Part shown: positions 1-64,000 of the stretch, one piece after another
Position numbering within the stretch: the stretch's first letter is position 1
Layout of the letters: each line of letters starts with the position of its first letter
Source: Amoebophrya sp. AT5.2
Taxonomy: Eukaryota; Sar; Dinophyceae; Syndiniales; Amoebophryaceae
Length of the DNA: 64,000 nucleotides
NCBI GenBank assembly: GCA_005223375.1
Contig: RXOD01003801.1
Coordinates: 1 to 64,000, forward strand
Direction of reading: 5' to 3'
Translations under genes and position numbers: made by a program
The notes under the pieces: model-generated
The model's input: the letters and a program-made list of their open reading frames with translations, nothing else
The model's database searches: none
What the model was told of the DNA's origin: nothing

Positions 1-1
1 A

Positions 2-868
2 GAGCAGCGGCCGCAGCCGCCGCTGCGGCAAGTACGCGAGCGCAACCTGCTCCGGTCCAAGTTTGATCTAGCGTACTTCCGACAACTCCACCTGCACGCT
101 GCGACAACGCGCGGAAACATCCTGGAATTCTTTTTCACCAACAGCCTCTGTGACGTCGTCGCGGAGGGCCGGGACGCTGGCGCATTAGCGAGTACACGGA
201 GAAGTTTCGTCCACGCGGTGGAGCGCGCGCTTGAGCTGCAGCCGCCGTTCCTGCACAAAGACGACGTGGAGGAGCTGCTGGACGTGAGCAAATTCCGCGA
301 CCTGGACGCGCGGTTGCACGGGAGGCTGCTGACGCAGTGGGCGGAGGTGGGCCAGCCCGGCATCCACGTGGAAAACACCGTGCAAAAAGTCCGCGAACAA
401 CTGGTGAAGGAGGGTGCATCGGAGGCAGAAGTTGTCGTGCAGCAGCTCGGACTGACTGGAGCGGGCGCATATCTTGGAGCATTTGTTGCAGGAGTATCTT
501 CAATTACGGGAGGGGCAGCTGCTGCTGCAGCCACAGAAGATTCCGCCGCGGAAGCCGAGGAGAGAGAGAGCGACGAGGCAGACGACGGAGCAGAGGAAAG
601 CGAAAGCGACGAGGAAGAGGACGAGGATAGCGAAATCGACATAGATTCGCGCGCACCACCAACGTTCCTGGTGCCACCACAACACGCGCATGGAGGCGTT
701 CTGCGGATAAATCGCGCAATGACCCTCGACAACGCAAGATGGCTCTTCTGGACGCACTTGACCGCGACGACCTCCTTCGACTACACTGTTAAAAAATTTT
801 TAAAAGATAGCACCGGAGGACGGAGACGGTTCCAGCTTGCCGCCCCCGACACGACGCTGCTAAAGTAA
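2..868 (+). CDS. Unrecognised acidic protein, 5' end outside the window
   Basis: The frame is open from base 2, so the gene starts upstream of the window and about 288 codons are visible. The first 150 residues look like a mixed helical, charged domain. A Glu/Asp/Ser-rich acidic stretch follows at about residues 175-215, and then a folded-looking tail. The frame closes with TAA at 866-868, but that stop overlaps a perfect donor-like GTAAGT at 865-870, so the coding sequence could instead splice onward. I could not find a convincing downstream exon before the next gene. I do not recognise the family and no catalytic motif is visible. Confidence 0.55.
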   Translation, partial: EQRPQPPLRQVRERNLLRSKFDLAYFRQLHLHAATTRGNILEFFFTNSLCDVVAEGRDAGALASTRRSFVHAVERALELQPPFLHKDDVEELLDVSKFRDLDARLHGRLLTQWAEVGQPGIHVENTVQKVREQLVKEGASEAEVVVQQLGLTGAGAYLGAFVAGVSSITGGAAAAAATEDSAAEAEERESDEADDGAEESESDEEEDEDSEIDIDSRAPPTFLVPPQHAHGGVLRINRAMTLDNARWLFWTHLTATTSFDYTVKKFLKDSTGGRRRFQLAAPDTTLLK

Positions 869-2443
869 GTTTAGTTGTACTTTTAGAATTAGAATTAGAA
901 TTAGTGACCACGACGACGATGATGTAGTGAAAGTCGATCTCGATTATATTCAGAAATGCTGCTGTCTCTGTTTAACAGTGTTAGCAGTGCGGAAGCAGCA
1001 GCAAGGAAAACACGATTCACAGCGTGGATCAACATACATTTCCAACCCGTCTCTTACGATACCTCGCTCGCTGGCTGCAGCGATAATTCGTGGCAGCCGT
1101 ACAAGAAATCTAATGAAATTTTTCAGCTAGAACAGACGTCGAACAATGAGGATTATCAATGATGATCAATGATCAATGATTGTATGTTGACCAAAGTTGT
1201 CGTGGTCGCGTTTAAGCGAATTGAAAACAAAACTAAAGATCGCGCGCCGCACTAACCAAAAAAATCAAGATGCATTCAAAGGCTTTGTTTATGCAATAGG
1301 ATACGCGAATCGCGTGCGGGTGCGGCTGATGCAAAAAGGCGCCAGTACTTCTACCTAGTAGTTAGTCATAGAGCAGCAGCAGACTCCATCGGTTTCAGCG
1401 CGCAATCGGGGAAAAATAAAAATGTACAAAAACGCATGGTCGGTCGCGCTCGCACTTAAAAGAACTGCCACCATGTCGACTTGAGCCAGATAAAGCTGAT
1501 GCTAGCTACGTATTTGACGCCTGTTGCATCGCACATTTTCAACTTCAAGTACTTGTGCTCACTACACTTGCACGAAAAATAAGGATGAGACGCAATAGTT
1601 TTGAATCTTGTTTGATGTTGGCCGCTTTTGCCGAGAAGCAACGCGAAGCAACACAGAACTCAGCACTCGATGTTGAACGTTATATGGGACGAAGTGGTCC
1701 CTTCCCTTTCCGCATGCGGAGTGATTCTGTGGGGCGGCTGTACAGTTGGAGCTGGTCGTGAGTCAGATGAAGGCTCGGCTTGCGCCGGCCAAATGCTGTA
1801 TGACGCTGTCGGTCCTCCTTCTGGTTCTCATGCTTGGGGATGATGGATCGTCGGTAACTCTTCCTTCCGAGGATGGTGTTGATCAGTAGCCTTTATTGCG
1901 GCCGGGTTTCTACCAAGCAGTCTTTTCTTTGAACTTGTTCTGTGTGTCGTCGTTTGCTTGCTTGTGGCATCGCGCATCGGTGCACGGCTTTTTTGCTTGT
2001 TTTTGATGAGTCTGGCACGGGAATTCATTTCATGTTGGGAGGAGATCGATTGTTTGCGGGAAACAAAAGGGCCTTCTTCATCTTTTGGGAGCTCGTTCTT
2101 GGGCGGTTTACGATGGATTAATTTACTCAATTACGTACTTAGAAACGACGTGCATCGGTACATTGATTTATTGAAGTGCAAGTGCCGCTTTCCTGAAAGC
2201 TTCAAATCGTTTGCGCTGGCGTTGAGCAACATGCATCGCAATGAAAAGCAGCAAAGATGGCAAACAGGAACAATCGTATATCGCAGCTACGACACATAGA
2301 TTTGTAATCGTGACCGGGACGACGACGAGTGTCTAGTAGTGAGGCACTCCCTTGATGTTGTTGTTCTCGGAATCGGATTAAAAAAATATTTCACATAGAA
2401 GGTGCTGAAGCCCGCAGCTCCAGCACAGAGGACATAGAAAAGA
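869..2443. other. Gene-free stretch
   Basis: I see no supported gene here. A small tandem run (AGAATT repeated at about 884-904) and short ATGATCAATGAT-like repeats near 1150-1180 are present. Short open frames (for example 1958-2299) lack recognisable similarity and have no ATG start of their own. Confidence 0.5.
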
Positions 2444-4627
2444 ATGGACAAGATTTCCCGCGGTTCGCACGTCGGCGAGATTCACTCGGCCGGCCTTCGT
2501 GTTTCTACTGACGTGAACCCGCACACGAGGAACCACCGCGGCTCCCACATATCCACCAGGAACAGCTTCAAGCTCCTCAACACCGAGAACCGAGCGCACG
2601 CGGGCAAGCGCTTCAGCTCGGGCCAGCAGCAGCTCGCCGGCTCGGGCAACTGGTTCGCGCACGAGGTCCCAAATGGAACGGGCGCGCACGCCTTTTCCCG
2701 GCTCTCGTCCACCTCGAAAGACCACTACAGCCTGATTCACCACCACGACCGGCATGGGAAGACGCGCACAGCTGGGTGCAAGCTGCACGCAGCGGACGGA
2801 AGCAGACGGTCGAATGCGGAGGTCGCGGGTGCTACGGCCGGAGAAGTGGATGCTGCGCCGTCGAGCCCGGGCGCGGGTGTGAAGCACGCGGCCCACGCAG
2901 TGAAGCACAACAACGCGCGAAAGTCGAACCGCGACAAGGTTGACGAGGCCCGGTTCGAGCGGTTTTCGCCGCGGTTTTGGCGGAACTGCGCGGGTAACAG
3001 TCCGGCGCCGCCCCCGGTGCCAGTGTCGTACGAGAAGAGGTTCCTGCCGCCGGGACGAGTCGGGGAAGGGGTGCGGATGAACAGAACCTCCGCGTTGGGA
3101 ACTACGAGGAAGTCCTCTGGTGGGGCTGCTGCTGGTGCTTCGGTGACGCTGTTCGGGGGCGCAGACGGACATCCCGCGGCCACTCGTGGGAGCGACACAG
3201 AGCAGTTCATGTCCCCGCGCGCTGCAAACCGATTCGCAAGGCGCAGCATGGAGGAAAAAGCTGGCGCTGCCGGGCAGGTGCACGCACGCAACAGCGGGAC
3301 TGTCACGAATCGGGACAAGATCTTGCCGCAGAAAAATGTAGGCACTGCTACTGCAGGAAAAGACGAAGCTCCTGCATCCGCTGGTCCGGAAACAGCTACG
3401 GGCAATCCCACGACGAATGGGAGCCGCACGCGGGAGGTGTCGCCGACCTACAGAGGGAGCTGTAACTGGATGGCGTATTCGAGCCCCGTGTCAAAGACGC
3501 GCGACATCCGCTTGTCGCCACCGCGAGCAGGCGCGCGCGCCGTGCCAGCAGGCGGAATGCACTTCAAAACGAACGAGGGACTGAAAATCGTATAAAAACG
3601 AATGACCATAATATTCCGTCGTTTTCTACTCCCGTCGGATTGTTTGTTCACTGGATTTCGATTTTTCATCTCTCGATGATCGCGGTATAACAAACTCATC
3701 GTCTAGAAACAAGCAAACCGACTACGACGCCACTCAGGTGAGTTCTCCGGCGAAAAAGGATAAGGTGGACCCGCAGTTCGTGGGTATCGAGTCCGAAGCC
3801 GGCGGGAAGAAGTGCTTGTTTGAGGGCAGCGAGGTTCCGAAGCTGAAAGAGGTCGCCGAGATGCACCAGCACATCTTGCGGGAGAAGGCCGAGGAAAAGT
3901 TGCCACGGAAGTCGAACGCGATGGCGCAAATCGCGCGACTGGAAAAGCGAGACAACGCGTACAACTAAGTTAAGTAGTACCTTTCCCCGATTCGAAAAAC
4001 TCTAAATCATTGATATATCATAAAAATCAATTTAAGTACGTTTACCCCAGCCACCAAGCCGCGGTCCGCGGGCGTTTCGAGCGGCAGGCCGCGCACATGA
4101 TGACGACAAGTTCGGAGGCCACTTCCGCGGCGCTCGGCAGCTACCACGCATCCCCCAAGGCGAGCGACCTCTTCATCTACGACCAAACCACCTTGGCCTC
4201 GACGGCAGGCAGACGGAGGGCGTCGCAGTGTATGAACTTCACCGCGAACACGAACGCGCCGGACGTGAAACCGGCGGGGGGGCTGAGCCAGGCCACTAGT
4301 GTCGCGAACAAGCACGTGGACGCAAGGTACTTCCTCGCGGCGCTGCCGGAAAACAAGAAGAAGGGCGGTAGTTCTACTTCCGCGGGGGCCGTGGGGGCGC
4401 CTCAATCGGGAGGTTCGGCCTCCGGCAATGTGCGCGCGACCGGAGGAAGTTTCGGCACGGGCCACGCAGTGGGCCCGACGCCGGGGGGCACATTCACGGT
4501 GGGAGGGGGGCCGGCAGCGTTTCCGGTGAGCCTGGGGAGCAGTGGCACGTGCGAGAAGAACCCGGGAGTGTTCAACCCGTCACGGATCGTGCTCATGACG
4601 TCGCCTAGGGGAGGGGGCTTCCGTTGA
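2444..4627 (+). CDS. Unrecognised Ser/Arg/Gly-rich protein, three exons
   Basis: ATG at 2444. Three exons are proposed from frame phase: 2444-3589, 3738-3958 and 4051-4627, separated by GT-AG introns of 148 and 92 nt. The joins keep one frame and give about 647 residues ending in TGA. The protein is basic and low in hydrophobic residues. It has scattered aromatic-containing motifs near Ser-Pro sites (such as FSPRFW and VSPTYRG) in a disordered background, plus a short charged helical segment encoded by the middle exon. Such composition is common in cytoskeletal or ciliary accessory proteins, but I see no diagnostic domain. The joins are inferred; the first and third exons could be separate genes if transcripts disagree. 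Confidence 0.55.
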
Positions 4628-5403
4628 GAGGCAGGTGGACTTTCGACCATTTTTTTGCAGTAGTGCCATTTATCGATTCATTAAGTTAAGTAGGATGCCC
4701 ACAGGGGTTGGAATCCGAATTCACTTTTGGTCGCTCCTTTTCTTGACTTAAATTTTTTTGCTCGGTTGCAGTGGAGACCTTGACCTGATAGATAGATCAG
4801 ACAATGGATTGCTGTTTTGCGTGGTCCATGGCTTTCTAGCTTCTCACATAATTTTCACTTTGACCTGACACAGCTATAATTCGGCAAAATCAGTAGATGA
4901 CCATCGCTACCCTGCCTGAATGATGTACTCCTCGAGCGGGAGCAAACTTTTTTCATCGCGATCGCGTCATGCGAAGAGCCGCGTGATGAACACTTGTACA
5001 GAAAACCCTGAACATGTACCGTCGCAAAATGTGTTTTTCTGCGCTGGCCCATCACAGCTGCTTGCATGATTTTCGTGGGGAGTCCACGCATGTGCGGACG
5101 CGATTACGGAACAAGGCCTCTGACGGAGGTCCTCGGTGTCTCGGCTGCAGCGACGACATCATGGTGTTGTGATTGGTATCGTACTGCAACTCATCAACAT
5201 CAGGACTCCTCCAATTATTGTCGAGGGAAAAATGATGGTTTTGAGCGAACATTATGGAATGCGGAGAGTTGAACTTATGTTAGTTGAGCGGCCACCAGGG
5301 TCAGAAAGAGGCGGTCTGGGCTCATCATCGTGTTGCTTGCGAAGGAGCATTGCACGAGGTAGACTGTGTGGGCGTCAGGGAGAGGCTAGACACAGCGAGA
5401 AAA
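4628..5403. other. Gene-free stretch
   Basis: I see nothing supported here. The sequence is AT-richer than the flanking exons and has stops in all frames, which fits untranslated and intergenic sequence between two + strand genes. Confidence 0.5.
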
Positions 5404-6516
5404 ATGGTGCAGCATCCTTCGGCGGTCGGCTACCATCCACAGCCTGTGGCGCCGGCGGCAGCGCCTCCCGGAAGTGCAGTGCATCTGCACGGAGTAGTTG
5501 CTGCACCGGGGGCTTTGCTGCACGGCAGCGCGCAGCACCCGCTTCCGGACACACCGCAGGTGCCTCCCACCAGCGCAGTAAATAACTCTTCCGTCCTCCC
5601 GCAGCTCGAGGTCAATCCTTCTGCGCCAGTGGGTCCACCTACTAACAACAATCTGCTGCTTCTCACCGCCGAGAACAGCGAGTTGCGGGAGAAGGTAGCC
5701 GCGTTAACGAAGGACTACAATGGCGAGGTAGAAAAGCTCACCACGTTTAAGCAGAGCGTGATGAAGATTCTGCACGAGGAGCGGGAGCAGCTGGAGAGCG
5801 AGAAATCGAAGATCCAGGCAGAGAGGGACGACCTTCTGTACCAGGGAGTGGACGGCGAAGAAGTCACGCTCAGTCTGCAGCGGCGGCTCCAGGCGGCGTT
5901 GGCGGAAATCGGAAGTCTGGGGGAGATCAGCAAGGAACAGGACAAGGCGCTGTCGTTCTTGATTGCACGCAGGAAAAATCTGGAGGAATTCATCATGGAG
6001 GGGGACAAGGTCATGGCGGAAGAAGTGCTAGGGCGGAGGCTGCGATCCTCATCTCCCAGCAAGGAGGGCCCGCAGGGGACTACGTCGAGCAGGAAGCCGT
6101 CGGCGGAGTGCACAACTGCTCCTTCAGGACGAGGACGACCCGCTGCAGCTACTGAACAAGAAAGCAAGTCACAAGCAGGAGACGTCGAAGAAGGCGCTGC
6201 GAAGAAAACATCGACAGAGCGAGGAGAAGCAGAGCGTCTACTTGAGGAGCTCGCGCAGCTGCTTGAGAGCAAGTTTTCGGGGCGGGGCAACAAGTTCCTG
6301 GAGAAGCTTCTCAAAGAGAGCAACGCGGGGGAGGGCGAACCGATTTTGGCGAAAGAAGTAGACGAACAGAGCAGCTCCGAAGCACACGGTGGCCAACGGG
6401 GGAATGGGCCGGCAGGAGTTGCGATCAAGAACGCGGGTGCCGCGACGTCATCCGCAGGCGGTTCGCCCAAGAGCGACAAGGCGGATCATGACGACTCGCC
6501 AGCGAACAGCACGTGA
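5404..6516 (+). CDS. Coiled-coil protein, unrecognised
   Basis: The first in-frame ATG is at 5404. The frame is open a little further upstream, to a TAG at 5281, without another ATG. About 370 residues. An N-terminal Pro/Ala/His-rich segment (residues 1-80) is followed by a strong heptad-type coiled coil (about 82-150) and a second helical stretch to about 220. The remainder is Ser/Glu/Gly-rich with a helical Leu/Glu patch near residues 275-300. It probably serves as a structural or scaffold protein, but that is an inference from composition only. The TGA at 6514-6516 overlaps a possible GTGAGC donor, so further 3' exons cannot be excluded. The next gene is also a coiled-coil protein, but I found no phase-compatible junction between them. 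Confidence 0.6.
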   Translation: MVQHPSAVGYHPQPVAPAAAPPGSAVHLHGVVAAPGALLHGSAQHPLPDTPQVPPTSAVNNSSVLPQLEVNPSAPVGPPTNNNLLLLTAENSELREKVAALTKDYNGEVEKLTTFKQSVMKILHEEREQLESEKSKIQAERDDLLYQGVDGEEVTLSLQRRLQAALAEIGSLGEISKEQDKALSFLIARRKNLEEFIMEGDKVMAEEVLGRRLRSSSPSKEGPQGTTSSRKPSAECTTAPSGRGRPAAATEQESKSQAGDVEEGAAKKTSTERGEAERLLEELAQLLESKFSGRGNKFLEKLLKESNAGEGEPILAKEVDEQSSSEAHGGQRGNGPAGVAIKNAGAATSSAGGSPKSDKADHDDSPANST

Positions 6517-7134
6517 GCGGGCGATCCTAATCCTTCTTGCGCTTGCAGCGGGTCGACGAGTAAGTAAGAAAGTGTAAGAGTAAATCTAAGTTTTCAATGG
6601 AATCAATGAGAACAGGGAACGAAAAATAATCAATTAATTAGCCAGACGAGGAGCTCTTCGAGTACGGTCAGTGAGTAAGCGCCAGTGAAGCAAAAGATTA
6701 GTGACAGTCTGCAGAGAGAAAGACTGGGACTTTACCTATGGAATCAGACACTCACCCTGGTCGGAATCGAGGCAAAAGCTGTCTTGCCTCGCGCGGATGC
6801 GGATCGAATCGAAAGCCACTGCGGCACACCAAAGGAAAACCGAGGAACATCACGAGGGAGTCGAGTGACTCGCCGCTTGCGGTTTCGTACCTGAGAGATC
6901 CGACAAATCCGGAAAAGGGAGCAAAACTTGCCAGTCGCACTGATTCTTCCTTCACTATCATCATCGTCCTCGTCTGGGTCCTTTAGCGAATTTAGCGTAT
7001 GTGACCGCAGGCGCAGGCACATTTTTCGTATTGGCCCGCGAAAGCATCAAATTGACTCTGGCTTTGACGATATTAATTTGCTTCTCCGGTACATCAACAT
7101 CGCCGTATCAACACTGACTCAGGAGGAGATCATC
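6517..7134. other. Gene-free stretch, possible 5' leader of the next gene
   Basis: No gene is supported. An acceptor-like CTGACTCAG at 7114-7122 lies 12 nt before the next ATG, so part of this stretch may be a 5'-UTR intron, or this may be a trans-splice acceptor if the organism uses a spliced leader. Confidence 0.4.
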
Positions 7135-10100
7135 ATGGGCCAACTTAGTGGTGATGCTCCCGCCGCCGGGGGCAACTTGCTCGACCAGCTGCTCGGGATC
7201 ACTCCACGTGAACCAGCCCCCCCAGAGCCTTCGCGAACCGTTGCCGCATCGCCCTCTTCGTCTGCCGTTCCGGCTGTGCCAGGGTTGGCTTTGAGCACGG
7301 TACCGTTGCCGACCGACGCCAGGATACAGACTCCAACAGGCGCTGTGCCGCCTATGTCGCGACTGCCACTAGAAACCTCTTCAGGTCGCGGGGCGGGAGC
7401 TCCTGCTGCTGCTGCTGCGCCGGACCTCATTACGCTCGGGCCTACAGCTCCAGCGGCGCCATCGAGCGGCCGCGGACTTGTTGCTGCTCAAATTCCGACG
7501 GTACCTGTTAGTGCAGCGGGAAATATCACTGTGAACAACAGCAACATCATCACTTCTACTTACACTTACAACGGGAACGGGACGAACGGGGCCGCCGGCG
7601 CTCCACCATCGGCTGCAGGGAGCACCACGACGCTTCCGCCAATCGGCGCAGCATCCGCATCCGCGGAGACCACTACCGCTGGCGCAGGAGCTGGGACTGC
7701 CGCACCCGCCCCGGGAGGTGTTGTAGCACCATCACTGGAAGCTGGCGCAAAGCACCGCGAGGCGAAGGATGAGGGCACGACGGCGATGAAGCCCCCCCCG
7801 CCACCAAGTGCTAGAACCCCCGCTCCCCACCCGTTCCAAACGGATCCGAAGTTGCCGGTGGCCGAGCAGGTTCTCGCGGTGCAGAAGCTCGCCGCGCAGA
7901 AGACGAAAGCGCTGATGCGGTCGATTGATTTGCTGAAGAAGGAGAACCTGGAGCTGAAGCGGAGCTCCCAGGACCACAAGCGCACGAACGCATTTCGCAA
8001 GCTGGAGGCCGAGCTCGGAAGGCAGGACGCGATTATCGCATCGCTGCTGAAGGAGAAAGCAGCTGGTGGTGGTGGGTCCTCGACGTCGGAGCAGGCGGCG
8101 CTCGAGTCCATTTTGTCCAGGCTCGACGGGTCCGGCCCGGCACGCGTGAAGGTGCTCGGGCGCCAGGAGCTGATGTTCCAGGCAGAAACCTACAAGGCGC
8201 AACTGCTGAAGGAGAAGCACGAAAAACTGACGGTGGAAAAAAACCTGACAGAGACGAACGCGCAACTGCGAAAGGAAAAGAAGATCTCAGCGAAGCTGGA
8301 GGCGCAGATGCGCGACGCAATCGAGGACCTGCAAGACGTGTGCATAAAGAAGGAACAGATGGCGTCAGAGAAGGTGCAAATGGAGCTGCGGCTGCAGAAA
8401 GAGTACGAGGGAACGATCCAACTGCTAGCGACGGAGTGCGAAGCGGCGAAACTGCGAGTGCAAGAGCTAGAGGAAAAATTCTCGGAGGAAGAAAAACAAA
8501 AAAAAATGCTGGCCGAAGTGGCGAAATTCTCGGAAAACCGACGCAGAAAAGAAGAGCTAGAAGCCGAGGTGGTGCTGCTGAAAGGCGAACGGGAGCTGGA
8601 AAGGGAAGAAACGAAGAAAATGGAGGCAAAAATGAAGGAACTTGCAGAGGAGAAACACGCCATAAGTGACACGACGAGTTTTTTTGCTTTTTGGATAATA
8701 AATGTTTTCCGGCCTCGGCCACGTTGCTGTGGCCGTGCCTCCCTCGTGGTAGTGTTTTCCATCGCATCCACACGTAAACGTACACCAGCTACTGAGGCCG
8801 GTCGGCTGAAGGACCTGCTCGACGCGGAGAAAACTCGGTTTACGGAACTCCTTGAGAAGATGCGACACTCGTCCGACCTTGAGAAGCAGATTGAGAGCCT
8901 GGCGGCGGCCCACGAGAAAGCCATGTTGGCGAAAGACGAAGAAATGCAGAAGTTACAGAAGCTCCTCGGCGCCGAGTGGGACAACATGGCAACGGAGAAG
9001 GAGAAAAGAGCGGACGCGGCAGCGACAGAAGACGGTACTGAACGGAAAATCGCGACCTCTGCTGACTGGAACCATTCACCAATTAAGTGCGCACGATGTG
9101 CATTTTTATTTGGTCTACAAAAACTTTATATATAAGTACAACGAAGTACATCTTCAGCCTGCCTCATTGGTCGATTAATAAATTATGAGTCGTGAGGACG
9201 TGGCGGACGTAGTTGTGGAAGAAACAGAAAGTGGATTATGGAAAGTGAATGCGCGATGAATTTACGGCCGCAGCTCTCGCATATCCTCGTAGTCACACTC
9301 ATAGTCATGATGATGTCATTGTCATTGTCTTTCTTTGTCAATGTCATCCTCAACTCGATCTCTAAACTATCTAATTTTCCTGGACAAGGACATGGTCGTC
9401 CTCGTCATCGATCTTCAAAGTCGACTTATAAATAAGTTATCGCCCACCTGTTCACCAACCGGACTGCACCTGCAGCGCCGGCGGAAGATGACGCGGAAAA
9501 AAGGGTGGACGAGGCGAAGACCCCGGCCGCACGCGAGGACGCCACGAGCAAGAGCAACGCGAAATCTGCCTTGGACGCGAAGATCAAAAGTGCCGGCAGC
9601 ACTCTCACCGCCATCGATGGTGCCGCGACGCCGCGCACCAAGGAAACCCTCGAAATAGAACGGCTGCAGAAGAAGGTCAAGGACCTCCAGCAGCACTTGG
9701 ACGAGGCGGACGACGAGATTGACGATCTCGAACATGAATACGCCGGGGTTGAGGACGCACTTCACGAGGCGGAAAAGAAGCTCGCGGAAAGGGGGATTGC
9801 TCACGACCACAAGAGCCTGAAACACCTCGAGCACAAGCACGGCAAAGAGACCGGCACAGGGGCTGGGGCGGGCGAGGGGACGGGAGATATTAAATGGGTG
9901 GAGAAAGACGGCGCGATAGCGACTCTTGCGAAGGAGGGCGAGCACCAACAGCACGCGGGACAGCGACAGGAGACTTCGCCAGGAGGGCAATACGTGCAGG
10001 CGCAAAATGCAGCAGCGAAAAAAGAGACTGCGGGGGCGGGAGAGAACCGAGGAAGGATGTGCGTGCTGCTTTACCCCGATGTAGAAACCGTGACCGAAGG

Positions 10101-10417
10101 AGCTTTAAGTGCAGATGGAACTTAAGCAGAGGCACTCCATCAATCAGAAGGCGGGCCAGGTAGTTCGAGCTGTTTGTTGGTGGAACCAACTCGTAGCCAT
10201 CGTAATGAAGCACAAGTGAACTCCAGGACTCAAGCAGAAGCACGACGCACCAAGAACTGGATTGAAGTACGAGAGGAGGTGCCAGATCAATAAGAAGCCA
10301 GGGAATGGATCTGGAGCAGGTGTGGATCAGGTGCTGGTGAACGACGCTAGTAGAGATGAGGAACACGAACATGAGCATGACGCGGATGTCTCCTCATCTG
10401 AAGGCGACAAGATCTAA
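7135..10417 (+). CDS. Long coiled-coil protein, about four exons
   Basis: ATG at 7135. Proposed exons are 7135-8665, 8789-9034, 9476-10108 and 10227-10417, all GT-AG and phase-compatible, giving about 866 residues. Residues 1-230 are Pro/Ala/Thr/Gly-rich and disordered. From about residue 235 onward comes a long, highly charged coiled coil (Lys/Glu/Leu heptads) continuing across exon 2. Exon 3 adds another short coiled coil and a His/Lys/Glu-rich tail. The last exon ends in an acidic His/Glu/Asp tail with TAA at 10415-10417. The first intron (123 nt) is a multiple of three with no stop, so it could also be retained. The intron 3 junction is the least certain. No enzyme motif is visible; a cytoskeletal or scaffold role is likely from the coil alone. 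Confidence 0.55.
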
Positions 10418-11313
10418 TATATATAATTCATTGCATATGCATTGATTTTGATGAATTATTTGAACACTCACGCCCGGCGCTCGTTCGAGTAGCACGTCCT
10501 AAAAAAGAGAACTCCGGTCTCCCTGGAAAAAAAAGTACCGACCACGGTTCACGCAAGAAAAAAGTAAATCATCATCATTATCATCATCACCATCTTCATC
10601 GCACGCATCGATCATACTGACTCCACTCTGCTCTTTTTCGCAGGCTCACAGATTGTAAGTCGCACACAAATCCCTGGTCATTGTGATGATCCGCTGCAAT
10701 TCTTTCGTCCGCTCTCCTCGTTTCGTCCGCTCTCCTCGTCCCTGGAAGATCATCGCGACACGCTTTCACACGACAGTCACGATTCTTCATATTCGCCACC
10801 AGATATTAATTCGCCACCAGGACCAGAGTCTGTTGGGTTTTAGGAAACGACCTCGTAGAACGTAGTTGTAGTTCTAAAGGTAAAGATAGACGGCACAAGA
10901 AGAGATGAGGACCAGCAGTATCAGGACTAGACGAGCCGCAGACTCGCCGTGAAGGTTGAGCGCCGGGCTCCGGCTGCGCGCCATTTATTCGCGTCAATCA
11001 AAGACCACATGTGAATGCTGGCCCTTTCGGCCGGGATTTCTCGATTAGTGATTTCGCTACATATACATTTTTTATCCATGATTTTAGCTAAGACCACACT
11101 CACCCTTCGCTTGTTCGTTGGGCGCAGTTGCTATATGACAGCAGCTACTACTTCTTGCTATACCCTTGGTTTCGAAGCACACGTGTCCATGTGTTGATAT
11201 GGACTTCATAAGCTCTACGTCTAGTACTTCAGTAAAAGTTTTATACTAAAGTGAATCAATTAACGTATAACTTACTAAAAACGAAAGGCACTACCTTGTG
11301 CTTGGTGACAAAA
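10418..11313. other. Gene-free stretch with simple repeats
   Basis: No gene is supported. The stretch holds a CAT/ATC-rich microsatellite near 10566-10600, an 18-bp tandem duplication at 10703-10738, and two copies of TTCGCCACCAG around 10795-10822. Confidence 0.5.
10703..10738. repeat. 18-bp perfect tandem duplication
   Basis: Two adjacent identical copies of an 18-bp unit beginning TTTCGTCCGC, at 10703-10720 and 10721-10738. It is non-coding and probably a recent slippage duplication. Confidence 0.85.
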
Positions 11314-14300
11314 ATGACGACTTTGTATCCAGGCTACTTTCCTCGTGCGGCCAGTGTGCCACCCATCTCGATGCTTCGTTCCGCGGCTTCGTTCTCGCTG
11401 TGTGTTTTTCTGGTTCTTTGCTCGTCCCAGGAAACACGGTTGGCCGCAGCGGGCTCTTACGACTCTCCCAGCTCCGATCACACCAGTGGCGCGGCGCGCT
11501 GGGCGGGACGAGCGGGACGGAACGAGGTCATGAACACGAACGACCTCCAGCAGTTGAACGAACACGGCTCCACCCCGGCGGCGAGGACCTCTGCCTGTTT
11601 TCCTCCTGGAGCAGCTACGAACTACCTTCGGAGTACCTCACCAGGTCGAGTAGCACCAGAAGATGAAGCCAACTGCTCCTTTTTGACGACGTCCACGGCG
11701 GTGAGCACCGGCGGCAGCGGACCGCGGAGCTTTCAGACCTATGGCGGGTCGAGCAGTTCGGCGTCGCTGGTGGCGCCGCACGACCCTCGCTTGTCAGCAA
11801 CAGACCCCAGCAACTACGATGTTATTGACGACATAGACGAGATGCTACGAGAACGGCCGGCGAGCACCAGCACGACGCAGCACCACGGAACTACAAGCCA
11901 CCTATTTCGTCCGTCACCTGTTGTAATTGACATTTCTCCTGAAGATGCATTAGCATTTCCTCGTGCAGGAGGAGGTCGTGGACTACAACATGAAGATGAA
12001 CACGTTGTACCTGAACAAGAAGTAATAGTAAGGTGGACCTCCACCTCTGAAGCTGAACAGCAAAAGCTCCCCTCGTCGTGGAAGTCCTTACGTTTGGATC
12101 CAGCGCCGGAAGCGGGAGCTGGGAGTGTTAGCCGAGACGAACAGCAGGACGGAGGTTGGGAAACACCGACGGGCGCGCAGCAGGACGGAGGTCGGGGACC
12201 AACACCGAGGACGAGCACGTCGAGCATTCATCAGACGAGCAGGAGGAATCTCAAGCAGGTCCATCCGGTGCTGCCGAACAATTGCACTACCTCGTCCTCA
12301 TCTTGCACGGCCGCTGAGCGGGAGGAGGAGCAAGAAATAGCGCAAAAAGTGCACGAAGGACCGGAGCCGCCGCAGCAGGGAGGTGGACCACGAGAATCGA
12401 AACAAGGATTCCGGACGAAAACCAGCTCAATCCTACACCGAGCGCACGACCTGGCGTCCGATATTGCCAATTCGGCGTCGGGTTTCAGCCGGCGCCACGG
12501 GAAAAAGCTTGGGAGCTGGCCCTTCCGGGGTAGGCGCACTCTTCTAGCGGCCTCGGGGTCGGCATCGGCATCGGGGGGCCGCACCGCCGGGGCGGGCGAA
12601 AAAGAAAGGGCATCAGCGTCCGGGGTCCATCAACAAAACCGGGCGCGTGACGACGTCATCGTGCCAGTATCTCCAGTATCTCCTACCGCCTTTGACGAGA
12701 ACAACTCCGAGCCTCCAAGATTGGAGGAAGCGGATGTATGGGAACCGATTTCGGACGGTACTCTCACCCTTCGCCAAACGACTTCGCCGCCAGTCCTTGT
12801 GGGGGCTGCAGCACGATATGGGGGCAGCTCTTCTTCTTCTTTCTCGCACTCGCAGTGGCAGAGCCGGAAAACTTTGGTTGAGCACCAAGCCCACCTCCGA
12901 AAACTACGACACCAACACCAGATCCCACTCGATCTAGTCCAAGAGCCGAAGCAAGAAAGAGAAACCGAAACGACTGCAGCAGGAGCAAGCAACCGCACGA
13001 GCCATGCCGAGCGCACCAGTAGCGATACGGCGGACCACGATGACATTTTCAGGGAGCCGGAGCTCTACGCACCGCGCACACCTGAAACAGAACCGAGCAA
13101 TAACAAAGACCCGAACGGCGCCGAACCAGAGACGGTTGCCGGCGAAGCTTCCTCGTCCAGCGCCGGTGCGTTTTACATACTATTGTTTGCTTCAGTGAGT
13201 GTGAGAGTGATGGCTGCTAGGTGCAAGAGAATTCAAAAAGCAATGCGAATGCGTCCCTTGCCTCGAGGAAGACGAATAGTACATCGATCTTACTTTCTTA
13301 GATGAGATTGAGATAGAATGCGAAACTTTCAACGAATTCATTTTGGGAAGCAAGATTGATATCAATCTGGTATTCAATTCTTGTTCCCCCTCCGCCTCCT
13401 CCCAGGTCCTCGTCCGGCTGGGCCGTCCTCAACTCAAGTGCCTTCAGCGCCGCTGGTGCCTCCGCCTGAAACTATTCTCCCTGTCACTTCCGATTCGCGT
13501 TTGGGAATCATGAATGAGACGCTTCCACCGGACCACGTCTCTCCGTTGTTCCGACGACTCGCGCTGCCACAGCAGCGGGCATCAAAGGCATGCGATCCGG
13601 CGCAAGTAGAGCAAGAAGCTTCCCCGCGAGTAAACGCGCCTTCGCCAGCAGCTCCAAACGCTGCACCCGCACATGAACTTGAACAACTGGCCGGGGACGC
13701 CGGCCACCAACAGCAACAGCGAGTCAAAGCGGCCTCCGATGAATCTCCTCGGCTTCACCGGCCCAAGGTCGGTACTGCCGCAGGCGAGCGCGTGCGAAAG
13801 CAGCTTATCGCCCTCCGAGAAAAAGCGAGAGAGGACGCGCCACGATCTCCTCCAGGTTTTGAAGAAGATAACACCCCGCCCGCGCGGCCGCGGCACCTGG
13901 AGGTACGCGAACCCGGACCACTGAAGGTAGCAGAGCCGCCACCACCGGGGTGCAACTCTTCGTCTTCACAACGGGAACAGGTGTGCGATAGCGCGATGAC
14001 GTCGGAGCGCTACGCCTCTATCCGCGCGGAATTGAGGACGAGGGAGAAGCGTTGGTGGATGAAGAGGGAGGCGTGCCACTCCTCACGGGGAGCGTACGAC
14101 GAGAGTCTTCTCGCACAGGATCTTCAGCAGGCCCCCCGAGGGGCCCCTATGTTGATCAGGCGCGCGTCCACGACGGCCACATGCCCCCCTGCGTTCTCGC
14201 CATTTTCGTGGGGCAGGGCGGAGGAAATGGATAGAGCGGAAAGGGGTAAACCAAATAGCGCGCAACTCGTCACGCCGACGCCCAGCTCTGCAACAGAGGA

Positions 14301-17300
14301 CCCATCGTTGTACCTCCGCGCCGTTCGCCGCGCGACAACACTCCCGTCGCGGCTAGATCAACTCGCGACCGCGTCGTGCTGGACACCTGCAGATACGAAG
14401 GACGCGGGAGAAACCGTTCGTGGTGGCACGGCCGATCAAAAGACCGTCTTCGCGCTCGACGCCAAGGGAGGACCGCGCCTGCCCCTCGGAGAAAAAGAGA
14501 GACCCTTAGAGAGGGCTCTTTTCGAATCATTGGACACGACTAGAACCACTTCGTCCAGTGCCGACAGTAGCCAGCGCGCAGCCGGCGGCCTCCCGGGAGA
14601 GAGGTCCAGCGGTGAAAGCCAGCGGACTGCGGGCGTCCCCCGCGCGGGAAGATTCTTCCGCGCGAGTAAAGGTGAGGGCAGCGTGAAATCCTCCGACGAA
14701 GACTTGGAGTTTGATGACGAGGAAGATGTCCCTGTCGAAGTCGTCGACCTGCTCGAGCAGAATCTCGCCGGAGCAGGACCTCCACAGCTGCGCGAATCCG
14801 CTTTGCGCGATTCCCTGGCGGCTCCTTCTTCAGATGGAGCAGTTGTGCACCCCCGGGACACGCCCGGGGACGAGCTACCTGAAGTAGAAGATTCCTTCGT
14901 CGAAGATATATTGAGAGATGGCGCTCTGGTGCTGCCGGGTGATCCGGCTCCGGTGTCCGCGGGCGGGGCGCTCGAGCAACGGTCGATGGACGACGAAACA
15001 CTTCGTTCGGCGGACTGCGCAACAGGGTCGTGTTCTGAACAGAAGAGGTTGGCACCGTGTCGCACAATTCTGCAGGTGGTAGACGCGGATGATTCGGAAT
15101 ATGAAATGAAAGACGTCGAAAGAAGTGGAGAAGGGAACCCCGAAACGTCGGGTCGCGGAGGAGGCTCCACCCAACTTCACGAGGAGCATGAAGAAAGTCA
15201 TCGGCCTTTGGCTGAGGCCGTCGTGGACCAGAATGATCAGCGAGACCCCCCCCGCGAGAGCATTCTACGACCGCGACCTCAGCGCAACGAAGGCGCTGCC
15301 GGTGCCGGGCGAGCAGCTTTTGCTCTGGCGTCAGGTTCCGGGAGTCTGCCGCGCCGATCCCTTTCATCGCGGGCCCACCGCCCACCGCTTGGCCCCGTGC
15401 GTGCGCGAGAAGAGGCCCCCGGGCTTCCGCAGAATGTAGTGGAGAGGCTTGGGATTGGGACGAACAGTAGGACGATGATCTGCGAGGACGAGCTGGTCGC
15501 CTGCTATGTGGCGTGCTTACGAAAGATGCCGAAGGAGTTCGACTTGGACGAGTGGCCGCGGGAGGTATTTGGCGGAGATTATTTCCACCCGAACGCGCAC
15601 GAGTTTTTGCAGCGCGCAGCGGACGTAGTACGCGCCGAGCGCGGGCAGACGCAGAGCCAGCATCATCATCTCGTGGACGGCGACGTTCCCGAGGACCCCT
15701 ATCTTCCTTTTGAGCATGGTGCAAGAGACTGCCGTTGGTCGGATGGAATAGATGGACCCGATCGACAAGATTTGGAGCAGAACGACTTCAATGGGCGGCA
15801 CATCAATTTTGAGAGGCCGGCGTTCGCTGCTGACCCGCGACTCGCGCACCAGCACCAGAAGAAACTGCTCCAGCGCACTGCGATTTCCAAATACAGACAG
15901 ACATTTTTGGCGGGCAATCGCAATGCCGATGTAGAGGAAGTGGGCAACGCGCTGCCAGAGCTCGCGGGAACAAGGGACGAAATAATAACACCGCCGGACG
16001 AGGTCGAGGTCGAGGTCGAGGACCGGAACGGAGACAGACTGCTGGCAGCTCCCAGCGGTATCAATGTGGGAATGGGAGGCGGCGCTGGTCCTCGTGGAGG
16101 AGCAGCTGCCGATGCTGGAGAACCAGGACGAACAGTAAGTGCAAGCCCTATCGGGGTGCCTACATCGTCGGCCGCGGGGGGGAGGCCAGCGGTTGAAGAA
16201 GCTGATCATGCGGACGTGCTTGAGGAGGCGGAGCTCCGGCGGCGTGCGCGTGCACGACAGCTCGAGCTCGAGCTCGAGCCGAAAGAGCAGGAGCAGCAGC
16301 AAATTACCGCGCGTATGGAGGCACTGACACTGGAGGGACATGATCGGCCGCTGCTAGGGGTAACAGCAACAAGGACCAGGGGGACCGATGCGCGTCCGAG
16401 CGCCACGCTGCCAGGCGGGGATTCCCCGATGGGCATTGAGGCCGCGGCCGCCGTCGGGCACGGTCAGGAAAAAGAACCTGAACAGCCGGCACAGTTCATG
16501 ATGTCTTGCACACCACGAGGAGCACAAGCGACTGCGGCGAACGCGCCTGCGAGGGCAGGACACGATGTTGGCACTTCAGCACCTTTAGGCGCATCTCCAA
16601 CATTTTCGTCTGAAGCCCGAGATGTAGCCGCCGCACGCTCTCCCCCCCCTCCACTTCCGCCCATCGGCTCCTTCTACAACTCGAGGACGCACACAATGGA
16701 TAGCATTCCCTTCGGCCCCGCGGATTTCTACTACCGCGCAGACGAAGAGTACCTTCGCGACCCGGTGGCGGCCACTGCGCTGGCCGAGCTCCAGGCCGAA
16801 ACGCGGTTCCGGAGACTCGGACTCCGCCACGATTTTTACCTGAACGGGAGCGCAGCAGAGTCTTCGCCGCCCAAAAACGACGACGAACCAGGGACGACGG
16901 AGGTAGGGTCGTTGTCGGAAGCTTCATCGGCGTCGCAGCTCGTGTCGTCAGGAGAAGTGGCGCACCCCGGTGACGGTCAGGAAGCGTCGGGCGAGCAGTC
17001 CTCTGCCGACTCACAACTGTACTGGAGCGCCGGCGAATATATGCGCGTGCAGGCACGCATGGCAGATCCGGAGCGACTGGACTACGGAAAATACCACCCG
17101 CCGGAGCATCATGAAAATGTGAAGAAAGTGAGACACAAGAAGCGTGGACTCAGCAAGGAGACAGTTCAGCAATCGGAACCGAAAGAGCAGTCAATGCAGC
17201 CGATGAGTGAAGAAGAAACACGACAACATCACATGGCGGGCACACCGCCGACAATCCAAGAAGACACGCAAGACCAAGAGAGGGAACGGCGGCCGGAGAC

Positions 17301-20300
17301 GTCGGCGCCTGCTACAACAAGAACAGCGTCAGCAGCTGGCGTCAACGTGGGCGGGGGGCGCGGAGGCAGGGCCCGCGGATCCAGAAAGCGCAAGAACAAG
17401 AAGAAGGCCCCCCACATGAACCCCTCCAGTTATCCGTCGATATCCCGCAGCTTCACGGGCACGTGGGCGCTGCGGGCCTGCTACGGCGTGGCGTCCCTGC
17501 AAACTCCCGGCACCGAAGCCGTTGCGAACCGCACGTCTGCCGGGAACAATGTTTCCCGGGGGCTGGAGGCGATCTCAGTGTTGCAGCTGTGGGACGGTGA
17601 GCGGATGCAGAAGACTTGCGCTTCGCGTGGCAAAGGCATCAGGGAGCCCACGACGCCCGTACAACGTCGCTCGGAAAGAATAAACTCCGGAGATGAACAA
17701 GAAGAATATAGTGATGTTGAAGACCAGAAGCAGAAGCAGCAGCTGCTGCACCAACCGGCCAGCGTTCTACCTGGCTCGTCCTCCTCGAGTGGGAACCTCT
17801 GGGCGCAGTTGCAGGTCATGAGTTCGGGTGATGCTGGTCGTGGTGCCGCGGCTGATGCCTCCAACGGGGCAGCCGGCGTCCACCTTGTTGCCTCCAGGAT
17901 GGCCCAACACGAGATGGCAGACCAAACCGCTATGGCCGGGAACGAACACGAACCGGCCCCGCCACCTACCTGGACCCCCTTTGTTGCGGACGACGACGTG
18001 GGCGCCCAACAACAATACTGGTCTTGTCAAATCGCCGACGCAGAGGCGGACGCTCTTCGAGATCGCCAGGGGCACGAGTCCGGAGCCACTGCTGGACCGG
18101 TAGTCCACCTCAGCGCTGCGACGGCCGATAGGCTGCATAGAGAAGCGGACGAGTCCGCCGTTGTACAGGACGAGTTGCTCCATTTCACAGCGTTTGGTGA
18201 CCACCTGGTGAACGCCTGCGTCTGCGACGAGCATCAGGTGTTGTACCTCGTGGACCCGTCGGAGAACAGCCGGAGTAGATGGTATTTGGACACCCCCGCA
18301 GTCGCGGAAAAAATAGAGGAACTAAAGATGTCACGGGACGAAAATCAACGTCACCGGCAGAAAAAAGGCAAAGGAATACGCGCGGCGAAAGAGCAGCATG
18401 CGGATGTAGTGCACGCAGAGACCGCGGGTGGTAGAAGAAGCGTTGCGTCGAGCGGTAAGTCCCTTTCCGCCACGGCCGCGCAGCTGCAGGCAATACAGGC
18501 GGAAAGATCTTCCCTCGGCAACAACGAGCGGGAGAAGGAGCGGCTGTCCCAGACCGCATGGTGCAGCGGTTCCGGCGATGGGAAAACGGCAGTGATGCTG
18601 AAGCTTCTGGACAAGAATCACGTGCTGCGAACTTCGCGGAACGGCCACCAGTTCCAGATCTACGAGCGCCTCGTGAAACTACCTGGCACCATATCGTCGG
18701 GCTCTGCACCTGCAAGTCAGCGGCCAAGGCGGGGGGTGCGGCCGAACCATGCGGCGTTCGTGTCCGTCGCGGCTTTGGAAGCGGCAGCTGCTTGTCCTCG
18801 TCGTCCTTCTCGCGGCGACGAGGTGGTCCTCGGAGTTGTGCCAGCTTCGTCCGAGGAGGTAAGCCAACAGCAGGAACCGAAACAAGGCGACGGTTTTGAT
18901 TATGCGGGTGTGGGTACGAACGAGGAGCAGCACTACGAGTCGGCTGGGACCTTGTCTGGCGGCGAGGTCGAGGAGGCGGACCGAGATGGCAGTGAGGACG
19001 GTGGTAGGACGCTGTTCAGACGGCGGAGAAAACGGCGGGCCTCCGCGAGCAGCGGGGATCAACATGCGGCACCTGCTTCTCGTGCAGGAGGGGCCGCAGC
19101 CAAGTCTAGTGAAGCGGGGGAGGTCATGGAGACAGACGAGCGGAGCCCCACGCTGGAACGCCGGGGCGGAAAGACGACGAAGGCGAGCCTGGACTTGCCA
19201 AAGAGCGGGGGGAGAAGTTGTAAGATCGACTCAACGGCCACGGCGAGGACGAATACCGATGGAGTCCGGAATCCGTGCATTCGCTCCAGGTTGTGGCCAC
19301 ACACGCAGTTTCAACAATCGGCGGCTGACCTCTTGGCGTCACTCTCACACGAGCCGCAGTCGGCTGACCGCCGGGGTCCGGAGCCGGACGGGCAAACCGC
19401 GCAAATGGTTTCTTCGCGCGCCCCCGCAAAAATGGTTCAGCGATGGCACGATCCGGCCCCCCCAGCAGATCTTGCACCAGTTGTAAGTGCGACCGCAACT
19501 ACTACAGCAGTGGGAATAAATGCAGCCGATCAACATCATGATCTTCATGTGCACCCTCATTCGTCGCAGCTGCTGCAGCCAGCGAGTATCTTCAACGCGC
19601 TAAACGGCGGTGGCGTGGTTCGTTTACCGTCGCAGGAGCGCGCTGCAGCTGTTAGGAAGAATTGTAACGTGCCCGCGAGATTTCTGTACCAGACTTTGAC
19701 CGGTCATTCTGCGGCCGGCTGTGAGCATACGTGGACCAGCACCAGTGCTGAGGCGCACCACGACGGCGGCATGGACGGGCGGGCCACAGCGGTAGAACAA
19801 GCCCGCGACGCACGCATCGAGGAGCTCGACGCGTTCGTGTACAACGTCGTCACTAGTATAGTTGAGGGACGAGGAGGACAGAGGGAAGCTCATCATGAGC
19901 ATGGTGATGCTCCTTCTGGGGAACCCGATGCCGAGCGCGCGGAAGGAGCTGGATCGTCCGGAGGAATAACGGGAATCGGAACGACGGCGCGAGGACCATT
20001 GGAAGACGAAGCGTCCGCAGAGCACCGCCGAGCGGAAGGACAAAATCCTCGCGCCTCACAAGAAGCAGCAATGATGTTCAGCGAGCGGAGTTTTGCCGAA
20101 GTTCTGCGGGCGCAACGCGACGGGGACGAGGGCTACGGAGATATTCTCGACCCTGTGTTTTGCGGCAAGTGCTTCGAAGTGGTGGCGGCAACGAGAAATC
20201 TCATCCAGCGGGATCGACGGGAGCTCGAACGCGAACCGGACGAAGACTCCTCCCGCCGGAGCGGCTCGAAACGGAAAATCAGAATACCACAAGCGCAGCG

Positions 20301-21219
20301 GCAGGCGCAACAACAAAACTCGCAGCTGGCCGCAAAGAAGGGCGGGAAGGTAGGCAGCTGTAAGGTGTACAAGAAGCCGCATCAGCATGACGGAGGAGGC
20401 AACTGTGCCGGCTGCGCCGGTTGTGGAACGCCGGGTTTTGGGGCTCACTATGCGCCTCAGGGAGGACTTCCTCCAGAGCAATTGCTGGCGCAGCAATGTT
20501 ACGAGATGGACGGCGAGGACGACGAGGTTATTGGGGAGGTGGATTCTGTTTCTTGTTCTCGGACAAAGTCGAGCACGGAGCGGCAGCTCCGCATGCAGGA
20601 ACGAAAACACAAGTGGATTGAGGAGCAGCGGCGGTTCGCGGCCGAAAGTGCCCGGGACGCGGCGGCGGAGCGCGCGAGGAACGCGAAGATGATCCAGACC
20701 GGGGAGGTGGCGGGTGTCTCTTGCGCGGAAATGGACGAAAAGGTGAAGATAGCAGCTAGAAGTGGGGGGGATCAGATTCAGAACTACATTCGGGCGGACG
20801 TGGTGAAACAGCGCGTCGTCGGGGGCGCCGGGGGAACTACAACCACCGGGCCAAGAACAAGAGGGCAGCGCGGGGAGGGATTGTGCGATCGTTCTTTAGG
20901 GGCCGAAAATAGTGGCGGAGGAGAGCAGCCGCAGCCAGAAGACGGACGTCATCCAGTGGCCGGAGCGGGATCTTCTGAAGGAGGTCCGACAGGTGCTGAA
21001 GGTGTGAGCCTGCGCCCTGAGCAGGAAGATGTGTGCCTGAGTGCTGAGCAGCTGTCCTACCTGCACCAGCGGCTGCATTTTTTTGCAGACCGTGCCAAGC
21101 TCGCGGATGAGCAGCGCCACCAGCTTTTTCGCGTTTTCACCCTGCGCGAGCAGATGGAGGTGCTGCGCAGGCTTCAGGAAGCAATGCCCGCAGAAGCGCG
21201 CCAGCAAGAACGCCAATAG
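11314..21219 (+). CDS. Giant disordered protein (about 3,221 residues) with a signal-like N terminus
   Basis: Two exons are proposed: 11314-13165 and 13406-21219, with a 240-nt GT-AG intron whose phase matches. The second exon alone is 7.8 kb without a stop. ATG at 11314; a second in-frame ATG at 11371 would start directly at a basic residue plus a hydrophobic run (SLCVFLVLC), a good signal-peptide shape, so the protein may enter the secretory route. Most of the rest is Ala/Glu/Gly/Ser-rich and looks disordered. More ordered islands lie around 15430-15650, 16660-16850, 17390-17650 and 18540-18700. Cys pairs (GKCF near residue 2869; a CxxCxxC run near residue 2948) suggest a small metal site. 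A charged helix lies near 3007-3045 and a helical C terminus near 3160-3221. GAGGTC units repeat at 16000-16017. I recognise no family. Confidence 0.6.
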
Positions 21220-22582
21220 TACTCTGACTCAGAATCGAAAAGCTCTCGCACAGGCGGGCGCCGGGCAAAAGCGAACATCTCTTGACGCATCGATTTACAA
21301 CGTGGTTGCACGTGCCTGGGAACATCTACGCACCGGTATATCCCAGCAGGCCCCGGCCCCGCGCACTGCAACAGAAGCAGAAGCAGAGCAGCTGCAACAA
21401 CAAACAAGGATGAAGGCGAATGATTAGCATATAGATACCAATCCGGATTCGAGCTGTTTTTTCATTTTTCCCAGAGAAACTAACTATGTTTGTATCAATT
21501 TCACCCGTAGCTTTCGATCTATTCCGGTTCCGCACTGAGTTCTTCAGTGACCTACACGTAGACCTACGCCTACCGAATTGAACAATGTACTATGACATGC
21601 TCAACTTGAAGATGAAGTCTCTAGGTACAATATAAGAACAACGGCTTCTTGATGGGCTTGCTGCACAGCAGAAAAAGCCTTTAACTTCACCAGCACTTCT
21701 TCGTCTTAGAAGCACTAGCTTTTTTAGCATCACCACCACAAAATACAAGCCGCAGCATAAATTGGGCTTAAAAATAAATCAAAAATCATAAATTGCGCTA
21801 AGGGAAGATGTGAAAAGAAACTGTTTGATTTTTTCTTTCCTTGTCGGATGGTCTCTGTTGTACCTGAAAGAATCTACTGAGTACGCGTGCGCTAGCAGTG
21901 TGTGTGCTCTACCTCTACCACGGAGGCCGACTACAAATATGCGGCGGGACTGATGTAAACCTTCACTTCGATGGATAGTATCCGATACTTTTGTTTATCT
22001 TTATCCGACCAGTGAAGTAGCTCAATCTCGCATCCGCGGTCTTCCTGCTCGTCTTAGTAAGTTACAAAAAAATCTGAAACGCAAGAATGGGGATACAACG
22101 ACTGTAACTATTCATTCTTGATGTTTGCAACATGCAAGCGAAAGCACGTTTGAAAGAATGAGCTTGATTTCTCCAGGCTATTTTCAAGAGTGGCGGGCGT
22201 ATTGTGTTTGTTCTACTCGATGCTGTGATGTGCCTGGCGCAGCTGGCAGAGGCTTTACTTTCACTTATCTTCGTCTTTCGCTCCTGGACTTCTTCGTGCT
22301 CGTGAGAAAGCAAGACATGATGGCCTTCCAAAGCCGAGGCGTAATTCCACGAGAACTCGTTTTGAAGAAAGTCTGTCCACAAGAATTCATTGAGTGCGGG
22401 CGAGCGCTTGTGAGATTCGCGCACAGAGGAGGAACTCGACAATGTATGATCATGATGATCGTACTAAATGCACATGCAGATGCATACATAGCATAGAAAG
22501 TTTCAACGCTTCGATTTCTACTACCACGACCGGACGAGGAGGAGGACAAGAGGCAGAAGAAGCATAAATTAATTAAGTAAGT
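21220..22582. other. Gene-free stretch, with a possible alternative 3' exon at its start
   Basis: The first 200 bases (21233-21426) stay open in a shifted frame and read as a protein-like 65-residue Ala/Gln-rich tail ending in TAG. That tail could be an alternative last exon of the giant gene if 21160-21232 is spliced out (GT-AG, phase 0). The remainder is AT-rich, with no supported gene. Confidence 0.4.
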
Positions 22583-24596
22583 ATGACGGGTCGCATTTAC
22601 GTTCCCCCCGACATCGCGGACGTGCCTCCGCCGCCGTTCCCGGCGACGCGGGTGCGGCCGAATCTGCGGTACAAGTTGCAGTTGGAAGACGGAGCGGCTG
22701 AGCGGTACTACGACTTCGCGGACCCAGGACTCTCCTTCTACCACAGCAAGCCGTTCCGCTCGAGAGTACACAGGATGCAAAGAAGCGTGTCCAACCCAAT
22801 CATGAACCACAGCATACAGGTTCCGATTGGTGACTTAGACCTATCACCTATAATGTGATAGAGTTAGATTCAGATCTAGATGAACTAGATCGCAGTCTTT
22901 TGTTAGAAGTAGAACTAGATTCTGCAGGCGGACCTATGTATTTAAAAATTTTTTGCTGCGGGACGGCCGCCATGATATGATGCTACGGACACGGGCACCC
23001 GTGGATACAAAGAAACAGACATTGATTTCATTTTTTACTTTACGTTCATACTTCATTGCCTAAAAGCAGCACGTGCACGCATCCGCAGCGTGACGGGCGA
23101 TACCGATACATTTACATAGGGACACAACTTCTACTTTTTGACGGAACGTTCGTACAAAAACGGCAGCATTTATGATATACCCAAACAATCACACCCGCAG
23201 TCCGACGCGTTGACTTCGATAAAGACGCTGGTTCCGGAACGGCAGGACTGGAAGCACACGTATCATCGGTACCACCTGAACGACGGGTACGCGGTTCAGG
23301 ATCAGAGCGTGACCGTGGTGCAGTCGAAGGACGAGACCAAGCCCACGACTGTCGGCACGCACGTGAGCTCGTCCGGCCAAGTGATCTTCAGCTTCCGTGA
23401 CCGCCAAGTGGCGCAGCTGGACGCCGAGGACCTTCTCCGCATTTTACAGGACCGCCCAAGCAGGGGGAAATCGACCAGCTGGAACGTATCTTCTCTATGA
23501 GGAATAAGTGTGTAATAAATCTCGTATGGTTTATTTTGGATGAAGATGAATGTGCTTCCTTGTCGTGGCTGCCACTTCCTGTTCATACTTTCGTTCTGCG
23601 CAGATCTATGCCCTCGACGAGGAGTTCCGACGGCGATGGGGGAGGAACGGGATTTGGCACACGAAAAGGCTGGAGCTGTGCGTCTTCTTGTCCTGCTTCG
23701 AGCAGACGTTCCACGTCTTCGGGGACCAGCACCAGTTCGTAAGGTACAACTTGCCATTCATTGGCATATATGCTTATCTGGCAGAACAGCTTGACGAGGT
23801 ATGATAGCTCTTGCTCTGCAGCGTTTAGATTGTAGATGGCTACTTAATGAATCATATCCATTTCCTTTCTATGACCATGTCTATCTATGTTGATCATGCA
23901 GATGCTCTATCGCTCGGTAGCTCTGGAGAAGTTCCTATCACAGATGTCGGCAGAACAATGGGAAGATCAAGGCGAAGATGGACCGGGTGATGATAAACCT
24001 GGCGCGGTGCACCAAGCCGCTGCTGATCAAGATGCAAAACTACCGGCTGACGAACACGCGAGCCATCAAGGGCTTTGACCTGGAGGACGTAAAGAACCAC
24101 ACCTTCGCGGTGGACCTGCAGCTCCACCAGCCCGTTCCGATCCAGTGCTTCGCCGCGGAGGAAGCCGAAAAGTTCGGAGGCCTGCGACAAGAACCCTTCC
24201 CGCGCGAGGAAGTAAGCCCATGAAGATGTTCACGGTGTTCTTCCGATGTGTGAGGGCGACCTTCCGAAGATAGCGATTTCGGGGGCCGCGGACGAGAGTC
24301 GGTTGGGCTTGGGAGGCTATGAATATTTTTCGGATCGATTGGTGGGCAGAAATATTCGTTTCCGGAAGATGAAGAACGCAGGCTTAGGTGCACGGCTTTT
24401 GCTGGTGGGATCCATGGTGCTTCACCGCATCTATCTGCATCTCCTTCATCATCAGTTTGAGCTACTGAATTGTCAGGAAAAATTACAGTCTATTCTAGGT
24501 ACATCTACTTCCACAACCACACAGCGATCACTGCTGCACTTTGTTTCTGTATCCTCATTCCGCGAGAATAAAGACCGGCGGAGTCGATTCCTTTAA
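22583..24596 (+). CDS. Unrecognised six-exon protein
   Basis: ATG at 22583. Exons proposed from phase: 22583-22819, 23120-23485, 23604-23798, 23954-24211, 24270-24387 and 24499-24596. All introns are GT-AG (300, 118, 155, 58 and 111 nt) and the joined frame gives about 423 residues. The protein is well folded in character: it is rich in Tyr, Phe, Trp, His and Arg and has little low complexity. It has an N-terminal Pro-rich start, a Tyr/His-rich second exon, and a helical third/fourth exon containing RRRWGRNGIWH and a Leu/Lys-rich stretch. I see no catalytic signature and do not recognise it. The last junction is the weakest, because two other frames after 24499 also look protein-like, one of them ending at 24693. 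No transmembrane helix is evident in the first five exons. Confidence 0.6.
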
Positions 24597-25243
24597 AGCT
24601 GGCGGAGCCGCTCCGGCGGTTCTGAAGTCGATTCCTATTCGGAAGCGAGACGTCGACGGCGACGCATCCATAATGATGTATTCACGCTTCTAAGCGGAGT
24701 TGTTGAACCGAATGTCTTCACACGAAACACCAATGTGCTTTGTTTGGAACAACCAACGCTGCTCCTGAGGCTGAGCAGAATGTACGAAAGCAAAATGACT
24801 GGAGATTTCAGGATGACGGAGACGGGTCTACCTCGAGTGGTAGCGAGACTTTGCGGAGCTCCAACGCCGGGTTGGCGTGCTGGCGGTGCAGTTGCGCCGG
24901 TTTATTTTTGTTTACGCGAAACGTGCCACCTTTTGCCTGCGTGCATGTGAAGCAAAGATGCTGTTGCGGCCTGATGCTGCATCTTCCTGAGAGCTATTCT
25001 TTCACTGTGGTAATGTGTGTCCAGCATGAGGATGAGCACTGGTATTGGAGACGAGAAATTCATGCGTAAAAAAATAAACCCGGGTCAGGATTACAAATGT
25101 ATGTGGAAATATTTTTTTATTTTACTGCTTAAAGTTTTACTTCGTAGCAGCTTTCGCGGTTTGCATTGGTCTTCAGCAAACAGGACTTTCCAAATTCGTA
25201 AGGCCGAGTCAGAACAAGTCCTTCTGCTGCGGCTGCTCGCAAG
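24597..25243. other. Mostly gene-free stretch
   Basis: The frame ending in TAA at 24691-24693 is open from 24499 and reads as a plausible short C-terminal peptide, so it may be an alternative end of the preceding gene. Beyond that I see no gene. A short duplicated GTCGATTCCT occurs near 24582 and 24630. Confidence 0.35.
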
Positions 25244-27169
25244 ATGACGGACGGCGACGACAGTTACATCATGTCCGATGAGGACGATTCCGAGGAGTTC
25301 GAGGACAAAATCAGCGAAGCGTACTTTCTTACTTACTCCCCGTAGTTGCGAGCGAAGATGAACGTAAAAACACATATTGATTTTCTGGAGCTCCTGGAAC
25401 AACTTTAACGAACTTACAGGTATGAGAAACACCAGTCCGCCCGTGCGGGATCGAGTCGGCCGGCGTCTGGGCGACCGGAATCCCACCACAGTCGGCCGGA
25501 GTCCCATCGCGGAAACCGGCCGGAGTCACACCGCGGCCGCGGCCCGGGGGAGTTCCAACGCCCAGAATCACACCGAGGAAGACCCGACTCAGGGAAGGGA
25601 AGAGTATTGGTTGTGGATTTATTATGAGTCTAAACTACTTTAAATAGTGTTAGTTACCGTTACGTTGATGTGCTTCGGCTCGCACTTTTATACAATGAGC
25701 TCTATCGAGGACGGGACCGGTCGGTTTATCGTCTGGTTCATGATGAACGAATCCTTGCTTTGCAGCAAGCCATCGGCGGCGGCTCTTCTGCCCTTTCCGC
25801 GAGCAGTACAGCGGAGATTCGGTCGGTTTCCAGCGTTACTGCCGCTTTACGGAATGCTGCGGACCGGGTTGCCATGGAGCTCGGGCCTAGAGCTTCATCT
25901 GGGTCGCCCTCGTCAGGCGCCTCGTCATCCTCTGCAGGCGCGGCCGGAGGCGGCGGGGGCTTTTTAAATAATGAGTACGACAAGGTACTAGCGCAACGAG
26001 CGGTATCCGCGAGCTGGTTAAAGGCGGAGAAAGGTGGCGGTCCATTGGCCGCAGTGGAAGAACACGATCGAGACGAGCCGGGAAAGTCCTCGCCGCGGGG
26101 AGAGAGCAAGCCCGTTCCGTTCGAATTGGAAAAGTTCGTGCCGGGTGCCGAACCAAATGCGAATGCTGCGAACAAGTCGTCGCGCTCGTCGAGCAATTAT
26201 GTGTATGCATCGGAGAAGTTTGAAGACGACGAGGAGCAGATCGAGGAAGAAGTAGAAATTCTAGGTGTGGAGGCGTTGTTCGGGATTGGCAAGAAAGGAG
26301 GCGAGAACGAGATGAAAAACGAAGACGCGGAGGTGGAGGAGGACAACGCCGAGATCGTCGGGGAGGCGGAGCCGAAGACTAAGAGTCCCGAAGCTCCTCT
26401 CGTGCCCCCCTCCGCAGTCGATCAGCCTGCGTCACCTCCAGCCGCAAGCGCGAGCGTGGTGATAGAAGAGCGCAACGAGGATATCGGCGTACACCCACCA
26501 GTTGTCGGCGCTGCGAACTCCACCGAAACGACAAACGAAAACGACCAGCAAAATGTCCCGAGGAGACCAACGTCTACTGCAGGCGCCGGCGAAGAAGAAG
26601 TACAGGTCGGCAAAACGAACAAAGTCGTTCCAGCGTCAGGAGGGGGAGCAGACGGCAGTGGTGCGAAAGATTTGATACGCGAGCTGCTGAATGGGTCAAG
26701 ATCGTCGCAGTCCTCGTCGTCAGCATCTGGAATCGTGTCGGCAAACAACAGCCACCAATCCAGCCGGCGTGGAAGCCGCGAAAAGCGACCCTGGACGGAG
26801 CACGAAGTTGTAGAGAGTCGCGTAGCGGCCGCGGCGTCGGGAGGATCTTCAGCAGCAGTATCTGGGGGGCCTCCTGATGTTTCTTTATCGAACCGAGCAG
26901 AAGACCCCCAGCCCGTGCATCCGGCGTCCAGCAGCCCCAGCGGCGCGTCCTCCCGAAGATCAAGCAACGCGAAGCCAGCAGCCGTGCAATCAACGAACAC
27001 CGAGAAGCTCTCGTCAGGGGCAGACGACGACATTCCGATGCGCCGCGCTGTGGTTAACGCAAATGAGGGCAATGATGAAGCTGCAAATGTGTGTTCTCGC
27101 AGTCCCACGAACCCATGGCAAACAAGCACTCCGAAGTTCAGTGGAAGATCCTCGAAGTTACAGCTATGA
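25244..27169 (+). CDS. 5' part of an interrupted gene: acidic, Ser-rich protein with RPESH repeats
   Basis: ATG at 25244. Proposed exons are 25244-25320, 25420-25603 and 25700-27157. The 25604-25699 junction is phase-compatible, but other junctions are possible. The product starts with an acidic Asp/Glu-rich segment, followed by four copies of a RPESH(R/H)-type motif at residues 45-75. A long Ser/Ala/Glu-rich region with an acidic patch comes next. The frame ends four codons after 27157 at TGA 27167-27169, and those last codons lie inside the left terminal repeat of the 27158-29468 element. Without the element, the frame runs on exactly into the 29474 frame. The natural product was therefore probably about 1,120 residues, formed together with the 3' part. 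I do not recognise the family. Confidence 0.6.
27153..27157. repeat. Probable target-site duplication, left copy
   Basis: CGAAG directly outside the left terminal repeat; the same five bases follow the right repeat at 29469-29473. Confidence 0.65.
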
Positions 27170-27201
27170 TTAATTCATATCTGCTCGCATATTTCAAAAC
27201 T
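27158..27201 (+). repeat. Left terminal inverted repeat
   Basis: 44 nt matching the reverse complement of 29424-29468 in three blocks (11, 11 and 14 bp) separated by one mismatch and a 7-nt spacer. It supplies the in-frame TGA that ends the upstream reading frame. Confidence 0.85.
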
Positions 27202-27394
27202 ATATTTTTGCTGCCCGGCCGGGCGTCAGCCCGTACGCCTATAAAATATGTTGGGTGAATGTTGTCAGCCGGAGCCACTCACTCGGCCTAGATTCGCACG
27301 CAGCTGGGGATACGGGCGGCATCGGGTGGGCCACGAAGGTTTCCGGCGAAAGCATATGCCGTGACGGGCTTAGCTGCAAATCTTGCATGATAAA

Positions 27395-27459
27395 CATATT
27401 TCATACGGCATACGTCGTAGCGCGGCCCCTTCGTTGCGAACTATGGAGTATGAAATATG
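27395..27459. repeat. 12-bp inverted pair inside the element
   Basis: CATATTTCATAC at 27395-27406 is perfectly inverted at 27448-27459 around a 41-nt GC-rich loop. Both arms contain the element's 8-mer motif. Confidence 0.8.
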
Positions 27460-28210
27460 CGCGCCCATCCGGGCACCGCAGTACGCCGAGAGTGGGCACA
27501 GGCTGCATCTTTGTGATGTCGCAAAATTTGCCCATATGGATACCCAACTGAACAAGCAGGCCCTTGCTTGTGCCGCGTTTTTGGTGAAAGATGAGGACGG
27601 TCCGCAAGCTCCTTGCTTGCGTGACATCGGGAATTACGATCCGACTCGGCCGTCCCGCGCGGCCCGACGCCGAAGACGGCTCGCGTGCCCTTGTGCAAAA
27701 GCGGGCAATACTCTCGGCGTCGCCGTAGTCGCGCAACAAGTGGCACTTTGTAGCGTGTCGGCGTGGTTTCAGATTTTTTGAAATATGAACGCGCTGGGGC
27801 TCTCGTTCGAAGCTCTTCGGGCTTGGCCACGACAAGCGCCCGACACGAGAAGAAGCGCCACGTGGGGCGTCGTGGTATGTGCTTCTACTCGCTTGCGGAT
27901 TTGTTCCATCTGTCGCGCGCCACTTAGATGGAGAGGGCTTGCGAATGGGCTCCGCCCTTGCCGCCTGCTCCCGTGTCCAGATGATTCTGGCCTAGCCTTA
28001 ACCCATGGCTGAGCAAACCGCGGCAGGCATCAAACGTGCCTCGTGGGAGACTCGCCGCGGGAGGCTATGGCTCTCGATTTGCGGGCTTGACTCGATGGTC
28101 GTGCGTCTGAGTAGAGGCATCGCGGTCGTCTTCAATCTGACCGAGCACATGATATCATATCTCTTGACATATTTCGTGGCATATCAGTTCGCGGGATTTT
28201 TTAAAAAGTA

Positions 28211-28415
28211 GTGTTTTGGGGTACCTGTCAGGGGTACCTGTCGAGGGTCTCCGTTCAGGAGATATGGTCTGAGATATGATTTGGGGGAGACGGTCAGACC
28301 TCTGTGACCTAGTCACAGAGGTCTGACGGCGTCCCGCAAATCATATCAAGCCGCGCCAGGCTGAAGCATATTAATTTGTGTTTTAGGGTACCGCTTTGGG
28401 GTCCCTGTCAGGGGT
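28211..28415. repeat. Direct repeats flanking the central hairpin
   Basis: GTGTTTT(G/A)GGGTACC occurs at 28211-28225 and 28378-28392. CCTGTCAGGGGT occurs at 28224-28235 and 28404-28415. The paired blocks bracket the hairpin at 28273-28347. Confidence 0.8.
28273..28347. repeat. 75-nt near-perfect hairpin at the centre of the element
   Basis: Two 36-nt arms with 32 matching positions and a 3-nt loop (CTA at 28309-28311). The inner 16 bp on each side (GTCAGACCTCTGTGAC and its complement) and the outer 11 bp (GATATGATTTG) are perfect. It could fold as RNA or extrude as a cruciform. Confidence 0.9.
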
Positions 28416-29423
28416 CCCAAACGAGGGTCCCGGGAGTTTTGAAATATGCGAACGCCATGAGATATGTGGACGTCACGCGGGCGCGCGAGTGTGTCGTCCT
28501 TCCTCTCAGGCGTCAGGCGCTTCGCCGCTGACCATGGTCAAGCCATCGCGCGGCCCGGCGACTGGCTTGCGGACATCCATGCGTCGACGAGCTAGAAACC
28601 ATCGCCACAGGACCCGGCCAAGGCCGCACGCCATGCCTTATCGTGTGGCTTACTGCCGCATGCGAATGATTGAGATGCCGACAGGTTCGCGCTGGCTCTC
28701 ACGTTGCGCCGGGATGCGTTCGGATTTTCCTACCAGGAAGCATCCGCGCGCAACTGAACTTCAGCGGCGTTCTTCCCGTGGCATCTTCCTCGTAACAGCC
28801 CCAGGAACGTTCATGGAATGTGGTGAGTGATGCGATTCCATTCGGTTGCCCGGTAGCAGTGCATGTGGCTAAGAGCGCCCGAAGGCTGGCGCGAGCAGCG
28901 ATGGCGCACTTGCGTCTCCGATGCTGATCTGCTGGCGCGAATGGTCCTACTTGCGTAGCAGCAGGCATGGAGAGCGCGCGGGCCTGGTTCTTGCCATAGG
29001 CGTGCCCTGCACCTTTAGGCCGCTCCTCGTGCAATCACTCCAAAGCGCGGCCTGTGCCCGCCAGCGGCTAATGCCGGGGCGCCGTGCACTAGCTGTACGC
29101 AAAAGCCTCGCCAGGATCTCTCCGCGCCGATCCCCGGAGAGATCTCGACGAAGTAACTTTTACGAAATATGGCCACGCGATATGGTTTCTTGTCTCGGGT
29201 TTGCGGCAGAGTCTTTCAGGTATCGACGCCGGTCGCGGGTCGCGAGGTGTGCTGGGAAGTCTCTTCCGCGACACCCGTCGTCAGTCTGCAGCCCACATAT
29301 TTCGTGAGCATAATTCATAAGTGGGGCGCTTTCATGTCACTTGCCAAGAGGCTGCCGCAGTGTGTGGCGTGGCCAATAGTGGACGCAAGCCCAGCCAGGG
29401 ACGCACATGCGTGGGCCCGGGGA

Positions 29424-29468
29424 AGTTTTGAAATATGTCTTTGAAATATGAATTAAACATAGCTGTAA
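29424..29468 (-). repeat. Right terminal inverted repeat
   Basis: 45 nt, the inverted counterpart of 27158-27201. It contains the ATG at 29435 that would start the downstream reading frame. Confidence 0.85.
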
Positions 29469-31599
29469 CGAAGGAAATCGGAGAAAGCGCCTCATCTTCA
29501 GGACCTTTGGCGCGTGATTCGAAGCCAAGTAGCCGGCCGGTGAAGGCTATTCCCATCGACGGCATCCGACCCGAGTTGCAGGGCCTCTTCACTTCTGCAG
29601 ACAAACACCAGAACGCCTTCTTCACATCTTCAGCACGAGGCACAACCCCGGCCACCGCAAGTGCAACGACGCCCAGACTCGCACCTCCGTTGAACAGTGG
29701 CAGGAGAGGCGCGGCTTCTGGTTCTGGTACGGCGATTTCCTCTGCCCGTGCTGCCGCTGGCGACCGCGACCTCCACCGCAGTTCTGCGGATCATCGGCCG
29801 GATCTTGCTCACGCTCAGTCGCACACGACGCTGTTCTTCCAGAAGAACTCGTCCGTTGCAGCCGGAGTCCAGCCCGCTTCGTCGTCCAGCGCGCGAAGGA
29901 TCCGGCCGCCCACGACGAGCGCCACTACAACTGCCGGACCTCCGCAGCCGCTTCCACACGAGCCTGCAGCGAGCCTTCACGCGGCGTCCACGCACAAGTC
30001 CACCGCAACCTCCTCCGCGTTCGGCAAATCTGCATTCTCGTCCACCGGCAAATCGTCTCTGTTCCGGATGTCGAATTTCTCCTCCACGAGAACTTTGCGG
30101 TCCTCCCCGTTTTTGTTCGATGAAAAGGAGGGGGATTACAATTACTACACTTCCGATGGTGCAGACCCGTCCACCCCGCACCATGCCGGAACATCAAAAT
30201 CAAAGCTGTCAATGCGGAGCGAGCTGGGGATGACCGGCGGGACGTTCACGCTTTCGCGGACCACGTCGAACTCGTCGGTCGCAAACAACACAGCCGCGCA
30301 GGCGCCGCACCCGACCTTCGCCGGGAGTGCGTTGTTGTCCACCACTCGGCCAAAGACGGCGACTGGCGGCATGGCGGCGTTCGAAACCGTGAAGCAGAGA
30401 GCGGAGCGGATGGCGGTACTCATCGATCTATCACCAGTTGGTTCACTCGTGTTTTCATCCACCTCTACCAAGAACTCGTGCTTTTTTACATCCGATGACT
30501 TGTATCAATTTTACCGTTCATTCTGCCGGATACCAGGAGTCGCTTGGCGCACACGGCGGCTCCAAGACCGGTTCTTCGCGCCCGGGTTCCGCGCGGCCGA
30601 AGAGCGCGCGGCAGCACCTTATCGAGCAGAGAAAAGAGCGCGAACGCAAGGAAGAGGAGGAGCAGCAACGCGTGAACAGAAACGTGCGCGAACTGGAGTA
30701 TGCGACCCTCGTGAAGGTAGAAAGATGCTGAAGTGCTGCTTCTACTACTACTTCTTGCGCTAAACGACCTACTTTTAAGGGCAAACCTATCAACGAGAAC
30801 GAGATCAACACCATCTAGGACATCACTATTGTTCACCACAACTGGAGAGTGAGTCACACCAGCTATACTTTCATCTTTATGCAGTGCCAGTGTTTGTAGT
30901 CACTCCTTCGTTACCTTCATCACAGCTGAGTGAGATGAACGAGTGGCTTCGCGAGCTGAAGTTGCCTCTCTCGTACCGCGTCCTTGTGAACCAGCACCGA
31001 AAGGGGAACCGGCTCCAGATTTTTGTCTACGATTTGAAGACGGGGGAGCAGAGGGAGGAAATCAGTTTCGCCATTCTGGAGAAGCGGCACCGCGCACTGA
31101 AATCGAAATATGAGCAACAAAGAGACCCGTGGAAGAAACCGGACCCAAACTCGCCGGCAGAAAAGTTAAAGGTGCGGAAAGCGAGGAAAAGGAGGTACTG
31201 ATAGTAGTTCTCTTGCTTGCGCTCGTCGGTCCTCGTGCTGGTTGTGCGTGTGTCTCCGTCTCCCGTCAACAGCCACATTCATTCAGTATACTTAGTAAGT
31301 CTTGCGCGTGGGCGTGACGAATAACTTCGCGAAAACTACTACCACATCAACGAACCCAAGACCAACGCAACCTCAGATTTTCCGGTGGCGGCGACAAAGG
31401 GAAAAAGGAGAACCCGTGCTGGCTCTCGTCCGAGGTAGAACACGCGCGGAAAATCGAAATTCACGAGGCGTATAGCGTTGTGCGAAAACTCGAATTCAAG
31501 ATTATGGACCAGTTGGTCACGCTAGAAGCCCTGCACCAGCAGTTTCATGGGAAGAAGAAAAAAAGGCCACAGAGCGCGATGGCGGACCTTTTTCGATAA
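29435..31599 (+). CDS. 3' part of the interrupted gene, five exons
   Basis: The frame opens at ATG 29435, inside the right terminal repeat; codons before 29474 are element-derived. Proposed exons: 29435-30415, 30537-30716, 30819-30848 (a 30-nt microexon), 30926-31194 and 31377-31599, all GT-AG and phase-compatible, with TAA at 31597-31599. The first exon encodes a Ser/Thr/Ala-rich disordered region. Exon 2 carries a charged Arg/Glu/Gln helix. Exons 4-5 encode a compact, conserved-looking domain (WLRELKLPLSYRV, then LQIFVYDLKTG, then a basic helical tail ending ADLFR). That C-terminal domain is the only part that looks folded; I cannot name it. If transcribed alone, the protein is about 560 residues; joined to the 5' part it is about 1,120. 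Confidence 0.6.
29469..29473. repeat. Probable target-site duplication, right copy
   Basis: CGAAG directly outside the right terminal repeat, matching 27153-27157. Confidence 0.65.
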
Positions 31600-32504
31600 A
31601 ATTTATCAGAACGCGGTAGAGTGCTGGTGGCCGTGGCAAGTGGTGGTGGGAGCTCCGCCTGGATGCGGGCGCCCCCACGACAAAAAGAACATCCCCATAC
31701 TCGTTTCTTTTTCTTAAGACCCAGGAAGGACTTGCACGTTTTCCAGTAAGTGCTCAACTGCAGCATCACTAACTTAGCATATTCAGGATCATCCTCATCG
31801 ACGAAGAACTTTCAGAGCTGCTAGCTCGTCTGGCTCTGGACCTACAAAAAGACTAAGACGAACAAAACGACCTTGTAAAATCTTTGTTTTTAATTTACTC
31901 CCTGAAGCGAACGAAAAAAAAAGAAATTCGTCACAGAGGCGAAGCCAGAGCTTGAATGAAAGTCTGTTGCTGCTGCACAAGCTTTTTTTCAGCGGCTTAA
32001 AACCGCGACGGAAAGTGTGTGCGCGCCATTCGGTGACCTGGCCACTGATTCAGAAATTCAAAATTTTCTCTCGTGGAGAACGTCAATATCCTCCCTTCCT
32101 CGTTTTGACAGTTTCTTTCATCGTCGTGACAGGCTGCAGAATCGCGATCTTGTTCCGCCTCATTCGTGGTCAAAAAGAGAGTGACATTGTTCCTCGATGG
32201 GCGAGAAGAGTTTTCGCTTGCAACGCCGCCCGCATCGCCAGCTAGCGGTTCAGACTGCCGGCGGGAACGCGGGCACGCAATGGATTGTCTTCTTCAACAG
32301 AACGCGTGCTTCGTCGAGATGCAGCAACCGCGATTCCCAGCAGTGGTCTGCCAGCGCCATGGCGCACCAGGTGGAATAGCACGGCGTTTCCGGCATCCTC
32401 GGCAGGCGCAGCGAAGCACTATTGCGCGCGAAAGAAATGGCAGCACGACGCGAAAGAAATGTTAGTTAAGCTTAAGTAGCGCATTTAGATCGGGCAAACC
32501 CCGG
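31600..32504. other. Gene-free stretch
   Basis: I see no supported gene. The part after 31860 is A/T-rich, with several A-runs and short unrecognised open frames. Confidence 0.5.
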
Positions 32505-35500
32505 ATGGAAGGCGGCGGCCGGCCTAGCAGGGTGATGATGAAGAGACAACGAGTAGCACGAGGTTCTACTCTTTCGCGGAGGTGCTATTTCTTCGCCTGG
32601 TGGAATCTGATGGTTCCGCTTTCGTTTCTCCGGCAGTTCTGTCGCGACGGCTCCTTGCTCGCTCTTTCGCCGCTGTGGCTGCACCTCTCCACCTGGCTGT
32701 GCCGCGCATCAGAAGAACAAGGCGGGCAGCAGGAACGAGCTCCCGCGCCCCAGCACCGAGCACCCGGCAGCGACCTCGACTGGGCGGATGTGAAGGCGAC
32801 GGTTCTCGAGTACTTTCCCCTCGACGGCACGCGACCGCGGAGGACGATGGCCGACATCCAGTCGCTCCATGGGCGGCAGCAGTACAAGGACTTTTACGTC
32901 TGGTACCAGCACCAGCCCCACCTGTTCGTCTCCTACGAGACGCACAAGGACCCCATCGCGGTTCTCTCCCTACAGGCCTTCGTCATGTACACGAGCAACG
33001 ACAGTGAAAGGTGCATCCAGATCCGGGAGCACTCCGCGATGGTGGACTTGATCTCAATTCCGTTCGCCGCGATCGTGAAGAGTGGCTGGCCCATCTTCGG
33101 GATGCTGCACGAGGTGAGTCTACAGCTGCGATCGACCAGCGGCTACCCGCTGTGGAACTTCTGCGACTCGTTGGACGCGGCGCACGCGGACCGGTTCCTG
33201 CACCAGCTGCGCGTGTTCCTGGACGAAGAAAAAGACCCGCTGCTGCGGTTGGAAAGGAGCGCGCTCGGTGGGGATGTCCGGTCGTGGGGCGATGAGGCGA
33301 GCTCTGCGGGCGCCGAGATGACGGGAGTTGCCGTGCTGGAGAACGCGGTGGGGAAACTGCGCGGATTGCTCGAGCTCGCTGACGTCGCGACGAGTGGAGT
33401 AGATGCTCGCGCAACTTATTCCGGCGAGTCAGGACCTACTGCTTCTACTCGGCAGCTCACCGACGAGCAGCGACAGACGCTTGCCGGGAACCTCGAACTG
33501 TTGGAGGAGATTCGTGACCACTCGATGAAGCAAAGACCCGTTGCTGCCTCGTCGTCGACAGGGACGGCGGCCGCCACGGGAAGAACAACTCCTACCGCGC
33601 CGAATAAGTTCCGCGTGTCCTCGCTGCACATCTATCGGTACCTGACCGCCAGTCTCGCTCCCAGCGAGCGAGAAGCCGCGAACGCGACGTTTTGGCAGCA
33701 CACATGGTGGCACATGGGGAAGTGCACGTTTGGGAAGGCGGCCGCGGCGTTCGCACTGGCGCTGATGGCGGACAGCGAGCAGGAACAGGAGGAAATGCTG
33801 CAGGAGGGCCAGAAGTTGCTGTTGAACTACAACCTGCAGGACTCCCTGTACGACCTGATTTCGACGAAGTGGCCGGTGTGGCGGTTGCTGGATCTGATTC
33901 AAAAAAGGGTGTTCACGGGGCGACGGATCGGGGCGGCGTTGAAAGAAGTGGCGGAAGTCGAGCGGGAGATATTCAAAGTAGAGGTCGTATCTTCTTCTTC
34001 GGGAGCAGCTGCCGCGACCGTGGCAAATAAAGCCTTCGCGTCCAGCACGGAACGCCACGCCCTGCTGGACGCGAAGGCTTTTGCGGCCACCGTGCGGCCG
34101 GCGCTGAGCGTGTCGAAGCACTCGAGCTCGGTGTACCACGAGGAACCTGTGAGCCACTACTTCCCCTACTTCACGTCCTTTCGGGACCGCCGGTACGTCA
34201 CGGTCGTGATTCTGGACGCCCCTGAAGATAACGAGGGAGAAAACGCCGCGCTGGCAGAGTGGGTGCGACGGCGGCAGTCGTCGGTAACGGGGGTGGTGGT
34301 GGCGAGCGGCGTTGGAAACGTGATCGAGGCCGTGAAAGCGAATGTGATCGACCCCGACGCACCAGCCCTGCTTGTGAGTGCGGCCATGATGGTCATTCCG
34401 GAGGATGAGGAGCAGGCTGCCGTAGATTTCCTCGGGATTGCGCTGTCGACTGCGTTGCACTGTTTGGAGCAGGAGGGGGAAGTCAACGTCGTCGGCTTTC
34501 CGATGGTTGTGGATTCCGACGGGGGTACGACTGGGGGTTCATCGGCGCAAGGAGGTGAAGGTCAACATAAAAACGTCGTCAGCAAATTTTACCTGTGGGA
34601 GCCCCGGCGGATTCGCGATTCGCACGGCGCGCTTCAGTTCCTGCCGTACCCAACGGGCTACGCGCGGACAGCAGGAAAACTGTGTTTCGAGTCGGAGGGC
34701 GGTCACTCCAGTACTCGGCTCTTCCGGAGCGGCGGGCTGCTCCAGAAAACACTCGAAAAGGCACAGCTGATATTGCAGGACGCGGAAAAATCTGCATTTT
34801 CAAGGCCCCCGAGTCGTGCTGAACAAGAGGTTCAAGCGCCTGCTCCGCAAACTTTCGCGAACCTGGTCGTCGCGACGGACCTGGCGCTGCGACACGACCA
34901 AACGCCCCAGCACCTCTGCTTCAACAAGCCTGTTTGCGAAAAACAGAGCTACCTGCAGTTAGCGACGTTGCCTGTGAAGGAGGCCACGCACTTTACGACA
35001 GAGAATGAGCGACTGCACTGTGGCAAGTACCTAAAGGCCGCAGAGACCGCGTTGGAAAAATTGGCGCTGCCCGCAACTACAGCCGCTGCCCATGCCCGTG
35101 CCTCCGCGCAGAAATCAACGCTCGCAGGAGCAGGTGAACGTGAAGCAAACAAAATCGTGGTCGCTCCGTTGGCGACGACGGCGTCGATCTGGTGCTTCCG
35201 GGAGGTTCTGGGAGTGCTCTTCGGTGGGGGGGACGAAGAAGCGAAGAACCAATTCGGTATCCGGTTGGAGCAGGACGATAGGCTTCCAAACATTCGCCTC
35301 GACGACGTCGGCCTTTACGAGCGGCGCCATTTCAGCGTGTATCTGTTGCAAGCACAACCATCGAGTAAAACCGTCGAGCTGCAGCTCTCGCGGACGCAGA
35401 CGATACGACTTGTGCGCCACTCGAGTGCGATTGTACAGAGGCGATTCCAAAGTGCGAGCTATGTACGGCTCGCGCCTGAAGTGCTCGTCCGAATTCTCGT

Positions 35501-37478
35501 AGCCGAGTCGGGTTCTGTAGCGTTGCCAGCATCACCAACAGCACCGGGCGCACTGTCAACACGTACCACGGTGGCTCCGTCTTTCACTTTCCTCGTCTGT
35601 GGCCGCACCAACTGGCTCGAGGACAGCGCGTCGGCACTGGCCACCGACGGCTCACCTGATGGGACAACGGCGAGAGTGCACTTCTTTGATGAGGGCGAGT
35701 GCGCGAAGGGGTTTTCTGCGTTGGCGGGAAGCGCAGACGCGGAGAGCGATGACACGCCGACGTCGACAAGAAGCTCTGTCGTGCTTGTCTTTGCGCGTTT
35801 TCTGTTCGACGTTCGGTGGGGCTTCCGCGAGATGGCCACGCAGATAGCCACGGCGTTCGAAAAGAGTGATCTCGGCGGCACCGGCACGCTCAGCAGTAAA
35901 TTCATCAGACCGAGCAATCGTACCGATCCGTCTTCGGATTCCTTCGCGGCTTTCTTTCCCATTGTGAATCCAGATGGTGAGCACGTCGACACCTGCCGGA
36001 AGTTGCGTATCAACTACTGGAAAGCGCTGTACTATCGCGGGGCGTCGTCATCTGTCCACGGCCGGGCAACGGGCAGCGCACGAGGCGCGGAGCAGTGTGC
36101 CGGCGGCTCCGCTTTCCGTGTGTATTCTGCGAACTTGTTTGCGCAGGTTGCCGGGAACAGAGCGCCTCCGGGGGAGCCCGCGAAGGGGCTCGTCTCGATC
36201 GCCGATTCCGGCGAGAAGGCGATGCCTCCGTTCGCACCGCTTTCGCCCGAACAGGAAGCTGTTGCAATCCTCACGCACCTCGACCTGCAGCTGGCCACGC
36301 TCCTAAACGCGCAAGAAAACAACCCTGTCCCCTCCATCAAGGTGATTTATCCCGGTGACATTCCCATCCCCGAAGACGAGCAGTATGCGCTGAGCCCGAT
36401 TCTCCACCCTCACACCGCCGACCAGTTCCAGGTCGAGGCAGTCTCGCATCTCTCCAGCACGACCTCAACAGCACCAAAAACACACACAGCAAACCCGGCG
36501 CCAACATCAGCAAACAACATTTTTCCCCCGCCGAAACTACAACCGGAACCCCACGTCCGCTGCATGCCGGGCTTGAACTGGTTTCAGATCAACACACGCG
36601 GCGTAATCGGTAGCTACTGCTTCCGGCAGCAGGTCGAGCGGCATTTTCGGTACTTCGTGGACTGGTGGGTGGGAGAACTGAAACAGCAGGCGGTGCCGGA
36701 GGAGGGCAGCCTGCTGGCGCTTTGGCGCAACGGCCGCATCGGCCAGTTTCCGTGGGACAGCGACTTCGACGTCAAGCTGTACACGGACAGAAGTGCAGCC
36801 GAGTACTTCTCGGAGGCGGAGCTTGGCGTGGCTGCGTCTTCGGCAAGAGGTTCGGGCTCCGCCTCTTCACTAAAAACAGTAGAAGAACAAGAACAAGATG
36901 ATGGAGGTGGACGAGGTGGATCCGTTGTATCAACAGACTCGGACGGAGGTCGTCCACCCATGATCATAGTGCCCGAACCACCCAAAAATCTGACGAAGGA
37001 CGGGTTCAACGAGCTGCTGCAGCAGAAGTTCGCACGCGAGAGGGCGGAGTACGGGCGCACGACGCAGGCCTGGTCCTTCCTCGGCTGTGGGGACGACAAC
37101 TACTTTCTGATCCGCATCCCCAACATCACGCACCACATCGGCGACATCTACTACCAGCACTCGCTGCCCAAGCAGAACCACCCGTGGCGGGTGCGCATGC
37201 TCGGGCAGGGCGAACACAAAATCTCCGTGAGCCAGGGGCACATGGAGCACATCTACTTCGACCGGTACCACGCGCCGGTGGAAAAGCTCTTCGGCGACCA
37301 CGGATCCACGCTGCAGTGCCTTTCGCTGGGGCACAACGCTTGCCTGCCGAACTGTGTGGGCCGGGACGGGAGGAATTTAAAAACCTGCGAGTTCCACGAT
37401 AACTTTGTGCACGTGGACATGTGGGACCCACCCGAAAGCGAAATCACCTTCTGGCCACGCTACAAGCTCTACGAGTGA
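32505..37478 (+). CDS. Large LicD/fukutin-type protein (1,657 residues, one exon)
   Basis: ATG at 32505, TGA at 37476-37478, no intron. The C-terminal 300 residues carry a LicD-like nucleotidyltransferase core. GSLLALWRNGRIGQFPWDSD at about 36701-36760, running into FDVKLY, matches the family pattern of a Gly-rich loop, a Gly-x-Phe-Pro-Trp turn and spaced acidic residues. His/Cys-rich blocks follow near the end. LicD and fukutin relatives transfer phosphocholine or phospho-sugar groups onto glycans, usually in the Golgi or at membranes. The N terminus (residues 20-65) has hydrophobic runs that could be a signal anchor, consistent with a lumenal enzyme. The 1,300 residues before the core are unrecognised but look largely folded. 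The length is far above that of usual LicD proteins, so a second catalytic or lectin-like domain is possible. Confidence 0.7.
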   Translation: MEGGGRPSRVMMKRQRVARGSTLSRRCYFFAWWNLMVPLSFLRQFCRDGSLLALSPLWLHLSTWLCRASEEQGGQQERAPAPQHRAPGSDLDWADVKATVLEYFPLDGTRPRRTMADIQSLHGRQQYKDFYVWYQHQPHLFVSYETHKDPIAVLSLQAFVMYTSNDSERCIQIREHSAMVDLISIPFAAIVKSGWPIFGMLHEVSLQLRSTSGYPLWNFCDSLDAAHADRFLHQLRVFLDEEKDPLLRLERSALGGDVRSWGDEASSAGAEMTGVAVLENAVGKLRGLLELADVATSGVDARATYSGESGPTASTRQLTDEQRQTLAGNLELLEEIRDHSMKQRPVAASSSTGTAAATGRTTPTAPNKFRVSSLHIYRYLTASLAPSEREAANATFWQHTWWHMGKCTFGKAAAAFALALMADSEQEQEEMLQEGQKLLLNYNLQDSLYDLISTKWPVWRLLDLIQKRVFTGRRIGAALKEVAEVEREIFKVEVVSSSSGAAAATVANKAFASSTERHALLDAKAFAATVRPALSVSKHSSSVYHEEPVSHYFPYFTSFRDRRYVTVVILDAPEDNEGENAALAEWVRRRQSSVTGVVVASGVGNVIEAVKANVIDPDAPALLVSAAMMVIPEDEEQAAVDFLGIALSTALHCLEQEGEVNVVGFPMVVDSDGGTTGGSSAQGGEGQHKNVVSKFYLWEPRRIRDSHGALQFLPYPTGYARTAGKLCFESEGGHSSTRLFRSGGLLQKTLEKAQLILQDAEKSAFSRPPSRAEQEVQAPAPQTFANLVVATDLALRHDQTPQHLCFNKPVCEKQSYLQLATLPVKEATHFTTENERLHCGKYLKAAETALEKLALPATTAAAHARASAQKSTLAGAGEREANKIVVAPLATTASIWCFREVLGVLFGGGDEEAKNQFGIRLEQDDRLPNIRLDDVGLYERRHFSVYLLQAQPSSKTVELQLSRTQTIRLVRHSSAIVQRRFQSASYVRLAPEVLVRILVAESGSVALPASPTAPGALSTRTTVAPSFTFLVCGRTNWLEDSASALATDGSPDGTTARVHFFDEGECAKGFSALAGSADAESDDTPTSTRSSVVLVFARFLFDVRWGFREMATQIATAFEKSDLGGTGTLSSKFIRPSNRTDPSSDSFAAFFPIVNPDGEHVDTCRKLRINYWKALYYRGASSSVHGRATGSARGAEQCAGGSAFRVYSANLFAQVAGNRAPPGEPAKGLVSIADSGEKAMPPFAPLSPEQEAVAILTHLDLQLATLLNAQENNPVPSIKVIYPGDIPIPEDEQYALSPILHPHTADQFQVEAVSHLSSTTSTAPKTHTANPAPTSANNIFPPPKLQPEPHVRCMPGLNWFQINTRGVIGSYCFRQQVERHFRYFVDWWVGELKQQAVPEEGSLLALWRNGRIGQFPWDSDFDVKLYTDRSAAEYFSEAELGVAASSARGSGSASSLKTVEEQEQDDGGGRGGSVVSTDSDGGRPPMIIVPEPPKNLTKDGFNELLQQKFARERAEYGRTTQAWSFLGCGDDNYFLIRIPNITHHIGDIYYQHSLPKQNHPWRVRMLGQGEHKISVSQGHMEHIYFDRYHAPVEKLFGDHGSTLQCLSLGHNACLPNCVGRDGRNLKTCEFHDNFVHVDMWDPPESEITFWPRYKLYE

Positions 37479-38951
37479 AGTACGTAGACGGAGCGGTTGC
37501 TGCAGAAAGAGAAAGAGGAAGATTGATTAAGATCTAGATTTGATTGTTAGTGTGACTGTGAACTCATACTCTCTCAGTCATCAGGCGGACCGGCTTAGCA
37601 CGCTTCGCCCGGTAGGCGAGGGATGATCGCGCGCAGACGGGAATGACTACTGTGAATTGGTGGCGGGAGGAGATGCCGCAGCAGCAATGAAAATACATGT
37701 CATCCTCATCCCGATGAAGATTTGCTACCTCCCTGGGAATACAACAGAAGCGAAGCAGAACCAAAGCAATGAACTTTTCACTCGCGCATCCGCAACGGTA
37801 GTTCGGTCATAATGTATATGAGCGCACAGAACAGATGTAGATCGTTGGGCGCTTGCCATTCCGTGAGATATGTTGCATCAAGAGTGCCTCCGTGTTCGAG
37901 GATAGTATTTCGCGAAAAACAAATAAAACGCTTCAGTACAGCAGACGGTCGGTAAAGCTAAAGACGGTAGCGGCGTCGAAGTTGAACGCATTTGAGCATG
38001 ATCGGTCACCGTCACGCACGGAGAAGAACTCCGCGATGTCCTTCGTGCCTAGATGGCCTTCGTTGCCGATTACCAGCCCTGAGGCGAAAGCGCTAAGGAC
38101 TGAGCCAACACTCCGCGATGAATAGAGGGCCATCAATACATAGCGATACGTACACTCGGTGCCGCCTGATAGACGCGAACTTTCCGTGGGAAATCTTCTA
38201 CAAAACCAACCCGCAAGAATGCGTTTCGTTGTACTACGTAGAGCGCGAAGTCACAGTTTATGCGTCGTCCGCGAGAATCACTTAGCGGGCGGGCCGTTCG
38301 GTTTTAATATCTACCATCGTTCAACGTCGTGAAGAAACTAGAAAAAGAATGCGCTCTCGCTCTGCAGTCCTCGACGTCGTGCCGATCCACCGAACGCAAT
38401 GCCAGCTTCGTTGTCATCTTTCTTTGGTGCCAATGTGAAATTCAAAATCATCTTCATCCAACAGCCTTCGAAAAATTCACCCTCCCGTTCTGGCACGTGT
38501 TGAGATCCCACTCTGCACTGTCGTTTGATCAAGCTATCACCCTATTTGAAATTCTGAAGAACTATTTTTCTCTGCTCGCTCTACTTAAATTCCATCAATT
38601 TTTTACCACTTGCTCTCTCAGTGGCGTGTTTCTTTCGTTGGCTTAGGTTCAGGAAGGGTTACGGAAGTCGAAGACGAAGTCATCTCTGTCTTCGTTTATT
38701 TTCTATTTAACAACTCCGGGGAACGAAGAGTTCACGTATTTCTATTTTTTAGATTGATCAGATTGCCGCGACTCCAAACACGAAGAACTCATACTCAGCG
38801 AGTTAGGGTACAATCCGGTAGCAGGAGACACGGCTGCCGGTTGGTGAGGTTGACTTCGAGTCCAACTCCATCGGACAGACACTTCCCCCTGGACGAGGAG
38901 CGTGCCAAGCGTGGCCGCGAAGCGACGCAGGAGCAGGAAAAATCCGGGAGA
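37479..38951. other. Gene-free stretch upstream of CK2 alpha
   Basis: No supported gene. A 90-codon open frame at 37853-38125 has no recognisable similarity. The stretch probably holds the 3' and 5' untranslated regions of the flanking genes. Confidence 0.5.
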
Positions 38952-40917
38952 ATGACCACCTACAACGCGGCAACCAGCTATGCCCAAATCCAGGGCGCGG
39001 GCATGGGCATCAAAAACCAAGTCGCCGAGGAGTGCGATGGCGTGCCGTTCATCAGACCAAGGTGAAAAAGCTCTGACATCATCACTATGTCATTTTTATA
39101 CTGAAACATCGATCATGAACATCAACATCAATGAATTGATTCAACACTAACACTTAACTGCCCGTTAATATGCAGGTACTACTCCGACGTGAATGCCAAG
39201 AGGAGTCGGGATTACTGGGACTATGAGAACCTCGCGGTGAACTGGGGAAACCAGGACGACTACGAGATCGTGAGAAAAATCGGGCGGGGGAAGTACTGCG
39301 AGGCATTTGAGGGGATTCACGTGAAGACGCAGACGCAGATCGTGATCAAAATCCTGAAGCCCGTGAAGAAGAAGAAAATTAAGCGCGAGCTGAAAATTCT
39401 GCAGAATGTGTGCAGCGGCCCGAACGTCGTGAAACTCATGGACTACGTCAGGGACAGCCAAAGCAAAACGCCAAGCTTGATCTTCGAGTACTATTAATTT
39501 TCTTCTCCAACTCCATTATTTTATAAATTTTTAATTTTTTGATGATCATGCACATGCTGCTGCTTGTTCTTCGACTTCGTGTTTTTGTTTTATTTGTTTC
39601 TGTGGAAGGAGGAGCTGCTCCTTCACTCATCTCGCTGATCATGTTGTTCGACCGAGCAAATTAACTTCTGTTTTGTTATAGATTCATGGATTCCTGAAAT
39701 TTTGTGAATCCGCGGCTATAATTCTCACTCAGGTACATTAACAACATCGATTTCAAGCAGCTTTACCCAACGTTCCGCGACTACGACATCCGATTTTACA
39801 TCCGAGAAGTGCTTCGGGCGCTGGACTTCTGCCACTCCCAAGGCATCATGCACCGGGACGTGAAGCCCCACAACATCATGATCGACCACCAAAAGCGACA
39901 ACTCAGGTACTTGTAAAGAAAAGACGTTTTTTGATTTTTGATGCCGCAACACAAAGAAATGTCGCCGCCTGCATCTTCGAGTACTTCATCTTGAACATGA
40001 ACATCGATCACACAATAAATACACAGGCTAATCGATTGGGGTCTGGCGGAGTTCTACCACGTGAATACGCCGGTGAACGTGCGAGTGGCGAGCCGATACT
40101 ACAAAGGCCCGGAGCTTCTCGTCGACTACCAACTCTACGACTACTCCCTCGACATATGGTCCCTCGGCTGCATGTTCGCAGGTACCTCCTAGACCTAGTT
40201 TGTTAGTAGTTGTACGAGCAAGAGCAACAGCAAAAGAGAAGAAGTTTATCTATGCGTATCATTGTTCCCAATCGCCCCCGTATTCTCGTACGGGGCCGCT
40301 ACGGCGGATGCCAAACCAAGTTTTTCTATGTAGAGAACTCGCAAGAACCTCGCACGAACATGACAGGCATGATCTTCAAGAGGGAGCCATTTTTCCGGGG
40401 AAGCGACAACTACGATCAGCTCGTACGAGTGGCAAAAGTGCTCGGATTTGACGGACTGCAGGCCTACTTGAGTACTATCTAACTACTTTTGATGAAATTG
40501 AACGTTTTTCGCTGTTCTTGATGTGTTAGTGGTATCTATATCGAATCAATTCTTTCCAGCCCTTGAGTTCCTTTCTTCCGACTTGATTTCAGAATTTCCA
40601 ACTTGACGACTCCGAAATAAAATGCAACAGACAAGTACCACCTGGAGTTGGACCAGCACTTCGACGACCTTCTGGATCGTTTTCCCCAAAAGTCGTGGAC
40701 CAAGTTTGTGAACGGCGACTGCTCGCATTTGGCGCACCTGGACTCCATCGACCTCCTGGACAAGATGCTGGTCTACGACCACTCGCAGCGCATCCTCCCC
40801 AAGGAGGCGTTCAACCACCCCTACTTCAAGCCGGTGGAAAACGACAAGGGCGGAGCGATGGAGGCGGCGCCCCCGTCCATTCCGATCTCCCCGTACGCGG
40901 CAACTCTGAAGAACTAG
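38952..40917 (+). CDS. CSNK2A1: Casein kinase 2, catalytic alpha subunit
   Basis: Six exons: 38952-39061, 39176-39487, 39733-39906, 40027-40181, 40367-40471 and 40631-40917, with five GT-AG introns of 114-245 nt. They join into 380 residues, close to the usual length (about 390 in human). CK2 alpha is a constitutively active Ser/Thr kinase preferring acidic sites, working alone or with the beta subunit in nucleus and cytoplasm. Visible hallmarks are the glycine loop GRGKY, the ATP lysine in VIKILKPV followed by the basic KKKKIKRE cluster specific to CK2, the catalytic loop HRDVKPHN near residue 180, and DWG replacing the usual DFG. Also present are GPELLVDY and the CK2-typical [20 protein letters not shown]. 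The N-terminal 35 residues are lineage-specific. Every junction is fixed by alignment to the known family, so this gene anchors the intron rules used elsewhere. Confidence 0.97.
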
Positions 40918-42531
40918 TAAAGTTTCTCTGAGCTGCCTGAGGCTGTGGTTGAGGTCGAGGGAGGCGGAGAGCTGCAAGAAGACCGCGCTTGAGGTTAGAA
41001 GACACAAAGACCTCGAGGAGCTCACGATTTTTTTTTTTACTTCATTTTTTTCGACGCTGCGGCTGCATCCAAGATAGAACGCATTTTTTTCACTGTTAGA
41101 CGCAATCCATCACGAGGAGGTAAAAGCTATGCAAGGCCATACCGATCACGAGGCTTTTCCTTCTTGACCGAACGGACAGTTTGTAATGCTGGTAAATGTT
41201 TTTGTTTTTATTTAGCGCGATGCACGCAGAACTGCTCTCGTCTTCAGAAGTGCCGAACGTACTTACGTAGAAGTCGCCGGCTGGGGGTCGTTGGTTGCTT
41301 CATGAATTGTTTGCTTCAGCACATTGATAGGGACCGGAACGTTTCGATTCTAATTTTTTTGCAACGAGGACGGAAACGCAGCGCACCCGCACGGGGATCC
41401 GGAAGACAAGGAAAACGGGCAAGAACAGAGGCGGGAAAATCTACACGATAACACTAAAGAGGAAACGGGAATAGCGAGCCGTATACGTATTCGTACATCT
41501 TTCTGCTATCTTCTCAAAGCATTTATCCGCCTCCTCCGCGTTTCAGACTCCACCTCCTCCCATGCATGCTAAAACGACTCACGAATCGCAATCCGAGTAT
41601 GCCTAAAAATACTAGTTGCAAGTGCAATACGAATACATCGTCACGGTTCGTTCTCGGTATTTCTTGATGCCATCCGCCATCGTGTGCTCGAGCTTACTAG
41701 GATGAATATTTCGACATCGACGAGGAACGTAAGCAGATCTGTTTGACGCGTCGCGGAGTAGCATTTTTAAGCACTTCGAGAAGTTTTAAAAAAATAAATA
41801 GCGGCGACACCAGAAAGGGATCTGAGAACGAGGCGAATCACGGTCCTGTAGCTTCAGATTATTTCGAAGAACCAATTGTGACATAGAACATCAACAAGCA
41901 CGGACAAGGCACTACACGACAAGGACGAGGATGTTATGACTTGGAAAAATGTACTTTAAAAGTTGGCGCGCTTGAAGTTACATTTTTACACACATAATGA
42001 GCACCCTCAGTGCACGACTACTACACGGCGGGTCCCCCCGGACTCTGCCCGACGGGGAGGCTTACAGGAGGTTGTCGAGGATATGTAATTTTCGTCACGA
42101 CGGAGTAGGAGGACCACCCAAGCCTGGCGCCACGAGCGGTAGCCGACATAAATTATGTGTCGCTTGTTTGCAAAAAACTTATTACTTATGTAGAAGCCCT
42201 CGGATGATGTTGACGATGTGACACCCACCCGCTGAAAAGCCGGCTACCAGCGCAAGAATGTGAAACACCGTGATGAAAAGAACACTTCCAACACGACATC
42301 AGAAAAGCAAGTTCCTGGGAGCCGCGCGAAAGGGAAAGCGAGCGCTGCTTACCACACACGACGCGTCATGATTTTGTTCTTCACATCCGCCTCGAACAGT
42401 GTTTTGTAGAGCCGACAATCACAATTGTGAAGAAAAAAGAAAAAAAAGGAATACATAGAGTCGGTATTCATGATCGACGTGGCTCGAAGCTAGGAACGAC
42501 GTAGAGGGTGTAGAACTGGAACAGCTCAAAA
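40918..42531. other. Gene-free stretch
   Basis: 1.6 kb without a supported gene. There is a T-run at about 41030, and only short, unrecognised open frames. Confidence 0.5.
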
Positions 42532-43469
42532 ATGTTCGCGATTTCGTCCTCGCGCGCCTCAACTGCAGCTGCGACTCCTCCAAGTGGGCTTCGTGCGGAC
42601 TTTCTTCGCTCGGTTCTGGCGACGGTAGGGAGGCGAAAAGCAAGAATCGGAGCGTATCTCCACGGATTCGACGCGTGCATGAAATCCACCGGCGGGGCAT
42701 TACAGATGGCCGACGACATCAAACCCGTAGCTGCAGCGGCAGACGACATCAGTGCCAACCGAAAAATACCACCGCCGGCGTCATCGTCGACTGCTGTCGC
42801 AACAACTTCGGCTCCGGCACAAGCTCTCGCAACCTCTGCAACTGGTGCCGAACGAGACCAGGAGCTTCCGTGGCTTGATTCAGATGTGTTTAGCGACGGG
42901 AACAAAAGCCGAAAGTCCGCAATCATGTTTGCGTTGGATTCAGGTGAGGGTCTAGATCGCCAGATGTACGTGCATCTCGTGCGGCATCGGTGTGGTCGCA
43001 AGCGGACTCCGGTGTTGACGATTCGGAGCGGGAGGACGGGCAGAAGCTTGCTTCACCTGCGGAAAGAGGAGCTGGTGGGCATCTGCAACCTGATCCCGAA
43101 ACTGAAGCAAGACGGGCTGAAGAAAACCTTTGAGCCGTTTCGGACGTGAGTGTGCTGTTTGCTACAAGCACTTACTCTCAGTCTCAGCTAGAATATCATA
43201 CACGTGCACCTGCACGTCGTACATAAGTACATTGTGCGAAGCTCTTCCTCTGCGACTGAATTCATTTCAGCGGCTTCTTGAAGGAGCTGCCCCTGCCGCT
43301 GCGCCTTGCTATAATGGGCGTATGCTCCCGTCTGTTGAGGGTTAACGAGCGACGAGCAAGTGCAAGCATAAAGATATTGCGCTGGTGCGAGGGACATGGT
43401 GGCATTCGTGATCGTGTTCCGAACATCATGCAGGACAGGACCAATCGTTCCAGGATGAGGATTTTTTGA
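42532..43469 (+). CDS. Unrecognised basic protein, two exons
   Basis: ATG at 42532. Exon 1 is 42532-43145 and exon 2 is 43271-43469; the 125-nt GTGAGT...CAG intron is phase-compatible. About 270 residues. The first 120 are Ala/Ser/Pro-rich and possibly disordered or a targeting segment. A compact, basic segment follows (about residues 135-205), with HRCGRKRTPVLTIRSGRTG and a helical KEELVGICNLIPKLKQ. The shape recalls small nucleic-acid-binding domains, but I cannot assign a family. The C-terminal exon is Arg-rich. Confidence 0.55.
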
Positions 43470-43625
43470 CAAGTCTATCTTCGTATCTAAGTAGGTACTT
43501 ATCACCCTGCAGCCCAACAAGAACAAATCACCAAGACCAAGCAAAGAAACGAATAGTATTAGAAAGTACAACAGCGCTTCCTGTTCATTGGCAACAGCAC
43601 GGACGAACATCGGAGGTGGTCGAAG

Positions 43626-45439
43626 ATGTCCTCGGCAGCGTTACGTGCGGTTTCGCTTGGCCGGCGCCTCGCCACGCCGACCTCTACTACACTGCCGCGA
43701 GCATGCACTACCTGCGCTTCCACGAGTTCTACTTCGACGTCGTCTTCCTCGTCGGTCCCTGTTTTCTTGCATCGTCGACGAAGAGGAAGATACGGAGTAT
43801 CAGTATCTCCATATCAGCCGAGTTCAATGGTCCGGCATTACACGTCTTATGCCGAGCTGCCAGACGAGGTGCAGATGATCCGTGAACAGGCGCGGCAGTT
43901 CGCGGAGGAGGTTCTTTTTCCAACCGCGGCCAGGAACGACGCGCTCCATCTGTACCCGGAAAAAGAGATAAAGCAGCTCGGCGAACTCGGATTTCTGGGG
44001 ATGAGCGTGCCAGAGGAATACGGAGGCCCAGGAATGTCCTCGCTGGCGTACGCAATTGCCATGGAGGAGATCTCACGCGGCTGCCCCAGTTGCGGACTGG
44101 TGCTTTCGATAAACAACTCGCTGTACTGTGGGGGACTAGTGAACTTCGGCAACGACAAACAAAAGGCGACGCTGCCGGAGTTCACGTACGGAGAAAAAAT
44201 CGGCTGCTTCGCACTCTCGGAGCCAGGTACGAAATATCTATGCGGGAGGATGAAGATCTAGCTCTGCCTCTGGGAGGTCGTCTGGATCGTCGTTCTCAAA
44301 CTGCACAGAATCAAAGCTTCATTTGCGTACGTGGTACGTTAAGATCCATCTTCAGATTCAAACTTCTTTCAGTTGACGTAGTTCTTTCACTGCCACTTCC
44401 GATTCGCATTCGCCTCCCCAGGTAATGGGTCCGACGCGGCCGCCGCTTCCACGACGGCGAAACGGGACGGCGACCACTACGTGCTGAACGGCACGAAGCA
44501 GTGGATTTCGAACTGCTATGAGGGCGCCGCTACCCTCGTCTTTGCGACCACGGACAAGGAGATGAAGCATAAGGGCATCTCGTGTTTCGTGCTCCCGCTG
44601 CCCAACGCGCCCGACGGAACGGGTGTAAGTGGAGTGAAGCTGGGCAAAAAGGAGGACAAGCTGGGGATAAGAGCGTCGACAACAGCGCAAGTGATCATGG
44701 AGGACGCGAAAATACCGCACGAAAACCTGCTCGGGCAAGAGGGACAGGGGTTCAAAATAGCGATGAAACTGCTGGACTCGGGGCGGATTGGGATCGCGGG
44801 CCAAGCGCTCGGAATCGCGCAAGCGAGTCTAGAGTGCGCAGCGAAGTATGCAAACGAACGAGTGGCGTTCGGACAGAAAATCGGTATAATCTGCGTCTTG
44901 ATGGGTTTTTTTTCAACTAGTAAATGTTGGGCCCGGAGGTGAGCTGAGAGTGCCAACACTCTCCCTCCGCTTTCCTTCCTTCAGCCAGCAGCAGCGAGCG
45001 ACCAAATCACAAAGAACCACCAGCAACGTGCTTTCGATTTCGATATACAAATTCGATCGGTCCCTTTTCCGTAGGTTCCTACTACGCCGTCCACGAGAAG
45101 CTGGCGGAAATGGACCTTCGCATCTGGTCTGCGCGCCTCCTCACCTGGCAGGCTGCGTGTATGAAGGATCGCGGCGAAGAGTTTACGCGTGCCTCCGCCA
45201 GGTGCAAGTACGCGGCGTCCAAGGCCGCGACGTTCTGCAGCTTCGAGGCGATACAAATCCTGGGCGGCATGGGCTACGTCTCCGACATGCCTGCGGAGCG
45301 GTATTTTCGCGATGCCCGGATCACTGAGATTTACGAGGGCACTTCCGAAATCAACAAAATGGTGATCGGGCAGAAGGTGCTAAAAGAGATGAACGAATCG
45401 GAAATATGGCTGCCGGCACACTTCCCAAGGCCGTCGTGA
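43626..45439 (+). CDS. ACADS: Short-chain acyl-CoA dehydrogenase, mitochondrial
   Basis: Exons 43626-44226, 44422-44883 and 45075-45439 (introns 195 and 191 nt, GT-AG) join into 475 residues. The mature enzyme aligns with short-chain acyl-CoA dehydrogenases from about residue 72. The first 70 residues are Arg/Ser/Thr-rich without acids, a typical mitochondrial presequence. The enzyme is an FAD flavoprotein that introduces the trans-2 double bond in the first step of mitochondrial beta-oxidation of short acyl-CoAs, passing electrons to ETF. Visible signatures are [33 protein letters not shown] (FAD/substrate loop), [22 protein letters not shown] and the catalytic-glutamate motif [12 protein letters not shown] near residue 440. 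Both introns interrupt conserved motifs (GN and GS codons), which fixes them firmly. Confidence 0.95.
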
Positions 45440-46174
45440 AAAAGTGGCGGTCCTTCATGATTTGCTGTGTGGATAGAAGCAGAAGATGTGAAAAGCTGAA
45501 AGAAATCCGAATTCCAAAGAATTTTTCAAAACTTGTGTTTGATGATGCATATATGTCTGTAATTCGTAGTTCGTCTTTAAATCACTTCATGCTGAATTTT
45601 GTTTTTGTGCAGCTCACGACTACAGTACAACTACTTGAGGTGCGCAGGAGATTCGGGATCAAATCATGCGCAGCTGCCTTTTTTGACAGGATCAGCACCT
45701 GAGAAGCGTGCATCTTTGTGTATAATCACGTGCTGCTAGTACAACACTGCTTTGAGTTTGAACTTGAAGCAGAACAACCACTCAAATGCCGTCTTCGGGC
45801 GCAAATGCGTGCCGGCGTTCCCTTATCAACCGCTCACTTCGCGACGATCCACTCGGGAATTTGCAAATCGCCTTCGCGTGTACTCGTGAGCAAACAGAGC
45901 CAACCCCAACGTCTACGGCAGTTCTTGATCATTCGTGTTGGTGTTGGTGCTTCTGTTCGCCCATTCAAGCGTGAACAGATACAGAGATCAACGGTCTCGA
46001 TTAATCAACATCAACACAACAGTTTCTCGTTTTCCACACGGTGACGGTGCTGCTGCGACGCGGCTATTTTTGACTTACGCAGGACCAGGAGACTGACAGG
46101 CAAAGGCAAAATAAAGGCAGTCATTCAGCGTGTACTACCGTAAGATTGCACCGGCCGCCACATAAGCGTAACGT
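45440..46174. other. Gene-free stretch
   Basis: No supported gene; short open frames only. The start codon of the following E1 gene at 46175 is preceded by the purine-rich ACGT context. Confidence 0.5.
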
Positions 46175-49100
46175 ATGACGGACAGGAGGGAGAAGATCGC
46201 AGACATCAAGAGTAAGTTTGACGAGGCCGAGAAGAAAATGACAGTCGCCAACGGCGGTGGTGTCTCGCCCTCGCCGGTGCCCGCCGCCGCGGGGGATGCA
46301 ACCGCGTCGGCCGCCCTCGATGAGCAGAAGTTTTTGGACAAGTTTTCGCGGCAGAACGCCGCCTTTGGCGCGGAGACGACGATGAAGATGACCAAGATGC
46401 GTATTCTCATGGTCGGCGCGGGGAACGGCACCGGCATAGAAACCTCCAAGAACATCGTGCTGCAGGGTTGCGGCGGCCTCACCCTCTTCGACCCGTCTCC
46501 GGTGCGATTGAAGGACCTGGGCGTGAACTTCTTCCTCACCGAGGCGGACCTCGGGAAGAAGAAGCACGACGTGCTCCCTGCGCGCTTGAAGGAGCTGAAC
46601 CCCCTTTGCAAGATCGACGTGCTCCCATCAAGTGCGGAGCCGGATGACGCGTCCACGACCTCCGGCACGACCACATCAGCAAATAAAATGACCGAAGCCG
46701 CGGTGTTAGCCGGAAAGTTTTCGGTGTTCGTTGTCACCGACGAGAACATGAAGTACGCGGAGCTGATAAAATGGAGCGCGTTGTGCCGGCAGCACAAGAT
46801 CGCGTTCCTGTACGCGCGGTCGAACGGGCTGTACGGCACGGTGTTCGCGGACCACGGCTGCGACCACGTGGTGCTGGACAGAAACGGGGAAAACCCGTTG
46901 GTGCGCATGGTGGACAGCATCGAGAAGGCGGCCGAAAACCCGCTCGTGCGCTTCTCGGTGCCGGAGGGACAGCAGCCAGCGTCGCTCCCGGACGGGAGCT
47001 ACATCGAGTTCTCGGACGACATCGTGGGGTTGAAGGGGATCGACAAACACGTCGAAGAAATCGCCTTGCCAAACGGGAAGGTGGAGAAGGTGACGGCATG
47101 GAAAACGGTCACGAAAAGCGGGGACCCAGCGAATTCAGTGAGGCTAGTGGGAAGCACAATGGAGCTGGAAGGAGAATACGTGAAAGGAGGAACGTGGACA
47201 GAGAAAAAGGTGTGTGTCTGCTATTGTTGCAGTTGTCATCCGAGACCTAAAATTGTTGTGATGATGCAAAAGGCATCAATGCATACTTGATATTGCAGGC
47301 AAAAATGCATTAATAGTGCAGCTGCTTTGATATTGATGGCTACATCTACAACATCCTTCAGGTTCCTGAGCACATTCCGTCGGACACGTTTGCCACTCGG
47401 TTCCAGCAGCCCGGCAATCCTCACGTGGACATGATCGGCACGGATCTGCTCAATTTCGGGTCCGAGCTGGATTCGCACGTGGGCCTCGCCGTCGTGCTCA
47501 CTTCTCCGGAGTCCAACGCGGACTTGATGGAAAAGGTCTCGAAGGAGGACATCCTCGCCCGCGCGAAGGCGCTCACCGCGGCGGATAAGCAGGAAGGCGT
47601 CCGCGTCGAGATCGATATCCAGCGGGAGGACTTCGTGCTGGAGTACGTGAAGCAGGCGGGCATTGAGCTGCAGCCCATGTCGGCGTTCCTGGGCGGCGTG
47701 CTCGGGCAGGAGGTGGTCAAAGTCACCGGGAAGTTCACGCCGATTCCCGGGTTCCTGCACTTCAACTGCCGCGAGGCGGCGCCCGTCACCGAGAGAAGCG
47801 AGGACACGGACCGAAAAAACGCGGAGGTGGTGATCACGGACGTGCCCTCGCTCGCGGAGTGCGAGAAGTCCCGGTACGGGCACTTGATGCGAATGTACGG
47901 CAGAAGTTTCGTCGAGGAGAAACTGCAGAGCTTGCGGCTGTTTATGGTGGGGTGCGGCGCGCTGGGCTGCGAGCTGCTGAAGAACTTCGCGCTGAACGGA
48001 ATCTGCTGCGGGGCGCGCGGCGAGCTCACGGTGACCGACGCGGACCGCATCGAGCTGTCGAACCTCGCGCGGCAGTTTCTGTTTCGCGAGCACAACGTGG
48101 GACAGCCGAAGTCCGTGGCCGCGGGGGCGATGGCGAAGAAAATGAACAAGGAGCTCAGGATCTCCGCAAAGGAGATGTTCGTGGGACAGACCACGGAGGA
48201 CGAGTTCAATGACCAGTTCTGGACGGGGCTAACCCTGGTCGTGAACGCGCTGGACAACATGGAGGCGCGGTTCTACGTGGACGCACAGTGCGTCAAATAC
48301 GAAAAACCACTCTTGGAAAGCGGCACGATGGGGCCGAGCGGTACTTTCAATTGATTTGCAATTTAAGATCGAGATGGAGGAGGTGTTGGACGGTCGTGGC
48401 GCGATCTTTTTCGATTGCGAAGGTTCTCTACTTTCATCTTTTCATCACTCACGATGTGTTTCGGTCGTACTGCTCCGGCATGCATGTCCCTCCCCACTCG
48501 ATACGCAGGTAACGTGGACCCCATCGTCCCCCATTTGACGAAGACGTACCGCGACGGCGGCAATGCGGCCGCGGGCGGCGGCATCCCCATGTGCACGCTG
48601 CGCAATTTTCCCCACCTGCCCGATCACTGCATTGAGTGGGCTCGCGACCTCTTCGAGTTCCTGCTCGTAAAAACGCCAAAACAGTGCGAGAAGCTGCTGA
48701 AGAATTGCGACGGCTTTCTCCAGGAGACCTACCTCGACTGTACGGACGTGACGCAGTCGATCTTCGAGAGCCGGTTGCTGCTCTCCTTCGTGAAGGCGCT
48801 GTCTAAACCGAGCCTGCAGAGCGCGGGCCAGGTCGCGTACGACGTTTTCCACTACCTCTTCCGCGACAAGATCCAGGACCTGGTGACTGCTTTTCCGGAG
48901 AACGCGCGGACCGTGGACCCGGAGACGAAGCAAGACAAGGGTCCGTTCTGGTCCGGGCACAAGCGCTTTCCCAAGGTTGGCAAGTTTGACGGGGAGAACA
49001 AGACGCACTGCGAGTTTGTGATCGCTTTGACGAACCTGATCGCGGTGACCATCGGAGCAAATCCGGTGAAGAACGACGTTGGGGACGTAACGTGGGTGCA

Positions 49101-50636
49101 GCACCAGCGGTCGGTAGATTGGTTGAGGAAAGAGGTGTTGGCGACCGCAACGATCCCTGCGTACGTAAGCGGCGGTGTGAAGGTCGACGATGACAACGAC
49201 GCGGCGACCGCCGCTGCGGGAGCTGCGTCCGCGGCGAAGAGCAGCAGCTCACGGCTGGCGTTGGAAAAGATCGTCGAGGAGTTAAGAGCGAACGTGAAGG
49301 AACTACAACAGAAAACGGGTAAGCAGGAGATCCGGTTGGAGGAAGCCGATTTCGAGAAGGACGACGACCTGAATTTCCACATTTCCCTCATCACGCAGGC
49401 GGCCAATCTGCGCGCCGACAACTACATGATCCCGAACAGTGACTTCCACAAGGTGAAACTGATCGCCGGGCGCATAATCCCGGCCATCGCGACCACAACC
49501 GCCGCGGTCACGGGGCTCGTCATTCTGGAGTTGTTCAAGATCCTCCTGAAGAAGAAGGAAACGGATTTGCGGACGCGCAACATCGGGCTCGCGGTAAACA
49601 ATTACATTTCCTTCGAGGCGGACCCCCCGAACAAAATCACCTCGGGCGAAACCGTCGAGAAGCCGGACCCGGCGGGGCTGCCGAAGGAGGCGTTTCTCGA
49701 AGACGGGAGCGGGAAGATCAAGGAGGAGTACTTTTTGAAGGAGAAGTACGCGGCGTATCCCAACCCGCACACGGTGTGGGACAAGCTGGTGGTGCCGAAG
49801 ATTGGAGAAGAGTACTCGCTGCGAGAGTTCGTAGACTGGCTCGAGAACGAACACGCGCTCGCAATGACGAACTGGGCGTTCATTCTGGGACACAAGAAGG
49901 GTGCTCATATAATTTCCTCCATTTTTGTTTGTGTTTGATGAACATGAACATGAAGAAGTGTGCTGGCACGGAATTCGAGGTGTGCAGCATGCATAATAAT
50001 GAAAAGAGAAGCGTAGCAGGCGTACACTATACGCCTCAATCGATATCGAATTTGAGCATTACGATGTAAATCACCACAGGTGGCGACGACGGCAAGGAGA
50101 AGATTCCTGTTTCCACCACGATTTTCCCCCTTGCCGAGGCGATCGATCCGGCGCTGCTGCCCAACTTGTCCACGGAGGCCGCTGCCGCCACCGGAGCCAT
50201 CATGAAGTCGACAACGATTCCGCAACGGCTGAAGATGAAGTACATCAACGCGTTTAAGGAGGCAAAGAAGACCAATAAGCTCCCGGAGCCGGTGGCGAAA
50301 GAGCTCCAGATCAGCATGGACTCCACCCTGAAAGAGGTGTTGCAGGTGATGGCGCGCAAGGCGGCTTTTCTGATTGGGAAGGAAGGGGGCATCGACGCGA
50401 AGCTGGGGGCCACGATCACGCTGGAGCAGCTGGAGAAGGCGGAGTTTTGGATCCTCCCGGCGGACGAGACGCCGAGCTGCGAAACGATACCGGGCTACGA
50501 AAAGCCGGACGACATGGAGCCGATCGATGTAAAACATCTGGCGGCGATTAAGATCTTGCTGAAACCAGGGAACGCAGCTGCAGCAGGGGAGAAGAATGCA
50601 GGGGACATGAAAGTGGAGGACGTGGAAATGGTGTGA
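46175..50636 (+). CDS. UBA1: Ubiquitin-activating enzyme E1
   Basis: Four exons (46175-47209, 47362-48340, 48509-49900, 50080-50636; introns 152, 168 and 179 nt, GT-AG) give 1,320 residues, about 260 more than human UBA1. E1 adenylates ubiquitin's C terminus, captures it as a thioester and hands it to E2 enzymes. Order of domains: inactive adenylation half with GAGNGTGIETSKNI (about residue 80), then the first catalytic-cysteine half-domain. The active adenylation half has GCGALGCELLKNF (about 541) and VNALDNMEARFYVD. The catalytic cysteine sits at residue 700 in MCTLRNFPH, then the second half-domain FWSGHKRFP. The crossover region contains FEKDDDLNFHISLI and IIPAIATTTAAVTGL, followed by the start of the ubiquitin-fold domain. 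The C terminus is unusual: after TVWDKLVV the protein continues about 230 residues, much of it Lys/Ala-rich and unlike standard E1s. An Ala/Ser-rich insert lies near residues 900-920. Confidence 0.95.
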
Positions 50637-51344
50637 GTCTGAGCTTACTTTGCCGTGGGCGAACGCGAAGATGTTGAGCAGAAGATAGCTCGTGCATCCG
50701 TTGCTGACTAAGAATTATCCTCATCGCAGCACGTCGATCACGAATTTACTTTTTCAAGATCTTCTCAATTTACATCGGCGTCAACAGAAGCACGCGTGAA
50801 ATAAGAGAGAGCGCTGACGATTCATTTGGACAGCTGGCTTTGTCGAAGAAATCGAAGACCCATCGCAAACACGAACACGCAGGGGCACGCACGGGCGGGG
50901 ACGTCCCCTTCTTGCGAGCCTCGAGATTTTTTAAAGATGTGCGAAGCGATCGTCGATACCTGCACAAGGAACTAAGCAGATGCAACGTGGCGGACGACGT
51001 CCCTACATGCGTCAACAACGTCCCTACCACGGCGGACGATGCGGCAGGCGCCGAAGTGTTAATGGCAAGCGTCCTCTTGTTGTTTGCTTGGTGGCGTCCC
51101 CATGCCTTTCGTCGTTGCTTGTCCTACGGAGTGTTGCGCTAGTTAGGAAATCAGTAGGAGAGGTAAAGCTAGTCTCAGCGGGAGGGAAGTATCTATTGCT
51201 AAGTTAGTAGATTTTGGGCCTTCACGCGTGTGGAGGAATGGAAGCAGAGTAAGATACTCGCGCAGCCGATGAACGATTACAGCTAGTAAGTAGTACAACG
51301 AGCCTCAGTGGTTTTGTCTCCTTAGAATTTCTCGGGAACGGAAA
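50637..51344. other. Gene-free stretch
   Basis: No supported gene. A 100-codon open frame at 50840-51142 has no recognisable similarity. Confidence 0.5.
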
Positions 51345-52700
51345 ATGTCGTTTCTAATGCGTTCTTTCACCTCTCGGCGGAGGAACGCGGCCGGCTCTGA
51401 CTCCAGGAATAATCTGCATTCGGCGGTTCACTGCGAGGAGTCATCTTCATCAAAGGGCTTCAGCGTTGCTGGCGCCTTCATGGAATTGGGCAAGTCTGTG
51501 CCTCTGAGCCCCTCACACGATTCCGCGCACCACATGAACCAGCATCGCTGGGGCCACGAAAAAGTCCCGGACGCACAGCTTCTCGGACAGAAGCAGTATG
51601 GAGAGGTAAGATCTCGGATTCAGCATCGACCAGGTCGACGCCTACTACTTTCTTATTTTCTTGTATGATCATGATCCTTCTAGTTTCCCTGCTGCAGGTT
51701 CAGAAACTGAAACAGAGTCTATCAGGCGTGTGTACTTTTCTCTAGGACAGCAGCAGACCGGGGCCGCAGTAGCCCCCACAAACAGGCGGCACTGTTGCTT
51801 CGACAAAGAACTTGCTTTGATGACTGGAGATTTTTACATCACGACAACCACAGATCTTCGACAATCGCAACCACTGCACCCCGATAGCGCCGTATCCGAC
51901 TGACGCCCGCGGGTTTCATCCGATGCCGCCATCAGAAGACCGTAGAACTCGACCTGCTTTCCTTTCGTTCTATACTTATGCGTCGTCATTGATAAAGCTC
52001 CAACACCCTATGTTACTCACGATAAACGTCAACAACACAGATTGGTACCTCTACTTTTACGTCTACAACTGGTAAAGCAGCAACGGCTCCTCCGGATGAA
52101 TGCAGCTTGTTTGACACTTCTACCTCACCCTCAGGCATCAACCTTTCGTACGAGAACATGCTGGGGGACGAGATGTCGTTGGCACCGAAACAGGCTGGGA
52201 AGATGGATGGATGGCGCAGGAGTGTGGCACATAGCTTCGCGCTCTACCGCCCGAAATCGTTCGCAGAAGCAAAGACAGCAGACGACATCCGCATCGCCGT
52301 CAACGAGTTCGCCGACAAGGTTCAGCAGGACGACCCAGACAGCGCCTGTAAGAATTTCTACGAAAGCGAAACAACCTCCCACGCAAAATAAATTGCATTT
52401 GCAACTTGTTCCTACGATACCTCCGTATCAAACAATCTATTCGCGTATCGAAATGGAACACGGATACGAACTCGACGAGGTAAATACCTGCTGATGGAGG
52501 AGTTCCGCTGTTTGCAGACGTACCAGGTGGAGAAGGACCCCGGCAGTGCGGGAAGGCGATGTGTGAAATGGTTCGACGAGTACTCCAAGTGCGAGTGGGA
52601 CCAGCACAAGTTCAACCAGGGCTACGCGGCGGTCGAAGGACCGGGCTTGGCCACCAAGCGAAGACCCTACATGTTCTACCCAGACTTCAAGTACGCGTAG
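51345..52700 (+). CDS. Small protein with a Cys-x9-Cys-like C terminus, three exons
   Basis: ATG at 51345. Exons 51345-51605, 52041-52347 and 52480-52700, with GT-AG introns of 435 and 132 nt, all phase-compatible, give about 262 residues and a TAG stop. Exon 1 is Ser/His-rich. Exon 2 begins Thr/Ser-rich and then becomes a folded-looking segment (YENMLGDEMSLAPKQAGKM, then a helical WRRSVAHSFALYRPKSF). Exon 3 contains FRCLQTY and RRCVKWFDEYSKCEWDQ. Three cysteines, two of them nine residues apart, recall the CHCH fold of proteins imported into the mitochondrial intermembrane space and small respiratory-chain subunits. The second CX9C pair is incomplete, so that is only a suggestion. The tail is aromatic (RPYMFYPDFKYA). 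Confidence 0.6.
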
Positions 52701-53863
52701 GCGCTTTTTTCTGACTGTGAGGATGAGCAGGAAGGATGTTCTTGTTCTTGACCCCTGCTTGCACAGGAGGACCGCAACTTGCCATCGCAGCTTCTTGAAG
52801 ATCATTGAGACTCTTGCACCCGACCAGCTCCTCCTGAAGCATTTCTATAGCTACCGATGGAGGAACATAAAAGTAAGCCATACTTCAGCAGACCGGATCC
52901 GGAAGACGAAGAGGCAAACGGTCACCGATGGAATGAAAAACGATCTTGACGTAACGCGTTGAATGATGTTTGATCTTGAGGATGTCGTTGTTCTTCCTTG
53001 TTCCAGCACGCGCTTACTTTGATTTGGCAGCCCGCGCAGAGTGGCATTTCGTCGCCGCTGTCCAGTAGTAGCGTTATATTTTTTATCCCTATCGCAAAAT
53101 ATGCCTGCAAAGTGGGCAATCAATGAATCCGTCAGCAACGCCGGAGTCCTCTGCACGGGCGCGATCGCAACAGCGACTCGTATGATGATGATCGCAACGG
53201 CGACGAACGCAGTGCAAAACTAGAAGGCCGCAGAACGCAGCAACTGGCTCTGATACTTGTCCGGCTCCAATCATAAGGAGAGACGAAAAGTGATATGATC
53301 AATAAATCCGCCTTGATCCTTGTACGTCTTCGGTTTTCTAGCTCTATGAAAATCTAACTTCACGATCGAGTTCCACACGATCGGCCTACGAAATTTCCGC
53401 ATATCATTGTCCCGATCCAGAATCTCCTAAGACTAAATCCTCGTGACCACATAATCCTAACGCGATCAACTGACTGTGACTGAGTGGATTGAATGGAATG
53501 CAAAAACATGGAACACATTCTGATTCTGACCAATCAATCAATCTGTATCTGAATGAAGACAGTCACAGTGGCTTTTAGTTCTTGCTCTCAACAACTTATT
53601 TTACATTTACAAACTACCAGCAACTACCTACTAACCTAACGAGTGCTCCTACAGCTACTGCTGGACCTGGATCGCAAGACATTTTATTGTACAAGACTGA
53701 GCTTCTACGTCTACTTTTACGTCTCGTTATCCTCTCACGGCTTCAAGGATTTTGCAATTGCGTAAAGTATAAAGCATTTCCGCCACGAGCACGACGGGCC
53801 AGCGCCATTGTCACAACTCATTATACATAGTGCAATCTATCATCTCGATCTCTAAAAGACGTC
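52701..53863. other. Gene-free stretch with a weak short open frame
   Basis: A short frame from ATG 52857 reads a strongly charged, protein-like 30-residue peptide before a TGA near 52950, which may be a fragment or an unplaced exon. Otherwise I see no gene. Confidence 0.35.
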
Positions 53864-54818
53864 ATGGGCGCCTACAAGAGCCTCCATGTCGCGCGCTGTC
53901 CGAGCGCGTCCTGGGCCCGGCTGCTTCTGGTTCTGCTGTCCGTCTTCCTTCCCCCATTTTCGGCAATCGCATCAAGCAAGTTCCTTGCTCCTACTACTGA
54001 GCCTTCTGTTGAGCAAACGGCTGCCGCACGAACCTTCCTCGACTCGAGTGGATCTATCGTTAGCGAGATTGGGAAGTACTTACCCAGCCTGCGCGATGTC
54101 GGACACCTCCAGCGAGCGTCGAAAACAACGCGCAGCACTTTGGAGCCCACTGCGGAGCAAGTCGTGGACGCCATTCCTCGGAAATACCCAGCAAGAGACG
54201 AGACGTGGCCTCTAGAGATTAAAAGCTTTAAAACGTGGAGCGACCTCAATAAAATTCCCGACAAAGTGCGCCACAGCCCGGTTGTGGTCGCGCGTGCCCT
54301 CTTGTTTAGACTGCTCGTTAACCGTGAGCAGTGGGACCAGCTCCCGGTCGAGACTCGGCGGGCGGAAGCCTGCGTCGAAGGCGCGATGAGGCATGGAATC
54401 CTCACTGATTGGGACAACAACGAGGATTTTCCGGAAGAAATCCGCGCGAACCCAAAAGTGGTGAGCACTGCCATCCAATTTAAGTTGCTTACAACCCGCG
54501 CACAGTGGTGCGAAATACCAGTCCGGGTTCGACAAGACGAATGCGTGTGGCAACTGTTGTTTTTGATGCGGCCTTTTCGCTTGGACTGGGACGACAGCGA
54601 CGTTTTCCCAGACAGAGGAGATGCGCTCGATGCCACCCGTGGTCTCAGTTGCCATACAGGTGGGCGTGATTACAAGCCGCACCCAGTTGGACCAGCTACC
54701 TGCTGCGGTGCGGCTGAGTAGCGTCGTGCTCAGAAGCGTGCTCAGGTTCGCGCGATGGCCAATTGAAGAAGAATTAGACTCTCTGCCCGCAGTGATTGTG
54801 CAGGAACTGATTGAGTGA
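53864..54818 (+). CDS. Secreted helical-repeat protein (DUF4116-like) with a broken frame
   Basis: ATG at 53864. Residues 10-37 form a clear signal peptide (LLLVLLSVFLPPFSAIA). From about residue 120 come repeated units of roughly 45 residues with the pattern IP..VR..P.VV..A...LL...W..LP, resembling the DUF4116-type repeats common in dinoflagellate-lineage proteins (family name tentative). The main frame stops at 54721. However, from about 54610 the repeat pattern (EEMRSMPPVVSVAIQ, QLDQLPAAVRL) continues in the +1 frame to TGA at 54816-54818. A single extra base near TTCCCAGACAGAGG would explain this. The gene is therefore either a recent pseudogene, a sequencing error, or read by +1 frameshifting. 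Confidence 0.65.
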
Positions 54819-55523
54819 TTGACTTCATGGAAACGCACTCGAAAACACATATTTTACTGGTACTAAAAGTAAAACGGGTACAGCAGCCCTGAAAACCGAT
54901 GAAAACTAACCCCAGGCGTCTCATGTGGTCTCAAAGGCCAGTGTTAAAATTTAGCGGGTACTAGCTACGCCGAGGAAGTTTGTCACTGTGACTGTCCCGG
55001 TTTTGCGGGCATTTTTGCAAAATATTTGAGTCCCTGGCTGAGTCCGCGGCTGAATCCGGAGCTGCGTCGGTATTTGCTTTGTAATTTTGGTATGATGTTT
55101 GGATGTTGATGACGATGCGTGGCCAATAACCATGATGCAGCCCTGCTGCTAAACATCTGAATGACCTCTCTAAGCAGCCCTGCTGCTATATTAATCTCGA
55201 TCGACTACAATGCAGCTCTGCCTCTGCTGCCACCAATGATTATATGTTTTGAAGAAAAGTTATTTCCTAGCTAAACCCACGTACCAGTGGCGGCTCCGCG
55301 CGGACCGCTTCGGCGGTCCTTGCTGTCACTTAGTTTTTGTTTTACAACTACTTGACGGGATCGGCTAGACCGATCTTACGCTTAGCAATTCCCAGACACA
55401 TGATCAAGAATGGGGGATTCCCCACAGATGCTGAGATGAGGATTTGGAGATGGATGCGAGCTTTGCTTCTCGCACTGCTTTGGGTCCGACTAAGAAATAA
55501 ATGAAGAGCCGCCGCTGCGGCTC
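54819..55523. other. Gene-free stretch with three small hairpins
   Basis: Perfect short stems lie at 55302-55319 (7 bp closing a TTCG tetraloop), 55359-55375 (6 bp) and 55506-55523 (7 bp), the last ending directly before an ATG. Two copies of GCAGCCCTGCTGCTA occur at about 55137 and 55177. No gene is supported. Confidence 0.5.
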
Positions 55524-58493
55524 ATGCAGATCGATGTTCGGCCGGGGGTTCGCGTTTTATATTTGCGTGCGAATATAAATACTTATAGCCTCCTTCTCGT
55601 TTTCCTCAGCGGCTGCAGAGCGTACAGAGGGGGGAGCGGAGCGCGCGCGCGGCTCTCCACAGCGACACGCGCGCATATTAATTTTGCGTACCCGGGTCCC
55701 CTCCGCGACCGTCGTCCGAGATCACGAGTGAGAGCACGTGCTAGTTTTTCCAGACCGTCCCGCAGTGAGTTTAAGTATAGTCGTAGTCTTTATTATAAGA
55801 AGTTCCGATACACTGTCGCACGTCCGCTAGCAAAACCAAGAGCGCGGACCAACATCAAATTAAGGAGGGCAAGTTCCAGTAACAGAAGCACGTCACCAGC
55901 ACATCGATCTATCTTTACCGATAGTATCATGTTGCTCGAGCAGTTGACCGCCCGTGCGGTGGTGGCCGCGGCTGTTGCATCCGCAGTGGGGCGGGGGCGG
56001 AAGAAAGCCATTCTCGCCCACGACCAGCAAGCTCACGAAGCGGACCGCAATGACCAACTTACTCCGGACTTTAATCGCCTGGATAAATCGCCTTCGCCGG
56101 AGGTGGACGAGGTTCTCACCGAGCTTGGCTCGCCGGAGAAAGAAACACGGGTCGCTTCGAGGGGCGACCAGAGCCTCAACTTTCATCAGGTCGCTCGGAG
56201 CCTGCCGTCGCTGCTGCGGGATCTGGAACAAGCGTCCTCCTCCCCTAGCCGGCTGTTCGCGGGGCAGGAGCAGCCGCAGCCGCAGCTGTGTGGTCCGTGC
56301 TCTGGTTGTACTTGTTCTTTGAGCCCTTTCTCCCCGACTGCGGCCACGGCTGGGAGAACAAAGAAAGTCGTGCACTGCAAAAGTAAAAACAGTACGACGA
56401 GCAGTCGTCCGGGGAGTGGTCCCCCCGGGGGGAAGTCTCCGGAACGCGGACGCAGCGATAAAGAACACGCTCTGCGAATCCGGGCGCGCGCCAGCTGTAC
56501 AAAACGAGGGGAACGACGCCGAGGATGCGATCGCGGAAACAGTGGTAAGCGTTGTAGTGCTCGCAGGACGACGAGGACGCGGGGGTTGAGGAAGTGTCAC
56601 CGCGACATCGAATCGAACTGCACTTCTTCTTCTGCAACTTACTCGTACGGGTACGCCGCGGGCAGGTCTTCATCTGCCGACTCAGAAGAACTACAAATGG
56701 AGAGTGAAGATGACGACAGCTGGTTCTCGTTGGCGACGTCGAAAGGACATGATGCGTACAACTACAACAAGTTGAAGTCCTCTTCGTGGGCGAAGCTCGA
56801 AGCGCGCCTGCGCCGTCTCCAAGCTTCGTGCCCGCCCGCGTCAACTTCGGCAGGAGGCCATGTTCACTTCCTTAACAGTCAGTCGCGCCTCTTCCATGGT
56901 TCTGAGAACGACGTCGACGAGCGTGTCTGGCGCAATCGCGGCAGCCAGACGGACGCGCCCGGATTCTGGGGAAACCATGCCGACGTCAACATCAACTGCG
57001 AAGCGCAGATAGGAAACGATCATAGTTGTGGAGATGCGGCCGCGCTATCGAATTCGATCCTCGTGGCCGCTGGCGCTGGCGCTGGCGCCAACCCTGACTC
57101 GCCTGCGCTACAGCGATCGCAGGCTACCAACCATGGTTCGATTCTGGCCTCCGCGTCAGAAGCGTCGGCCTGCGGATGTCCCAGCCTGCATATCAGCAGG
57201 ACTTTCGCCACCGCCTTCTCCTTCTCTGGCTACCAGCATCGACGGGCTGAGCCTGCACCTGCAGCAGACGGGAGTGCTGCAGATGAAGAAGGACAAAACC
57301 AGCTGCGGCGGCCGCTGCCTCCCACCATGAGCCTCCAACAGGAGGACCACGGGCAGTTCGCGAACTACTTGCGGCGCGGTTCTGGGGGGCCACCGCGGAA
57401 GCGCGCCGGCCGCTCGGGCTCCGGGTTTGGCGCGACGGGTCGGACAGTAGTACGAAAAGGAGCAGCTACGGCTACCGGAAAAACGATGGAGCACGCTACC
57501 GGCCCGGCGTCTCTAGCTCCGCAACTGCCAACGGGGATAGTTTTAAACTCTGGGGAAGTAGGCGAACGGAGCGAGTTGAAGAAGTTTCAACAAGAAAGTA
57601 GGAGGCAGGAGCATCAGCACCACCATGACGACCTCCTCGACGACGAAGACATGCGATTCATCTACTCGTCCACGCTGCAAGCACAGAAAGACCACAATCA
57701 GGAGGACGATGCTGAGGCGGCCGTTCTCGCAATGATGTCGTCACTTCGCTCCCCCGCCATGCCGTCGCCCGGTCGGACGCGACTCGATTTCGATTTCGTC
57801 GACGACCCTGTTGTAGTTGGCGAAGAATTATTCCCCGCGCCCGCGCTGCAAGATAAAGATGTTTTTTATTCTTGTTCGCCTGGTCGAGGTGCGGCGGGAT
57901 CGAGAGCCGGTGGAGTTGCCCGACAGCGTCGCGCTCACATCAGTGGTGGCGTAAGGATAACGGCCAGGGTGCCACAAGAGCTCCGCGAGGAACTGCAGGA
58001 ATTCCGTCGCGAGGATCGCAGCGCTCAGAATAACCGGGAGGAAATCGATTCTTACTGGAGTTTCAACGAACAACACACACAGAGACAGAAGCCGTGCACG
58101 ACCGTGCGGGGATCCTTAACCCCGTCGCGACGAGGAGAGCCCGCAGCTATAAACCGAGAGGAGGAAGAACCTTACAGAAGACGAGCACAGCCAGTGAGAA
58201 AGAGTAAAGTAAATGAACCCGAAGTGTTAACACGGTCACCAGTGAATGTTGGGAAGCCTTCCTTGGAAAACTCGTTCGTAAAACTACAAGCACAACTTTG
58301 GACGAACACCAGTAACTGCTACTCGGGGTCGGCGACATTGATGGTGCCCACTTTCGTGCCGCCCTTTGGTGTAGTGCCCGCTTCTTCCTTTGGCGCCCCG
58401 AATCCCAAACTATGGAACAATCTTGACGTCTCGAATCATTCGAATTCATACGCAACGAACATCCTGGAAAATTCATCCCTGCGCGTTGTCTAA
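55524..58493 (+). CDS. Long disordered protein, unrecognised
   Basis: One open frame from ATG 55524 to TAA near 58493 (989 residues). A second in-frame ATG at 55929 starts MLLEQLTARAVVAAAVASAVGR. The stretch before it is Arg/Ser-rich and may be leader rather than protein, so the start is uncertain. The product is rich in Ser, Gly, Arg and Glu with little secondary structure. A Cys-containing patch (CGPCSGCTC) lies near residue 255, a GCTGGC repeat (Ala-Gly) near 57070-57090, and acidic DDLLDDEDM near residue 708. I recognise no domain. No intron is required, although donor/acceptor pairs within the frame cannot be excluded. Confidence 0.5.
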   Translation: MQIDVRPGVRVLYLRANINTYSLLLVFLSGCRAYRGGSGARARLSTATRAHINFAYPGPLRDRRPRSRVRARASFSRPSRSEFKYSRSLYYKKFRYTVARPLAKPRARTNIKLRRASSSNRSTSPAHRSIFTDSIMLLEQLTARAVVAAAVASAVGRGRKKAILAHDQQAHEADRNDQLTPDFNRLDKSPSPEVDEVLTELGSPEKETRVASRGDQSLNFHQVARSLPSLLRDLEQASSSPSRLFAGQEQPQPQLCGPCSGCTCSLSPFSPTAATAGRTKKVVHCKSKNSTTSSRPGSGPPGGKSPERGRSDKEHALRIRARASCTKRGERRRGCDRGNSGKRCSARRTTRTRGLRKCHRDIESNCTSSSATYSYGYAAGRSSSADSEELQMESEDDDSWFSLATSKGHDAYNYNKLKSSSWAKLEARLRRLQASCPPASTSAGGHVHFLNSQSRLFHGSENDVDERVWRNRGSQTDAPGFWGNHADVNINCEAQIGNDHSCGDAAALSNSILVAAGAGAGANPDSPALQRSQATNHGSILASASEASACGCPSLHISRTFATAFSFSGYQHRRAEPAPAADGSAADEEGQNQLRRPLPPTMSLQQEDHGQFANYLRRGSGGPPRKRAGRSGSGFGATGRTVVRKGAATATGKTMEHATGPASLAPQLPTGIVLNSGEVGERSELKKFQQESRRQEHQHHHDDLLDDEDMRFIYSSTLQAQKDHNQEDDAEAAVLAMMSSLRSPAMPSPGRTRLDFDFVDDPVVVGEELFPAPALQDKDVFYSCSPGRGAAGSRAGGVARQRRAHISGGVRITARVPQELREELQEFRREDRSAQNNREEIDSYWSFNEQHTQRQKPCTTVRGSLTPSRRGEPAAINREEEEPYRRRAQPVRKSKVNEPEVLTRSPVNVGKPSLENSFVKLQAQLWTNTSNCYSGSATLMVPTFVPPFGVVPASSFGAPNPKLWNNLDVSNHSNSYATNILENSSLRVV

Positions 58494-59063
58494 GTCAATG
58501 TCTGGTTCTCGATAGTGAAAATGTTGAAAAAGTACAATTTAAGATTAAGTGGAAACACACACACATAGAAGGAAACTTAGATGTAGGAGCTGATGTGGCC
58601 CTCGGGCAGTTGTATTTCTTTGTACTACATGTACATGCCTTTGCCTGTTGTTTTCCCAATGAGCGCAGGGCTGGTTTTGTCGCTATGGGTTATGTCGTGG
58701 CATCGAGCACCAGACAAAACCGGTGCTGGATTGGTGTCTGCGCCACCACGGCTCTTCTTATCAATTTGAAGCGATATAGACGCGCACACGTGGGCGGTAC
58801 CACTCCGTCGCGAGAAAACGCATCAGCGCGCAAGCCCGAGCGAGTCCAGCATGAGAGTGGAGTGGGCTCAGACCTGACTGAACAAGTGAATTTGAGGAGG
58901 ACGAAGCAGATGCTGCGCCGCCTGTGGATGGGTCGTGGGATATTTATTGAGAAAAAATATCACTAAAGATAAATTAATAACATACCGGACCACGAGTGCT
59001 GACAGTCTCGCCGATCGCCATCGCCATCCATAAATCAATGACAGCTTTAGAGATCATGACGCT
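58494..59063. other. Gene-free stretch
   Basis: No supported gene; a 123-codon unrecognised open frame at 58595-58966 starts without an ATG. Confidence 0.5.
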
Positions 59064-59462
59064 ATGTTAAGCAGAGCGCAAAGCTACGAATTTAATGGTG
59101 TCGACGAGGATGTGGATCTGAACAAACTTCGAGAGCAAAACCAAAAGAAAAAAGAGTCCGAAGCTGCGGCGCAGGAAGGCGCCCCCGCACTTCCAGACGA
59201 CGACTCGACTGATGAAAATGAGAACTACAAGGGACCCGTAGGCTGCGGGCTTTGTCTTTGCCCCCTCTTCTGCACTTGGTATTTCTGCAAGGGGTGTTGG
59301 ACCAGTCTGCTGGAAGGAGTGCGGTTCAGAAACTCGTCCGATATTTACGTGGACGCTTCCAAAGAACTACAACGCGGCAACGTCGTAGGCGCGGCACAGC
59401 CACGACAAAAGAAAGCTGGCGTAGGAGCGCCCGACGGGAGTCCGCGAATCGTTGTCGGCTGA
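59064..59462 (+). CDS. Small protein with a central cysteine cluster
   Basis: ATG at 59064, TGA at 59460-59462, 132 residues, no intron. The N-terminal half is charged and acidic (LREQNQKKKESEAA, then DDDSTDENEN). The middle is GCGLCLCPLFCTWYFCKGCW (residues 55-74), a hydrophobic stretch with six cysteines. The tail is polar. Such Cys/aromatic clusters are typical of multiply palmitoylated, membrane-attached proteins; a metal site is the alternative. The family is not recognised. Confidence 0.65.
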   Translation: MLSRAQSYEFNGVDEDVDLNKLREQNQKKKESEAAAQEGAPALPDDDSTDENENYKGPVGCGLCLCPLFCTWYFCKGCWTSLLEGVRFRNSSDIYVDASKELQRGNVVGAAQPRQKKAGVGAPDGSPRIVVG

Positions 59463-59650
59463 GCGGTTACCGGCGAGGGACAGAAGTGATACATGATGCG
59501 CAGCGTCACGTAAAGGCTACGAGTATAGGTAGTCCCCAGCTTCTTGACGTCGAGGAGACGTCCACTTCTACATCGCCGCGCGCAGTCCGCACTTGCAACA
59601 TCCAACCACTTGACAACTGCGTCTGGTAACAGCCGAAGAATAAAAAAATC

Positions 59651-61600
59651 ATGACGGCCTCTTCTTGTGCCAGCAAGGGCTGCTGCGCCTCTGTGCCGGA
59701 GGCCGCCATCGCTCCCGCCAGTAAGGAGGAGAAGCGCGCCCAGTTTTCGTCCGCCCTCCCGACCACCAGCAACTTTTTTCGAGAATCGCAGCAAGAGCAC
59801 ATCACCCCCCTTTGGTGCTGTAAGGTGCTCTACTTCCTGCAGCTCGGCTGCGCCGCCTCGCTGGTGCGGTTTTTGGTGGTGCTGTACACGGATCTTGGCA
59901 TCGCGCCGACCTACATCGGCTACCTCATGTGCCTGGACCCGCTCATGTGCTTCATCGGGCAGATTTTCTGGGCGTACATCTGCGACGCGACGCGGGTGCA
60001 CAAGATCGTGCTGTCCGTCTCCTCGGCGCTGTCCGTGGTGTTCTATATCGGACTGAACCTGTACCAGGAGGAACTAGGGCCGGTGTTCTTGTTCGTCGGT
60101 TTAGCGGCATTCTGCAGGGCGGGGGCGCAGGGAATACAAGACTCACTCTGCCTACACGTGCTCAAGATGCACAAAGGTGGGTATTCTTTTTTTAGAATAG
60201 TGAGTTTATTTTAGGTTCGTTGGTTTTGCTTTTGCTTTTGTTGAGTTTTTCTGCAAGTTCAATCAATCTAAATCAATGTTGCGGAGAAGCCCCGCGTAAG
60301 ATGTTGTAAGTACTATTTCTTTGTAACAGACGGTGGAGATTCGTACGGCGGACAGCGGATGTGGGGCGCGCTGGGGTGGGGGTCGATGGCGTTTCTCACG
60401 GGGTTGATGGTGGACCGGTACGGCACAAACTACATGTTCGTGTCCTACTCCGTCGGGACGGCGATCTCGATCGCGCTGCTGCTCTTCTACTTTCCCGGAG
60501 CACCGAGCGACCTCCAGATGTCGCCATCACTCACGCCAGCCGAGGCCAGGAGAAAAAAACTGTTCCGGTATGTCATAATGATGTTGACATTTATTTTTAC
60601 ATCGCGAGCTCCACGCCAGCATCTCTGCTGGGACCACTGCGTTAGGAGAAGAGACGATGACCTCGCACCGCAAATCGATTTCATTAAGTATATAAAATTT
60701 TAACTATGCTTATCCTAATCCTCGACGTCAACCTCGGCCAGCAAGTGCCCCTTCAGACGCGATTTGGAGTACTGAGAAGTTTCCAAGCGGTTTCGGACAT
60801 CAGATTCCGCGCAGTGTGGTTTTTCCTGAACCTGATTGTGTACGGCTCCTGCATGGCGATGGTGGAGACTTTTCTCTTCGTGTACCTTGAGCGGGAATTT
60901 GTGCCTCCGGCGGACAAGACGCTTCTGGGGCTCTCGGTCGCAGTTATGTGCGTGTTCGAGCTGCCGGTGTTTTTCTACTTCGAGCGGGTGCTGGAGGTGC
61001 TCTCCGAGCGAACAGTACTGAACCTGTGCCACGTGGTGTTCGCGTTGCGCTGCCTGCTCTATGTGCTCCTACCGCGGGGAAACGTGTGGACGGTTCTGCT
61101 AGTGGAGCCGCTGCACGGAATCACGTTCGCAGCAATGTGGACGGCCAGCGTGCACTACGCACAAAATCACGCGCCGAGAGGTATCAATCTCAATGTACTT
61201 AGTCGTCCTGCACGGCATGAGAGAGCATGACCATATGCTGGTCCTCAGAAGTTTCTCTCGAGAAGTGTTGTGGTGTTTCTTTCGGGACGGAAAAAATAAA
61301 AAACATTCAGGTCTCGAGACCACCATGCAGGCGATTTGCAATGGGCTGTACCAACAGCTGGGGTTTTCCATTGGCTCTCTTCTTTGGGGGCAGGTGATCG
61401 ACATGTACGGGTTTGATGTCGCGTACTATACGGCTGGAGTAGTGATTTTGAGCTGGGGCACCATCTGGGCGCTTGGGTGGCGCATCCACGAGTCTTACAG
61501 CCTGCAGAATGTGTCCTTGCAGCGCAAACTGCTCGCGTCAGGAGGAACAACAGAAAGGCCGGGCGGTATCGTAAAGACCGCCGTAGCGGGACAGGTTTGA
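59651..61600 (+). CDS. MFS transporter, MFSD6-like
   Basis: ATG at 59651. Exons 59651-60176, 60330-60567, 60777-61180 and 61311-61600 give about 485 residues. Introns 1 and 3 are fixed by similarity. The second junction could also be 60571/60742 (498 residues). The protein has many hydrophobic helices and matches the MFS_1-like/MFSD6 family in three places. These are the first helices (WCCKVLYFLQLG, then GIAPTYIGYLMCLDPLMCFIGQIFWAYICDATR), the SYGGQRMWGALGWG motif, and the late APRGLETTMQAICNGLY motif followed by GSLLWGQVIDMYG. Family members are polytopic membrane proteins; the transported substrate is mostly unknown, so I assign none. The N-terminal 45 residues are Cys/Ala/Ser-rich and probably cytosolic. 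Confidence 0.88.
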
Positions 61601-62552
61601 GGGAAGGCGCATAAAAATTCAACACAAGAATTCTGAGCAGGGCGGCGGCCTATCCTTTGTCTCTGATGAATTACAGGGGCGTCTTCAGCGGATATTCCCG
61701 AGTAGCTCATACCAAGTTTCACAGGAAAATGTTGTGCTTCTTAAACGTAGTCTAGAAACTACCGAGCTGCAGACCAGGCCCGCACTCACTACCACAGTCG
61801 CTCTCGGATCGACGCCGGGGGATCTTACAAGTGGCGACCACTTTTTTAGATTTACCGGCGTGCGCCTGCTTGCCAGGTGGATCAATTCGAACATAGAGTT
61901 TTTGACGAAAAGACTTACAACGGTGCCGTCACTTTCACGGAAGGTGTATATTGCGCATCCGAGAATAGAAGCTTCCCATGCAAGAACGAAGACTTCGCCG
62001 GAAAAGAGGCATGGAAGGCAACGGACGTTGCATCCGAAAAAAAAAAAAATGGATGACGGACGACGCAGAAACAATCAGTGTGGCAGCGCAACTTGTTCGA
62101 GGTCACTTGAAAATCTGTGTTGTCGACTTCCGGCCTTTGCCTCGTGCATTCGATCAAACTTTGCTAAATTCGTGATCGTCGTGGTCGTGCTCCAAAGCAT
62201 GATTTTTTCGCTACCAGCACCTAAAAAAGTCCCAAAGTCTGTCTCTGTGCGTGTCGGTATATTTGTTCAGTGGTACAGGACAAGAACAACCAAGCACAGT
62301 ATTGATCATGCACGACAAGCGATCCTTCGTGATGTGAGATCGGGGAGATCCTAAATCGTGCGTTGTGTGCCAGGCCGGCGTGTAGTGCCGCGATCATGAC
62401 TAGTCGATCCTACCAAAAATACTCTACCCGCTACCAAGACCTACTTCACCAACCTCACAAGTTCGTGTTCATTCCACAACTCCACCAGGGAACCACGAGT
62501 TACGACCACGGACTCTTTCTAGGTGTAGACAGTCTAGGACTCCACCCACAAG
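61601..62552. other. Gene-free stretch
   Basis: A 206-codon frame (61734-62354) is open without an ATG start. It carries an A-run at about 62040 that encodes lysines, and I could not support it as a gene. The last 100 bases are likely the RPS15 5' leader. Confidence 0.45.
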
Positions 62553-63348
62553 ATGCAGGACGATTCCCATCTCACCGAGGCCCAGAAGAAGGCCAAGCGC
62601 TCCAAGAAGTTCCAGTACCGCGGCGTGGAACTGGAGAAGCTGTTGGACCTTTCCAACACTGAGCTCATGGAGCTCATGTGCGCCCGTCAGCGCCGAAAGT
62701 TCTCGCGCGGTACAACATTTTCTTCGGATATTTTTGTGCTTTTCATTTTTCGTCGAAATTCAGCAGTTAGCTCTAGCACACGAAATTCAACTTTTCTTGT
62801 AGATGACCACGCGCGGGTATAATTGTGCTTGGGAGCAGGCGAGGGCCACTTTTAGAATCCACATTCAGCTACTTCCGCTACCTAGAAAAATGACCGCCCG
62901 AATGAGAAGAGTAGCGTAGAAGTAGAGTACGAGTGAGTCTTGAAATTGACATTTAGCCGTAAACGCTCTACTTCAAATCATAACAGCGGATGCGGAGCCC
63001 AAATAAACTACCTCCAAATCGATCAAACTCACACGACTCGCCCCAAACGCAACACCAGGTATCTCCCGTGCCCCGACCACCCTGCTGAAGAAGCTGCGCA
63101 CTGCCAAGAAGGGCACTCCGTATGGTGAGAAGCCGCCGGCGGTGAAGACCCACCTCCGCAACATGGTGATCGTCCCTGAAATGATCGGGTCTGTCGTTGG
63201 CGTGTACAACGGAAAGCAGTTCATCAATGCCGAGGTGAAGGGCGAGATGGTAGGCACCTACCTCGCTGAGTACGCGATTACGTACAAGCCCATCCGTCAC
63301 GGAAAGCCGGGTATGGGCGGCGCTGCCTCCCGCTTCGTGCCGTTCTAA
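62553..63348 (+). CDS. RPS15: 40S ribosomal protein S15 (uS19)
   Basis: Exons 62553-62709 and 63059-63348 with a 349-nt GT-AG intron join into 148 residues (human 145). uS19 sits in the head of the small ribosomal subunit near the decoding site. Recognisable blocks are [31 protein letters not shown] at the end of exon 1, [32 protein letters not shown] (the uS19 core), YNGKQF, and the C-terminal [18 protein letters not shown] followed by RFVPF, close to the usual end of the family. The intron splits the Arg-Gly codon pair, giving RG-ISRAP. Confidence 0.96.
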
Positions 63349-64000
63349 GCACCACTGGCGATTTCCGATTCTGGTGCCGGTGGCAGGTGACGGCCGGTGT
63401 AGAGCGATGGCCATGATTCTTTCCTTCATCGAGAGAGTGCATTATTTCGGTGCATACATGTGAATCGATCTGCACCGCGGAGCTGAAGGAGCTAATCTTA
63501 GTGGACATCGGTCGGAGCTGTGAGCCTACACGTTAGAGAGTTCTTTGTGGTCGGAAACAAACCCCAGTACCAGCATGTGGTGCTGCGCGCGATGCCCCCC
63601 GCCTCGATAGGGGGGGACGCTTTTCTTGGAAGAAAGATGTGCGCGCTGTTCTCCATACATGAGCGTTCTCGTCCTTCTTCTAAATGTTTGTTCAAACCGA
63701 AACAGTAAACAAAGGATTTCCATTTCTGATTCGGAAATGCCTCGGTGCTCGTGCTGCATCAGAGGCACGACACGTAGTTGACGATTCTCGTTGAGGCGAA
63801 CCTGACAATCGGTACTTGGACTTGCCCTCCTCGCGTCCGTTTGAGACCACATCCTCATCGGTATGCGAACTGCATCCGAGAGCCTATTTGATTCTGTCGT
63901 TGTGCGATCTATCTTGTACTTTTTCTCAGCTTCGGCCTTTGATGCTCCTTCGGCTTCTGTTATGTGGCCCACCGGGCCTCCGGTGTTTTACCGCTACAAG
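63349..64000. other. Gene-free stretch to the window end
   Basis: No supported gene. The sequence probably holds the RPS15 3' UTR and intergenic DNA. Confidence 0.5.

Follow-up and report, generated by a model that had tools for sequence, protein, structure and literature searches.

In a 64,000-nt stretch of the Amoebophrya sp. AT5.2 genome (hereafter the window, part of contig C5), a long open frame is interrupted by a sequence with inverted ends and a CGAAG repeat at each border. The question is whether this sequence is a mobile element that landed in an exon, or an insert that the cell takes out of its RNA; the initial annotation had left room for both. As argued below, the 2.3-kb element is very probably a non-autonomous cut-and-paste DNA transposon inserted into an exon. 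Its features are listed in Table 1. The assembly searched for relatives amounts to 50.7 Mb in 2,759 contigs, down to about 10 kb (the contig C2746 has 10,030 bp).

Table 1. Features of the interrupted locus and of modelled introns in neighbouring genes (window coordinates).
Feature	Position	Strand	Remarks
Interrupted open frame, upstream part	25634..27157	+	508 codons to junction; no Pfam match
Left direct repeat CGAAG	27153..27157		5 bp, presumed target-site duplication
TIR element	27158..29468	+	2,311 bp; no stop-to-stop ORF contained in it exceeds 196 aa
Left terminal inverted repeat	27158..27201	+	44 nt
Central module	28208..28429		GGTACCTGTC-type direct repeats flanking hairpin; counterpart C1031:8858-9075
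75-nt hairpin	28273..28347		z -11.75; conserved in C1031, with two-sided changes at 3 pairs
Right terminal inverted repeat	29424..29468	-	
Right direct repeat CGAAG	29469..29473		5 bp
Interrupted open frame, downstream part	29474..30760	+	about 430 codons (429 from GAA); no Pfam match
Modelled introns	44227-44421, 44884-45074, 47210-47361, 48341-48508, 49901-50079		all GT-AG

That a single frame is cut into two in-frame halves, as first proposed, was borne out. The upstream frame runs into the element for 9 nt before meeting a stop, and it is also inside the element that the downstream frame becomes open; the 508 and 430 open codons agree in phase, reading being resumed once 2,316 nt are removed, which is the element plus one repeat and indeed a multiple of three. 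At the local base composition, open frames of this kind are expected by chance with probabilities of about 3×10−9 (upstream) and 2×10−6 (downstream), for frames picked after viewing. Codon usage gave moderate support upstream and weak support downstream, where an antisense frame scored equally. This weak downstream signal speaks for two separate genes flanking an old intergenic element, a reading that is very unlikely given where the two frames stop and open, and given their common phase. No Pfam match was found in either half, nor in the three X-filled plus-strand frames of positions 22000-31901, and of 7,978 candidates scored against residues 1-508 of the upstream frame, none reached E ≤ 0.001.

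The borders of the element read CGAAG/TTACAG...CTGTAA/CGAAG, with a perfect direct repeat; its termini begin TTACAGCTA, and it is bounded by TTACAGCTATGNTTAATTCATAT termini. Over their first 44 nt the two ends match at 38 positions when one gap is allowed and at 29 when ungapped (36 had been counted before), and the delimitation of 27158-29468 by these repeats stands. Over 24 nt that take in one flanking base, segments 27157-27180 and 29446-29469 show 96% complementarity, and the two 60-nt ends had a local score of 30, versus a maximum of 17 among 2,000 random pairs of 60-nt segments from the window. The window was also scanned for perfect inverted repeats of at least 10 nt with an adjacent direct repeat of at least 4 nt. 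Three pairs were obtained, and 20 resampled sequences gave 0 to 4 each. Thus by the scan alone the terminal pair is not significant; its significance comes from the length of the pair and from its recurrence at other sites. By the same count, no further small introner-like pair in the window rose above chance.

Further copies of the terminal repeats, for which the initial annotation had proposed a search, were indeed found. A 22-nt terminus pattern gave nine matches on seven contigs in 50.7 Mb (six besides the window's), one of them beside an ABC1-kinase domain, and none in the reversed control; a looser 20-nt pattern with three mismatches gave 11 matches, versus 2 in controls. The base preceding TTACAG over seven junctions was G, G, G, A, T, T and C, and this variability supports the element boundary. 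Inverted repeats at both ends and the same termini at unrelated sites are the marks of a TIR (class II) DNA transposon. The 5-bp direct repeat, presumably a target-site duplication, was seen at one site, the other copies being truncated or without one flank.

On C51, the rightmost 303 bp of the element recur at 97% identity (C51:9459-9761), with 78 bp more at 92%, and the left end is absent from the match. The first 105 nt of the element share 80% identity with the left end of C1031, a contig of 17,938 bp which runs exactly from terminus to terminus, and 407 bp of that left end are present on C1810 at 98.5%. C252 and C2262 break off after the first 22-23 nt of a left terminus that matches the one of C1031 perfectly, and C884 starts within an exact copy of the right terminus of C1031. 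These breaks inside the termini, of which 22-23 nt are visible, suggest that long copies continue at several sites. Open frames of 294 and 401 codons precede the junctions on C252 and C2262, respectively. At C884, C1810 and C51 the longest open stretches of the flanks have 108, 89 and 70 codons. The C252 frame had no Pfam match. The C2262 frame (junction at 11427) matched positions 30-139 of the 244 of the ABC1 kinase domain, ending 25 codons short of the junction, which may lie within an exon or an intron of an ABC1-kinase gene.

A long-form terminus adjoining an ABC1-kinase domain, like the perfect repeat and the frames open on both sides of the 2.3-kb element, would also fit removal at the DNA level: the element would be cut out during a certain stage of the life cycle or in a certain nucleus, like the internal eliminated sequences of ciliates, and the working genome would keep an intact gene. 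However, no empty site, that is, no second copy of the left flank in the window, was found among contigs of about 10 kb and longer, nor any second copy of the C2262 flank, and we know of no dinoflagellate precedent for such elimination, which we regard as extremely improbable.

Insertion of a transposon into the exon finds a likely partner in C1031, which was assembled as a contig of its own and carries several genes. The 2.3-kb element is probably a TIR transposon of an undescribed family, mobilised by this 18-kb relative. Counting C1031 itself, relatives of its three consecutive ORFs P0003, P0004 and P0005 follow one another in this order on 11 contigs. Among the loci examined, relatives of P0004 and P0005 only were present on C174, C2607 and C1134, and a relative of P0003 only on C2553, C2381, C443, C1227 and C1796; P0006 had no relative among these loci. 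Internal stops were found in 1 of 16 P0003 matches and 1 of 14 P0004 matches. On C2746 (4127-8320), the relatives of P0004 and P0005 form one continuous frame of 765 codons.

No convincing Pfam match was obtained for the C1031 ORFs scanned (three plus-strand frames of 1-10000 and 9001-17938, plus nine plus-strand ORFs and one minus-strand ORF, a scope in which intron-split genes could be missed). The protein database returned one match for P0004 (51%) and, with the P0003 alignment as query, two more (98% and 58%), all with the source ‘lgn’. Fourteen aligned P0003 relatives gave nothing below E 0.11 in Pfam, and P0003 nothing below E 1.2 in the PDB, where the P0004 profile had no match and the P0005 profile two (E 0.59 and 0.72). 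For ten ORFs compared with PHROGs, nothing fell below E 0.016. An AlphaFold model for P0008 and one relative had a mean pLDDT of 34.4; being unusable, it was kept out of the fold searches. Candidate P0008 relatives amounted to 4 pattern matches in viral and 45 in prokaryote contigs, none of which was confirmed.

In the 14 P0003 sequences, D117, D219 and D243 never vary, P245 is kept in 12, and H246 and E374 in 13 each. The order D, D, DxPH, E is that of eukaryotic cut-and-paste transposases, a resemblance from which we do not claim homology. Three known groups were compared. Polintons and polinton-like viruses are long elements that have TIRs and are flanked by a short direct repeat, and C1031 (17.9 kb) resembles them in length and ends; this assignment was rejected, no integrase, DNA polymerase B, packaging ATPase or capsid having a Pfam match in the plus-strand frames and ten ORFs of C1031 that were scanned. 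Transib elements make a 5-bp target duplication, like that of the window element; their termini begin CACWATG, not TTACAGCTA, and with no Pfam match either, this group was set aside. P elements make an 8-bp target duplication, whereas the repeat here is 5 bp; C1031 also differs from the P superfamily by its 18 kb with conserved extra genes, and by the absence of detectable sequence similarity. It shares with that superfamily the TIRs, the short direct repeat at insertion and, in P0003, the residue order D, D, DxxH, E, the signature of P-superfamily transposases being D, D, [C/D](2)H, E (PMC8230255). In a literature search on Amoebophrya DNA transposons and transposases, most subscription papers lying outside its scope, no description of a family of the C1031 type came up.

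With D117, D219, D243-x-P-H246 and E374 as its residues, P0003 would be a DDE-type transposase that binds the TTACAGCTA ends, and perhaps also scattered CATATTTCA motifs. It would make staggered cuts 5 bp apart and move both the long form and the short form, the latter without the genes. The host frame would have been continuous before the insertion, and would now be interrupted, save for a possible trimming of the insert by canonical splicing.

Other sequences are common to the short and the long element. The CATATTTCA motif occurs seven times in the window, where 0.18 copies would be expected by chance, and each time inside the element; C1031 has 16 copies, of which 13 lie at most 2.8 kb from an end. 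A central module is also shared, its hairpin and direct repeats having opposite orientations in the short and the long element relative to the left end. A search with the C1031 module retrieved C1031 and the window only, and no such module is seen in the C51 copy. Between the hairpin of the window and that of C1031, 3 of 27 pairs have changed on both sides and two are unpaired in one sequence; there is no pair with a one-sided change. This outcome, equalled by 55 of 500 shuffles, lends modest support to a conserved pairing, two sequences being compared.

The in-frame fusion itself does not help to decide for splicing. Any target-duplicating insertion restores the frame once the element and one repeat are taken away, so that the fusion is automatic, and frame preservation was therefore rejected as evidence for splicing. 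It had also been claimed that no frame-keeping cut is GT-AG. This is correct for exact removal, but not beyond it: 12 frame-keeping GT...AG pairs, counted without a filter for site strength or retained stops, lie within 60 nt of the ends. One of them, 27157-29487, has a donor made of the last repeat base and the first TIR base. Closest to the ends is the GT-AG pair 27157-29473 (2,317 nt), which would shift the frame. As far as the letters go, a canonical rescue of the host frame with a small loss of codons would still be allowed.

Introns were sought in two conserved neighbour genes only, those for acyl-CoA dehydrogenase and UBA1. All five modelled introns were GT-AG, with lengths of 152-195 nt, the UBA1 junctions being based on a continuously open frame and on known motifs. 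The joined acyl-CoA dehydrogenase has near-complete middle and C-terminal Pfam domains that span both junctions, and the UBA1 exons, taken separately, have ThiF and SCCH domains (Pfam). In each of the five cases the next exon starts with GT, repeating the first two bases of the intron. A search for U1 snRNA had no match; since control genomes likewise gave none, it is uninformative.

Amoebophrya introners are defined by an inverted repeat of 8-20 nt at their ends and a direct repeat of 3-5 nt at their boundaries (Farhat et al. 2021, PMC7789003). The ends and repeat of the 2.3-kb element agree with this definition, and like introners it lies inside a gene, in a host group that is probably similar. 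The same source reports 99.98% GT-AG introns in strain AT5, more than 60% non-GT-AG introns in A25 and A120, and introns of 40-1000 bp among those analysed; a survey (PMC9860276) gives median lengths of 30-654 nt for introner families. Amoebophrya introners are short, RNA-seq-supported introns present in thousands of copies (PMC7789003), whereas the element has 2,311 bp, more than in either of these ranges, and a rare terminus (9 matches in 50.7 Mb). Its ends begin TTACA, not TTA and two purines as the inverted repeats of A25 introners do, and the introns modelled here in its neighbours are GT-AG.

An introner-like insert would be removed from RNA either exactly at CGAAG, by a non-canonical cut, or through a nearby GT-AG pair with the loss of a few codons. 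The open frames on both sides, the reported form of introner ends and the 12 unfiltered pairs such as 27157-29487 agree with this, but the fusion is automatic, the nearest pair breaks the frame, and length, terminus and neighbouring introns all point away from it. Of the two readings first proposed, insertion was the one supported, by the 5-bp direct repeat, by sharp termini common to other sites and by an 18-kb relative with genes; for the spliced insert no positive evidence was obtained. Introner status is not favoured, and we consider it distinctly unlikely.

A broader proposal would join the two. P0003, P0004 and P0005 could belong to a hitherto undescribed superfamily of dinoflagellate cut-and-paste transposons with several genes each, whose short, TTA-ended derivatives, duplicating 3-5 bp, would turn into the Amoebophrya introners; the window element would then be a fresh insertion and a future intron. 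We think this rather improbable. Farhat et al. excluded transposases as the general driver of introner spread because they found putative ones in a single strain, and they name no general engine (PMC7789003). The transposase candidate of the 18-kb family escapes Pfam, which could explain why no introner engine was found, and the family supplies concrete termini and proteins with which the origin of introners can be tested. The insert is also a neat example of an open frame hit by a transposon, on which one can study whether a dinoflagellate spliceosome is able to rescue such genes.

The assembly was also searched for the dinoflagellate spliced leader, whose copies, in so small a genome, would point to a dinoflagellate of the Amoebophrya kind. 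None was present within the 64-kb window; the whole assembly contained 50 copies within two mismatches, 18 of them exact, and the reversed control gave 0.
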